DNA of 64,000 nt from Beroe forskalii (lineage: Eukaryota; Ctenophora; Nuda; Beroida; Beroidae): the NCBI GenBank assembly GCA_011033025.1, contig WFMF01000095.1, positions 434,001-498,000 on the forward strand. Direction: 5' to 3'. Under the pieces are notes generated by a model that worked only from the letters and a program-made list of their open reading frames with translations, had not been told where the DNA came from and did no database searches. This document shows, one piece after another, positions 1 to 64,000 of the stretch. Positions within the stretch are counted from its first letter, which is position 1. Each line of letters opens with the position of its first letter. The position numbers and the translations under genes were made by a program.

Positions 1-94
1 ATTGATTTTCTGTTCCAACTCCGCAAAAGATATCAATAATCGATACAATCATGCGAATAGTTGTTCAGTTAGTCAGTTTAGATTTACAGCTTAC

Positions 95-199
95 CCTCAT
101 AGGAGCTCCAGAAGGCTTCATCCAGTAGACACAGTCTTTTCTTGACGTCCTCTTTCGCTCGCTTACCGCGACCTTTATTCTTTTGGTGATAGAATTCAT
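95..199 (-). CDS. putative internal exon, unknown protein
   Basis: A 105-base stretch lies between an acceptor-like site (a T-rich tract ending CAG, exon starting at 199) and a donor-like GTAAGC after position 95, reading on the minus strand. One frame is open throughout and gives a basic then hydrophobic peptide containing KNKGRGKRAKEDVKK and LLDEAFWSSYE. A second frame is also open, so the reading is not secure. It lies downstream of the Harbinger transposase gene on the same strand and could belong to it, to an accessory transposon ORF or to a host gene. I do not recognise the family. Low confidence. Confidence 0.25.
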
Positions 200-1141
200 C
201 TGAAAATAAAACTTCAAGAAACACAGAAGGATATCAGAACCTAATTAGGAGTCATGCAGATTCAGCTTTAAACTTTAAGAACGTTAAGACGATGTAATAA
301 AAAGTCGATTCATGATCACCATGAATCTATGACTATAATGTACTTGAAGACTGCGGGATATTCATTATTCAGTATTCACCAGACGGATCCCAGAGAATGG
401 GATAATCTTTGATCACCATTCCCAGTTGTGATGCTCGTTCATCAGGTATAACCATTTGTATAAAACCTACAGTTGAGATAATGGAAGTTATATATTTCAA
501 TCAATTCAAAATCAGTTCTAAGCTTCATCACTTAAGATCATTACTCACCTGCTAGGCCTTAATTATATAGTTATAGTCTTAAATAATTTGGCACCACTGA
601 TTACTGGGTCGTGCAGCAGAGAAAAGGATGAAATCAGTTTTTATACAGTCACAGTTTTCACTTTTTATTGGAAATAATAAATTGTTGTATGGTATTCGAT
701 ATTCATTTATTATAGTAAAGGTATAACATTGCAGATGTACTTTGATAACAATCAATATTTATATCATAATTCAAGCTCAAACTCCTACGTCATTCATTAT
801 CATATTATATAGAACCTTGCACTTTGAACTTGTAACTATAGAACCTCTAGATTCTATAGGCGGGGCAATGCTCATTTATCTCACATTCTAATATCCTATT
901 TGAAGTGACAAAGTTATCTGCTGGTATAAGAGTTTATTTATAATATGACTAAAAGTTCATGCAAAGGATTAAAATAAATTACATCTTTATCTCTAAACTC
1001 CATGCATATTCTTTCATTTGCTCAGTTAAACTAGAATTTTCAATACAACAGAGATTTAATGTATTGAAAAATCCTGCAAACCTAACTATTGCCTTCCCTA
1101 GATCAAAAGTTGCATTTATGTTCTTTAAGATACCTAACTAA
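200..1141. other. AT-rich stretch without recognised gene
   Basis: About 940 bases of AT-rich sequence between the putative exon and the Harbinger stop codon. It has only short chance reading frames, no tandem repeat and no splice-bounded exon that I can support. It may include the 3' untranslated region of the transposase gene. Confidence 0.4.
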
Positions 1142-4100
1142 TCATATGGCATCGTACTGCGTCTTAATAGGGTAGGTGTTAACGAAATAACCCATCATGT
1201 AATCTCTGATAGCAACTGCATTTTCCATCGTGATAGGGTCTCTTCTGGGTTGTCTTTGCTCTACCAGTGGACTCAAGAGATTGTAGCATCGTTTAGCCTT
1301 TTCAGTTTCGTATTTAGTTTTGAGTGGCCTTTTCTTTGAAATATAGTTATGCAGTAGAATGCAACTTTCAACTATCAACTCAGCGTTTCTCGGGAGACAA
1401 TGGACCCTGATGTGGAGGACCCGGAATCTGTTGGCAAGTATGCCGAAAGCTACCTCCACCGTTTGACGGGCTCTGGAAAGCCTGTAATTAAACACATCTT
1501 TTGTTGCATTCATCAATTTAGAGAACGGCTTCATGAGTCTTGTATTCAGTCCAAATCCATCATCACCGACGAGGTGAAACGGTATATTTGGGCCATCACT
1601 CTCAACTTTTCCATTGTGGTCTGCCAGTTGTTGAGCACTGGGGATGTTCAACGGATTGTTGTCTGGAGTCGGTTCGAAGTAGGCACGTAGAGGAGACCTG
1701 AACCAAATTCCTGCATCTGACATTCTACCTGGTCGACCTATATCATAGGCTAGAAATCTATAATCAGCAGATACAACAGCAAGGAGCGATATCGAGAATG
1801 TCTTTTTATAATTGAAATAAAGGGATCCGGAGTTGAAAGGTTTAATCATCTGGACATGTTTGCCATCGATGGTGCCGATGGCATTACTGTAATTCCATCG
1901 TGATGCAAATTGTCTTTCTATATGCTTCCAATCATCTTCTGTCCTGATAGAATAGCATATTATACTTACTTAGTACTTTGCAGAGTCTGTTTTAATAATA
2001 CATAAGTTAAGTATATAAATTCAATGAGGCACATGGGAATAAAGGCACTAATGGGGTGTCATTGTGTCAATGAGGTAAAGGGGAATAAAGGCACTAAAGG
2101 GGTGTCGATGAGACACATGGGAATAGAGGCACTAAAGGGACATGGGAAATAAAGGCACTAAAGGGGTGTCAATGAGGTACATGTGAATAAAGGCACTAAA
2201 GGGGTGTCAATGAGGTACATGCTTACATGTGAATAAAGGCACTAAAGGGGTGTCAATGAGGCACATGGGAATAAAGGCACCGAAGGGGTGTCAATGAGGC
2301 ACATGGGAATAAAAGCACTTAAGGGGTGTCAATGAGGTACAGGGGAATAAAGGCACTAAAGGGGTGTCAATGAGGTACAGGGGAACAAAGGCACTAAAGG
2401 GGTGTCAATGAGGTACAGGGGAATAAAGGCACTAAAAGGGGTACAATGAGGTAAGAATAAAGGCACTAAAGGGGTGTCAATGAGGTACAGGGGAATAAAG
2501 GCACTAAAGGGGTGGCAATGAGGTACAGGGGAATAAAGGCACTAAAGGGGTGTCAATGAGGTACAGGGGAATAAAGGCAATAAAGGGGTGTCAACGAGGT
2601 ACAGGGGAATAAAGGCACTAAAGGGGTGTCAATGAGGTACAGGGGAATAAAGGCACTAAAGGGGTGTCAATGAGGTACAGGGGAATAAAGGCAATAAAGG
2701 GGTGTCAATGAGGTACAGGGGAATAAAGGCAATAAAGGGCCAAAGGGGTGTCAATGAGACACATAGGAATAGAAGCACTAAAGGAACATGGGAAATAAAG
2801 GCACTAAAGGGGTGTCAATGAGACACATAGGAATAAAGGCACTAAAGGAACATGGGAAATAAAGGCACTAAAGGGGTGTCAATGAGGCACATGGGAATAA
2901 AGGCACTAAAGGGGTGTCAATGAGGCACATGGGAATAAAGGCACTAAAGGGGTGTCAATGAGGTACAGGGGAATAAAGGCACTAAAGGGGTGTCAATGAG
3001 GTACAGGGGAATAAAGGCACTAAAGGGGTGTCAATGAGGTACAGGGGAATAAAGGCACTAAAGGGGTGTCAATGAGGTACAGGGGTATAAAGGCACTAAA
3101 TGGGTGTCAATGAGGTACAGGGGAATAAAGGCACTAAAGGGGTGTCAATGAGGTACAGGGGAATAAAGGCACTAAAGGGGTGTCAATGAGGTACAGGGGA
3201 ATAAAGGCACTAAAGGGGTGTCAATGAGGTACAGGGGAATAAAGGCACTAAAGGGGTGTCAATGAGGTACAGGGGAATAAAGGCACTAAAGGGGTGTCAA
3301 TGAGGTACAGGGGAATAAAGGCACTAAAGGGGTGTCAATGAGGTTCAGGGGAATAAAGGCACTAAAGGGGTGTCAATGAGGTATAGGGGAATAATGGCAT
3401 TAAAGGGGTGTCAATGAGGTACAGGGGAATAAAGGCACTAAAGGGGTGTCAATGAGGTACAGGGGAATAAAGGCACTAAAGGGGTGTCAATGAGGTATAG
3501 GGGAATAAAGGCACTAAAGGGGTGTCAATGAGGTACAGGGGAATAAAGGCACTAAAGGGGTGCCAGTGAGGTACAGGGGAATAAAGGCACTAAATGGGTG
3601 TCAATGAGGTACAGGGGAATAAAGGCAATAAAGGGGTGTCAATGAGGTACACGGGAATAAAAGCACTAAAGGGGTGTCAATGAGGTACAGGGGAATAAAG
3701 GCACTAAAGGGGTGTCAATGAGGCATATGGGAATAAAGGCACTAAAGGGGTGTCAATGAGGTACAGGGGAATAAAGGCACAAAAGGGGTGTCAATGAGGT
3801 ACAGGGGAATAAAGGGAATAAAGGGGTGTCAATGAGGTACATGGGAATAAAAGCACAAAAGGGGTGTCAATGAGGCACATGGGAATAAAGGCACTAAAGG
3901 GGTGTCAATGAGGTACAGGGGAATAAAGGCACTAAAGGGGTGTCAATGAGGTACAGGGGAATAAAGGCACTAAAGGGGTGTCAATGAGGTACAGGGGAAT
4001 AAAGGCACTAAAGGGGTGTCAATGAGGTACAGGGGAATAAAGGCACTAAAGGGGTGGCAATGAGGTACAGGGGAATAAAGGCACTAAAGGGGTGTCTATG

Positions 4101-5900
4101 AGGTACAGGGGAATAAAGGCACTAAAGGGGTGTCAATGAGGTACAGGGGAATAAAGGCACTAAAGGGTGTCAATGAGGTACAGGGGAATAAAGGCACTAA
4201 ATGGGTGTCAATGAGGTACAGGGGAATAAAGGCACTAAAGGGGTGTCAATGAGGTACAGGGGAATAAAGGCACTAAAGGGGTGTCAATTAGGTACAGGGG
4301 AATAAAGGCACTAAAGGGGTGTCAATGAGGTACAGGGGAATAAAGGCACTAACGGGGTGTCAATGAGGTACAGGGGAATAAAGGCACTAAAGGGGTGTCA
4401 ATGAGGTTCAGGGGAATAAAGGCACAAAAGGGGTGTCAATGAGGTACAGGGGAATAAAGGCAATAAAGGTCTTAAGGGGTGTCAATGAGGAACAGGTGAA
4501 TAAAGGCAGTTAAGGCCAATGAGGACGTTTGCGGACAAAGAGGGATGGGATGTTGGGCTAATTGTGCGACGTTATCAGTACTTTTACAAGAAATTCCACA
4601 CTTTTCTGAAACTTTTAGAGAAAATATTCACGACCGGGGGAGAGAAGGAGGCATCGTCGGATTGCGTACGTTTGTGAAGAAAGGGGATGGGTCGAAAGTG
4701 GCAGAAATTTTGTGGACGTATTTTATATGACTTTATGGGTGGCAGCCTACGAGGGGCTTAAGGCCTTAAGGGGTGTCAATTTAGGAGATAGAGACGCTTA
4801 GGGGAATATGGATGTTTAAGTGGTTCGGCGCATGTTCATTGTACATAGGGTTAATATGAGCGCTTAAGGGACCTCAAGAAGGCACTGAGGTTTAGGGGGA
4901 CCGGGGAATATGGACGCTAAAGGGGTGTGAATAGGGTGTACCAGGGAATAGCAGGAGGGGCCATGTGTCAAATAGGCAATGGAGCACCAAAAGACGTCAA
5001 CGACATAAAATTAAAATCGCACCTATGATAATACCGTAAAATCTAAAATTTTTCAGATTACAGTCCCGTAGCAAAATCATTCATAACGATGTATTTTAGC
5101 AAACGTACCTTGGAAGGTTTCCATATCTTGGTCGCAGCTTCTTAATCAATACAGCCAGCACCCTCGGAATGATCTTTGAAATGGTGGGCCTACCAACCAT
5201 GAAGAATAGAGATAATGAAGTGTGAGAGGTGCCAGCAGCCAAGTGCCTGATTAGGCAGTTATTATTATTAAGTTGAATTAGGGCAGACTGGAGTCAGCTT
5301 CCATTTCCAAAGTTATGTACTTATGTATACTTTTTATGTAGAGAGAAATTCAAATAGCGAAAATGTGAATAAAGAAAAAAAGAAGGCAATATTCATTAAA
5401 ACGTCTTCGATGCTATTTTTGTTACTGAGTTATCGTGTGGAATACCTTAAAGTTATCACTAGTTGCTCTTTAGGAGAAATTCCTTCACGTGATGTGGAAT
5501 TGTCTCGAGATATATCACGCTTCACCATTGCAAGGATTTCGAAAAACTCACTTCTCGTTACTCTCATGAAGTACCTGGGTTGCATTATGTTACTTCATGA
5601 TATTATTCAAATTAAACGGTTATGCAATATGCAATGATAAACCAGATATTATAATTATCAAACAGCAATAATTCACTGCATAAAATTACAGTTACATCAA
5701 ACATGAATCAATGACCTGAAATACTCATCATCCTGCTCGAACAAAGCTTTGAATTGGCATTGCATGGCCCCCTGTCTACGTCTCCTTCTTAAATATGGAT
5801 GTACCCACCATCTGTGGTGATAATTTTTCAAAATTCTAAAATTGTTCAAATCATAGTAGGTATCATTATCAGGTCTGCTACAAGCACTCACTGTGTCCAT
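1142..5900 (-). CDS. PIF/Harbinger-type transposase (HARBI1-like), four exons
   Basis: Four exons can be joined in frame with GT-AG sites: 5716-5900, 5446-5574, 5109-5246 and 1142-1943, giving about 417 residues, a normal Harbinger transposase length. The N-terminal exon holds the RWWVHPYLRRRR motif typical of this family. Exons 2 and 3 encode the helical region (KRDISRDNSTSREGISPKEQ, then HLAAGTSHTSL). The last exon carries the DDE_Tnp_4 nuclease with the three acidic positions: TIDGKHV, SDAGIW, and the Glu of the VEVAFGIL segment. It would cut and join transposon ends in the nucleus, and in HARBI1 systems it works with a MYB/SANT-like partner that I do not see here. No frameshift or stop was found, so it is either a young transposon or a domesticated gene. 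The start at 5900 is the first Met; an upstream exon is possible. Intron 3 (1944-5108) is filled by a 38-bp minisatellite. Nearby MITEs with TAA duplications could be its substrates (inference). Confidence 0.8.
2023..4512. repeat. 38-bp minisatellite, about 65 copies
   Basis: Tandem copies of a 38-bp G/A-rich unit containing GGGGAATAAAGGCACTAAAG and GGTGTCAATGAGGTAC. Variants with CACATGG instead of TACAGGG and a few shortened units cluster in the first 900 bases, while the central part is almost perfectly regular. The strand is strongly purine-biased. The array lies wholly inside the last intron of the Harbinger transposase gene. Degenerate related units (TTAAGGGGTGTC) continue to about 4930. 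Confidence 0.95.
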
Positions 5901-7312
5901 AAAAATATATTTTTAATACAACACACAAATACCTCGGTGAAGATCTCCCAATCGTTGCATCCAGAAGAGCATCAAGGGCAAGGAGCCCCAAAAACATAGC
6001 AGACATGATTATTAACCGTCTACGCATCGTAGATTCTTCAGACAAACGTTTATTTCTATCACTGTGCAGTGGTACAGTGGTGAAAAATAGCAATAAAAGT
6101 CTACGCAGTGATGAGGATATGGCTGAAAAGTAAAAAGTTAAAAAGTTCTTGATAAATCAACAGTTCTGTTTTCAGGCTTCAACGATTATTCAATTCAGAA
6201 AATTGACTATGTGAATTAAATATGGGCAAAAAAGGGCATCGACAGAGCAGTCAATGACTAATACTTTAATAATTCAAAACTTTGAAATGAAAAGGAAAAT
6301 ACGAACATATTATAATAATATCATATGATTTTCCTAGACTTGATCGATTAAATGTTTCTCAAAGTATACGACATAGGTACTATCAAAGTATCAAGAATTC
6401 AAGAACTACTCCGATCAACTACTTTGTTTGATGGAACGATATTGAAACAGAACAAAGGGCAAGTGACGTGGATAGATAAACAAATATGAACAGATCCCTC
6501 CCAGAACTCCAGAATCGAATCGAAACGAAAACATTACATACTTGTTAATCGAATTTTTGACGGCCAAGATGTCACGAAACGGAATTATAATTACCAGCCT
6601 TCCCCCGCCAAGTTTGATAATCCCTTTAATTTGATCATTTGAAAAAGTATCACTAAAGAAGCTGTACAGCGCAATTAATCCACAAATTAATAATCAAATA
6701 AATCCACCCATTTGACCAAGAAAATGACGTCATTGTCCTTGTTTTCATTGTGTGTCAATCCTGATCCTTTTGTGATGTTTTTATTCATTGTAAAATCTTG
6801 GGGACTGCGAAGTGAAGTTCACTCGCGCTGCTGATCCAGTAGGTACACCATACACGAAATGTAACTGTACACGCAAATTATAATTAATTACGAATTATAG
6901 GTTCACCCTCACATGATTGTATTTCAATACATAATTGGCTGACACGGAATTTCGTTGCATGGAACAACCCGAGATTTTTCCGGGTTTCCAAAAGGCGGAA
7001 TTCCGCGCGTATTTTCAAGTCGGTTTTCCGGCCATGGAACACTACACTAAGCAAGGCCAATTGTTGTAAATAATGCACGAGTGAGTGTTTTATTAATACT
7101 AAGTTCGGTACGACTTATGCTGATTGATTCAATATAAAATGTCAAAATATTTAAATTTGCATACATTATGGTGTCACAAACGTATAAAATTTAGCAAGTA
7201 AGAGTTACGTCATATTAATATCTAAATGTCATGATAAAATCGACTGTGTCGAACCACCTTTTGAAATCCCAGACTACGCCAACTGCTCCTAAAATTCACA
7301 CACATTCCCTAC
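5901..7312. other. intergenic or intronic sequence, nothing recognised
   Basis: AT-rich sequence upstream of the Harbinger first exon. It contains only short reading frames and no splice-bounded exon that I can support on either strand. No COPS2 exon was recognised here, although the N-terminal half of COPS2 must lie 5' of 8432. Confidence 0.4.
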
Positions 7313-7453
7313 CGTTGGGAAGGCTGAGGCTGGTGTTGTCGGCAGTCCCGTGGTGGCACTGGAAGAAGTAGTTCTCTGTGCGAGCTGTGGTGGGGTCCAT
7401 GATCGTGCCAAACCCAAGTGTTAGCACTTGCATACTACACACTCCATGGCAGC
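7313..7453 (-). CDS. isolated coding exon, unknown cysteine-containing protein
   Basis: A 141-base minus-strand segment is bounded by an acceptor (TTTATAG before 7453) and a donor (GTAGGG after 7313) and is open in one frame. It has GC-rich codon use unlike the AT-rich surroundings. The 46-residue peptide includes CHGVC, a hydrophobic VLTLGFGTIM stretch, NYFFQCHH and NTSLS (a possible N-glycosylation site), suggesting an extracellular or membrane protein. Sister exons were not found nearby. It lies antisense in the interval upstream of the recognisable COPS2 exons. I do not recognise the family. Confidence 0.45.
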
Positions 7454-8431
7454 CTATAAAGCAGTAAAAGACACTATAGTTTAGATTCAAGCAATCATAA
7501 TATAGGTTCAGACTTTCGACTGGATAGTCAGGTTAAGTATTGGACTATCAGACAACCTAGTGTGTTTCCAAGAGTCAAGTACTGCCAAGTAGTTGGCAAT
7601 TAGCCAGCGTCATTATTCCGCACAAAGCCGAGGTTTCAAAAACACGGCAACTTAAAGAACAGCGCATATAATAGCATATTCCAATTTATTGATGTGTGTT
7701 AACCTTTACTACTGAAGATGATAGCAAATCACAGATAAAACACTGAACAATTGAAGCAGCGAGCTCACAAAAACACTCAAAAAATAGTATTCTGATGAGC
7801 CTTCGGAGCTTGCTGATAACATGTACACAAAACGTATACCATACTAATGCGTCATATGGAAAGTTTATTAGAACTTTTAGAATAGAGTTCACGTCGCCGC
7901 GATGCTACTTAGTGCTTTAGTGAACTTAATCTTACATAGTCTCTTTTTTCACTCAAGCAATATTCCTCCGCCCATTAATTGACGTTATTATCAGTAAAAT
8001 TAGCAGCTAGAATAGAGGTCTTCTCCGCTGGAATGAAGCTATGAAATTGAAGCAGCATGAATTTGAACACGTGCCCATTAGCTCGTTTGGGGAATATTCG
8101 GTACTTCAATCAATCCAGGTGATTGTGCTGAAATTACTGGTGCTTATCAAACAATTTCAAGTCCACTTCTAAGACTGTGATTTCTCAGAAGTCCCGTCAT
8201 GCATTTACCTCTACATATAACCTGCCGGCTGCCTTGAATAATACAGCGACTTACTGTTTATTAAGAATTAAGATGAATAATGACTTATGAACGTTGAACA
8301 AACCTACCAACATACCAAGTAATCAAATAAACTCCAGCTATAAAATTCAGGTAAAATTAATGTTTTGGTCCAGGTATATTGACATTGAATGACATTGAAT
8401 ATACCACCCTTGAATATACCACCCTCCTCAG
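7454..8431. other. non-coding stretch before the first recognisable COPS2 exon
   Basis: AT-rich sequence with no supported exon. Its last 50 bases contain short duplications (GACATTGAAT twice, then TTGAATATACCACCC twice) that directly abut the CTCCTCAG splice acceptor of the COPS2 exon at 8432. Confidence 0.5.
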
Positions 8432-11400
8432 GGAGTGTGGAGGTAAGATGCATCTCAGAGACTCCCAGTACCAGAAGGCCCACACGGACTTCTTTGAGGC
8501 GTTCAAAAACTACGACGAATCAGGATCCCCTCGTAGGACAGCCTGTTTGAAGTACCTCGTTCTGGCAAGCATGCTCATGAAGAGCAATATCAACCCCTTC
8601 GACTCGCAGGTTAGTGCTTTACAAACCCTTCGACTGGTTGTAGAAATTACTTATTTTTAGATTGTTGAAATTTTGCATACCATTCATAGAAGTCCTAATA
8701 AAGGCATTAGTGTCGTCTGAATTCCGAAATAACCCATTTTTCGTCTCCTATGGGGGAGAAAATTAAAGCTTTTTTCGGGCTGAAAATGGCCCATTCGGCC
8801 CTTTATTCGTCATAGAGATCTTCGGGGTGGCCGAAAAATGTTGAATCTGGTCATAAACTATGTGTCTGACACCACTGCAGCAATGATTTTTGCCAGTTTT
8901 CGCTGGTGTCCCTGTACAATCCAAAAACCCTAAAGTTTGAGCAATTGTGCTTGTGTTTTTCACATAAGTCGTCAATTGCAACGCACAAATAGCCCGTTAA
9001 AAGGAATGAACATATTCTCAGGAAGCGAAGCCTTACAAAAACGACAGGGAGATAATCGCCATGACAAACCTTGTCAAGTGAGTAATCCCATTAAATCCCA
9101 TTTCGTTAACTTGCCTGAACTTTCAAGTAGATTCAAACTTCTGTGATAAAATGTATTGCATTAAAGATAATTAAAACTTCCGAAGCACCAATGAAAAACA
9201 ATATGAGATCTTATGATGGCTTTTCTATTTCTTATGGCTTATAATGTTCTATACGAAGATCGCCACATCACGACAAATTCACATCTTTATTAATTACACT
9301 GCTCTATTTTACATTTGCCAATCTAAAGCAGGTAAAATACTCGTTCAATTTAAGCCTATGCACCTTACTTTAGATAAAGACGATTCGAATCTACTAGATT
9401 TTCAATGATTTTCAAGATACCATCTTATAATACTTAGAAAGGGTCCGCAGTAACTTACTCCTGATGAATATCGACAATGAGCCCGGCAATGTGATTTATT
9501 TGCAATGCGTATCAGAGCAGCGACATTGATCAGTTCCAGAACATTATAAAGGAGCACCATGACAACGTCATGGGTGACACGTTCATTAAGGAACACATCG
9601 AGGATTTGCTGAAGAACATAAGAACTGAGGTAATGTCCTTGTAAGAACTGAGGTAATGTCCTTTTCATGAGCCCTAGTTAAAACACATTACATTTACATT
9701 TATCAGATGGGACTGGCGCGGTGGTTTGCAAACCTGTGGGTGGACATGTCACAGCCTCTTTATTACACTTAAGGTGACACTGCAATATTGAGTGACACCG
9801 CAATATTGAGTTACACCGCAATATTGAGTGACACTGCAATATTGAGTGACACCGCAATATTAAGTGACACCGCATTATTGAGTGACACCCCAATATTAAG
9901 TGACACCGTGCCAATATTGAGTGATACCACAATATTGAGTGACACCGCAATATCGAGTATAAGCGCAATATTGAGTGACACTGCAATATTGCGTGACAGC
10001 CCACTATATAGTAACACCGCACTTTATAGTGACACTATGCCAGTTATGTCACTATGTAGTGACAACATGTCTTTTTATAGAGACACCATGTAACTGTATA
10101 GTGACACCTTGTAACTGTATAGTGACACCATGTCACTTTATAGTTACAGCATGTCACTATTCAGTGACACCATGTCACTATATTGTGACACCATGTCACT
10201 TTTCAGTGACACCATATCCAACTCTTTCCCTGATCAGGTCCTGATTAAAGTGATAAAGCCCTACACGAGGATTAAAATAGAATACGTCGGGGAAGTTCTC
10301 GGAGTACCACTGCATGAGGTAACCATAGCAACATATAGTAGTTATAGCAACCTATAGTGATTAAAGCAACCTTTAGTAATTATAGCAACCTTTGGTAACT
10401 AAAACAACCTGATGTAAATAGCCAATGGTAAATATAACAACAAACGGTAACTATAACAACCAATAGTTACAACCTCTGGTATAACAACCTACTGGCAACT
10501 GTATAGACCTTTGGTAACAACCTATGGTAACTATAACAACTTAAGGTAACTGTGACAACAAATGGTAAATTTAACAACCTATAGAACTATAACAACCAAG
10601 GTGCATGATTACTACAGCAACCCAGGAAATGCATCTCCTCTGCAAGTATTTTCACAGCACTAACACAGCAAAACAACACGAGTACACACCAGCCTCCCGC
10701 TGAGACAAACAAGTAGTCAAATCACGTGAATCTGCTGTAATAGTGCTGTCACGTGGTGTGGTTACCAAGGCAACCCTCTGCGTGTCTCTTTATCACTTCA
10801 CACGAGCAAGGTACCTCCTGCCGGTGTCACTCACTAGCCACTCCATCAGCTTATTAGCACTGCAATAGTACTGTGCTGAATGAGCATTGTGCATACCATC
10901 GCAATAGGCCAATAGATCCTATCCCGCAGGCTGAACACCTGCTAGTCGGCTGTATTCTGGACTGGTGACCCTCCTATCCCGCAGGTTTAACACCTGCTAG
11001 TCGGCTGTATTCTGGACTGGTGACCCTACCCCGCAGGTTGAACACCTGGACTGGTGACCCTCCTATCCCGCAGGTTTAACACCTGCTAGTCGGTATTCTG
11101 ACTGGTGACCCCTATCCCGCAGGTTTAACACCTGCTAGTCGGCTGTATTCTGGACTGGTGACCCCCTATCCCGCAGGTTGAGCACCCACTAGTCGGCTGT
11201 ATTCTGGACTGGTGACCCTCCTATCCCGCAGGTTTAACACCTGCTAGTCGGCTGTTTTCTGGACTGGTGACCCTCCTATCCCGCAGGTTGAACACCTGCT
11301 AGTCGGCTGTATTCTGGACTGGTGACCCTCCTATCCCGCAGGTTTAACACCTGCTAGTCGGCTGTATTCTGGACTGGTGACCCTCCTATCCCGCAGGTTG

Positions 11401-12853
11401 AACACCTGCTAGTCGGCTGTATTCTGGACTGGTGACCCTCCTATCCCGCAGGTTTAACACCTGCTAGTCGGCTGTATTCTGGACTGGTGACCCTCTATCC
11501 CTATCCCGCAGGTTTAACACCTGCTAGTCGTCGGACTGGCTGTATTCCGGGTTTACTGGTGACCCTCCTATCCCGCAGGTTGAACACCTGCTAGTCGGCT
11601 GTATTCTGGACTGGTGACCCTCCTATCCCGCAGGTTGAACACCTGCTAGTCGGCTGTATTCTGGACTGGTGACCCTCCTATCCCGCAGGTTGAACACCTG
11701 CTAGTCGGCTGTATTCTGGACTGGTGACCCCTATCCCGGCTGTATTCTGGACTGGTGACCCTCCTATCCCGCAGGTTTAACACCTGCTAGTCGGCTGTAT
11801 TCTGGACTGGTGACCCCCCTATCCCGCAGGTTGAAGACCTGCTAGTCAGCTGTATTCTGGACTGGTGACCCTCCTATCCCGCAGGTTGAGCACCCACTAG
11901 TCGGCTGTATTCTGGACTGGTGACCCTCCTATCCCGCAGGTTTAACACCTGCTAGTCGGCTGTATTCTGGACTGGTGACCCTCCTATCCCGCAGGTTTGA
12001 ACACCTGCTAGTCGGCTGTATTCTGGACTGGTTACCCTCAGGCTGAACATCCCAGGTTGAACACCTGCTAGTCGGCTGTATTCTGGACTGGTGACCCTCC
12101 TATCCCGCAGGTTTAACACCTGCTAGTCGGCTGTATTCTGGACTGGTGACCCCCTATCCCGCAGGTTTAACACCTGCTAGTCGGCTGTATTCTGGACTGG
12201 TGACCTCCGCAGGTTGAACACCTGCTAGTCGGCTGTATTCTGGACTGGTTACCCTCCTATCCCGCAGGTTGAACACCTGCTAGTCGGCTGTTTTCTGGAC
12301 TGGTGACCCTCCTATCCCGCAGGTTGAACACCTGCTTGTCGGCTGTATTCTGGACCGGTGACCCTCCTATCCCGCAGGTTGAACACCTAATAGTCGGCTG
12401 TATTCTGGACTGGTGACCCTCCTATCCCGCAGGTTGAACACCTGCTAGTCGGCTGTATTCTGGACTGGTGACCCTCCTATCCCGCAGGTTGAACACCTGC
12501 TAGTCGGCTGTATTCTGGACTGGTGACCCTCCTATCCCGCAGGTTTAATACCTGCTAGTCGGCTGTATTCTGGACTGGTGACCCTCCTATCCCGCAGGTT
12601 GAACACCTGCTAGTCGGCTGTATTCTGGACTGGTGACCCTCCTATCCCGCAGGTTGAACACCTGCTAGTCGGCTGTATTCTGGACGGCGCAGTAAAGGGT
12701 AAGATTGACCAGCTCTCCAACACTCTGTTCTTGGAGAAGGAGGAAGAGCAAAACACGCTCAGAACGAGCAGTCTCGCAGCCTGGACTCAGCAAATCAATC
12801 AGCTCTCAGAAAAACTTAATGTGACGTCCACCGGGGGAGGGTGTCATCGGTGA
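8432..12853 (+). CDS. COPS2: COP9 signalosome complex subunit 2, C-terminal exons (partial)
   Basis: Five consecutive exons match the C-terminal half of CSN2/COPS2: 8432-8609 ([28 protein letters not shown]), 9022-9077 (EAKPYKND), 9506-9629 ([16 protein letters not shown]), 10238-10318 ([15 protein letters not shown]) and 12653-12853 ([20 protein letters not shown], to a stop at 12851). Phases agree at every junction. The segment spans the end of the TPR-like helices and the PCI domain. CSN2 is a scaffold subunit of the COP9 signalosome, which removes NEDD8 from cullins. Oddities: the exon at 9506 must begin after AA, not AG, to stay in frame; the donor at 9629 is tandemly duplicated; the acceptor of the last exon is amplified about 32-fold. 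The N-terminal exons were not found in the window, so this could be a real gene with long introns or a 5'-truncated copy. A donor-like GGTGAG overlaps the stop, so another 3' end is possible. Confidence 0.85.
9620..9663 (+). repeat. tandem duplication of a COPS2 splice donor
   Basis: A 23-bp unit (AAGAACTGAG/GTAATGTCC plus four bases) occurs twice head to tail, the second copy lacking its last two bases. The first copy spans the exon end and GTAATG donor of the COPS2 exon ending at 9629. The second repeats the last ten exon bases and the donor inside the intron, giving two identical candidate donors 23 bases apart. Use of the second would add 23 bases and shift the frame. Confidence 0.9.
9773..10225. 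repeat. two adjoining short tandem arrays in a COPS2 intron
   Basis: 9773-10010 is an array of an 18-bp unit, GTGACACCGCAATATTGA. It changes without a break into 10020-10225, made of 18-21-bp units around ATAGTGACACCATGT. Both share the GTGACACC core, so the second array probably arose from the first. The array ends 12 bases before the polypyrimidine tract of the exon at 10238. Confidence 0.9.
10319..10600. repeat. degenerate 18-21-bp repeats (AACCTATGGTAACTATAAC)
   Basis: Imperfect tandem copies around GGTAACTATAACAACCTA start directly after the donor of the COPS2 exon ending at 10318. Copies differ by substitutions and small indels, so the array is older than the 55-bp array downstream. 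Confidence 0.75.
10761..10774. promoter_or_regulatory. X-box-like motif GTTACCAAGGCAAC
   Basis: The sequence GTTACC-AA-GGCAAC fits the two half-sites of the RFX-family X-box. It lies in the last COPS2 intron, close to a CACGTG E-box at 10750, just before the 55-bp satellite. Whether it is used is unknown; a motif of this length can occur by chance. Confidence 0.35.
10918..12684 (+). repeat. 55-bp minisatellite made from the COPS2 3' splice junction, about 32 copies
   Basis: Each unit reads: pyrimidine tract and acceptor CTCCTATCCCGCAG, then 33 bases equal to the first 33 bases of the last COPS2 exon (GTTGAACACCTGCTAGTCGG and so on to ATTCTGGAC), then TGGTGACC. The final unit is the genuine junction: its AG is at 12651-12652 and the coding sequence runs on into GGCGCAGTAAAGG. 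So the satellite multiplies a functional intron-exon boundary. Many units have GTTTAAC instead of GTTGAAC, which puts a stop codon directly after the acceptor. Some units are shortened. A seven-unit relative is at 38372. Confidence 0.95.
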
Positions 12854-13320
12854 GGTCCTGTTGTGATGGCATGGGGTCACTTCGTGATGACATTGACATA
12901 AGGACATGTTGTGATGGCATGGGGTCACCTTGTGATGGCATGGGGTCATTTCGTGATGACATTGACATGAGGGCATGTTGTGATGGCATGAGGGCATGCT
13001 GTGATGACATGATGTCATGTTACAATGGCATGGGGTCATGTTGTGATGGCATATTGGGGTCACTTCGTGATGACTTTGACATGTTTTGATGGGATGAGGG
13101 TATGCTGTGATGACATGATGTCATGTTACAATGGCATGGGGTCATGTTGTGATGGCATGGGGTCACTTCGTGATGACTTTGACATGTTTTGATGGTATGA
13201 GGGTATGCTATGACGGCATGATGTCATGTTACAATGGCATGGGGTCATGTTGTGATGGCATGCGGTCAATGGGTCATGTTGTTATGGCAATGAATCATGC
13301 TGTGATGGCGTGTTGAAATG
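12841..13320. repeat. 21-bp minisatellite (GTGATGGCATGGGGTCATGTT)-like
   Basis: Degenerate tandem units with GTGATGGCATG or GTGATGACATG cores run from the COPS2 stop codon to the edge of the 6.2-kb TIR element, and resume on its far side at 19553-19615. The same array without the interruption is at 38938-39300 in the duplicated segment. Confidence 0.85.
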
Positions 13321-14189
13321 TTTACTCTAGTAGCTGGCCCAAGATGAGTATGTATATGCTCTTTTAGGCAGTTTCTCAACAGGATATGTTAGTTCGATGC
13401 CTAAGAAAGCACCCTGGGGTACTGCCGCATGTCGAAAGTGGTAGGATCACTCCAAAAATGACCACGCCCTTTTTTGCTTGTCGCGACCGTGGGAAAATTT
13501 TTGAAAACCCATTTTTTCTCTAATATAGCCATGTTGGGTATCAAAATAGGGGTTTTCGAGGACGCTGAATCGATTCCAGGCATTATTGAATGCCTCAGCT
13601 ATCCCGTTTTTAAGATATCCTCAAAAAACCATATACCTTTGATGGGCGCACGTATGAAAAATGATTATAAGATACTATTTTCCACCATGTGGTCAACTAG
13701 ATAATCAAAATTGGGCTTAACATGGTGACTGAGTCGATTTCAGGTGTTACTGAAGTCCTCAGAAACTTAAACAATACGAAAAAGTCAAAAATACACTTTT
13801 TTAATGCCTCTGAGACCAAAGAAAGTGAGACAATTATAATGTTATCTCGAATTATAATCGTTCTTTTTATTTCTGTAGACATCACAGAATTTTCTGACTT
13901 GATCCTTTGACCTTTGTAATTTGATACTCCATGAACTGATATTGAATGCTGATAACTATTGATTGAAAATGACTTGCTTGTTCCAAAAATTTTGGGTAGT
14001 CCAACTAAATAGAGAAAAACGAATAGTCAACAGAACCAGAGGCATGGTGAGTGGCACATAGCAACTCACTAGACAGATAGTGGCAAATCAAGATGATTAG
14101 GAGAGAGCAAGTAACTGAGAGGAACTGCAGGGTACTGGGACGTAGATCTGGGGACAATGCAGGTCATCCATATCTACTACCAAGAAAAG

Positions 14190-14306
14190 AATCACTCGAG
14201 TAATACCACAGGAATGACCTATCAGGATGAGGAAGTCTATAATATTAGGAAATCTAACAATACTGATAGACTTCCTGATTGGTTATTTCTGTGGTATCGC
14301 ACAACA
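14190..14306. repeat. imperfect 115-bp stem-loop
   Basis: AATACCACAG...ATCAGGA...GGAAGTCTAT pairs with ATAGACTTCC...TGAT...CTGTGGTAT about 50 bases on, giving a long hairpin with a few mismatches and a loop of about 30 bases. The size would suit a foldback MITE or a small-RNA precursor; nothing more can be said from sequence alone. Confidence 0.6.
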
Positions 14307-15405
14307 GTGTTTCTGGGTAGGTATCCTCTGAGAGCAGAGATAACGCCTCTTAGATGAAAGAGAGTATCCTGTGAACTTCAGACTGTAGATGGTAGACACT
14401 AGACTGGAGCGTTCCTCCTCCTGACTGCTGACTGAAGCGTTCTTTCATGCCTGTTTGTGCTCCTTATTGCTTGCTGTCTATCTTCACTATTTCGGGACAG
14501 ATGGTGCAGGGGTTGGGAGCTGTCATAAAAGTTACCTGAAATATCAAGTTCTCCAATAACTACCATAAGGCAAATTATTGTACGCCTGATGCAAAAAGCT
14601 GGGTAATCAGTTAACAATGAGTCAAGTCTCAAGAGTACATTATTAACACTGATAAACGAAATTCGAGCCACAAAGGGGGAAATAATACGCCTGAATGATT
14701 TTGTTTGAAGTCCTTCCAAGGATGAATGAACGGGATCTATCAGTAAGATCTATCATCTGATGTTGTCCTCCTCTGAGGAAAAGTAAAAAAATGGAACATG
14801 CAAGAAGAATTGACAACCAAGTAAAAGAAGACGTAGGTGGGGGGAGAGAAGCAGTGGACGAAAGAGGCAGTGAGAGAAGCAGGACTGCAAGGGGGATAGT
14901 GCTGGTGCAGAAGCAGCAAAGGGTAGGTGGGTGCCCAGTATTCCGGTGGGTACAGGAATAGACTCAAGGGCTGCAGCTGCAAGTGAGGACGGAAGTGGTG
15001 AAAACTGTCCTAGGATTGATGCAGGACCACAACTCTTTTTAGGAGTGAAAGCCAGGTTGCCAGCAGTAGGATGTACAGTGTACACTGTACATCTTTTTTC
15101 TCCTGGTTTTACAGGTTAATCTTCCTGGTTTTTAATCTATCTTCAAGCTAGATTAGCTGTAGCCCAAATGTAAGGCGTCCTATATCTTGTGACTGTCTAC
15201 TTCATTTCTGCTTGATGACTGGGACTGATCAACGGTGTGCTTGTAATCTCTACAGTCCTCCTGTTTACGTTGCTCCTATTCGTAAGTCAACTGCTTAGCT
15301 GGATAAAACTGATTAGAATCAATCAATTTTTCAAGAGTCTTAAGATGAAACTATGAAAGAAACAAATCATGTGATCAAACTGCACACTTTACCAGTATAC
15401 TATAT

Positions 15406-15580
15406 ACGGTAAATACACACTTGGGTGTGTAATTACCACATTAATTCCACGAGCTTGCGAGTGGAATTCATGCAATAAATGCACGAGCTTGCGAGTGTAT
15501 TTATTGGAGTAATTGCACGAGCTTGCGAGTGCAATTACGATGGTAATTTACACACCCAAGTGTGTATTTACTGTATTATT
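15406..15580. repeat. cluster of five hairpins, three with one constant loop
   Basis: Three adjacent hairpins share the identical 10-base loop GAGCTTGCGA but have different stems: AATTCCAC/GTGGAATT (15443-15468), AATAAATGCAC/GTGTATTTATT (15474-15505, one G-T pair) and AATTGCAC/GTGCAATT (15511-15536). They are framed by two further hairpins, ACACAC-TTGG-GTGTGT (15415-15430) and ACACAC-CCAA-GTGTGT (around 15545-15569), which are themselves inverted copies of each other. The whole is a nested palindrome of about 175 bases inside the 6.2-kb element. Confidence 0.85.
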
Positions 15581-16592
15581 ACCCTGCCATATACGAATCA
15601 ATCAAAGTAGATGGTTTACAACTTAAGTATTCGAACTCAATGCTTTATGAATAATGGGTACCTACATTATTTCATAATAACATAATTGAAACAGGCGAGA
15701 ATTTTGGACAAATTTGCCAGTGATTTGTAAAAGTCAGAATCACATCATCATCGAAACGGGGTCAATTCAGCGAATAAGTTCAAAAGTCCAAATGATACAA
15801 CCAGCGCCCAGCATTGATACATACTGTTAGTGCATGACGTAGTGTATGTATATGTACTTTACAAAAATTTTGTTTTGATCTTTCATTGCCATAAAAAATG
15901 AACCACGAAAGTTAAGTACTCAATCGAAAACAAAACAATTCACACCACAAACATTAATAACAACTGACTCGAGAGCTACAATCTTATGCGGATCTCGTAT
16001 AGAATCTGCCCTTAAAGATAAACACGATCACATGTAAATGTAGTCAGCTAAATCTTTAGAGTTCATCAAAATGAATGTATGTACGCCTCAGTTGAACAAT
16101 AAGTTTTGCGCCATAATCATTATCTTCATCCCGATCTAAAATAAGTAACGAACACTGACAGATAGAAATGACGGCGCACAGAAATAATGTAGTTGAATTT
16201 GATAAAACAGAGCAATACACCCTATATATGGCGCCACAAGTCTGCGTTATATCTCTAAGACTAGCTAAATAAACATTGAAACACGGATGGAGTTATCAAG
16301 CCCGTCTAGGTGGCGCCATTTAGGTGTACACGATAGTGTTCCTTCTATCTATTTTATCTGAATCTTTATCTTGTGTTGCCCTATAATATCGTTAAGATAT
16401 ATCGTATTTTATACATTGTGCTCATATTTACTTTATCTTGTGCTACCGAATGTGCCATATTTAAGAATATAACATATATCGTACCGAACATTATACCCCT
16501 CCCAAGCTTGTTTTAGCGACCGTGTAAGTTTGGTTATACGGTCTCCACTGAATTACAGTGAAAAAAAGCTTAAAATGAAATTTGATTTTATA

Positions 16593-16878
16593 AAGGAGCA
16601 CTCAAAAATCTACTTAAGCGTTGAATCCGGACGAGGGTCGTCAGACCCGAGTGGGAAGAAATACTGTTGTTTGGTCAGAAAATAGTCGGCCAAAGCTATT
16701 TCCGGTCGGGGTATAATCCGGTTCCATGATCTCAGCTGTGACCGTATACCTTCGATAATGAACTCGGCACGCCTCGTCCATTATCCAACTTACACAGTCT
16801 CGGCTGTCGCCTCGACCATGTAAGTTGCGGTATACGGTCACCACTTCGACATGTAACCGCTTATTATGTGCTCCTTAT
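16593..16878. mobile_element. possible MITE with AAGGAGCAC ends
   Basis: AAGGAGCAC at 16593 and GTGCTCCTT near 16878 are inverted, with loosely matching inner sequence (TTAAGCG and CGCTTATT). The interior repeats GTATACGGTC and GTAAGTT motifs and a short open frame of 67 codons of unknown meaning. Ends are short, so support is modest. Confidence 0.4.
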
Positions 16879-17292
16879 CGCTATTTTATCTTGTTTTACA
16901 GTATATATATACGGTTAAGAATAGATTATATCGAATCGTTTTTAATATGAAAAGTGCGATAACAGATATCAGGAGCTTATTATTCTCCTATTTACATCCG
17001 CACAGAGATAGCAAATAGGTTAGACTCGAGCGAATGGCCGTTTCAGAAAATTGGTAGTAATTCAACAGTTGGGAATAGTAATTCAACACTTGAATAGTAA
17101 TTCAACAGTTGAGGTATAGTAATTACACACTTGACAGTAATTCAACTGCTGGGTACGGTGATATTACATGATTAATATTGCTCAAAAATTCGAAAAGTAA
17201 TTACACTGCAGGGTAATAATACCAGTAATACCATGAAAGCATGAAGAGTGCATATATGTCCTCCAGATCCGTGGGGTTGGGGGCACTACGGC

Positions 17293-17835
17293 GGGGGGGG
17301 ATCAGGGACTAAGTGCAAGACACGAGGCCGGGGTGGGTGGTGTTTGGCCCTTGGCGAAATCACTTAGTCCACTGTACTAACTGAGGTGGTCACCTTATGG
17401 GAAAATCATAATCACTTAGTCCAAATGGCATATTTTTCCATATTTGGGCACTTTTTTGCCAGATGATGTCATAATTTTGGGGTGGGTCCCCACAAATTGT
17501 ATCAAATTTCAGTTAGTACACGGGACAAACTGCTCATTTTGGGGTGGGTCCCTACAAAACATGACAAATTTCAGTTAGTACATGGGACAATCTGCAGCGT
17601 TTTATGCTCATTTAGGGTGGGTACCTTCAAATAGTGACAAATATCAGTTAGTACAGGGACAATCTGCCGCTTGGATAGGTTTTTATGCTAATTTTGGGGT
17701 GGGTCACTACAAATGGTGCCAAATATCACTTAGTTAATGGGATTATCTGAAGGGGTGGTGGGTGGTATTTCAAAATTGGGCAAAAAATCACTTAGTACCC
17801 CTCGTGTCTTGCACTTAATCCATGATCCCCCCCCC
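17293..17835. mobile_element. MITE with ATCAGGGACTAAGTGCAAGA inverted ends
   Basis: A G-run followed by ATCAGGGACTAAGTGCAAGA and CACGAGG at the left is mirrored at the right by CCTCGTGTCTTGCACTTAAT, CATGATC and a C-run. Inside, a unit of about 95 bp with AATTTCAGTTAGTACA and TTTTGGGGTGGGTCC repeats four or five times. No coding capacity. Confidence 0.75.
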
Positions 17836-17944
17836 GACTACGGAGGCTTTAGTTAGCCTACCGTCTCAAATAATAATATAAAAAAATACCATGAAGTTTT
17901 ATCGCTGTACGTAGAGCTCTGTACGTAGAGCTCTGTAGCGTTAA

Positions 17945-18348
17945 GGGGCCATCCAGAAATGAGCTCATCAATTGGGTATGTATGTATGTTTTGGAAATGA
18001 TGAGGTAGTGATGAGGTAGTATGTATGTAGGTTTGCAAAATGATGAGCTCATCACTTTGAGGCGAAATTTTGACATCAACCACTTGTTCTAAATTTGGAC
18101 CATACCGGTACACTGAATGTAGCCTGCAACCATTTTCAATTTTGAATGAATAAGTCAGATGATCAAACTAAAATTGCAGTAGTGATGTCACTTCAGCCTT
18201 TATTATTGAATGAGTGACGTGCCATAAATCTTGAAATGATGAGATGAGGTTGGGGTATGTATGTATCTTTCCCAAATGATGAGGTAGTGATAAGGTATGT
18301 ATGTTCAAAAAAGGCCGATTTTTGATGAGCTCATTTCTGGATGGCCCC
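17945..18348. mobile_element. 404-bp MITE, GGGGCCATCC ends, TAA target duplication
   Basis: Terminal inverted repeats begin GGGGCCATCCAGAAATGAGC, and the right end is the exact reverse complement. TAA flanks both sides (17942-17944 and 18349-18351). The interior has GTATGTATGT and ATGATGAG runs. A 3-bp TAA duplication with G-rich tips is typical of PIF/Harbinger-mobilised elements, so the transposase at 1142-5900 or a relative could have moved it (inference). Confidence 0.75.
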
Positions 18349-18631
18349 TAAAGTGGTATTGCTGTGCTTCCCTTCACTTTTGTATCAGTGGTGACTCACC
18401 ACTGTCGTTGGAAACTGCCTGTTGATTCCAGCTTCTGATAGGGCTTTAGAAGATTAGAGCCTGAGGTCAGTCTGCTATGTTTCCTTGGTTTCCTGTCCAT
18501 TGTGGACATGGGTCAACCCTTTGAAGACATCTTGTTATCTTTAGAAGGAAATTCCGATTGCCTGTAAATCAAACAGCCGAGTTCCTGTGTCCATCTGCTC
18601 CTCTATCTCTCTTAGTCATGTGATGCTTCTG

Positions 18632-19009
18632 TCAACATGTAACCTGTATTACTGTATCAGAATGCATCCTGCATATATAAACTTTAAGCCTGAGCTCAGC
18701 CTGGTATGTTTCCAGAAATTTTACTGAAATTCCAGTCCAGTTTAAAACAGGATTGAAGAGTGAAGGTTCTTCAGGTAGTAAGGTTACCAGTAGTAGATTT
18801 TCCAATCTCAAGGGTAAGCTGTCTGGAGTTTCTTGGATTGGCCAATCTCCCCTGTAAAGAAGAAACTCCTTGCTACATACGTCGTCTATCTGCATCTTCC
18901 ATTGGAGCCACCCGGCCTGCTCCACGGGCAGGTTCAGCAAAGAGGTTGGCAAGCCTATTATCTTAGTAGCCTCAGTTATGTCTATCTTGATACATTCAAC
19001 ATTCAACAA
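18632..19009 (-). CDS. 125-codon ORF inside the TIR element, unknown
   Basis: An uninterrupted frame of 125 codons next to the right inverted repeat of the 6.2-kb element. The peptide has ordinary amino-acid composition (for example EQAGWLQWKMQIDD and LLYRGDWPIQETPDSLPLR) and no motif I recognise. It may be the tail of a decayed element-encoded protein. It could also be chance, since no splice site or promoter is evident. Confidence 0.3.
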   Translation of the reverse strand: MLNVECIKIDITEATKIIGLPTSLLNLPVEQAGWLQWKMQIDDVCSKEFLLYRGDWPIQETPDSLPLRLENLLLVTLLPEEPSLFNPVLNWTGISVKFLETYQAELRLKVYICRMHSDTVIQVTC

Positions 19010-20205
19010 CTGTAGTAATGGAATGCATTGGACTTTTTAATGTCGGAGAACATAATTTCTCATACTTTCATACACCATGAAAAAGTGTATTTTTGACTTT
19101 TTCGTATTGTTTAAGTTTCTGAGGACTTCAGTAACACCTGGAATCGACTCAGTCACCATGATAAGCCCAATTTTGATTATCTAGTTGACCACATGGTGGA
19201 AAATAGTATCTTATAATCATTTTTCATACGTGCGCCCATCGAAGGTATATGGTTTTTTGAGGATATCTTAAAAACGGGATAGCTTTCAATAATGCATGGA
19301 ATCGATTCAGCGTCCTCGAAAACCCCTATTTTGATACCCAACATGGCTATATTAGACAAAAAATGGGTTTTCAAAAATTTTCCCACGGTCGCGACAAGCA
19401 AAAAAGGGCGTGGTCATTTTCGGAGTGATCCTACCACTTTCGACATGCGGCAGTACCCCAGGGTGCTTTCTTAGGCATCGAACTAACATATCCTGTTGAG
19501 AAACTGCCTAAAAGAGCATATGCATACTCATCTTGGGCCAGCTACTAGAGTAGTTGTGATAGCATGAGGGCATGCTGTGATGACATGTTGTGATAGCACG
19601 TGAGAACATGTTGTGAAGTTAAAATCGAACAGACAGACTCGTAAATGAACAGTGACTAGTTTATGAACATTAACAAGCGACTATTAATTTAGAAGCGACT
19701 AGTTAATGGACAGGAGGTTGTGCCAACGCGACTTATTTATGAATATGTCGACTAGTTAATCAACAGGTAACAAGTTAATGAACAGGACGATCAGATAATG
19801 AAAAGGGTGACTGTTTTATGAAAAGAGCGACTAGTTTATGAACAGGTTCATGAAATAGTTGCCAATGGGTTGTTTTAAAGGATATGTAATTTTATTATTT
19901 ATCATTGGAGTTGTTTCAATTTTCATATTGTATTAAAGATAGTATTCAATTTTTGCAATTAATTCCTACTATCAATTTTCGTCGATCATGTCTATACTCA
20001 ATAAATACACCAATTATATATTACCCCACTAGAAAATATATTTGCGTATTTGAAGTCAATAAAATGGCTAAAATCTTCTCTTTGTTCTTCTCCCGGCCCT
20101 TATTAAACAGAGTTCCTGGTGTTTTCTCTATAGTCTATTCAGCATGATGGGCCTTTATACCGTGTACAGTTTCCTGCCCCGTATGAGGGCCTGCCTTTCT
20201 TATCT

Positions 20206-22792
20206 TCATTTCCTCTCATCTCTCAATGGCGGGGAAGCTGCATATATGAGCTGTTGTTTCGTAGTGCTGCCCAGTGTTGGTTCTGTGGGCTGTGTGTTTT
20301 GCCTGTGCTGCGTGTTCTGTGGGTGCTGTGTGTTCTGTGGTTGCTGTGTGTTCTGTGGTTGCTGTGTGTTCTGTGGAGACTGTGGGTTCTGTGGTTGCTG
20401 TGTGTTCTGTGGTTGCTGTGTGTTCTGTGGTTGCTGTGTGTTCTGTGGAGACTGTGGGTTCTGTGTTGTGGAAGTTCTCTGTTTTGGGATACCTCTCATC
20501 GGTTTAATGGGCGTCATATCTGGCTGGATGTCCCCCATTCTGTTCTCTACTTCAATTTGATAAGGTGTGGATTGCATGTGCAAAATCGGACCTGGCATTT
20601 GGTATTTCTGTGTTGGACTCGCAGCCGCCGTCGACTCTCTTATTGCGTCCTTTAAAAGTGCTGGGTTGGGTTTGAACCTCCTGGATGCCGCACTCCGGGC
20701 CGGTTTCACCGGCCTCACCACCGGCCTCGCTAAAGAGTCGTAGGAGTCTGAACTGTACGCGTGGCCGTGTAGCAGAGATAAGTCCTCCGTGGAGCAGTCG
20801 GTGAAGAAGTCGTCGTCTGGGAGGATGCTGGCAGTGGAGACTAGTCGCTCCACCTCCTCCCTGATTACTCGCATGTTGTGCCGACTCCGGGCTTGGTCCG
20901 TGCTGATCACTTTGAGTGTTTTCTTCCACCTGCAGGAAGGCGAGGGGTTAGCTCACAGTGCTATAACTTCTACTATAAGTTTAAGTTTAGCTTCAAACCT
21001 CCCAATTTTAAATGAAATTTCAAATTGACCGTGCGCCCTTGGTCTTGTCAACGCAGTACGCACTACGGTAGTATGCGTGCCCAATGGGACGCATACTACC
21101 GTAGCTAGTCTATAATTACTGTTCTACTAACTATAGATATATGGTTGATCAATGATCATTGATCATATCTCAGCAACTCAGTACTCTTTACTGTAGTATG
21201 TAATTGAAAATGCGTGTTACTTACTGCAGGAAAGTGAAGCAGATGAATGCGAAGGCGCACAGCACTGCCACAACAGCTAATCCAATAATGAGAGCATCAG
21301 TCGTCTTCATCCACCCCCCGGTTTCTGAGTCGTCTTTAAGTTGATCATGTTTCGGAACTTCCGGAATTTTCTCTTCTTCTGGAAGTGGAATTCCTTCATC
21401 TTCATCCGGAATTCCTACATTTTCTTCCGGAATTCCCACATCTTCCGAAATTCCCGCTTCTTCAATAATTCCCCCCTCTTTAGGAATTCCCTCCTCTTCA
21501 GGAATTCCCTCTTCTTCACTAATTCCCTCTTCTTCACTTTTTCCGCCCTCTTCACTAATTCCCCCCTCTTCCGGAATTCCCCCCTCTTCAGGAATTCCCT
21601 CATCTTCAGGAAATCCTCCCTCTTCGGGAGCCCCCTCTTCTTCAAAGACTCCATCTTCATTGATAAATCCTGCCCTCGGTTTTCCACCATCTTCTGGAAT
21701 TCCAATTACTCCCTTATCTCGATCCTTATCTCTGTTGCTGTCCGGTTGTATCGCATTATTATTGATCATGTCAAAGCCACCTCCGTCAATGCGATCGTCC
21801 TCAATAACTTTTTGTATATTGTAGTCGTTTTGCCTCTGCTTCACCACTCTTCGGCCAGCTGCTGGTGGCTCCTGGGCCGGCATTTCCTGGGCCGGGGCGG
21901 CGGCCCAGCTGTATAAGTATTCTTGTGTGACTGCCGGGGCCCCTCCGTAGGCTTCCAAGTAACCCGACGCCGTCCTGTCGGCTCCGTGCTGCTTGATGTG
22001 CTCTCGCAGGCTCTTGATCTCTGCGTGATCGAGCTCCTCCAGGCTCCTCTGTTTCTCCCTTTCTCCTCGGAGCAGAGCAACGTCCGCCTGGAACTCCTGA
22101 ACGTCCGCCGCGTGCAGGGCCCCCTCACTGCGGAGCTTCTTCAGCTGGGCGTGGTCCCGAGCCTCGTGGTCTGCGAGTTGCTGCGCATCGTGTTCGGTGA
22201 CTTGCTGAGCACGACTCTTCGCCTCGTCTTCAGCGAGTTGCTGAGCACGACTATTTGCCTCGTGGTCAGTAAGTTGCTGAGCGTCGTCTTCGGCGAGTTG
22301 CTGAGTACGACTCCCTGCCGTGTTTTCAGTGAGTTGCAGAACACGACTCTTATCCTCGTGGTCTGCGAGTTTCAGAGCAGGACTCTTGTCCTGTTCAGTG
22401 AGTTTCTGAACTCCGCTCTCAGCCTCGTGATCGTGTGGAGGTGTGCGCTGATTTGCTGTAGACACTGCAGAGAGCGTTGCTGTAATGGTGTCTTCATGGT
22501 GCTTCTCATGATCACTCTTCAGCTCTCTTATTTCCTCCAACACTTCAGAAATCCTCTCCATGAAATGGTCGTCCTTGCTGATGGAGCTGACCTTGTTCTC
22601 GAGGTTGCGGACCTTAGCTCTGTACTCCTCAATAACTTTCTGAAGAGGAGGCCCATCACTCTTCAAGTTGTCAGTGTTCTCAAGGATTCGCTCAAGTTTC
22701 TCCCGGTAAGCAGCAAGTTGAAATTCCTTATCGTTGTCGTAATACTCCTCGGGGTCCATGGGGAGCGGAAAACACATGCCTGAGTGATGCAT
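20206..22792 (-). CDS. acidic coiled-coil, repeat-rich single-pass membrane protein, copy A
   Basis: Two exons, 21225-22792 and 20206-20929, join through a GTAAGT donor and a TTCCTGCAG acceptor to give about 763 residues. A stop lies two codons before the chosen start (MHHSGMCF), so either this ATG or a start in an unseen upstream exon is used. Order: charged coiled-coil region (residues about 20-100), heptad-like QQLAEDEAKSRA repeats (about 150-215), a further coiled coil, an acidic array of GIPEEGGISEE-type repeats (about 390-470), one transmembrane helix (GLAVVAVLCAFAFICFTFL, about 500-522), a basic WKKTLK stop-transfer, then a tail of about 235 residues with QNTQQPQ repeats. No signal peptide is visible; charge bias favours a cytoplasmic C-terminus. 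I do not recognise the family. The paralogue at 39916-42543 is about 95% or more alike outside the repeats, with in-frame indels, suggesting both are maintained. A matching X-box upstream hints at a ciliary role (inference). Confidence 0.75.
21063..21104. repeat. intronic hairpin in coiled-coil gene A
   Basis: CTACGGTAGTATGCGT pairs with ACGCATACTACCGTAG around a short GCCCAATGGG loop region. The same hairpin, with a longer perfect stem, is at 40784-40824 in gene B. It lies in the only intron (20930-21224), 40 bases before a 20-base perfect palindrome TGATCAATGATCATTGATCA at 21146-21165. Confidence 0.8.
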
Positions 22793-23132
22793 CGATTAGG
22801 AAAACAGTAAACACCTCCAACCGGCAACTCCCACGAATACATGTCTATGCTACTGCTAATACATATCAAAAGCTTAGAACTGAAGAAACCACTTACGAAG
22901 ACTTTTTAGTGCGTATGGAAATTGGAAAGCCGAAAACAAACCTGCTTTAAATATCACCAGAGCGAGAACGTGGATGTTGATAATCCTTGGCATATTATCT
23001 GATGAATTTATTCTGATCTGGATTCGGATCTTAGAGCAAACGTAAGTAATGCAAGGTTAATTGATGCGAAAAGTAATGTGAATGAAAAATAATGAGCGCA
23101 CGTGCACATGATACGCAATTTACTTTTAGTCT

Positions 23133-23146
23133 GTTGCTATGGCAAC
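23133..23146. promoter_or_regulatory. RFX X-box GTTGCTATGGCAAC upstream of coiled-coil gene A
   Basis: GTTGCT-AT-GGCAAC matches the X-box consensus bound by RFX factors (GTNNCC/T-AT-RGNAAC). It lies 341 bases upstream of the chosen start codon of the minus-strand gene ending at 22792. The equivalent site before gene B is GTTGCTATGGTAAC, even nearer to the consensus. RFX/X-box control is the hallmark of ciliary genes in animals. Binding itself is not shown. Confidence 0.6.
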
Positions 23147-23467
23147 CAGCGTAAATCAGTGAATGAGCGCGCGCCGCGCGCTGGTATATCTTCGGCGTAG
23201 CGGAAATATGCATATTGATGGGATTGCAGGGCCTTAAGGCGCAAATTCGGGCTGAGGCTAAGGGGGCTGAAGCCCCCCCCCCCCACATGCCCTAATTCTT
23301 CAAAATAAATAAGAAATGTTCGTGTTGAATTCAAAATTACATAAGATGAGGGAAGATGATAGTTGGGCTCATAAAATTAAAAAATGTTTAAGTGTGTGAA
23401 CCTCAATCCATAGCCTTTAACTCGTTATCAACATTAAACATAGCTTCATCCTTGGTCCAACCCCCCC

Positions 23468-23541
23468 TTGCTAAACACGTATACCCCTGTTATCGTCGCG
23501 CGGCGTGCCGGCGCGTACACACACCTATGCGGGCTTAAGAA
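23468..23541. mobile_element. 74-bp mini mobile element, copy i
   Basis: A GC-rich 74-bp sequence starting TTGCTAAACACGTATACCCC and ending CACCTATGCGGGCTTAAGA is flanked on both sides by AACCCCCCC. Its orthologue in the duplicated segment (43188-43266) has the clearer target duplication ATCCCCCCT. It belongs to the family described at 33471 and 39035. Confidence 0.7.
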
Positions 23542-23851
23542 CCCCCCCTCACCCCTGCATTCTCAACTCCCCTTACAAACCCCCTTGGTCTCCCCAAGTC
23601 CCCACCCCTGAATTTCAAAAATTCGACGTACCCCACCCCCAGCAAAAAGAACTTCAACATTACATTCCCCGACAGTACACCCCCGGCACTTGACCCCCCG
23701 TAAATGTTATTACTAAAATCTGATAGACAGGATAAGGATTGAGAAGTACTAGTTAGGAAGCTATCCTGCTATCAGCAGAAGGTCTGGAGTATAACTATAA
23801 GTTCTAAAGGAGATTCTGACTCTTGTCGTTCCTGCTTCTCTCCAGGGCAGA

Positions 23852-24460
23852 TCATGGCTTGAACACGTCTCCTCTGGTGACACGGACCATCTTGGTTCTG
23901 GAGAGGTTCTGCTTGTCAGGCGTTGCCTGACCCCCTCGCGCGTCAGACAACTGACAAGGTTCTGCTGTGTCTGGAGTGTCTTGAGAAGGGTCCAGTCGTC
24001 CAGATGGAGGGGTGGTGGCAGGACAGCAGGGAGTTGAAGGAGTGGTGAAAGGACTCCAGGGCGTTGGTGGTGTGGTAAGATCCAACCGAAGCTCTGTCAC
24101 GGACGTACCACATGGGGACAGGGAAGATCGGGGGAAGTCGTTGTCTTCCAGCTGGAAGTCCGATCCAAGTCCTCTCGAAGCAGGCCAGTTGTGGGAGCTC
24201 ATCTGCCAGAAAGGTGATGGGGAGGGACTCGAAGGAAGCCACAACAACCGCAACAGGAAGGAAGGCCAATGCCGCCAGCTAAGCCCAGGTTCTTCACTCT
24301 GAGCTTGAAGTCGTCGTCCTGCTGGTGCTTCCTCATCTGCATCAGGCCATGCTCCTTAACCTGGACATCCAACTGCTTGAAAAGGTGGATGAAGCAACCT
24401 TCTGCACCAATACCTGGAAACACTTCCAAAGTATTGGCGAAGAGTAGAGTTGCTTGACAA
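23852..24460 (-). pseudogene. Mutator-like (MULE) transposase remnant, frameshifted
   Basis: Minus-strand frames carry two blocks typical of the C-terminal half of MULE-type transposases: GAEGCFIHLFKQLDVQVKEHG (24350-24430 region) followed, after a one-base shift near 24270, by ALAFLPVAVVVASFESLP and then TTNALESFHHSFNSLLSCHH PSIW. A second shift follows, after which about 45 further residues remain. The N-terminal half and the start are missing. The block has no counterpart in copy B. MULEs make 9-10-bp target duplications, the size found around the mini elements in this window. Confidence 0.65.
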
Positions 24461-24471
24461 TGACAGACTAT

Positions 24472-24635
24472 AAGATTTATAAGGTTTTTTACAAGGTTTA
24501 CAAGGTTTTTTACAAGGTTTCCATTTACAAGCTTTTACAAGGTTTGCAAGGTTTTTTACAAGGTTTTTATACAAGGTTTTTTTACAAGGTTTTTTTACAA
24601 GGTTTTTTTACAAGGTTTTTTTACAAGGTTTACAA
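24472..24635. repeat. TTTTTACAAGGT tandem array
   Basis: About twelve units of 11-18 bases built on TTTTTTACAAGG with varying T-run length lie directly upstream (in the gene's sense) of the MULE remnant. Confidence 0.85.
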
Positions 24636-25189
24636 GGACTATACGTCCTCAGCTCAGTCGATGGTGCGACACCTGAACCCCCGTTCCCTAGCACAGTTGC
24701 ATGGGAGTTTAATGTGCCTATAAGGGGGATGAGATGTTGGGGGTCAAGTGTCGCACTTAGACATCTTCGATAAGCCGCGGATCAGTGCGTTTGATTTATG
24801 TTTATTTATAATTATCGGAGGATGTAATGTCGGGGGGGGGGGGGGGTCAAAAGTCGCAGCAATCGTCGAACTGCGACGTTTGACCCCCGCCTTCCTTATA
24901 GATTTGCAGTACTGTAGTAGGGGTTGTAATGTCGGGGATGTAGTGTCGGGGGATGTAATGTCGGGGGGTCCCTTTGGTGTTTTGTGCCACTGGGTATGAC
25001 GCTTTTTCCAGGCTCGGCTGCGCAGTGCATCTTCATGCTTCCTCAGGGAATGCCGTGTGCGTACAACCACCTACATTGTAAAATAAAAATAATTTAACAC
25101 AACTAAAATAATTTTCCCAGATCAAGGATAGGTTAATTTCTTTTTCAAAAATAAATATAACTTCTTTTTTTTCAAAACTAAAAATAACT

Positions 25190-25330
25190 TATCCTTCTGG
25201 GTCGGTTATTTTTCTTTCTCAAAAATAAAAAATAACTTATCCTTTTGGGACACACACGTGTCCTAGAAGGATAAGTTATTTTTTTGTTTTTCAAAAATAA
25301 AAAATAACTTATCCTTTTGTCTTTTATTGG
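25190..25330. repeat. AAAAATAACTTATCCTT foldback
   Basis: Three direct and one inverted copy of AAATAACTTATCCTTYTGG. The central pair, around GGGACACACACGTGTCC, makes a long hairpin (about 25221-25285). A related hairpin is at 43719-43790 in copy B, in inverted order. Confidence 0.75.
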
Positions 25331-25603
25331 GAAGAAAAGTCGCGTTTTGGACAAAGAACAGCTGTTTTTAACCCTTAAATCGCCGTAGAGGTCTCATGGC
25401 CATGGGTGACCAAAAACTGCTTAATCTTGCCAATGGTCAATGGTCATAAGCCTTGCGACGATGTTTGTCAGCTTCCGTACTTTTTTTTAGCTTTTTACCT
25501 CTCAAAATAGTGATCCTGTATCATTTCTCAGGCATCCAGAATGCTGAAATTCAAAATTAATCCGATTGAACTGAAACTTTGCAGGCCATTCAGCTAAGAC
25601 CTT

Positions 25604-28032
25604 CCCAGCCGGCACAAAGAAACCAAACCAAAAATAAACCAATGAAAAACGTTTTTCTTTGGTTTAATTTTTATTTTTCGTCAAACGTTATTTCTAAACG
25701 TTTTGATACGTTTAATAGACGGATCTGTGAAACGTTTACAAAAACCAAAATTAAACGTTTCTGATACGTTTATTTTGGTTTATATATAACGTTTCTACAA
25801 AACCATAAATAAACGTATGTGGAACGTTTATTTATGGTTTACAGACAACTAATTTGTGGATTGAACTTGAAGTTTCGTTCCATAGAAACCTCAAGTAAAC
25901 TTTTTAAAATGTGTATTTTCGTTCACGAAAAACCTGTTTATCACAAACCCTATGTAGCGCACCCACCAAGGCTTTAAAAATCAAACTTGATCCGGCTGTT
26001 CAGGTTATTAGAAATTCCCACCCCATAGCAGTCACGGACTGATGGCTCGCTCTGTTACCCAGATATGTCCACTGCAGGCTCTTCTCCACTTCCCCCACAG
26101 CTTCGCTGGTAATCTCTTCAGAACAAACAGTATAATTACTATTACCGCCCTTTCTACTCTTTCAGTCGCCGTGTTTCTCAGCAAATTTCACCGCAGCTTT
26201 CAGCTCTCTTTTCTTTCTTCATACCCCAGCTCGCTTGCTTGACCGCATCACTGACACTCTCAAACTCACTCTTGAATTGCTCACATTTTACTCTGCTGTA
26301 ACCGAGTTTCCTGATTTTTGATCAGAATCCGCCTCAGCAAGATCGATCAGCTGCTGACTCTGCTCTTGCTCTCTTGACAAGAAAACCGCGGACAGCTGTC
26401 AAAACCAAATTTGACTGAGTAGACTAGACTTGTCAAACTTCATTACTATCGTCTTGCAGTACAGTTGACCTCCTCCCAATTTTCATAAACACAGCATTGA
26501 AAGTTCATTTCCTTCGCCACACTGTGCAGATTTTCTAGCGAGAATTTAGTAGGTGATCTTTGTACACTATAACTATAAGTATATAAGGCCCAAAACCGCA
26601 AAAGATTCGTCATGAATTATCTCCCCTTAAAATTGGATGAGACCGTTCAAACCCATGCGACTCCTCCGAACACACTTTGGGTCCATGGCTCATCACATAT
26701 CGTAACTCATCATATCGTAACTCATCATATCGTAACTCATCATAACGTTTTAATGCCTGAATAAATCCAAAAGTAGCGATTTCAATAAGTTCTACAAAAC
26801 TGAAAACGTCCGTGCTAACTCACATTACAAAATTGTAGCATTGGAACCTAATTTCACGCACATTAATCGTATTTGAACTTGTTTTAACAAATCAAGAGTC
26901 GAAAATCCCATGTATATATTGATTTCATGAAATGCCTAATTTCTACAAAACTTCCGCGTGAACTCATGCAGCACAATTTCATCTCCTATTTTCCGCAATT
27001 TTTTACTAACAGGCAACAGGACACCATGAAAAAGGTCACTATAGCATCACTAAGTGCGGCAGCAGAACGTTTTCGCCAAAAACCTATTTTAATCATTTGC
27101 AGCTCAATTTTTGAGGCTTCCAGAGGCCATTTAACACCTGATTGCCCTGAAAATTGTTTTATAGCTAAATCTTAAGGAACAATATAAGCTACCTGTTTAA
27201 AACATTATCCGATAAAACTGATTTAGTTATAGATGTTCAAAATGGCGCAAAATAACATTTTAAACATGGTTCTACTCTCTATCTTTCCATGGATTACCGC
27301 CTTGCCCAGGGCGTGAACTCGTGCCAGCTGTGGACAAAGGCTTGTGCTATATTGTGCAAATACGCTGCAATTTATTGATAAGAAAATTGCTTAATCAACA
27401 CACTAAAAAACTGATAGATAGCGAATGAATAAGAAATAAACGAAAGTAAACCAAAAATAAACCAAAATAAACCTTATCATAGAAACACAAGGAAACCTTT
27501 ACCCTTACAATTATATCCCCCGTCCTGCTTCAGTCTGTAAATTGTGCCTTGCAAGGCAAATACTGTGGTTAATAACCCAGTTCTATTACTTTTATTCAAA
27601 ACCATGTGTGTACTCATACTGTATACTCATGGTCGACGGAGGAGACTCACTATAGTCCAAGTCAGCGAGATTGTCCTAGGGGTCTAGGACAGTAAATAAT
27701 TTAGTGATGAAATGGTTAATCAATTGGTTTTTATTTAGTTTCGAGGATACCAATCAGAAACGTTATTTTGAAAACGATTTATAAACCATAAATAAACGAA
27801 ACCGCAGGAACTATCTTTCAGTGATTTTCCGTTTAATAACCGTTTCTGTTTGACGTTTATTAAACGTTTCCCTAGAAACGTTTATGAAACGTTAATTTTA
27901 AACCGAATGTATGCTTTAAAACGTTACGCGAAAAAACGTTTAATAAACGTTTATTAAACGTTATTTCGTTTCGTTAAGGTTTCCCAAAAAACGTTGAATA
28001 AACGTATTTTAAACGCTTTTTGGCCGGCTGGG
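25604..28032. mobile_element. 2.4-kb non-autonomous element rich in AAACGTTT motifs
   Basis: Tips CCCAGCCGGC (25604) and GCCGGCTGGG (28032) are inverted. Both subterminal regions (25606-25860 and 27740-28020) are packed with AAACGTTT/TTAAACGTT motifs and AAACCAAAAATAAACC. Copy B is continuous through this place (around 43999: CTAAGAC joined to TTTATTAGTGAGAC), so it is an approximately empty site. The interior has no convincing ORF. Confidence 0.8.
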
Positions 28033-28399
28033 TTATTATTGAGACATTAAAGTGGCGTCATAGACATAAGTAAAAAGCATTATAATTTTCGGACGCTCTC
28101 AGATTGTACTCATGGACCCAATTAGATTTTCACAGTCCTCGTCACTCTAGACCCTGTCTCGTGACCAGTGAACGCTGCTAACTTCATTAAGAGATAATAG
28201 GGATGTCTGCGAGAGGTGTGCACTATACGTGGGCCTGCGTCTGGACTGCAGTGAAAATCCCATTTAGGAGGTGAAGGTGTGCTGTTTAGAGCCCGTTTGT
28301 CTGTTGGGGTAATCAGAGAGCTGGCTCTGGTTGCGACAGGTGGCAAGTTTCCCTAGTGACCGGGGGAGGATAGAGTAGAAAAGGATAGGAGACGTGCTA

Positions 28400-28700
28400 T
28401 TTGTCTGTCTGTGACAGTATGTGCGTTTGTGTGTATGTATGTGTGTGTATGTATGTATGTTTGAATGTATGTGTTAGTGTATATGTATATGTATGTATGT
28501 ATGTGCTGGTGTGTTAGTGCGTATGTATATGTGTTAGAGTGCGTGTATTTGTGCGTCTGTGTCTGTCTGTTTTTCTGTCCGTCTTCGTCAGTTTGCGTGT
28601 GGTAATTTGTGTGTTTTAATCTGTATCTTTTTCTTTCGCTGCCTGCAATCGACCGCTCATGTCTGTTATGTCTGTATGTCAGAATGTGTGTTTTTTTTAA

Positions 28701-28798
<98 letters not shown>

Positions 28799-28800
28799 GT
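28400..28800. repeat. GTAT-type microsatellite then long (TG)n tract
   Basis: 28420-28560 is impure GTATGTATGTGT, and 28705-28797 is an uninterrupted TG tract of about 46 repeats. In copy B the sequence collapses into low-quality bases and the assembly gap at the matching place, so the tract probably caused the gap. Confidence 0.9.
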
Positions 28801-29746
28801 CTGTGTTTAGGCCAGCTCACTAGTCTGCACCTGTTGTTTTATTTCGCTCCATCTCTCTCTCTCTTTCTCTCGACGTCCATATATTATTCTCTCTGGACGC
28901 GTGTTCTCTCTTAAATTATACTAATGTCTGTATATTCCTCGCTATATTGAGTAGGAGTTCTCCGTGCCAAATGTACACGCTGTGTTAATTACATACGCCG
29001 TGTCCGGAGATTATAATTACCTACACCAGTACGTTGGCAGTGGTGTGCTCTACCTGTACTCTTCTTAGTACACGTCTTGTACTGAGCTTTGTTTAACTAA
29101 TGTTCTCAAACATTTCTTAGTTTAACTATCCCTAGCAACCAGCCGGAGTTTAACACCATAGCAACGAGGCTGGCAGAAGTTAAACCCCTTAGCAACCCCT
29201 CGCTCTCAGTTTCCGCAGACTTTTTTGGCTTCGCTTTGTCACACTTATCCTTGCTGGGTGCTGTTTATCTACCGATCGATCTGTTTTGTAAAACCTTCTA
29301 TGTGTTATTCCATCATGGTTGCAGCCCACTTGGAAATTATACCTTATTGGTTAACAAATTTTTGCTTTGTTAGTTTGCTGCTCCTATAATAGATATAACA
29401 ATAGTGGTATCAACATTCAGCATCGTATAGCTTTATAATTTGTATAAAAACCACAGACCTAATATAATTTAAGTAAAATAGGGGATGGAATTGGGGAACT
29501 CTGCAATACCCTATAACGGTGGGGGTTCTAAATGGGGGGGGGACTACGTTGGGTTAACAGATATAGGAATTCACGAAGTGCCGATTTTCACCTTCGAGTC
29601 CGTCGTCTTAAAATGCGTCCAAATTAACCTCGTGCTATTAAAAATTTGAGCCGTTTTAGCTTTTTGTTTATGAAGAATTTGACTGAGAAATTCATTCCCA
29701 TATTCCCTACGCTACATTATTCCACTGGGAATGGGATTTGAACTAA

Positions 29747-30082
29747 GTGGCCATCCATTCCATAAAGGACGACCGCGAAATTTCGACCATTTTAGACCCC
29801 TCCCCCCTAGTCCGCAACCATCCGCATTTCAGAAACCCTCCCTCCCCCTGACGTCCGGATTTTAATTGAATAGATTAGAAAATCTTTTGGATAATCAATA
29901 ACTTTTTTTGGGCCCGAAATTTCACGATTTTCTTGTGAAATAATACCGTCAAATCGACCAAAATTTCCATAAACATCGGACGTCTGCATTTAACAAAACA
30001 CCCCCTCCCCCTATTTCAGCATTGGTGAACTTCCCCCTCGGCCCCTCCCACCTCATTGCGGGCGTCCTTTATGGATGGCCCC
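29747..30082. mobile_element. 336-bp MITE, GGCCATCCAT ends, TAA target duplication
   Basis: The left end GTGGCCATCCATTCCATAAA mirrors the right end (TTTATGGATGGCCCC). TAA flanks both sides (29744-29746, 30083-30085). The tip sequence is shared with the MITE at 17945, so they are the same superfamily, probably Harbinger- or ISL2EU-like. Confidence 0.7.
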
Positions 30083-30094
30083 TAAGTCATGTGT

Positions 30095-30740
30095 GCAACT
30101 ATGTGGGGTGTCGAACTAAAGCGTGGGGATTAGAAATCAGCGTGTGAGTTTTGAACCAAGCGAAGGGGGGTTGAAGTTAAAAGTGGAGGGGGTTTCAAAC
30201 TAAAAAGATGGTGGGTGCAACTATGTGAGGTGTCGAACTAAAGCGTGGAAGATTCAGACACAGCGTATGTGTGTGGGTTTTGAACCTAGCGATCAGCGGG
30301 GGTCGAAATAAGAGAGGGATTCGAACTAAACGGGGGTGTGCGGTTTCGAACTAATGAGGCCTAAGGGTTTCGTCGAACTAATCGAACTAAGCATGGGGGT
30401 TTGAAACAAGCGGGTCGAGCTAAGCGGGGGTTGAACTAAACGGGGATGTGTGGACGGACTAAACAGTAAGTGGGGCAGGGATAGAAGGGGGGTTGAACTC
30501 AGTGGGCACTGGGCAAAGGTTAAACTAAGCGGGTGGAGGTTGACTGTTGAGCTAAGTAGCGAGTGTCGAACAAAAGCGTGGGTATTCCAACCAATTGGGC
30601 GGGTTTGAGATAAACGGGCGGAATCGAACGGGGTGTCGAACTCAAGCGGGGTCGGGGGAACCTTTAAGTGGGGTCAAAGTAACGGGGGAAGAAGTCGAGC
30701 TTATCGGGAGGTCAAACTTATCGGGTGAAGAAGATAGGTC
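30095..30740. repeat. degenerate GTCGAACTAAGCGGGG repeats
   Basis: Roughly 25-35-bp imperfect units with TTGAACTAAGCGGG, TCGAACTAA and GGGGGTT cores. Strong G bias on this strand and no long reading frame. Confidence 0.75.
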
Positions 30741-31435
30741 TGGAATAAGCCGTGGTGACTCCCGCCGACGTTATTGTTCAAAAAATCGGATATAAGTATG
30801 GGTACTGGAGTAAAATATGCCTTGGGCTACAATATCCCCATTGGCTGCTATTTTTCTTAAATATCGCTATAATAGCACATTTCCCCGTAATTCGGCACTG
30901 TAGAGTAATTGTGATTACTGATATGTTAAAACTTCCTTGGTCGCACGTTCTGTTTACATCTTAACATGGTAGTTGTCTCCATATAACGTCATAAAGTTAT
31001 GATGTTCGGCCCGTTGGTCTCAACATAGCAGCTGCATAAAGTCATAAAGTTGGATATTCCTAGAACTGGTCTCAACATAGTGTCATTAACTTAAATTTAT
31101 AATTTTAAATATCCTCGAAATTTCTTTTCGGCTTTTCCTCGCAATTTTAGCAACTATTTTCCCAATCCTATTTTTATAATGTGTGTTAAATCCATGCTGC
31201 GCGCTTTCCCTGCGCACTTCTCGTGTGCTAAGTGGTATGTATAGATCTATGTAATTAATGAGAGCTGTGTTAGCTGACACAGCTGTACTCCTGGGAAGTG
31301 CAGGAGCTGGTCGATTATCCGTGCTATCTGTACCTATTAAGTGGAGGTAACTCTATCCCATTTCAGGGCACAGCAACTCCCTGCTCCATTATAGAATCAC
31401 ATTTCTTCAGTTGTACCTAGTTGCTGTTAGTTGCG

Positions 31436-31690
31436 TGTATACTGTGTGAATTCACTGTACATTTCACACTGGGAAATGAACTGTGTGCACTGTAAAATGT
31501 ACCTACTGCGTGTATTGTGTGGAATGTACCTACTGTGTGAAATGTACTTACTGTGTGAAATGTACTTACTGTGTGAAATGTACCTACTGTGTGAAATGTA
31601 CCTACTGTGTGTGAAATGTACCTACTGTGTGAAATGTACTTACTGTGTGAAATGTACCCACTGTGTGTGTGTGCTGTGAGAAAGGTACCT
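31436..31690. repeat. 18-bp minisatellite ACTGTGTGAAATGTACCT
   Basis: About ten clear copies, with CT/TT variation at the end of the unit, grading into less regular TGTGTACTGTG sequence on both sides. A smaller 17-bp array (CACCAGTGGTTAGATAT) is at 32150-32225. Confidence 0.9.
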
Positions 31691-32239
31691 AGTGTGTACT
31701 GTTTGAACTGCACAGACAGTGTGTTATTCTCTGTATTCAGCATATGATGGGTACTGTGTATTGTGTGCCGTATAAAGGAGGTTGGAGTGGTTTACAGACC
31801 TCTCTCTGTGGAGCGCACCTGGTGGCAGCAGGCAATGATCTGCCGACACACAGCCCACACAGCAAGCTACACTCAGCCTCATAACTCAGACGTTACTATG
31901 CACTCTCTTATACAGTTACCTTAATTATACGAGCATTAGGCCCCCACTAATCCAACTAATTGAGTCCGTCACTTTTCCAGTGTGATTGCCTAGCTTGTTA
32001 ATCGACCCTTTATTATGTTGGACATTGTCGCAGTTGTTGTTAGATATTGTCAGTACAGTTGGGAATTTCCATTTGATATTTAGATATCGCCAGTAGTTAT
32101 ATTTCTGCAGTAGTTCGATATTGCTATTGTTTAAATATTGCCGCTGGTTAGAAATCGCCAGTGGTTAGATATCACCAGTGGTTAGATATCACCAGTGGTT
32201 AGATATCACCAGTGGTTAGATATTTCCGTCATTTAGATA

Positions 32240-33620
32240 TTTGCAGAAACTGACCGTAGGAAGGTTACTATTGAGAGGTTTTGTCGCCCCAGTTTTCCTT
32301 TTTAGCTAGCACCTCCCCCTCCTAAAGTTAGGTCACGTTTTGGAAAACACTGGGGCATTATAATGAACTGTAGCTTTTGACGGTTGACTCGAGTCCATAT
32401 GTCCAGCATTGCCTATGTGAGGCCCCAGTGAAAAATGAGTTATTAGGTATGGCCATGCGAGGAGCGTGCGCCAAATGGCACTAGCCTATCTTGGGCTTAA
32501 GATGGCCGAAATGGCCACAAACTTGGAGGAATCAGTTTCAAGCTTGTTTTGCCCATCATTTATGTTGAAATTGATAGAAAACCAATTTGTAAGAGAATTG
32601 GATCTTTTTTGAGTATTTTAGCCCATTAAAACCCCCAAAAACTCCCAAAAGGCCATATCTTAAAACCCGATTCTTCCAAAGTGTCCTACACTCAAAGGCT
32701 TACAACTTCGGCTGCGAATAATATATTTGCATGAGTTACGAGACAAAGGTCTTAAAAAACAAGTAGAGCCAGTAATCCTATTTCAAATTTGTGATTAGCG
32801 CAATAATCCTATTTCAAATTTGTGATTTTCCAAAATATAAGGGTTGACCCCCCCCCCCCTTGAAAAACAAAATTTTCTATTTAATTCAAAATCATAAGCT
32901 GCCGTGTGCATTGGTTAGAAATATACAGTATGACCGCGCGTGTGGTGTCAATCGAAACCTCCTTGTGGTGTTAATCTTAACTCCTCAAGTACTTAAAGAG
33001 CACGGCTGCATCATTTCCTGTGTGCTCCTCACAAAATCAGCCGTTTTCTCCACATATTAGCACACAGCATGCCGTACACTGTAACTACCTGCAAGGTTGG
33101 CATTATGATTGCCTCCACGTGACGACCAATTTGGCACACACATCATTGACACTGCTCCTATTCGTTACTATATACTACTGTTATTCGGCATTGTACTTTC
33201 ACCGTGATCTCTGCTTTTAGCTATGACGACTTTTTCCGGGCACGTACGTTGTTCTGGCACGACGATCTGTCTAATTCTATTCATGAGGGAGTCATTGCGA
33301 ATGCGGCATTGCATGCTATGCGTCTCCGTTTGTCCAGGCGCACTGAATAAGGTTTCATAAGGTTTTCGAAAAAGGTTCGAATATGCTGTTATTGATGTAC
33401 ATTGTACAGTGGTCACTGGTCACTGATCATAACTGACAGATCACAGACAGACAGACAGACACTGACAGACTTGCTAAACACGTATATCCCTGTCTGCGTT
33501 GCGTACGCACACCTTTGCGGGCTTAGGAACTGACAGACAACCAGACAGACAGGTGGCTGCAGGTGCGAAAGGTCGACACGTGATCTAACCCATTGTGAAA
33601 CACCTCCAACCAGGAATGAA
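32240..33620. other. upstream region of the Frizzled-like gene, no exon seen
   Basis: AT-rich sequence with a C-run (32848-32860), a short GACA/CAGA microsatellite (33440-33470) and one mini mobile element (33471-33529). I see no coding exon or convincing core promoter. Confidence 0.4.
33471..33529. mobile_element. 59-bp mini mobile element, copy ii, perfect 9-bp target duplication
   Basis: Starts TTGCTAAACACGTATATCCC and ends CACCTTTGCGGGCTTAGGAA. CTGACAGAC flanks it on both sides (33462-33470 and 33530-33538); the local sequence is itself a GACA repeat. The two ends are related as imperfect inverted repeats (TTGCTAAACACG against TTCCTAAGCCCG). It is the shortest copy of the family, lacking part of the GC-rich middle. 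Confidence 0.75.
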
Positions 33621-33622
33621 TA

Positions 33623-35592
33623 ATGAGTGGTTGGGTAGTTCTCCTAGCAACGCTCACGACGGTGGTGGTTGGTTCCTGGTCCTCGGATCCAGTGTGCACC
33701 CCCACTCTGGGGTACTGCACCAAGTTCTACAACAGCACCAAGCTGCCCAACAAGTTCAACGAGGACAACTTCAACAGAGTTTTCAGTGAGTACCCTGCTT
33801 ATTATAAGCATGCAGAGTCCACGAGCTGATATCCAAGATGGAATTATGAGGGGTTTTGTATCGAGGAAAAAGTGCAATCCGTGATAGAAATAATAACACA
33901 TCATGGGCGCATATTACCCAAAGCGTGAGTCTAGTATAAGTCCGCGACCGATTTTTTGATCGAGAAGCTTCCATCACTTCTTTTTGATGTAACTGTAATT
34001 ATTCAGTGAGATTGTCAGAGTGAATAATGTCCGATAAGGTTTCTACTTCACTAGTTGAATAACCTGACATCTATGTCTCCCCTGCAGAAGTACAGAAGCA
34101 TTACGAGGACCTGGCCTCGAGCGAGTGCCACCCCTACATAGACCTCCTGGTGTGTGCCACCCTCTTCCCCACCTGCACTCCTGGCTATGAGATCACCCTC
34201 CCTTGCTTCGACTTCTGCAAGGAGGTCAAACACTCCTGCACTCCTTTCATCAACAAGGCCAAGATACCCTGGCCCTTCTACTTCGAGTGTCTGGATCTCC
34301 CTCGCAAAAAGCGGGGCCGTCTGTGCATCAACCAGCGCTTCAAAATGTCTGATCTGAAGAAGATCAAAGTGAAGGTGCCCCCTCCCCCTGCCAAACTGGT
34401 CACTTCGCCTCCAGAGGACTTGTTTGACGAGAAGAACACCACCCCCTGGAACGGGGTCTTCACTCAGAACCCTGAGGTTAAGAACTTCGGATTGGAGATG
34501 GTTTCAGTAACGCCGCCCTTTCAGGAAAGTAGGAAGTTTGAGGAGTGCAGTGAGCCGATACTCTTCACTGTGTCCCAGCAAAACATAACCCGAGTGTGGA
34601 TCATGGCGTGGAGCAGTATCGCCATCTCCTTCTCCCTGGCCATGATATTCCTGGCTTCTTCTCAAGGGCACATCACCAAACCTGAGAACATAGTGCTGAC
34701 CATCTCCCTGTATCTGGTGCTGCAGGCAGCAGGCTTCCTGCTGGCAGTGATGGCGCCCCAGTCCCCCTTCCAGTGCGCAGTGAGCGAGGGCGGCAAGATG
34801 TTCCTGAAGAAGAGCAGTCCCCGAGCCACCTGCTACCTCTCCTTCACTGCCACCTACCTGGGAGGAATAGCCGCCAACCTCTGGTGGGTGACGCTAAACA
34901 TCCTCTGGTTCCTCATGCTCGGCATGAACTGGGGCCGGGAGAGCCTCTTCAAGGTCTTCAGGTACCTGCACCTGGTGATAGGGGCTCTGGCAGCTGGTCT
35001 CACTGTCACGGTGCTGACAGTGGGGGCGGTGGAGGGGGACGACTTGTCCGGGGGCTGCGTGGCTGGGGGCATCCTCTCCCACCACTTGGCCACCTACGAG
35101 CTCACTCCGAACTGCGTGCTGCTCTGCATCGGGGCAGTGGTGCTGGCCTGCGGGGCCTGCACCATGGTGAACATTGGGCGGGTGGCGGGCTACAGGGACT
35201 CTCACAACGTGCCCTTCCACAGACTCAGAAACACTGCCCTCTTCCTCTTCTGCTACCTCTTCATCTTCCTGCTCAAAGTCATGTGTCAGTTTTACGAACT
35301 GGGCTACCGCTCCCAGTGGTACGAGACTTGCGACCCCAACCTTCACACCTCCAATTTCACTTTCCTCCAGCTGGATAACTTTACCGGCAATGACACTTCC
35401 CTCACAGGCGAGAGCAGGGCCTCTTGCGGCCCAGACTTCAGGATTTTCATGGTAAAATATACCTGCAACCTTTTCCTACCTCTCATAACTGCTGTGTACC
35501 TCAAAAACACTGTCAATATAATAGAGATTCTGAAGAAAATTTTGCCACTCGCCAAAGGCTATACCTACCGCGCAGGCGAAACAAAAGTTTAA
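33623..35592 (+). CDS. Frizzled-family 7TM receptor lacking the KTxxxW motif
   Basis: Exons 33623-33785 and 34088-35592 join in frame (GTGAGT donor, CCCCTGCAG acceptor) to give 555 residues, the usual Frizzled length. A signal peptide (MSGWVVLLATLTTVVVG) precedes a cysteine-rich Wnt-binding domain (residues about 25-135). All ten conserved cysteines are present, with YCTKFYNST, ECHPYIDLLVCATLFPTC and LPCFDFC. Seven hydrophobic segments follow from about residue 224; TM3 carries the family signature LWWVTLNILWFLMLGMNWG (about 319-337). Such receptors bind Wnt outside and recruit Dishevelled inside. Here the segment after TM7 reads LKNTVNIIEILKKI, without the KTxxxW Dishevelled-binding motif, and the tail is only about 20 residues. 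It may therefore be a divergent Frizzled with altered signalling, or a Frizzled-like orphan. GC-rich codons contrast with the AT-rich flanks. Confidence 0.9.
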
Positions 35593-36424
35593 AACTTAAA
35601 CAGTTTAAAACTTGCGCAGTTTACAACTCGTCTTATAACTTTTGATCTATTATAATATGCCATGGTCGATTGAAGACTCTATGATCAAGAATCGACCTCT
35701 GCTTTCAAGATCTCCTGATCTTAATTAAACTCATTTGGGAAAATTTGGAAAATGAACAGACATTTTCTAAATAACATTTTAGATCTAATAAGATTTATTG
35801 TAAATTTTAAAGTTATTATATAAGGTCCGCATATTCGTTTTTATTTGCATTTCATGTGCATTATGGGGTTTAATTTTGGGGTGTTTAGAGGGTAAGGGCC
35901 AAGGGGGCTTGAAGGGGCTTCTTTCTGGGTGCCAGAATATCCTTTATAATGCGCTTTTTTGAAATGGTACCATTTTTCTTTTTATATTCAAATGGCATTG
36001 TTTTTGCACATTTTCAAATGGAACCTTTTTTGTAAATATATTCTAATTTTTCACACACCTTCTGAAATGGTTTCTGTTTCTAATTTTTTGCGCTTTTAAC
36101 GTATGGTTTTCTCATATGGTTTTTGCGTATTTTTGAAATGGCACCACATTTTTCCTAATTTTTGGTAATTTCCAAAATTATTGTTCCTTTTTTCCTGTTT
36201 TTGCCCGTTTTTGGTACCTGTGTTGTTGCTTAATTTTGGTGCTTCCCTTAATCCATACGATGGATTTTTGGTGTCGATGGGGAGGGGAAATCCTAATAAT
36301 AGTTGGTTCAATTTTGAACTTACAATGAGCATAAACTTCTCTCATTTGGTTTGTGAACTATAAGTATAATGTTAACAGGGCTCTAAGGGGCCTCAACCTC
36401 TTATACAATATACACTTATTGCAG
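35593..36424. other. 3' flank of the Frizzled-like gene
   Basis: AT-rich, with T-runs and repeated TTTTGAAATGG phrases at 35950-36150. No exon supported; presumably the 3' untranslated region and intron or intergenic DNA. Confidence 0.4.
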
Positions 36425-36757
36425 GATGGCAGACGACTCATTAAATATGATGAAATTGAATGGGTTATCTCTCATACTGTTGAATTTGTGAGTCATAATT
36501 AGAAAAGTAGAAAGAATGTGATTCCAGTATCCTCGTTATCGAAATAAAATCAAGATAACGCAGCAGCATGCGTTTAATAAATTACAATTATATTAAACGT
36601 TATGTGAATATTGATACCAAACATCATATAACCTGGTATGTTATTTTAATTTACTAATTTTCAATTTCAGTGCAGTTATGTTATCTTGGTGATGGTCAAG
36701 AACATGTCGATTTTCGTGGGTCCTTCCGACTTGACAAAGAAAAAGGCTGATCGTTAA
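36425..36757 (+). CDS. last two exons of an unrecognised gene
   Basis: 36425-36487 (acceptor ATTGCAG, donor GTGAGT, 21 codons) and 36671-36757 (acceptor TTTCAATTTCAG, ending TAA) join in frame. The 49-residue C-terminus includes GRRLIKYDEIEWVISHTVEF, a hydrophobic YVILVMVKNMSIFV segment and a basic end LTKKKADR. Both splice signals are good and the frame is unique, so I think the exons are real. I do not recognise the family, and I found no upstream exons in the stretch after the Frizzled-like gene. Confidence 0.5.
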
Positions 36758-36759
36758 CC

Positions 36760-37700
36760 CTTAGCCTCCAGCTGTTGTCATTCCTATTATAGAAGTGAGT
36801 AGATATGGCAAGCTCCTGCAAAGTGCAAATGCAATCTGTTGTTATCTTTTTGTTTTTTGTATCGAGGAACTTGCCTGCACATAGGTCCAGGGTTGCCGGA
36901 CGTTAGTAGTGTTCTAAATAGTGATTTTTAATCACCTCTGGAGGTGGTACAAAAATCTCCCCGCTGTAACCCTAATTTATAGTTTATGTGCTCGCTCCAA
37001 CCCTAGATCTCTGACGTCATGTGTATTTGTATGTACGTGTGTATGTGTGTACGTGTATATGTGTATGTATGTATATGTGTGTACATGTGAAATGTATGTA
37101 CGTATTTGTGTATTCATGTGTAAATTCATGACATTGTTCCAACAGTCACATGATTCTATTGTGAAAAGTGACACTCCCCGGGGGACATCAAAAGGATCTT
37201 TCTATTTATAGTAATTAAATGAAGTCCTTTTGTTCAATGTTCCACACACGTGTGAAACAATAACATGTACATTATATACTAAAAGGACCGCACGAGATAC
37301 AATTAAATTGAACTTGAAGATATAGAAGTTGCCAGGTGTAAAGTCATAGGATCAGTGTGCACATAAAAGCCTTACAGCCTTGAGTGCTTTGTTATGATAC
37401 TCCTTTATCTTTCATTATTTACCATTTGTTGTTTATCATTCTCTGTTTTGTTGCTCGTAAATGAGGTGAAGATTTATTATATTGAATGCTTCATGTAATG
37501 TTTGGTTAGTAATAGTATAGATTTGTTCGAGGAATCGATGTGTGCCATGGACGTGAGTATCTTCTGAATATCTTTCTATAAATTTTGAATATTAATGGCA
37601 TCGAGCTTAACAGCAGTTGAAAATCTTGTTTAAATTAACATATTTGAAAAGCATGAAATTAATTATTGTTTCTTAGGATTAGTAAATGTTGAACATTTCA
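36760..37700. other. non-coding stretch with GTATGTAC microsatellite
   Basis: Contains impure GTAC/GTAT repeats (37020-37120). No exon supported. Confidence 0.4.
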
Positions 37701-37724
37701 TCCTGAGAATTGGATAACAAACAT

Positions 37725-38130
37725 CCACTGCAAGAGGTGTGTAAGATAAAATTGATTCACTGTTTTATATCCTTGCTGTTTGCAGGCTATAAAGTGTGAT
37801 ATTTGATCAATTTATTCATTTCCACATTTGCAGTTTATGTTTTGTTGTACTTTTGATGCTCTTCATTTATATGGATAATACTCAGAGGTTCAACTGAGCT
37901 GCTATGTGATTGCCAGAACCCTTAAACATCTACTGCAAGAGGTGTGTAGAATGAAATTGATTCACTGTCTTTATGTCCTTGCTGTTTGCAGGCTATAAAA
38001 GCGTGACACTCAGTCAATTCATTCATTTCCACATTTGCAGTTTATGTTTCGTTACACATTTACGCTCTTCATTTATACCAATCAAACTCAGAGTTTCAAG
38101 TTCTGAGCTGCTGTGATTGCCAGTACTTCT
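37725..38130. repeat. tandem dimer of a unit of about 205 bp
   Basis: GCAAGAGGTGTGTA and about 190 following bases (CTTGCTGTTTGCAGGCTATA, CATTTCCACATTTGCAGTTT, CTCTTCATTTATA) occur twice head to tail with about 85% identity. Each copy has a TATA-like GGCTATAAA and two TTGCAG acceptor-like sites. It ends shortly before a donor-like CATCAG/GTGAAT at 38162, so it could be a promoter or 5' exon of the transcript entering at 38300 (inference). Confidence 0.7.
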
Positions 38131-38299
38131 ACTGCTGACGATCATCCAGCACACCCCACCATCAGGTGAATAAATAGAACTTTAAATTAAAGTCGTTATC
38201 AACAAATTTGAACTGAACATCTCATTATCCATTGAAAAAACAAGGAATGTAAAAATTAAAACAAAGTAAATACCTAAATTTGAAAATTGTATATTGCAG

Positions 38300-38442
38300 A
38301 CACAGCCACGATGAAGCGTGCTGCTGAGAGTATCTCCTCCACTTCAAATCGACACAGAATATTAGAATGTGCTAAGTGGACTGGTGACCCTCCTATCCCG
38401 CAGGTTGAGAAACTGCTAGTCGGCTGTATTCTGGACTGGTGA
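38300..38442 (+). CDS. possible chimeric exon reading into the COPS2-derived satellite
   Basis: After an acceptor-like ATATTGCAG, an ATG at 38311 opens a 43-codon frame: 22 unique residues (MKRAAESISSTSNRHRILEC) run without a break into the first satellite unit ([19 protein letters not shown]) and stop at 38440. This marks the left junction of duplicated segment B. Translation is speculative, but the join between unique sequence and satellite is plain. Confidence 0.3.
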
Positions 38443-38925
38443 CCCTCCTATCCCGCAGGTTTAACACCTGCTAGTCGGCTGTATTCTGGACTGGTGACCC
38501 TCCTATCCCGCAGGTTTAACACCTGGTAGTCGGCTGTATTCTGGACTGGTGACCCTCCCTATCCTGGGTTGAACACCTGCTAGTCGGCTGTATTCTGGAC
38601 TGGTGACCCTCTATCCCGCAGGTTTGAACACCTGCTAGTCGGCTGTATTCTGGACTGGTGACCCTCCTATCCCGCAGGTTTAACACCCCCTGGTCGGCTG
38701 TATTCTAGACTGGTGACCCCTCCTATCCCACGGGTTGAACACCTGCTAGTCGGCTGTATTCTGGACGGCGCAGTAAAGGGTAAGATTGACCAGCTCTCAA
38801 CACTCTGTTCTTGGAGAGGAGGAAGAGCAAAACACGCTCAGAACGAGCAGTCTCGCAGCCTGGACTCAGCAAATCAATCAGCTCTCAGAAAAACTTAATG
38901 TAACGTCTACTGGGGGAGGGTGTCA
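38372..38925 (+). pseudogene. COPS2 last-exon duplicate with seven satellite units, broken
   Basis: Seven 55-bp units (one degenerate) precede a copy of the final COPS2 exon. The exon copy has two one-base deletions relative to 12653-12853 (in CTCTCCAAC and in GAGAAGGAGG), so its frame is lost. Its own acceptor has changed from CCCGCAG to CCCACGG, removing the AG at the junction. It has no upstream COPS2 exons and should be non-functional. Confidence 0.85.
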
Positions 38926-39034
38926 TCGGTGAGTTCCTGTGTGATGGCATGGGGTCATTTCGTGATGACATTGACATGAGGGCATGTTGTGATGGCATGA
39001 GGGCATGCTGTGATGACATGGACATGAGGGCATG

Positions 39035-39102
39035 TTCCTAAGCCCGCATAGGTGTGCGTACGCGCGCCGCGCAACGCAGACAGGGATATACGTGTTTAGC
39101 AA
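39035..39102 (-). mobile_element. 68-bp mini mobile element, copy iii, perfect 9-bp target duplication
   Basis: Read on the minus strand it starts TTGCTAAACACGTATATCCC and ends TGCGGGCTTAGGAA. GAGGGCATG flanks both sides (39026-39034, 39103-39111). Copy A has the uninterrupted array at the equivalent place near 12985, so the element inserted after the segment duplicated (or was lost precisely from copy A). The flanks are part of a tandem array, which weakens but does not remove the target-duplication argument. Confidence 0.8.
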
Positions 39103-39915
39103 GAGGGCATGTTGTGTTAACATGAGGGCATGCTGTGATGACATGATGTCATGTTACAATGGCATGGGTTCATGTTGTGATGGCATGCGGTCAATGGGTC
39201 ATGTTGTTATGGCAATGAATCATGCTGTGATGGCGTGTTGACATGTTGTGATAGAATGAGAACATGTTGTGATGACATGTTGTGATACCACTTGAGGACA
39301 TGTTGTGAAGTTTAAATTGAACAGACAGACTCGTAAATGAACAGTGACTAGTTAATGAACATTAACAAGCGACTATTAATTTAGAAGCGACTAGTTATTG
39401 GACAGGAGATTGTGCCAACGCGACTTATTTATGAATATGGCGACTAGTTAATCAACAGGTAACAAGTTAATGAACAGAACGACCAGATGTTGAAAAGGGT
39501 GACTGTTTTATGAAAACGGAGACTGGTTTAAGAACAGAGCGACTAGTTTTTGAACAGGTTCATGAAATAGTTGCCAATGGGTTGTTTTAAAGGATATGTA
39601 ATTTTATTATTTATCATTGGAGTTGTTTCAATTTTCATATTGTATTAAGATAGTATTCAATTTTTGCAATTAATTCCTACTATCAATTTTTGTCGATCAT
39701 GTCTATACTCAATGAATACACCAATTACATATTACCCCACTAGAAAATATATTTGCGTATTTGAAGTCAATAAAATGGCTAAAATCTTCTCTTTGTTCTT
39801 CTCTCGGCCTTATTAAACAGAGTTCCTGGTGTTTTCTCTATAGTCTATTCAGCATGATGGGCCTTTATACCGTCTATAGTTTCCTGTCCCGTATGAGGGC
39901 CTGCCTTTCTTATCT

Positions 39916-42543
39916 TCATTTCCTCTCATCTCTCAATGGCGGGGAAGCTGCATATATGAGCTGTTGTTTCGTAGTACTGCCCAGTGTTGGTTCTGTGGGC
40001 TGCCTGTGCTGCGTGTTCTGTGGTTGATGTGAGTTCTGTGGTTGCTGTGTGTTCTGTGGTTGCTGTGTGTTCTGTGGTAGCTGCGTGTTCTGTGGTTGCT
40101 GCGTGTTCTGTGGTTGCTGTGAGTTCTGTGATTGCTGTGTGTTCTGTGGAGACGGTGGGTTCTGTGTCGTGGAAGTTCTCTGTTTTGGGATACCTCTCAT
40201 CGGTTTAATGGGCGTCATATCTGACTCGATTTCCCCCATTCTGTTCTCTACTTCAATTTGATAAGGTGTGGATTGCATGTGTAAAATCGGACCTGGCATT
40301 TGGTATTTCTGTGTTGGACTCGCAGCCGCCGTCGACTCTCTTATTGCGTCCTTTAAAAGTGCTGGGTTGGGTTTGAACCTCCTGGATGCTGCACTCCTGG
40401 CCGGTTTCACCGGCCTCACCACCGGCCTCACTAAAGAGTCGTAGGAGTCTGAACTGTACGCGTGGCCGTGTAGCAGAGATAAGTCCTCCGTGGAGCAGTC
40501 GGTGAAGAAGTCGTCGTCTGGGAGGATGCTGGCAGTGGAGACGAGCCGCTCCACCTCCTCCCTGATTACTCGCATGTTGTGCCGACTCCGGGCCTGGTCC
40601 GTGCTGATCACTTTGAGTGTTTTCTTCCACCTGCAGGAAGACGAGGGGTTAGCTCACAGTGCTATAACTTCTACTATAAGTTTAAGTTTAGCTTTAAACC
40701 TCCCAAATTTTCACTGAAATTTCAAATTGACAGTGCACCCTGGGTCTTGTCAACTTCAGCACCAAAAACCTAAAAAGCAGGCTTACGGTAGTATGCGTGC
40801 CCAATGGGCACGCATACTACCGTAGCTAGTCTATAATTACTGTTCTACTAACTATAGATACATGGTTGATCAATGATCATTGATCATATCTCAGCAACTC
40901 AGTACTCTTTACTATAGTATGTAATTAGAAATACGTGTTACTTACTGCAGGAAAGTGAAGCAGATGAATGCGAAGGCGCACAGCACTGCCACAACAGCTA
41001 ATCCAATAATCAGAGCATCAGTCCGCGTCTTCATCCACCCCCCGGTTTCTGAGTCCTCTTTAAGTTGATCATGTTTCGGAACTTCCGGAATTTTCTCTTC
41101 TTCTGGAAGTGGAATTCCTTCATTTTCATCCGGAATTCCTACATTTTCTTCCGGAATTCCCACATCTTCCGAAATTCCCTCTTCTTCACTAATTCCCTCT
41201 TCTTCACTAATTCCTCCCTCTTCAGGAATTCGCTCTTCTTCACTAATTCCCCCCTCTTTAGGAATTCCCGATTCTTCAGGAATTCCCTCTTCTTCACTAA
41301 TTCCCCCCTCTTTAGGAATTCCCGATTCTTCACTAATTCCCCCCTCTTCCGAAATTCCTTCATCTTCAGGAAATCCTCCCTCTTCAGGAGCCCCCTCTTC
41401 TTCAAAGACTCCATCTTCATTGATAAATCCTGCCCTCGGTTTTCCACCATCTTCTGGAATTCCAATTACTCCCTTATCTCGATCCTTATTTCTGTAGGTG
41501 TCCGGATGGTCCGCATCATTGTTGATCATGTCAAAGCCACCTCCGTCAAAGCGATCGTCCTCAATAACTTTTTGTATATTGTAGTCGTTTTGCCTCTGCT
41601 TCACCACTCTTCGGCCAGCTGCTGGTGGCTCCTGGGCCGGCATTTCCTGGGCCGGGGCGGCGGCCCAGCTGTATAAGTATTCTTGTGTGACTGCCGGGGC
41701 CCCTCCGTAGGCCGCTTCCAAGTAACCCGACGCCGTCCTGTCGGCTCCGTGCTGCTTGATGTGCTCTCGCAAGCTCTTGATCTCTGCGTGATCGAGCTCC
41801 TCCAGGCTCCTCTGTTTCTCCCTTTCTCCTCGGAGCAGAGCAACGTCCGCCTGGAACTCCTGAACGTCCGCCGCGTGCAGGGCCCCCTCACTGCGGAGCT
41901 TCTTCAGCTGGGCGTGGTCCCGAGCCTCGTGGTCTGCGAGTTGCTGCGCATCGTGGTCTGCGAGTTGCTGCGCATCGTGTTCAGTGAGTTGCTGAGCACG
42001 ACTCTTCGCCTCGTGATCAGCGAGTTGCTGAGCCTCGTCTTCAGCGAGTTGTTGAGCACGACTCCTTGCCGTGTTTTCAGTGAGTTGTGGAACACGACTC
42101 TTATCCTCGTGGTCTGCGAGTTTCAGAGCAGGACTCTTATCCTGTTCAGTGAGTTTCTGAACTCCGCTCTCAGCCTCGTGATCGTGTGGAGGTGTGCGCT
42201 GATTTGCTGTAGACACTGCAGGGAGCGTTGCTGTAATGGCGTCTTCATGGTGCTTCTCATGATCACTCTTCAGCTCTCTTATTTCCTCCAACACTTCAGA
42301 AATCCTCTCCATGAAATGGTCGTCCTTGCTGATGGAGCTGACCTTGTTCTCGAGGTTGTGGACCTTGGCTCGGTACTCCTCAATAACTTTCTGAAGAGGA
42401 GGCCCATCACTCTTCAAGTTGTCAGTGTTCTCAAGGATTCGCTCCAGTTTCTCCCGGTAAGCAGCAAGTTGAAATTCCTTATCGTTGTCGTAATACTCCT
42501 CGGGGTCCATGGGGAGCGGAAAACACATGCCTGAGTGATGCAT
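39916..42543 (-). CDS. acidic coiled-coil, repeat-rich single-pass membrane protein, copy B
   Basis: Exons 40946-42543 and 39916-40630 join exactly as in copy A (same GTAAGT donor and TTCCTGCAG acceptor) to give about 770 residues. Domain order is the same: coiled coil, QQLADHEAKSRA repeats, acidic GGISEEEGIPEE array, one transmembrane helix, WKKTLK, and a glutamine/asparagine/proline-rich tail. Differences from copy A are mostly single substitutions, plus whole-unit gains and losses in the acidic and QNTQQPQ arrays, all multiples of three. Two extra residues precede the helix (KTRTDAL against KTTDAL). No stop or frameshift is present, so this copy is probably also expressed. The function is unknown, and the partner in the cell cannot be inferred beyond the shared X-box. 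Confidence 0.75.
40784..40824. repeat. perfect intronic hairpin in coiled-coil gene B
   Basis: A 41-base inverted repeat: TACGGTAGTATGCGTGCCC pairs with GGGCACGCATACTACCGTA across a three-base loop. Copy A has the same structure with one lost pair near the loop. The palindrome TGATCAATGATCATTGATCA follows at 40867-40886 in both. Confidence 0.85.
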
Positions 42544-42886
42544 CGATTAGGAAAACACCTCCAACCGGCAACTCCAACGAATACATGTCAATGCTACTGC
42601 TAATACATATCAAAAGCTTAGAACTGAAGAAACCACTTACGAAAATTTGTTAGTGCGTATGGAAAGCCGAAAACAAACCGGGCTCAAAGTCAAACCTGCT
42701 TTAAATATCACCAGAGCGAGAACATGGATGTTGATAATCCTTGGCATATTATCTGATGAATTTATTCTGATCTGGATTCAGATCTTAGAGCAAACGTAAG
42801 TAATGCAAGGTTAATTGATGCGAAAAGTAACGTGAATGAAAAATAATGAGCGCACGTGCACATGATACGCAATTTACTTTTAGCCT

Positions 42887-42900
42887 GTTGCTATGGTAAC
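42887..42900. promoter_or_regulatory. RFX X-box GTTGCTATGGTAAC upstream of coiled-coil gene B
   Basis: GTTGCT-AT-GGTAAC is a near-perfect RFX X-box, 344 bases upstream of the chosen start codon of gene B. The one base by which it differs from the copy A site (T for C) keeps it inside the consensus. A CGCACGTGCAC E-box-like palindrome lies 25 bases away in both copies. Confidence 0.6.
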
Positions 42901-43187
42901 CAGCGTAAACCGGTGAATGAGCGCGCGCCGCGCGCTGGTATATCTTCGGCGTAGCGGAAATAGGCATATTGATGGGATTGCAGGGCCGTGAGGCGCAATT
43001 CCGGGCTGAGGCTAAGGGGGCTGAAGCCCCCCCTATGCCCTAACTTTAAATTCAAAATTACATAAGATAAGGGAAGATGATGGTTGAGCTCATAAAAATG
43101 TTTAAGTTTGGGAACCTCAATCCATAGCCTTAAACTCGTTATCAGCATTAAACATAGCTTCATCCATTCCTTGGTCCAATCCCCCCT

Positions 43188-43266
43188 TTGCTGAACACGT
43201 ATCGGTATACCCCTGTTATCGTCGCGCGGCGTGCCGACGCGTACATACACCTATGCGGGCTTAAGA
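43188..43266. mobile_element. 79-bp mini mobile element, copy iv
   Basis: Orthologue of copy i, starting TTGCTGAACACGTATCGG and ending ATGCGGGCTTAAGA. ATCCCCCCT flanks both sides (43179-43187 and 43267-43275), a clean 9-bp duplication. It contains a five-base insertion (CGGTA) relative to copy i. Confidence 0.75.
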
Positions 43267-44149
43267 ATCCCCCCTCACCCCTGCATTCTCAACTCCCCCT
43301 TACAGTTACTGAGTTACAAACCCCTTTGGTCACCCCACCCCTGAATGAGATTCTCATCGACGCGGACCGCGCCAGCTGCTCGCGGTTGGCGTCAATGCAG
43401 CGGTCACTGGTCAGACAAGTACAACGTCCGAACAGATTGAGAATAGATTGAGAATCAGCGCGCGGCGCGACGCTGAATAACTATAAGAATTGAGAATTGC
43501 CGAATCTTATGGCGAGGGTCTGTCAACGGCCAACAAAAACCTACAGCGATCAATTCTTATTCTTAAGATCAAAGTTTATCCGATTGAGCTGAGAGTGAGA
43601 CTTAGCTGTTGCACGTCATTCATGGAATTGGAAGACTCAAGAATTAGAAGTTGAAAGACAGATTTCCGAAATCACCCATTTGCCCTCTTTTATGGCCGGG
43701 TACGGTGTTCCAGAAGGATAAGTTATTTTTTATTTTTGAAAAAAAAAACAAAAAAAAACTTATCCTTCTGGGGCACGTGTGTGTCCCAAAACTAAAGAGG
43801 TCTCACTCTCATGGGTGACCAAAAACTGGTAAAGCGACTGACAACACTGCAGCAACGATGTTTGTCAGCTTCCGTACTTTTTTAGCTTTTTACCTCTCAA
43901 AACAGTGATCCTGTATCATTTTTCAGGCATCCATAATGCTGAAATTCAAAATTAATCCGATTGAACTGAAACTTTGCAGGCCATTCAGCTAAGACTTTAT
44001 TAGTGAGACATTAAAGTGGCGTCATGGACATAAGTAAAAAGCATTATAATTTTCGGACGCTCTCAGATTGTACTCATGGACCCAATTAGATTTTCACAGT
44101 CCTCGTCACTCTAGACCCTGTCTCGGACCAGTGAACGTTAACTTCATTT

Positions 44150-44910
44150 AAAAGATAATAGGGGTTCGGAAAATGTGCCCATACGTGGGCCCCCGGGCTG
44201 GACTGCGTGAAAATCCCATTTAGAGGTGAAGGTGTGTTTTAAGGGGTTTTCTGTTGGGGAATCAGGGCGGGTCTGGTTGCGACAGGTGGAATTTCCCCGT
44301 GAGGAGGATAGGTAGAAAAAGGGTAGGGGATTTTTTGTCTGTTGGGAAGTATGTGTTTGTGTGTTTTATTTTGGTTTTTGTATGTATGTTTAATTGGTTA
44401 TTAATTTTTAAAATTTTTTAAATTTTTGGATGTATTTTTTNNNNNNNNNNNNNNNNNNNNNNNNNNNNNNNNNNNNNNNNNNNNNNNNNNNNNNNNNNNN
44501 NNNNNNNNNNNNNNNNNNNNNNNNNNNNNNNNNNNNNNNNAAACATTTTTCCTTTGCCGGGGGCTATAAAATATTTTTTTTTTTCCCCCCGGGAAAAACT
44601 AATTTTCCCCCCTTGGGGCTATATGCAATTTTTTTTTTTCCCTTTTTATTTATTTTTGGGCTTTTTTTTTTTTCCCCCTTCCCCGGGCTAAAATATTTTA
44701 TTGTTTCCCCCGGGTTTATTCAAAATTTTTTTTTTCCCCCCCGGGCAAATTTTTTCATTTTTTCCAGCATTTTTTTGGGTTTTTTTCTCCCGGGGAAAAT
44801 GCAAAATTTCTAGTTTTCCCCCCGGGGAAAAATAAATTTTTAAGTTTTTCCCTTGGGGAACAATTTTTTTTTTTTCCCCCAGGGCTATATCCCAATTTTT
44901 TTTTTCCCCA
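44150..44910. other. low-quality sequence around the gap
   Basis: From about 44150 the sequence drifts from its copy A homologue with growing homopolymer errors. After the gap, 44541-44905 is an implausible alternation of T-runs, C-runs and GGGG/CCCGGG blocks. This looks like unpolished or error-filled consensus, not biology, and should not be annotated as genes. Confidence 0.85.
44441..44540. other. assembly gap, 100 N
   Basis: Exactly 100 N, a conventional placeholder for a gap of unknown size. The matching place in copy A is the TG microsatellite region at about 28450-28800. Confidence 0.99.
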
Positions 44911-45837
44911 CGTTGTCGTTCTCCAGGGTCACAAACAGAGGCACCTTGTCTATGCTGTGCACCTATTGAGTGTGATGTTAGACTATTGGAGTATTAGAGA
45001 CAAAGGTAAACTATCATGGCAATTTGATAAGTTAATTTAATAAGGGGAGATGTCGTGTATTACATCAGCAGCGGAAGGGGGGGGGGGGGGAGGTTTCCAA
45101 ATGCGGACAGAGGGGAGAGAGGGGGGTTAAGGCTTTGCTGATGGCAGCAAAAGGCTTAGATTTAATCCCCCAAATTTGTGAATTTTTAGCGTTCTACGTC
45201 TTCTCAAATTACAACATGGATGTTGCTTGCTTCTGAACTATCACTTCCTTGCTAATGTTTAATTCATTGCTTCCTACTATGTAAATACAGGAAACAAAAA
45301 GGCCGAAAACGAAAATTTGTATTTCAGTATAAGAATATTCCAGCCTGACGTCAGCATGGGGGAGGGGTTCTGCCTATGCTGAAGAATGACAATTGACAAC
45401 AGAGAGAATTAAGAAAGAAAATCAGTCAATGAATAAGTTAATTCAGAAGAAAACTAAATACTCAATATATTAAAATCAATCAATGATTCACCTGTACCAT
45501 GCCAAGACCGGCATCATGTGGCAGTAATTTGGTGAGAAGAACAGCCCCCTTATTGGGCAGAACGGATATTATCTCAGGGTTATTAGAGAAACAACTCTCT
45601 ACCAGCTGACGAAACTTCTTCCTAGGGAAATGGGGAGAGTAATGTAGGGTTAAATTGATATTATAAAGGTCATTGAAATCATGGAAAACGCACTTATTGA
45701 AAGAGTGAAAAAAACAGTGCAATTTCAAAAAGAAATTACCCTCGAACCTAGGAGGTAAAGAATGCCGAGGCAATAACTTACTTCTCAGAAGTTTTGAGCT
45801 GAACACTGGATTTCACACGGAACGGTCTTACAAACAT
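44911..45837 (-). CDS. EIF2D: eukaryotic translation initiation factor 2D (ligatin), first three exons, truncated at gap
   Basis: Exon 1, 45782-45837, encodes MFVRPFRVKSSVQLKTSE from the start codon. Exon 2, 45492-45621, encodes KKFRQLVESCFSNN, LPNKGAVLLTKL and MVQ. Exon 3 starts at 44962 with VHSIDKVPLFVTLENDNV and runs into degraded sequence at about 44911. Splice sites (GTAAGT/CCCTAG and GTGAAT/AATAG) and phases agree. The order and spacing match the N-terminal pre-PUA domain of eIF2D, a protein that releases tRNA and mRNA from 40S subunits and can deliver tRNA without GTP. The remaining PUA, SWIB/MDM2 and SUI1 parts lie beyond the gap, or are lost in it. Identification rests on about 80 residues. 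Confidence 0.7.
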
Positions 45838-46263
45838 TGTGCAGCATTGTCATCCATAGGAGAGCATTGGATGAGGACCTAACCAGGGGATTTACATTGG
45901 TAAGAACTGTATCTTTTAATAAGACTTGAATAGATACTGTGAGAGATTAAGGTATTATGTGAATAGATACCATTGTTTCACTTTTCAAATAATATAATTA
46001 TCAATAAGTAGGGAAGTTGAAAATCAGAGGCTTTTGAATTGTCGAGTAAATCCGAATTACAAAAGTTGAATCATTAAAGTTGAATCAGAATGAAGGTCAA
46101 TGTAGGCGATTAAAATATGAATATAAAGCATAGTAAACTAATCCATATAACTCTATCACATTTCATAAATAGCATATAATCAAAATTTCAAACTAAGCTT
46201 AAAGTTCTAAAAAAATTAATAAAAAAAAACTATCAATAAATCTGCAAGCAGTAATCAAACCTT
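45838..46263. other. short spacer between EIF2D start and TARBP1 end
   Basis: About 430 bases between the EIF2D start codon and the TARBP1 stop codon, both genes reading to the left. It must hold the EIF2D promoter and the TARBP1 3' end. AATAAA-like words occur at about 46236, but no motif is certain. Confidence 0.4.
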
Positions 46264-49200
46264 TCAAACCAAGTTCAATGACAAATTACTGTCCCCTGCA
46301 GGTTTCACAGTTGTTTTCCCGAAGAGATGCTGTTTGGAGTACTCCCATACTATGATAGAAGCTGACACATGGACATTGAGTGACCTAACCAGACCTAGTT
46401 GAGGTATTTCCACACACACATCCAGGTGACTGAGCAGCTCCACAGGAACTCCATCACGCTCCCTGCCTAGTACCAGCAGGGATTTCTCAGGGAACTCATA
46501 CTGGTCTAAACTGACACTATTCGAGGCCTGCTCAACACCCACGATAGTGTACCCTTCTTTCTTCTTACTTTTGAAGTATGCTACGGCTATGTCGGTGTTA
46601 TAAAGCACTTCCTCGAAGTTCAGCCATTTCTCTGCTGTCATACTGAGAGATTTAAAGTCTCGGTTATTGAGCATTTCCATGTTGTTGATCGTGATGGTTT
46701 TCACACCAAATATTTCAGCTGTCCGGGCTAAACCTCCGAGATTGTTACCTTTGTCAATGAGGGATGCAAAGACAATCAGCTCTCCTTTCACAGTAGATTT
46801 CTTGTCGTAGTCAATTCCTAAGTTTGTTGCCATGACTTGCCATGGTGTTATCTTCTTTTGCAGCACTAGTGCTTCATCAAGGTCTTCAAATCTAATCAAA
46901 TAGTCAGACTGTTCCAGTGAGGGGGGCTTGGGCAGCAGATGGAAGTCTCCTGAGAGCACAGGGTATGAAAAGTACGAATTCAGTTCATCTAAATCGTTTC
47001 TGCTGACACACTCATTTTCCAACATGTTAAATTGGAGAGGGAGAGAGTAAAAAATATTGAATAAACACAAATCATTGTGGATGTTGAACTTTGAGAAATA
47101 AACGTTTTTCTGGATTGTGTTTGTCAGTAGCTTTTTGTAGTCTTTAGAAGACACAATGAATTTGGATTGCATATCATAATGCTGGAGAATCTCCCATCCA
47201 TTTTCAGAATAGATTTCTGCAACCATGACCAAGCAGGCACATGAAAAACTCCTCACATTGTGATTGTTTGCACAAGACCAAAGACTGAAAATCTTTATAG
47301 CTTTATCTAATAAATCTTTTGACAAACCACCACTCAAACTCAGATATCTCATGTGATGTGCAATTATAGAAAAAGTCGCAGTAAGGAATGTATTACTGCA
47401 ATTTTTAGCATTTTCGATTTTGGTGAAGATTGATGTTATCAAATCAGGGTAGTGAGACAGCATGACACAAATACAAGTTTCCACAAAACAGCGAACTGAT
47501 GGCTGAGAATCAAGGGAGAGCAGTGACAAAATCCATTCAAACAGACCAGTAGCAGAAGAAAGATTAGTACTTTTCATTATCACAGGAAGAAGACATAGCA
47601 TTGCTTGTGAACACCTTACCTTCATCCGGTTTGGCAATGAATTTTGTAAGGCAGCTTTTTGTATACTTTGAAATGAATTCATGTAAAAATCTACAACTGA
47701 CGTTGAATGATCCGGAAATTTTTCCAGAATTTTATAGAGCAAGTTGATCATGTGAACTCGAACCAAAGACACGTCTGAAGATACAGTTGCATTGCTGCAA
47801 TGATATAATGATTCAGCTTCATCTAAGTTATCAATAAATGCAACGAGATCATCAATATTTTGCTTTTCCCTAGTTCGTGTAACACCAAATAAAGAAAGTT
47901 CTAGGATAACATCAAGAAAACATTCTACATTCCTCATGTTGCTTTCACCATAGAGCATTAGCCTGCTAGAAACATGGCTCATAACACCTTCCTTAGAGGA
48001 AGTCATGTCTTTGAAATCATTTATTATCTTCAAGATAGTCTCACTACACAATGAGTTTTCCATCACATCAGGATGGAAAATTATACAGCACAGTGAATTT
48101 AGCAGTCTCCAGTATATTCCACTGTTGTGGAAATCGAGTAAAACTGTTACCATGGGTAATATGGACTCATCAAATACAGAAGCACTTTCTTTAAGAATCA
48201 CAGGAGTCAGATGCCTGATTAAGTCATAAATTATTAATATTGTATTAGCATCTTTCATTTTTTGGGTGCTTTCAACAGCTAAGTTGAATATGGCTTCATT
48301 TGCAAGATTGCAGGACATATTCATATGCTGAACAAAGAAACAGAAGCATATCCATGAGTTTTCTAATATTGAATGCTTGCTTGACTGAAGACAAGGAACT
48401 AACCAGTCTAAACTTTCAATCCTCTCAAAATATTTGACTAAGTTTGGAGGCTTATAGTTTTGATCTATCATAGCTTTGAACAATGCAGCATATGATGAAA
48501 CAACCAATGATAATTCCTCAGGTGCTTCATTCTGTGATGGTATTTCTTTGTATACAAATGCATTCTTTTCGATGAGATGACTGAAAAGCTTTTCATTCTT
48601 CAAGCCACCACCATAGTGAGCTACACTTACAAGAAATTTGGATAAGTTTTCAATGTGTTCCATTTCATAATGAGAATATTCATTATTTGTAAGAAGTTCG
48701 TGGCAGTAGTTAGGTAAAAACCATGAACAGTTATCTAATATACTGTCAGCATTTTGAATGCAGGTTTGAAGGATGTTAATTTGAATTGAACTTTTCTTAC
48801 AAAGCTGAAATATAGTCTCAATAGAGGAGGCAATACAAATGACTGATGATTTAGAAATGTAGACATTAGTTCCACAATTGTTTACTGGATATAAAACTTT
48901 ATCCAAAATGCTTTCATCGATCAAACCCTTTTTGTCAACTAGAGCAAGTATCATTCCAAACCCTGTGGTTTTTGCAAATACATTCTTCTGCTTTTCTAAA
49001 TTTCTTGAAATATAAGTTTTTAATATTTCTGTGTCATTCTGAAGATTTGCATCAATGAGACATCCCATTCTTTCCCATAAATCATGAGCACCATCTAAAA
49101 CATGCTCAACAATCATACAGTTCAGGAATTCCTCTAAATGACCTAACAACCCAGGATCATTGCTGTCAATGTTATTACAGACAAAACTAAGAAGAAATCC

Positions 49201-50529
49201 TTGAACAACACCTTTCACTTTATTTGGCTGAGTTGGTAAAGCAATATGACAAATATTATGAAAATTTACCAGGAAAGAAGAATTTAACTTGTAAGGAAGC
49301 TTGATCTTAGAAAATATGAAGGTTAGGTATGTCAGAGGAGCAGATCCAATCTTTGTTTGCCCCAAAAATACACAGAGATTTTGCAATAACCTTTCACACA
49401 GGCAATGATCAAATTCATTGCAAGCTTTTTGTAGATATGACAATAGTAGGGGAACGACTGGAGGAGATTCTCCTTTTGCTATAAAGCTAGGCCTATAGTA
49501 CATGTATGTACTGTTAAGGTGAGCAAGCAGTACTTGCTCAAGTGCAAAAATACCATTTTCTGAGTTGAAAGGAGTTAAAGGCAATTGAAGAAATAGCTGC
49601 ATACCCCATCTTGAAATCATTTTAGATTCCTGGACTAAAATTCTATTGAACACAATTGTCATCCATCTAACATCTAATCTCTGTTCAACAATTGAATTAT
49701 AAATTTCTTGAAGTTTAGCTAAAACTGGCCGAATTATGTGACTTTGAGTTTCTTCTAGGGTTTCTAAGATTAGTAGAAGATTAGTTAGATCAATGTATTG
49801 AATAGTCGATTCAGAGTTACCAGAATTGATGATGAAATTTAAGAAGAACAGAGATTTCTTCCTTAATGATGAATCAGAGCTATTTAAGCACTCCATAAGT
49901 TTTTCCCAGAAGACGTTACTTCCTGTGAGTGAACTGATAAGGAAATTATGACATGACAAATGGCATGTTAGGTTACTGATGACTGGAAGCAAGGTGTTTG
50001 AAGGTAAGGAATTCAGAAATGTCTCGAGTATAGACTCCCAATGAGAGTCATCACTGACCTTTAATAGATTTAAAAGAATACGGCAAAGAGAGTGCTCTGG
50101 ACAGTCCAATATGGTAGTGAACTGACAGATATGCTGAATAGTGCTGAGTACCAATGTTCCATTACACTGAAGTAGCAAACTTTCTTTTTTTGCTTGAAAT
50201 TGAATTAAAACCAAGATTTCAGATATCAAAACAACCACATCAAAATCTTCCTTATCAAATGCAATGGGTATAGTTTCCATCAACCTCAAACAATGGTCTG
50301 CATACAACTTGAGCAATGAATTATCTTCAGTCATTCTGTTAACCATTTCAAGGAATTTCTCGAATTTTTCAGCTGACATATTGCAAAGATACTCATTGGA
50401 AAGCATGTGACTAATGAACTTGGTAATTTCATCGTGGTTTTCAGTCATTTTTCCTGAATTACATTCCCAGGTTTTGGAATTAACATCCTGATCAAAGCCA
50501 AATCTTTCCAACATTTCTTCTGAATCCAT
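46264..50529 (-). CDS. TARBP1: probable tRNA (guanosine(18)-2'-O)-methyltransferase TARBP1, intronless
   Basis: One open frame of about 1421 residues from ATG at 50529 (context ATCAAG-ATG-GAT). The first roughly 1250 residues are leucine-rich helical repeats. The last roughly 155 form a SPOUT/TrmH methyltransferase: ELIVFASLIDKGNNLGGLAR (N and R of motif 1), EGYTIVGVEQ, LLVLGRERDGVP (motif 2) and EIPQLGLVRSLNVHVSASI (motif 3, knot). This is the TARBP1/yeast Trm3 family, which methylates the ribose of G18 in the tRNA D-loop using SAM. It is slightly shorter than the human protein, mainly in the N-terminal repeats. Human TARBP1 has many introns; here there is none, while COPS2 and EIF2D nearby are spliced. 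No frameshift was found, so it is presumably functional. Confidence 0.92.
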   Translation of the reverse strand: MDSEEMLERFGFDQDVNSKTWECNSGKMTENHDEITKFISHMLSNEYLCNMSAEKFEKFLEMVNRMTEDNSLLKLYADHCLRLMETIPIAFDKEDFDVVVLISEILVLIQFQAKKESLLLQCNGTLVLSTIQHICQFTTILDCPEHSLCRILLNLLKVSDDSHWESILETFLNSLPSNTLLPVISNLTCHLSCHNFLISSLTGSNVFWEKLMECLNSSDSSLRKKSLFFLNFIINSGNSESTIQYIDLTNLLLILETLEETQSHIIRPVLAKLQEIYNSIVEQRLDVRWMTIVFNRILVQESKMISRWGMQLFLQLPLTPFNSENGIFALEQVLLAHLNSTYMYYRPSFIAKGESPPVVPLLLSYLQKACNEFDHCLCERLLQNLCVFLGQTKIGSAPLTYLTFIFSKIKLPYKLNSSFLVNFHNICHIALPTQPNKVKGVVQGFLLSFVCNNIDSNDPGLLGHLEEFLNCMIVEHVLDGAHDLWERMGCLIDANLQNDTEILKTYISRNLEKQKNVFAKTTGFGMILALVDKKGLIDESILDKVLYPVNNCGTNVYISKSSVICIASSIETIFQLCKKSSIQINILQTCIQNADSILDNCSWFLPNYCHELLTNNEYSHYEMEHIENLSKFLVSVAHYGGGLKNEKLFSHLIEKNAFVYKEIPSQNEAPEELSLVVSSYAALFKAMIDQNYKPPNLVKYFERIESLDWLVPCLQSSKHSILENSWICFCFFVQHMNMSCNLANEAIFNLAVESTQKMKDANTILIIYDLIRHLTPVILKESASVFDESILPMVTVLLDFHNSGIYWRLLNSLCCIIFHPDVMENSLCSETILKIINDFKDMTSSKEGVMSHVSSRLMLYGESNMRNVECFLDVILELSLFGVTRTREKQNIDDLVAFIDNLDEAESLYHCSNATVSSDVSLVRVHMINLLYKILEKFPDHSTSVVDFYMNSFQSIQKAALQNSLPNRMKVRCSQAMLCLLPVIMKSTNLSSATGLFEWILSLLSLDSQPSVRCFVETCICVMLSHYPDLITSIFTKIENAKNCSNTFLTATFSIIAHHMRYLSLSGGLSKDLLDKAIKIFSLWSCANNHNVRSFSCACLVMVAEIYSENGWEILQHYDMQSKFIVSSKDYKKLLTNTIQKNVYFSKFNIHNDLCLFNIFYSLPLQFNMLENECVSRNDLDELNSYFSYPVLSGDFHLLPKPPSLEQSDYLIRFEDLDEALVLQKKITPWQVMATNLGIDYDKKSTVKGELIVFASLIDKGNNLGGLARTAEIFGVKTITINNMEMLNNRDFKSLSMTAEKWLNFEEVLYNTDIAVAYFKSKKKEGYTIVGVEQASNSVSLDQYEFPEKSLLVLGRERDGVPVELLSHLDVCVEIPQLGLVRSLNVHVSASIIVWEYSKQHLFGKTTVKPAGDSNLSLNLV

Positions 50530-51096
50530 CTTGATCACTGCCTATGAAGAATCAAATATTGAATTGAATGTAAAATCAAATCATCAACAAAAATTCCACC
50601 CACTGCCACTGGTATGGTTCAATCAGAATTAATTTAATTGCAAGTTGGAATTGGAAAATAATATCTTTTAGTTTTCCTATATTCCTAATTTCCTAATTCC
50701 ATTTAGCTGCAACAAGCTTAACATTTGAAGGCTTTCATGCATAAGCATAATAGAAACTAATTGTTCATTAACTGCATGTGCAAATACCCATTCTCCACAG
50801 TAATGGTACTACTTTCTCCCATTTATTTCTTGGCAGGCTCAAAATTTAATTGTGTTATGTGGCACAAACATACATTTATTATTCATGTGCCACTTCAATC
50901 TCTAATATAAACAAAGATTTCTGCTCATGATTCTGAAAAACTTTTAGGGTACTACTTAATGGGGGTAGATCTACAAGAGATCCCAGACAGACACCCCGAC
51001 ATAGGACCTCCAGCTACAGGTGGTCGAGGTCCCAGTTGCCAGGCATCTGGTTAGAGCAATGTCGCAACATGAACATTTGCACTGGAGAGGTGCGCC

Positions 51097-51240
51097 TTCC
51101 TAGTACGGTCAGGAAGCGCGAGCGCGCGCCGCGCAATGCAATGCAAACAGGAATAAACGTGTTTAGCAAGCAGCGCATATATATTTATTGCAAACCACGT
51201 GTTGCGCGCGGAGCGTACACACACCTATACCGGCTTAAAA
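51097..51240. mobile_element. two diverged mini mobile elements in opposite orientation
   Basis: 51097-51169 (minus sense; ends TTCCTAGTACGG and GTGTTTAGCAA) and 51188-51240 (plus sense; TTGCAAACCACGTG to CGGCTTAAAA) are older copies of the family at 33471. They keep the GCGCGCCGCGCAA middle, the TACACACACCTAT block and the tips. Clean target duplications are not visible. A truncated relative with CCTAAACCCGCATAG is at 51878-51945. Confidence 0.6.
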
Positions 51241-51431
51241 AGGCGCATTGTATGACGTTACCCTACCCTCCGCCGCACAAACCACGTTTTCCGCTGGGAG
51301 GAACACGACCCTCCAAACTTCCCCTAACCAGGGGCGCCGCGCACTCTGTGCGCGTAACCAGGGTCCTGGTTAGGGCAACTCCAAACCTCCGAGTGTTGCG
51401 CGCAGGGATGCGAGAAATCCACCTACCAAGG

Positions 51432-51677
51432 CGGGTATCTCTCCCATATAAACGGCTCTGAGTGACGTCACAGATCTAAACGTCAATTTTTCTGTATCCT
51501 AAACCTGACCATAACCCTAACCAAAACCTTAACCTTAATCCTAACCCTAACAAATCTTGACCCTAATCCTGACCCTAACCCTAGTCCTTAAAGCGCTCGG
51601 TGCGCTTAATTATATTTTTATGAGTGACGTCATTGTCATAGATAATGAAGGCTCCCGTTTATATGGGAGACCTACCG
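51432..51677. repeat. inverted-repeat element enclosing telomere-like CCCTAA repeats
   Basis: TCTCCCATATAAACG at the left is mirrored by CGTTTATATGGGAGA at the right. Just inside lie direct copies of TGAGTGACGTCA (51459, 51621). Between them 51497-51596 is a run of degenerate CCTAACCCTAA/CTTAACC/CCTGACC units, like interstitial telomeric repeats (animal telomere repeat TTAGGG on the other strand). Confidence 0.7.
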
Positions 51678-52386
51678 AAACGCGCTGCGCAAAGCACTTG
51701 ATCCGTACTGAGTCCCACAGGGCATTAGGAGTTTAGCAAACCATAAAGCACCATTCACCCTTGTCTATCGTTGATAGACTCTTCCGAGCTGCGCGGCTTG
51801 CGTCAGCGGATACGGTCAGACATCGTCTGAGTCGTCTGACAACATTCACCAATCACCATCAAGTGCAGTGACCACCATTCCTAAACCCGCATAGTATAGG
51901 TCATGTGTGTACGCTTTGCTAAAATTGCTAAAGAGAAGAAGATGATCAGTTGATTGATCTGAGTGACATGACTTTGTGTAATTGTGTCCTTAAACTTTGC
52001 ACATTCAAAATGTGAGTTGCATGCTTATTGCTTAATGATCATAATTTATGCTTTGTCTTGAGAGATGCCTCTCCTAAGATTCAGGGTCAAAATATCCTTA
52101 AAATAATTATAATGATAATGATAAGTTACATTTATAATTTATGGTGGCACAACTTCTAACACACTCAGGTGTGCCAGAAAAACATAACTGTCAAGATTAC
52201 ATAAGCAGTGGCCAAGTATGTTAAAATTGCTAATCAGTTTCTTTTAGTAAAAAATTCAAGAAATAACATTATACCTAATTTGCACTGTTTAATGAACAAC
52301 ACAAATGGATATCTAATGTTAACTAATGTTCTTTATATGTTTCTAAAAATAAATGAGTCTTCAAAGCAGTTTTGAAAGCTACAATA

Positions 52387-52779
52387 TTAGAATAGTGCTT
52401 TACATGTAAGGGTAGCAATTGGCATGTTCCACAACTTAGGCCCAGCCTTTGAAAAACACCTATCACCATAACTAGTGAGCATCTTAGGTTCCTTTAATTG
52501 AACATTTGATCCCAAAATATTAGCATAATTCAAATCTGATGAAAGGTATTCTGGACCGAGACTGTTCAAACACTTGTAAACTAATAAAAGTATCTTGTAT
52601 GTAATCGGTTGCTTTACGGGAAGCCAATGAAGTTCATTTAGGGTGTTGCCTACATGATCATGTTTGTAGAGTCCAACAACACTCTTTGCAGCAGCATTCT
52701 GTATCCGCTGAAGCTCTGATAGTGTTTTCATTAATACCATAGAGCAAGGCATTGCAGTAGTCGAGTTTGTAGGCAACAA
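52387..52779 (-). pseudogene. non-LTR retrotransposon reverse-transcriptase tail fragment
   Basis: The minus-strand frame contains LSELQRIQNAAAKSVVGLYK, NTLNELHWLPVKQPITYKIL and LVYKCLNSLGPEYLSSDL, the conserved block at the C-terminal end of jockey/CR1-like ORF2 proteins, downstream of the polymerase domain. The polymerase and endonuclease parts are absent, so it is a truncated relic, probably 5'-truncated on insertion. Confidence 0.7.
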
Positions 52780-53081
52780 GGCTATTGATTATGATTAGAA
52801 AGATTGAGCAAGATTAGAAATTTAAAGATGTTATGTTGGGGTAGTTTAAAACATTGTATTAATTAATGAGAATATGAAAGAAATTGCTGTAACTTATATT
52901 TGGATTGTTTGAAAATGATTTGTATTGTTTGAAAATGATGCATTTGTTTTTTTGACAGATATATTGTAATTTAAATTGATGATTACAAATAAATTCTTTC
53001 CCAAAAAATTTTCTTTTTCTTTATAAATAAAAGCATAGATTCAGATCTACTAGTTTAAAGATTAAGAAATCAACCCACAGG

Positions 53082-54765
53082 ATGCCTACTATAACAGTTG
53101 ATCAAAAGACTTTGTTTGAACGCCTGGGAAGATCCTATTCACAGGAAGAATTTGAAGATGAGTGTTTTGATTTTGGCATTGAACTTGATGATGTTGTGGT
53201 AGAAAATGAGGAGACAAAATACAAAATAGATATTCCTGCCAATAGGTATGATCTTCTCTGTGTTGAAGGGCTGTCCAGAGCATTGAATGTTTTTAGAAGC
53301 AAAGTAAAAGTCCCAGGTTTCATTGTTAATGAGAGTATTGAGAAAATGGTTATTGATGAATCAGTCCAAAATGTGCGTCCTTATTGTGTTGCTGCTGTGT
53401 TGAGGAATTTCAAATTTACTGAAGAAAATTATAATAGCTTCATATTACTACAAGACAAACTTCATCAGAATATTGGTAGAGAGAGATCACTTGTATCCAT
53501 TGGAACTCATGACTTGGACACAATTAAAGGACCTTTTACTTATAAAGCATTGCCTCCCAAAAGCATAAAATTTCAGCCTCTCAATCAAGATTCTGTTATG
53601 GATGCTCCAGAAATGTTTGACAAGTTTAGGCAGACATATTTAAAACCTTATTTACAAATAATTGAAAGTGCACCATTGTATCCGGTCATTACAGATTCTA
53701 ATGGGATAGTTTTGTCTTTACCTCCTATCATCAATGGAGATCACAGCAAAATCACCCTCAATACTAAAAACATATTCATTGAGGTTACTGCAAAAGATCA
53801 TAAAAAAGCAAGAATAGTGTTAGATACAATTTGTGCAATGTTTAGTGAATATTGTTCTGATAAATTTTCCTGTGAGTCAGTAGAAATTGAAACACAAAAA
53901 GGAAACTTTGTGACACCAAAAATGGAAATTCGAACAGAGATTTGCAGTGCCAAAGAAATGTGCTTGAAAAGTGGAATAACTGATCTGACCCCGGACCAAG
54001 TTGCTGATCTTCTTAGTAGAATGTACCTGCCCTCAACATGTGATGGTGATAAGGTATCAGTCAACATTGGACCAACTCGTCATGATGTCCTTCATCAATG
54101 TGATATAGAGGAAGATATTGCCATAGCTTATGGTTATAACAACATCAGCAAGGAAATCCCTGGAATATATACTATAGGAACTGAACAAGAAATCAATAAA
54201 CTGTCAAACAGTGTTAGAGAAGAGTTAGCCCAGGCTGGTTTCACTGAAGTCTTAACATTTTCATTGTGCTCAAAAGATGACATTTCATCAAGTCTCAGGA
54301 TTCCTAAGGCTGTTGAAAATGCAGTTCATATTGCAAACCTAAAACCTTTGAGTTTCAAGTTGTCAGAACTCAGCTGTTGCCAGGGATTTGAAAACCGTCA
54401 GCTCTAATAGGAAAATGCCCTTGCCTCTCAAGTTATTTGAGGTAAACGACATTGTTATCAAGAGTAAAGATGAAGATACAGGCTGCAAAAACTTCAGGAA
54501 TATTTGTGTCCTCTATTGTGGTAAAACATCAGGATTTGAAGTTGTTCATGGTGTTTTGGATAAGCTTATGGTTGCTCTGAATGAAAAGAATTACTCCATC
54601 AGGCAATCATCTGATCCAATGTTTTTCTCTGGCCGAGGTGCAGATGTTTTGTTAGCAGACAAAAGTATTGGGCACATGGGTATCTTGCACCCAGAAGTAT
54701 TAGCTAACTTTGACATAACACTTCCCTGTTCTGTACTTGAGTTGAATCTAGAGCATTTTGTATGA
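53082..54765 (+). CDS. FARSB: phenylalanyl-tRNA synthetase beta subunit, intronless, two frameshifts
   Basis: Starts MPTITVDQKTLFERLGRSYS and follows the cytosolic PheRS beta subunit: B1 domain, B3/4 domain with KLHQNIGRERSLVSIGTHDLD and PPIINGDHSKIT, B5 domain (PTRHDVLHQCDIEEDIAIAY), then the catalytic-like core to LPCSVLELNLEHFV at 54765. Expected length is about 561 residues against about 589 in human. With FARSA it would form the alpha2-beta2 enzyme that charges tRNA-Phe. Near 54340 (AACCTAAAACC, one C short) and near 54391 (GGGATTTGAAAACC, one T short) single bases are missing, so the frame runs out of phase for about 50 bases and hits TAA at 54405 before the MPLPLKLFEV block. Both gaps sit in short homopolymers, so sequencing error is as likely as decay. 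The absence of introns suggests a retrocopy or lineage-wide intron loss. Confidence 0.88.
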
Positions 54766-55180
54766 ATTTAGGATTGAAGTGTAAATGCAATATTTACCAT
54801 TTTGATAATCTTAAGATTTATTAAGTCTTCTTTACTGGACTATGACTTGGTATTACCTCAATACATAGGATATGGATTCATTTAATATCATGATCAGATT
54901 AAACATTACGGGTTATTTGTTATTTGTGCTGTCATTAATTTATTGATATCATTAGTAATTCTTTTGCTTAATTATTTTCAGTTTTTCCTTAATCCAGAGT
55001 TTTCAAATTATTCATATAATTATCCATGAATAGTATTTGTAAAACTCTTGAATAGTGAGACAACATGATTTGTGCAAGTTCTACTATTTTTAAATTTCTG
55101 ATTTACTGGAAATAAATCATTGTAAATTTTCTAAAGACTAATCAAATTTGAGCCCAGCAGTAAGCGCACTATAGCATGTT

Positions 55181-55342
55181 ATGGGACAATGTGTGAATAA
55201 GGTCAGAAACCTTTTTGAGGAGACGGAACCGGCACCCCACAGTTACAAAGCATCGATCAGAGCCAAAGAAACTGCCAAAGCTACGCACAAAGGCAACTTG
55301 CTCCTTACTGACAGAGAAATACTGTTCTATGAGAATAAAAAG
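55181..55342 (+). CDS. first exon of a myristoylated protein, possibly FRS2/DOK-like PTB
   Basis: MGQCVNKVRNLFEETEPAPH opens a 54-codon exon ending with a good donor (AAG/GTACGT). Gly2 with Cys4 is a classic N-myristoylation plus palmitoylation signal for membrane anchoring. The second half, HKGNLLLTDREILFYENKK, resembles the first beta strands of an IRS-type PTB domain as in FRS2 adaptors, which link receptor kinases to Grb2/Shp2. The following PTB exons were not found before the window changes into repeats, so the gene is partial and the family call rests on about 50 residues. Confidence 0.45.
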
Positions 55343-55559
55343 GTACGTTTATATGTTAGTTAAGCATGGTAGTTGTTCTGTGTTCAGCCCAAGTCGTTTT
55401 GCAGTGGTATACTTAATTTGATCTTACAGGTTATAGTCCTCTGAATTGGCCTTCAGATAATGAGATAATTGTATCGCATACAAATTAACTTTAAACTATA
55501 ACAGAGTGATGATTACAAATACTCTTATAATATCTTCACGCATAGAATCGATTACTAAA

Positions 55560-56210
55560 ATACTTGAGGTTTCGGACTTCGGTGAAGTATGGAGAGGAGC
55601 TTGTCGTGCCCTATCCCGACACCACCAGCTACTGGTTAGCCAGTGGTGTCGAACTAAAGTTGCCACAATAAGTATTGGCCGACTACTTATTCACCCTTCA
55701 GTTCGAAGACTACGTCTTTGAGGGGCCTGAAGGCCGCTCTGTGTTTCAGGCAGTCCCCCTTCTCAATTCCCCCCTGTAAGAGCCCCTTCAGTTTCAGTTT
55801 CACTTTTCGTCAAACAAGTCGTAAAACTCGAAGTAAGAATGAATTGGCGGAAGCCGTAAAGCTTCGCGGCATTTACACGCATTTCATCAACCATTTTGTT
55901 AAAGTTGCCACAATAAGGATTGGCCGACTACTTTGTCGCCCTTAATTTCTTTCAGGGGCTGCGCCCCAGACCCCCTGATGCCCCCTATGTCCAATACACT
56001 AACTCATGCAAGTTCTATTGCGCCCCAGACCCCCTAATGCCACCGACTGAAGGCTGCTCTGCCTTTCGGGCAGTCCCCCTTCCCACTATCCCCCTCCCCC
56101 TTTTATACCCCTTCAGCTTTCAATTCAGTTTCAAAATACATTACGTAACGCGCCTATGTCCAATTCACTCGGCCAATACTCATTGCACCGTCTTTAAACT
56201 CCTGTGACAC
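55560..56210. repeat. dispersed repeat with GGGGCTGCGCCCCAGACCCC core
   Basis: Contains AAGTTGCCACAATAAG...ATTGGCCGACTA twice (about 55658 and 55904) and CTGCGCCCCAGACCCCCTGA, CGCTCTG and GCAGTCCCCCTTC blocks. The same blocks recur at 63148-63330, and a related GGGTCTGGGGGCGGCAGCCC motif repeats inside the hAT element. Probably a non-autonomous transposon fragment. Confidence 0.65.
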
Positions 56211-56408
56211 TGAATTCTCTAATACCACTGGCCAGTAACGTTACTGTAGCGCACGATTTAAGTATATAATAAGCATATCTAAAATTTTACGACGAATCGT
56301 TCTAGATAAGTAGATAGGTACCGACTCTATTCCTTCTTTTTTCTGATGTGCAGGGGGGTTAATGCCCTGGCCAGGACGGCAATGGAGACTTAAAATTCGA
56401 TTTAGAAA

Positions 56409-57602
56409 GGGATCGTTCACATATTACGTAATCAATTTTTGGGCATTTTTTACCCCCCTCCCCCCCCTCCGTAATCAAACGTAATCATGGCCAAACCCCC
56501 TCTTTTCGGAAAATATTACGTAATCATGGCCCAACCCCCCTCCTTCAGTTTTTTTTGACGTTACCAAAAAAATATATTAACTGACAAAAAATTAGAAATA
56601 GAACAGTATCGTGTGTTTCAATTCAATCATCAACATCATCGACCTGAAAATGACATTCAAAGCTTCTTTTAGTTTTTCCTACGACAACTCCTCTGACAAT
56701 GAGATCGACACCTCCTCCTCTTTCTCTTCCTCCAATGCATCCTCATCTGCTCATCATCCTCTTTTACCTCCAACAGATCATCTCCTCTTCCTCTACACCT
56801 GAGGCCCCCAGTTCCACTAAAGAGCCAGAAATCAACGTCTTGGTCCCACCTCAACCTCCTTCAAAACCGATGGAACCAAACTTCAGTATCCGTGTCCTGC
56901 TCATCTGCCACCAAAGCCGACAGAACCCAAGATCCAGATCAGCCCTAACCCCTAAGTGCCAGATCAGAGTCTGACAACTTCACAGACAACTGCAGCTTCC
57001 TACACCTTCATCAAAAAGATTGATTCCTGGATAATGGAGCTGCGGATGTACGCCAAGACCTGCTCTGGCGTCAACTCTAGAGCTCTAGGGCAAGAAAGGC
57101 CTCCGAACCTCTGATCAAGCACAGAGCAGCAAACCTTATATATAGAGAGGCACTGGAAGTGGAGTGGTTTGGAAGAGTTCAACGAATGGAGTACATCCCT
57201 CCTATATGGGCAGCACTAGAGGAACTATACATTCTGAACCATATTTGGTTAGAGTAGATCATGTTTTAATCATAACTATGAAATTTTGGCAATTTATTCT
57301 GCAAATGGTTAATTTTTGGTTATAAAAATTCGGAAATCCTTTAAATTTTCATAAAAAATTATTGAAATTTTCATGAAAATTCTTGAAATTTTCATGAAAA
57401 TTCTTTAAATTTTTATGAAAATTCTTGAAATTTTCATGAAAATTCGTGAAATTTTCATAAAAATCCTTGAAATTTTCATGAAAATTTAGATATTTTGATT
57501 ACGTAATCATTGGCCAAACCCCCCTCCCCCCCTCGTAATCAAACGTAATCATTTGGAAACCCCCTCCCCCCTCGGCTGATTACGTAATATGTGAACGATC
57601 CC
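56409..57602. mobile_element. 1.2-kb TIR element (GGGATCGTTCACATATTACG)
   Basis: GGGATCGTTCACATATTACG plus TAATC at the left is exactly mirrored at the right. Inner sequences (CCCCCTCC, GTAATCAAACGTAATCAT) are also inverted in part. The interior has serine/proline-rich short frames (56650-56980), a 45-codon frame ending in LYILNHIWLE (about 57071-57258) and an AAATTTTCATGAAAATTC microsatellite (57340-57490). It may be a deletion derivative of a coding element. Confidence 0.75.
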
Positions 57603-57851
57603 AAAAAGGCATAGTTCAAACTAATTGACAACCTTGTAGAAATTGTGAAATGGAATATTGTTCTAAAATATACTGAAATATATCATTCATGATCAAAATC
57701 TGCTTACAATTTTAAAACTTTTAAAAGTACAAGCATGGGATCTGATATGACTAGAGTACATTTCCTTACTCAACATTTGGGACACCCAATTACTTCTCTA
57801 TTATAAGTGTTGTTAATGTTTGTATAGTTCTTAAATACGGGTCCTGCAAGT

Positions 57852-58617
57852 TTATTGATCGATCACTTCTGCTTTCCACTCTATCTTGATGTGATCCGCT
57901 ATAAGTTGGTCGTGAGACTTGTTGGTTGTGAAGAAGACCCTTGCCTGCTTCGCTCCTTGAACCTTATCCATGTAACATGCCTTATCCGGGTTCTGTGCAA
58001 AGGAATACGCAGCGTCCACCCCACCAGACCCTTTAGCAGTGTAAGCACCTAACACGTCCGTACTCACTGTGTAACCGGTAATACCCATCAAATTCATCAC
58101 ATCTTCCATGTCCTTGTTAACAGGATGTATGTAGCCTCGGTACTTAAATAGATGCGCATGTAAGTAACTCCCTTCGCACTGATCGGGTTGTAAAGGAACA
58201 CAGCCCTCCCCAGCACATTGCCTTCTCCGTCCAGAGTTTCCACAGTCTGGAGGAGGTAGAAACCGGTGCTCAGGTGAAGGTTCTCTGGAACAGGGTTCAT
58301 CCGGACTGTAAAGACAACGTTCTCTCCGGCTGCCACGTCAACTGCTACTGACTTTCCCTCCACTTCCCAATACTCGGTATCTTCATCATCAATTCCAGAG
58401 GGACTGTTGGCATCTGGCCAATTAACTTCATTCCAGGCTCCATCTCCATTACCCGCACTTTCGCATTGGTATCCACCACATGACACATCGGCTATTCGGA
58501 GCATCCTTCTGCACCATTTATTCAATTTAGGAGAAGGATTTCCATCACCCACTTCGCAGTCGGAGATCTCGAAGCCCCTGGCTCGGCATTTGTCCAGACG
58601 TCTGAAGGCTTTCTCGC
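57852..58617 (-). pseudogene. secreted protein gene, main part, separated from its signal peptide by a hAT insertion
   Basis: Continues exactly in frame from the signal-peptide piece at 61727-61784 once the 3.1-kb insertion and one 8-bp duplicate are set aside (AAGDH then CEKAFRR). It encodes a cysteine-containing ectodomain (DKCRARGFEISDCEVGDG, NKWCRRMLRIADVSCGGYQC, FTVRMNPVPENLHL) and ends at TAA 57852. Near 58145 one base is missing in a T-run (frame change between VTYMRIY and KYRGYIHPVNKDME); this could be sequencing error. Total predicted length before the insertion is about 274 residues. I do not recognise the family. As assembled it cannot be translated from its own start. Confidence 0.65.
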
Positions 58618-59245
58618 AGTGATCGCAAGGATCGACCGAGGGGCAGATTTCTGACCGAGGCCGAGGCCGAGGAAAATGAAAATCTGAAATTTCAACCGAG
58701 GCCGAGGCCGAGGAAAACGACGATCTAAAATTTTGACCGAGGCCGAGGCCGAGTCCTCGGTGCCCTAATTTGCACCGAGGCCGAGGCCGAGGATTTCAGG
58801 GGATATTTTCAACAATTTGACCGGATCACCACAACTGCACCGTTTTGTTGGAAAAGTTCAAAACTAATTGATATTGTTCAGTGGACCGTAATACTAGATC
58901 TTAACTGCATTATTTGCACTTATTGTTCATCTTATCTGGACAAATGAAAGCACAGTTCCCTGCAAGGGACCTGTATGAGACCTCAACGAGCATAATATAG
59001 CATAGTATACTATTTTTTAATTTTGAAGGTTTTACTTTAATTCAAATAGCCGTACGGCCAATGACAGGAATCGAGGGATTCAAGTGTAATCAAGCCAGTG
59101 ACGGTTAAGGAAGTGTAATCCATACTTTATTCGCCCGAGACTTCGCTGCAATGGGCTTCTCCTCATTTAACCCTCCCGCACAGTTTCCTGTACGCTCGGC
59201 TGAGTGAACCGTCGGGCTGCATAGGCTCAAGATGAATCTCTCACC

Positions 59246-59323
59246 CTTAGCTCAGTGGCGCATACCTACCGGGATTCGAACTCAGGATCTTTGGACCCTA
59301 GGTGCTCAATACGCCACTGACCC
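59246..59323 (-). ncRNA. tRNA-like sequence (SINE head or tRNA pseudogene)
   Basis: On the minus strand, GGTCAGTGGCGTATTGAGC resembles a pol III box A and GAGTTCGAATCCC a box B about 42 bases on. The arms do not fold into a clean cloverleaf with a clear anticodon, so this is a tRNA-derived relic, not a working tRNA gene. Confidence 0.4.
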
Positions 59324-59504
59324 TTTATATTATAGTAGATAATAGGTATTGTTTTGTATGTTAATAGAGAGATGGAATATCTAAAATACAAGACAAAGGT
59401 TTATAAAATTTGGTCTTGCGGGCATATGTCAATTTCGACTTCTTTCACTTCTGTAACCTAACAGTGCTTTAGGTTTGACGTTGCTTCCTATTTGACAATG
59501 TTTA

Positions 59505-60860
59505 GCAAGGCTCTGGGGGCGGTAGCCCCCACAAGACAGACATTCAGATAAGATTGAAAATTGGTGCCCCAAAAGGATTTCACTTCAATTCTATAAGACT
59601 CTTCAAAGCAAAATCATGGCAGCAACGTAAGTACAATGCTGGGCAGGGGTCTGGGGGCGGCACCCCCAGAAGCCAGACGTTCAAATTAGATTAAATTGGT
59701 ACCTCAGTTTAATTTCACATCAATTCTTGCCTAATTAGTAATTTCTACAAGACTCTTCAAGGACTAAATCATGGCAGCAACGTAAGTACCAACTACCACA
59801 GTCCCTACAGTGCTAGGCAGGGGTCTGGGGGCAGCAGCCCCCAGATGCCATGCGTTTAGATTAGATTAAATTGGCTCCTCAATATAATTTCACTTCAATT
59901 CTCGTCAATTTTCGACGAGACTGGTCGAGGAAAATTCACGGAAGCAACTTAAGTACGGTGCTAGGGACTAGGGAGAGGCGGGGGGCACACTGCATAGCAC
60001 CGTACTTACTGACTTAAGTACGGTGCTATGCAGGGGTCTGGAGGCGGCAGCCCCCAGAAGCCAGACGTTCGGATGAGATTAAAAATTGGTGCTTCAATAG
60101 GATCTCACTTTGAATCTTGCCCATTTTCGACAAATTTACGGATCGGGACGTTGAATAAGAGTCCCATAATTGTAATTAATGAGTACTTTATTTATTCTCT
60201 GATTCAGTGGTACACTTACAAATGGAAACGATGTGGTTCTTTACAATAAATTTCGTCGTTCTAAGACATCTTCAGGTCTCAAATTTGATTGTATAAAGTA
60301 GTTTTGTAAAGTTTAAAACAGTCTGGTCGAGAAAAATCCACGGCAGCAACTTAAGTACAGTGCTAGGCAGGGGTCTGTGGGCGGCAGTCCCCATAAGCCA
60401 GCTGCCAGACGTTTAGATTAGATCAAATTGGTTCCTCAATAGGATTTCACTTCAATTCTTGCCTATTTTCGACGAGACTGGTCGGAGAAAAATCACGGCA
60501 GCAGTGCTAGGCAGGGGTCTGGGGGCGGCAGCCCCCAGAAGCCAGACGTTTAGATCAGATAAAATTGGTTCCTCAATAGGATTTCACTTCAATTCTTGCC
60601 TATTTTTGACGAGACTGGTCGGAGAAAAATCACGGCAGCAACTTAATACAGTGCTAGGCAGGGGTCTGGGGTCGGCAGCCCCCAGAAATAGACGTTTAGA
60701 TCAGATAAATTGGTTCCTCAATAGGATTTCACTTCAATTCTTGCCTATTTTCGACGAGACTGGTCGGAGAAAAATCACGGCAGCAACTTAATACAGTGCT
60801 AGGCAGGGGTCTGGGGGCGGCAGCCCCCAGAAGCCAGACGTTTAGATCAGATTAAATTGG
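59505..60860. repeat. satellite of about 145 bp within the hAT element, about eight copies
   Basis: Each copy starts near CAGGGGTCTGGGGGCGGCAG and contains CCAGACGTTTAGAT, TTCCTCAATAGGATTTCAC, TTCTTGCCTATTTTCGACGA and AATCACGGCAGCAAC. The last three copies are spaced exactly 145 bp and are nearly identical; earlier ones are diverged and unevenly spaced. Confidence 0.9.
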
Positions 60861-61726
60861 TGCCTCAATAGGGTTTCACTTCAATTCTTTTTTTTTGATC
60901 TCAGTGTCCCAAAATCACTATCAGATCTCAGATGGCCACAAACTGACCGCACAGAAGCACAACCCCTGTCAGCAACTAAGAGTGCTCTAGCATCAGAAGT
61001 TATGCTCCCTGCGGAGCAGCGTGGGAATGGCCAGGAGCCACCCATCTCAAAAGTGGTGATTTTTGAATAGGACAAAGAGTGTTCCACGCTACCACCACAC
61101 TCGAGGCCCGGGCTGGGGCCATGTCATCAAGACTAAGTCTAGTTAACACGGTGTTAGCGGCACTGCAAGAACAGAGGTGGGCAACCTGCATGGAGATACT
61201 CTTGCAACATAAAATATAAGAGAACTCACCCAGAAAAATGGAATCAAAAAGGAAAAATGGAATCAATTCTTGCTTATTATCGACGAGACTGGTCGAAATA
61301 TATCACGGCAGCAACTTGAGACGTGCAGTGCTAGTGAATTAAATTGAAGCTCCTAAATTTCTACGGTCTACCTACCCATTTTTTCCTATTTTTGACAAGA
61401 CTAGTCAAATAAATATGATGGCCACAGTTCATCAAATGTTTCAAGATCTTTCAAATAAATCATAAAAGTTATTTTTGGGCCTTTTTCAAATAAAATTCAG
61501 GTTTTTCCTGTTATCAAATATGGATATTTTCTTTTAAAATCCTCGGTAAAATCCTCGGCAAATTTATAAAAACTCGGCCGAGGCCGAGGAGAATTGGGAT
61601 TTAAAATGACCGAGGCCGAGGCATTCCGAGGATTGGCAATTCTGACCGAGGCCGAGGCCGAGGCCTCGGTAAAACCCCAATCCTCGGTGAAAACCGAGGC
61701 CGAGCCGAGGCCTCGGTCGATCCTTG

Positions 61727-61784
61727 AGTGATCGCCTGCTGCCACCGCAAGAAGAATCGCTACCAAAATAATCCTGCAAATCAT
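61727..61784 (-). pseudogene. signal-peptide part of the hAT-split secreted gene
   Basis: ATG at 61784 starts MICRIILVAILLAVAAGDH, a typical cleavable signal peptide (short basic start, hydrophobic core, AAG end). After 58 bases the reading frame meets the hAT tip and would continue into element sequence and soon stop. An in-frame upstream ATG exists at 61823 but would put 13 charged residues before the hydrophobic core. Confidence 0.65.
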
Positions 61785-62263
61785 CCTTTGCCTGTGTCTT
61801 CGGGGAGTAATCACGTGTATCACGGCTTATGATTATATTCGAAACTAAGGATATGAAGTTCGAGGCTTCGGATGCGAAGGTTGTTTTCTAACAGAGGGAA
61901 AATGGAAAATGAGAATATTGGGACGGTAATGTTAAAAGTCTAGTCACACCAATATCCACTTGAGGCAATATAGCCATAACATCGTAATCACGTGGCTTAG
62001 GTGCGCGGTAAAATTCATATTAGTTACTTTGTTTTTTAACTTGGGGCTACATTTTCCTACTTCTACAAACAAAATCCTTTCCAAACGACTGTATCTATAG
62101 TACTTTCTATCTCCAATAAATATCATGGCACCTACAACAATCTTAATTATAATTTCGTAAGAGCACGTGAATAATGTTTGTTTGTGCTCCCGTACACAAT
62201 TAAATTTGAGCTTGCCAAGAAAATATCAAGAGAAACGAAGGCTGAACCGGGCTAAGTCGCTCC

Positions 62264-62277
62264 GTTGCTATGGATAC
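62264..62277. promoter_or_regulatory. X-box-like motif GTTGCTATGGATAC
   Basis: One mismatch from the RFX X-box consensus (TAC for AAC), about 480 bases upstream of the start codon of the hAT-split secreted gene. The first eleven bases match the X-boxes before the coiled-coil genes except at one position. Suggestive only. Confidence 0.35.
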
Positions 62278-63129
62278 AGGTATTCTGCACGTGCAGATTA
62301 CGATCAATTCTATGAGAGTGCTTTCTGATACGTTGTTGACTGCTGCATTGTAGCGTTTGAAAGAACGGTGTGTTTACTGTTTTTCATTTGAAATTCAAGG
62401 TCTAAAGGTCAAGGACGGCTATGGCTAGCATCGGTAGCATCTCTTCATAAATCTGTGGTAGACGTCGTTCGATTTAAATCAATGCTGAGTTTATGATAAC
62501 GGAAAAATGTGAATTTAGAGCAATTTACGATTGACCAAAAGCAAAATCAAATTCAATCGAATTTGGGCATAGCACATTGCGATTTTGGAAGACTGCTCTT
62601 GGCGTGAATCAATGCTTAATTTAACGTTCAGTATGAGTACGATACTTGGTTTTAATTTTCATATTTAACTTCATCAAATCATCAAGAGAGCAAATCATAA
62701 TAATCAAAACTTGCCCGCTCCAGCATTACTAAAAGTAACCCACGAATAATGTTAAATTTTGCTCCTTCATAAACTATTTCTGAGCATATTATTTGGTTCT
62801 GTATTATCTAGCAGGCCCAACGGGCTTTTCTAGTATGCTTATAATATGGTGATGAATCAAACACAAAGCAGCGCATCACTTCCTGATGGGCTGTACACGA
62901 GAGGTGTGAAGCTGCACTTCTCAACCTGTTTCAACCTATTAAATTCGATTCCCTCTTGATTTTATAATGCTGAATATATACTGATTTCATGTCACGGTAC
63001 TTGTATCGTAGGAGTCAGCACCTCACTCAGCTGAAAAGGGGAGAAGAGTTCTCGGGAATGTATCGGGAAGTTATGCAATATTTCGAGTCGGGAAATCCTG
63101 CGTATTGTGTTTGATTCATCACCATATAA

Positions 63130-63330
63130 GCTCTGCCCCTTTCTCCTGCTGGGGCTGCGCCCCAGACCCCCTGATGCCACCGGTCTGACGGCCGCTCTGC
63201 GCTTTGGCAGTCCCCCTTCTCCCCTTCTTGAAACCCCTTGACTTTTCATAGTTTCATCTCAATTTCAAAATATCAAATTACGTAACGCAATTCACTCGGT
63301 CAATACTTATTGCGCCGACTTTGTTCAATA
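63130..63330. repeat. second copy of the GGGGCTGCGCCCCAGACCCC repeat
   Basis: Shares GGGGCTGCGCCCCAGACCCC, CTGATGCCACCG, GCCGCTCTGCG, GCAGTCCCCCTTC, AAATTACGTAACGC and TTCACTCGG with 55940-56190 in the same order. No coding capacity. Confidence 0.7.
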
Positions 63331-64000
63331 CTTTTCTTGTAATGTATTTTTATCTACAAACTACAGTACAGAATTGCTGTAGTCCGTTCAGCCATGTCAA
63401 TAAGGTTAATAAAGTATTATAAAGTTCATGCTACGGTTTAAGAAGTTAGTAACGAACAAGAATTTAATAAAGAACAAGAGCTCATGCTACGGTTTAAGAA
63501 ACATTAGTTACTAATGAACAAGGAAGGAATGAATGGTACTACTAATAATTTAAATCAATAAGGCCTAAAAACATCAGGTGCTCATGGGTTTAAACGGGTC
63601 GTCAGTTGGGTAAGGTGATTATGCAGTACAAAGTGTACGGCACTCGGTTTTTTTCGGCCTCCTAACCCAAGAAACCTACACCCCGGAGGCCGTGCGTACA
63701 CACTGTACGCACCCCGACTGGGACCAAAAAATGAAAACTTATGAAGAAACACGTTTTTTAATGAATTAAAGAATCTATGAAACATTGAAACCAGAGTAAT
63801 AGGGTTAGGTTTAAGGAATCATGCCTGATAAGGGTACATAAGAACTTACGTAGGAAGAAACTTTTTCAACGAACAAAAGATAAAAGCACGAGAGGGTAAT
63901 GTTAGTAGACACGTGAAATTAAGAAATTAAGGATATGAGGTGATCAAGGCGGCATCATGTCTCTTAGAATGGTAATTGAACGGGTATATTATAACCCGTT

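Follow-up and report, generated by a model that had tools for sequence, protein, structure and literature searches.

CSN2 exons and associated repeats

The window (the whole stretch of DNA analysed, 64,000 nucleotides) contains exons 6 to 10 of the gene for subunit 2 of the COP9 signalosome, CSN2 (COPS2), a 55-bp tandem array that runs into the last of these exons, and a second, shorter array with another copy of the last exon. The features are the following:

8432..8609, + strand: CSN2 exon 6 (ECGGKMHL...PFDSQ), 84% identical to human CSN2 236-297 by tblastn
9022..9077, + strand: CSN2 exon 7, 90% identity to human CSN2 296-315
9506..9629, + strand: CSN2 exon 8, 54% identity, the expected acceptor reading TTTGCAA, not AG
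9619..9663, + strand: two-copy junction duplication, a 23-bp repeat spanning the exon-8 donor (ACTGAG/GTAATG; Tandem Repeats Finder 2.0 copies, 100%)
10238..10318, + strand: CSN2 exon 9 (ending in VPLHE), donor GAG/GTAACC, from homology and sequence
10319..10600, + strand: degenerate 19-bp array in intron 9, at its 5' end (Tandem Repeats Finder rows 10319-10410 and 10515-10597)
10914..12685, + strand: junction minisatellite, 33 units x 55 bp, from unit-by-unit alignment and string counts
12631..12652, + strand: last spacer, pyrimidine tract and acceptor, which lead into the true exon (unit 33 of the alignment)
12653..12853, + strand: CSN2 last exon (exon 10), open up to the stop, from translation and homology
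38377..38766, + strand: second array copy, 7 full units (CAG kept in 5), the terminal acceptor now reading CCCACGGG, from alignment
38734..38932, + strand: second last-exon copy, with three substitutions, each synonymous, and two deletions of one base each, from alignment and codons

The identification of the gene as COPS2 in the first-pass annotation is borne out: exons 9 and 10 (93 residues) hit COP9 subunit 2 with E 2e-15, compared with 2.4e-4 for the best other PCI protein, and the exons are ordered along the protein. The gene is divided between two scaffolds, C469 with exons 1-5 and C1080 with exons 4 (part) to 10, and therefore there is no intact contiguous CSN2 gene in the assembly. With this split and AA at the exon-8 acceptor, a complete, contiguous and canonically spliced CSN2 was not found, which may be a matter of assembly; on C1080, a gap of 100 N lies immediately 5' of the exon-4 fragment. 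C469 and C1080 have identical sequence in exon 5 (142 bp) and in the 74-bp exon-4 fragment, while the surrounding matches of at least 150 bp are ~85-95% identical. Apart from the second last exon in the window, no other copies of exons 6-10 were found in the assembly, and the other places matched by the exon 6-10 region cover, among the matches listed, only query bases 241-513, which correspond to intron 6. The possibility raised earlier, that a separate intact COPS2 elsewhere leaves this locus a pseudogene, is countered by the lack of a separate C-terminal half in the assembly, although the AA before exon 8 and the division over two scaffolds weaken this argument.

A cox1 fragment of the host has an in-frame TGA (Trp) and four AGA codons (Arg), two of which are at what we take to be conserved Arg positions. 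Because AGA encodes Arg in this mitochondrial code, the host is probably not amphioxus; the sequence points to a non-bilaterian animal, perhaps a ctenophore.

Structure of the two arrays

Wrap-around alignment of the window resolves the main array into 33 tandem 55-bp units, so that the previous count of 32 is right within the counting convention. The unit has 22 bp comprising a spacer, the pyrimidine tract and CAG, followed by exactly the initial 33 bases of exon 10, and unit 33 is the true junction, continuous with the authentic last CSN2 exon; the anatomy first described is thus confirmed by the alignment. The structure is that of a tandem minisatellite whose unit spans the intron/exon boundary and adjoins the junction of an open exon, an authentic junction as judged from sequence. 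Unit 1 is partial, two internal units are truncated (34 and 31 bp), and the acceptor AG is retained in 32 of the 33 units, being absent from unit 16. The exact string counts in 10901-12670 were 30 for CCCGCAGG, 12 for CAGGTTTAA and 30 for GGTGACC. Several overlapping Tandem Repeats Finder rows cover the array, and because the scores reach 1639 (top score) it is not attributable to chance.

A stop directly after the acceptor, as claimed from the first inspection, occurs at codon 2 behind 13/33 acceptors. The donor-like CTG/GTGACC, which had been suggested to make each unit a microexon, is present as a weak donor; the 35-nt microexon that it bounds would shift the frame. A coding repeat was rejected, as a 55-bp unit is not divisible by 3 and the reading is interrupted by stops. 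With a 196-base query from the end of the array, 17/17 listed genome matches (best candidates scored) are on the same scaffold, in the window array or in 38377-38766; a dispersed satellite is not supported, the unit being found solely at this locus among the matches listed.

The two related arrays have 33 and 7 units, and the second copy, with 93% identity to the first across 3.8 kb, could be an allele or a duplicate. The last-exon copies differ by 3 substitutions in 199 sites and the neighbouring duplicated stretch by 160 in 3697. In 300-column windows this stretch ranges from 0.3% to 8.7% substitutions, with 1/13 windows below the 1.5% of the exon, and given this range the last exon argues only weakly for constraint. 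Both single-base deletions of copy 2 sit in two-base runs and its three substitutions are synonymous, which weakens the reading of copy 2 as an exon killed by frameshift; its broken terminal acceptor still stands. Copy 2 also adjoins dispersed sequence. The 3' flank (12854-13322 compared with 38934-39246) has 19% substitutions and was set aside as a probably misaligned tandem repeat.

Acceptor choice and origin of the array

Translation from each of the 33 candidate acceptors gives the full C-terminus solely from the last one, the other 32 leading to a predicted stop within the last exon, after 1 to 19 of its residues. The consensus CAG lies within a perfect 6-bp stem (GCAGGT-TGAAC-ACCTGC), and the predicted probability of an unpaired AG is 0.0003 for the terminal unit, 0.040 on average for the internal units and 0.63-0.93 for exons 6, 7 and 9, the three other exons computed; four 110-nt folds, covering part of the array, have z-scores from 0.47 to -1.27. 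The terminal AG is buried in the identical hairpin, and because the terminal unit has it too, the hairpin explains nothing about acceptor choice and was rejected as discriminator. Recursive splicing at CAG/GTTGAA or CAG/GTTTAA was also considered, the donor half of both being a poor fit to the usual splice-donor consensus.

Tandem repeats are common in the examined sequence: arrays with a period of at least 10 occupy 18.3% of 110 kb and 16.3% of 160.5 kb (~270 kb in all). The 23-bp repeat at the exon-8 donor matches in 23/24 bases; the 19-bp array is, by eye, roughly in register with the donor GT, with a weak match across the donor (17/24). With a cut-off of 22/24 bases, picked after the values were known, a local copy was found at 2/18 distinct junctions of one gene (CSN2) and at 37/240 random positions, and preferential amplification at splice sites is not supported by this single gene.

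Here it is proposed that the array is probably a minisatellite of the mirage type known from amphioxus, amplified by chance at one junction and tolerated since the terminal acceptor works. The direction of copying, from exon to array, is shown by homology, as the first-pass annotation had it: the exonic part of the unit encodes the conserved VExLLVxCILD of CSN2 and therefore the exon is the source and the array the copy. A local tandem duplication would have taken 22 bases 5' and 33 bases 3' of the last exon's acceptor, and slippage or unequal exchange may then have spread it to ~33 units; the junction was presumably struck by chance, because roughly a sixth of the examined sequence is tandem repeat. 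The full C-terminus would still be made because the terminal acceptor is joined, we infer, to exon 9 often enough. Exon definition is the likely reason for the terminal choice: the terminal unit alone has the rest of the exon, with its purine-rich GGAGAAGGAGGAAGAG stretch, and the 3' end of the message downstream, and the internal units a weak donor or a stop. Use of an internal acceptor would yield a protein with 1 to 19 residues from the last exon. Against this reading, the acceptors are near identical and folding does not distinguish the terminal one, the proximal unit is the one favoured if the first acceptor were simply taken, exon 8 has AA at its acceptor, the gene is split between C469 and C1080, and the junction test covers one gene.

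The AA of exon 8, the two-scaffold split with its gap directly 5' of the exon-4 fragment, and the broken terminal acceptor of the second array are also consistent with a damaged allele or decaying copy on C1080, the working lesion-free CSN2 allele being missing or misjoined in the assembly; this is unlikely, as clear homology is kept in exons 6-10, exon 5 and the exon-4 fragment show no difference from C469 while the flanks do, and the last-exon substitutions are synonymous only. An assembly error, in which mis-assembled haplotypes account for the length of the array or for the doubling of array and last exon, appears very improbable: 415163 to 478440 has no N gap, the units carry distinct variants, unlike a looped assembly, and two arrays of differing length exist. 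Scaffold gaps at C1080:415063-415162 and 478441-478540 speak for it, the 93% identity of the copies over 3.8 kb would fit alleles placed in tandem, and the copy-2 deletions in two-base runs could be sequencing errors.

It is likewise doubtful, and rather improbable, that the array is a regulatory element in which ~33 competing acceptors set the amount of full-length CSN2, array length tunes the COP9 signalosome and the truncated isoforms are real. The AG kept in 32/33 units, the early stop after 32/33 candidate acceptors and the differing length of the related arrays would agree with it; however, junctions show no preference over random positions, turnover that homogenises an array preserves its AGs without any selection, and amphioxus mirages are reported not to interfere in regular splicing, though the authors admit that the units could serve as cryptic sites. 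The broader conjecture that junction arrays are recurrent and length-variable in non-bilaterians, and that the ratio of full-length to C-terminally truncated CSN2 is set by how many decoy acceptors there are, is given very little credence. If the decoy number did act in this way, the COP9 signalosome would have a quantitative switch in the length polymorphism of a satellite, and if such arrays were recurrent, mirages would be no chordate oddity.

Comparison with known junction repeats

The CSN2 array offers a natural test of a spliceosome choosing one acceptor among ~33 near-equals. It is also relevant to the proposal of junction duplications as seeds of new introns. It lies in a core gene, seemingly outside chordates. 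All cases named mirage in the literature found have a cephalochordate host, which is not the case here, and the host is not treated as defining for this repeat type; no other mirage outside chordates was found in the open-access literature searched, mostly at listing level.

Similarly to the CSN2 array, the minisatellite of IFI6/G1P3, reportedly giving multiple splice donors (Nucleic Acids Res, 1995), would have repeat units carrying splice sites in the transcript; it differs in that these are donors, not acceptors.

The human variable internal tandem repeats are also minisatellites located at exon-intron boundaries; the genes concerned lie in duplicated segments, and the repeats can alter splicing; they differ in having a mean unit of 30 bp x 4 and in belonging to recent primate duplicates, not to a single-copy core gene (PMC2812944).

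The earlier statement that no satellite of a functional intron-exon junction had been described is wrong, since the amphioxus mirages are such repeats, present in Adh3, the BflGb6/BflGb9 globins, troponin C and PGBD5 (PMC3087553, PMC3902484). Mirages are reported to leave splicing undisturbed, as suggested by Adh3 data and by RT-PCR of globins, and their unit number varies between haplotypes (PMC3087553). They share with the CSN2 array the minisatellite-like tandem duplication, the unit across an intron/exon boundary and many units with AG/GT signals, and the BflGb6 mirage has, in addition, a unit made of the 3' end of an intron and the 5' part of an exon (PMC3087553). The unit size of 55 bp compares with the reported 10-72 bp in Adh3 and 150-160 bp in BflGb6. 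The array is longer than the mirages compared by unit number (2 to 7), with ~33 units compared with 6 and 3 in two BflGb6 haplotypes (PMC3087553) and 2-7 in PGBD5 (PMC3902484). Unlike the amphioxus mirages, the CSN2 array is located at the terminal coding exon, with a codon-2 stop behind 13/33 of its acceptors.

Gene identity and anatomy of the junction array

In the assembly examined (216 Mb in 1134 contigs), the window corresponds to bases 434001-498000 of scaffold C1080. A human query for CSN2 (COPS2), subunit 2 of the COP9 signalosome, placed exons 6 to 10 inside the window, exon 5 and a fragment of exon 4 upstream on C1080, and exons 1-5 on a separate scaffold, C469. The peptide encoded by exons 9 and 10 matched COP9 signalosome subunit 2 with an E of 2e-15, the best other PCI-domain protein reaching 2.4e-4. 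Among the best candidates scored (5/5 and 16/16), no further copy of exons 6-10 was found elsewhere in the assembly, except for a last-exon copy at 38734. Another match to human CSN2, on scaffold C314 (residues 308-409, 26% identity, E 2.8e-7), was too weak for this to be a second CSN2; it probably marks a different PCI protein.

Features of the window
10914-12685, junction minisatellite, 33 units of a 55-bp repeat, from a unit-by-unit split
38377-38766, second array, 7 full units, 5 with CAG, followed by a last-exon copy
9619-9663, exon-8 donor duplication, 23-bp unit twice at 100%, a second, minimal CSN2 junction duplication
1145-1969, minus strand, DDE_Tnp_4-domain ORF, which we take to be Harbinger-like, lying between exons 5 and 6 of CSN2
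34063-35589, Frizzled, long uninterrupted ORF, 509 aa
46267-50541, SpoU-methylase protein, long uninterrupted ORF, 1425 aa
53031-54404, Phe-tRNA synthetase beta, long uninterrupted ORF

The last three ORFs, all uninterrupted, adjoin the intron-rich CSN2. The satellite of acceptor and exon start described in COPS2 by the first-pass annotation was confirmed, with unit 33 continuing into the open exon, which ends at 12853. A full unit consists, in order, of a spacer TGGTGACC, a pyrimidine tract CTCCTATCCCG, CAG and 33 bases GTTGAACACCTGCTAGTCGGCTGTATTCTGGAC. The first unit is incomplete, and both unit 3 and unit 16 are cut short; of all the units, only unit 16 has no acceptor AG. By exact string count, the array holds CCCGCAGG 30 times, CAGGTTTAA 12 times and GGTGACC 30 times. 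The 17 repeat-unit matches listed all lie inside the two arrays of the window (10914-12685 and the second array). The exonic part of the unit codes for 11 residues aligned with VESLLVQCILD of human CSN2, and this alignment with conserved coding sequence shows that the array was copied from the exon.

Predicted products and proposed choice of the terminal acceptor

A pattern search of 10881-12660 returned 33 CAG acceptors (none in unit 16, two in unit 22), and each was then spliced to exon 9 in silico. The complete C-terminus would come from the last acceptor only (1/33). Joining to 13 of the 33 would add one valine and then a stop (12 GTTTAA and one GTTTGA), bearing out the earlier remark that many units place a stop directly after the acceptor, and the remaining 19 would stop 6 to 19 residues into the last exon; the commonest end predicted among these 19 is a 12-residue sequence (9/33). 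As read from the sequence, a microexon bounded by CTG/GTGACC would be 35 nt long and frame-shifting.

Predicted folding gave no mark of the terminal acceptor, with an unpaired probability of 0.0003 for its AG versus a mean of 0.040 for the 32 internal acceptors, themselves buried on average; the four fold energies computed were all ordinary. The terminal unit is set apart by its downstream context, namely the rest of the exon with the purine-rich GGAGAAGGAGGAAGAG stretch and the message end, and it may be picked by exon definition.

The second array and the state of the CSN2 gene

The terminal acceptor of the second array reads CCCACGGG, with the AG lost, and the last exon after it carries two single-base deletions, both within two-base runs, which may be sequencing errors. 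Units with GTTGAAC and with GTTTAAC are present in both arrays, so the array probably predates the parting of copy 1 (array and last exon at 10914-12853) from copy 2 (from 38377), its length having changed since. Further along, 39245-43033 matches 19553-23279 at 93%. Sequence from the left flank of the second array recurs on scaffolds C422 (237 bp, 97%) and C732 (210 bp, 92%); this flank is therefore dispersed sequence. The two copies may be a true tandem duplication, or they may be two haplotypes placed one after the other.

Only one of the two copies of the duplicated segment, copy 1, contains a 6.2-kb stretch (13323-19552) flanked by roughly 479-bp inverted repeats (97%); it is likely a DNA transposon. 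A minus-strand ORF that has coding repeats and whose C-terminus is hydrophobic occurs twice (21224-22795, 524 aa; 40945-42546, 534 aa), with 19 synonymous, 26 non-synonymous and 10 multiple codon differences; the first copy was scanned and had no Pfam match.

Exons 6-10 retain clear homology to CSN2. The DNA of C1080 and C469 is identical over the 142 bp of exon 5 and the 74 bp of the exon-4 fragment, matches of at least 150 bp around these exons showing about 85-95% identity. The last exons of copies 1 and 2 differ at 3 of 199 sites, all three synonymously, against 160/3697 sites in the neighbouring duplicated 3.7 kb, a weak contrast, as 300-column windows of that stretch span 0.3% to 8.7%. 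These points speak for a living gene, and against it stand the exon-8 acceptor (9495-9515), with TTTGCAA where AG is expected, and the split over two scaffolds. Splicing to an AG ten bases 3' of the expected site would stay in frame only if an earlier, weak donor were used and five residues were lost. The split gene occupies C469:1020597-1030537 and C1080:415163-446853, sharing exon 5 and part of exon 4, and a 100-N gap lies immediately 5' of the exon-4 fragment on C1080; the split may reflect scaffold error, translocation or trans-splicing. Both the acceptor defect and the split could be assembly or allele matters.

Repeat background and known boundary duplications

Tandem arrays with a period of at least 10 make up 18.3% of 110 kb from C469 and 16.3% of 160.5 kb from C1080, window included. 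A 38-bp unit is repeated 64 times between CSN2 exons 5 and 6 (2064-4469), and a stretch of CSN2 intron 6 (8666-8932) is part of a repeat with about 350-bp spacing found in many places, mostly on scaffold C1 among the matches listed. Junctions were scored as duplicated when at least 22 of 24 bases, junction included, had a copy within 400 bp, a cut-off chosen once the values were known. Two of the 21 CSN2 junction instances (18 distinct) passed, the last-exon acceptor (24/24) and the exon-8 donor (23/24), the next best having 17/24; random positions passed in 20/120 cases on C469 and 17/120 on C1080. No preference of duplications for junctions over random positions was found in this one gene with its 18 distinct junctions, and chance in a repeat-rich genome therefore suffices to explain an array at a junction. 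A degenerate 19-bp array lies at the start of intron 9, roughly in register with the donor, which itself matches 17/24.

In the mitochondrial cox1 fragment (601 bases), TGA occurs twice in frame, where it is read as Trp, and AGA four times, in two cases presumably at COX1 positions with conserved Arg. We take this usage to exclude tunicates and amphioxus, as well as other bilaterians in which AGR is reassigned, and the host of the array seems far from amphioxus. COX1 is divergent, which together with a mitochondrial contig of 13,339 bases would suit a ctenophore, and the presence of Frizzled is in keeping with an animal.

The first-pass interpretation was partly supported: the CSN2 identity and the copying from exon to array stood, and the claim that no such case had been described did not. 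In the amphioxus globin BflGb6 (PMC3087553), the unit of such a "mirage" (a tandem duplication spanning an intron/exon boundary) joins the 3' end of an intron to the 5' part of exon 2, and two haplotypes carry 6 and 3 units. The same source states that globin RT-PCR and Adh3 data suggest regular splicing undisturbed by the units, although these could serve as cryptic sites. Lancelet PGBD5 and troponin C are further cases (PMC3902484), and variable repeats at human exon-intron boundaries figure in PMC2812944. Given these precedents, this kind of repeat is already known; what keeps the array of interest is its size, the fact that it sits in a core gene, and a host seemingly distant from amphioxus.
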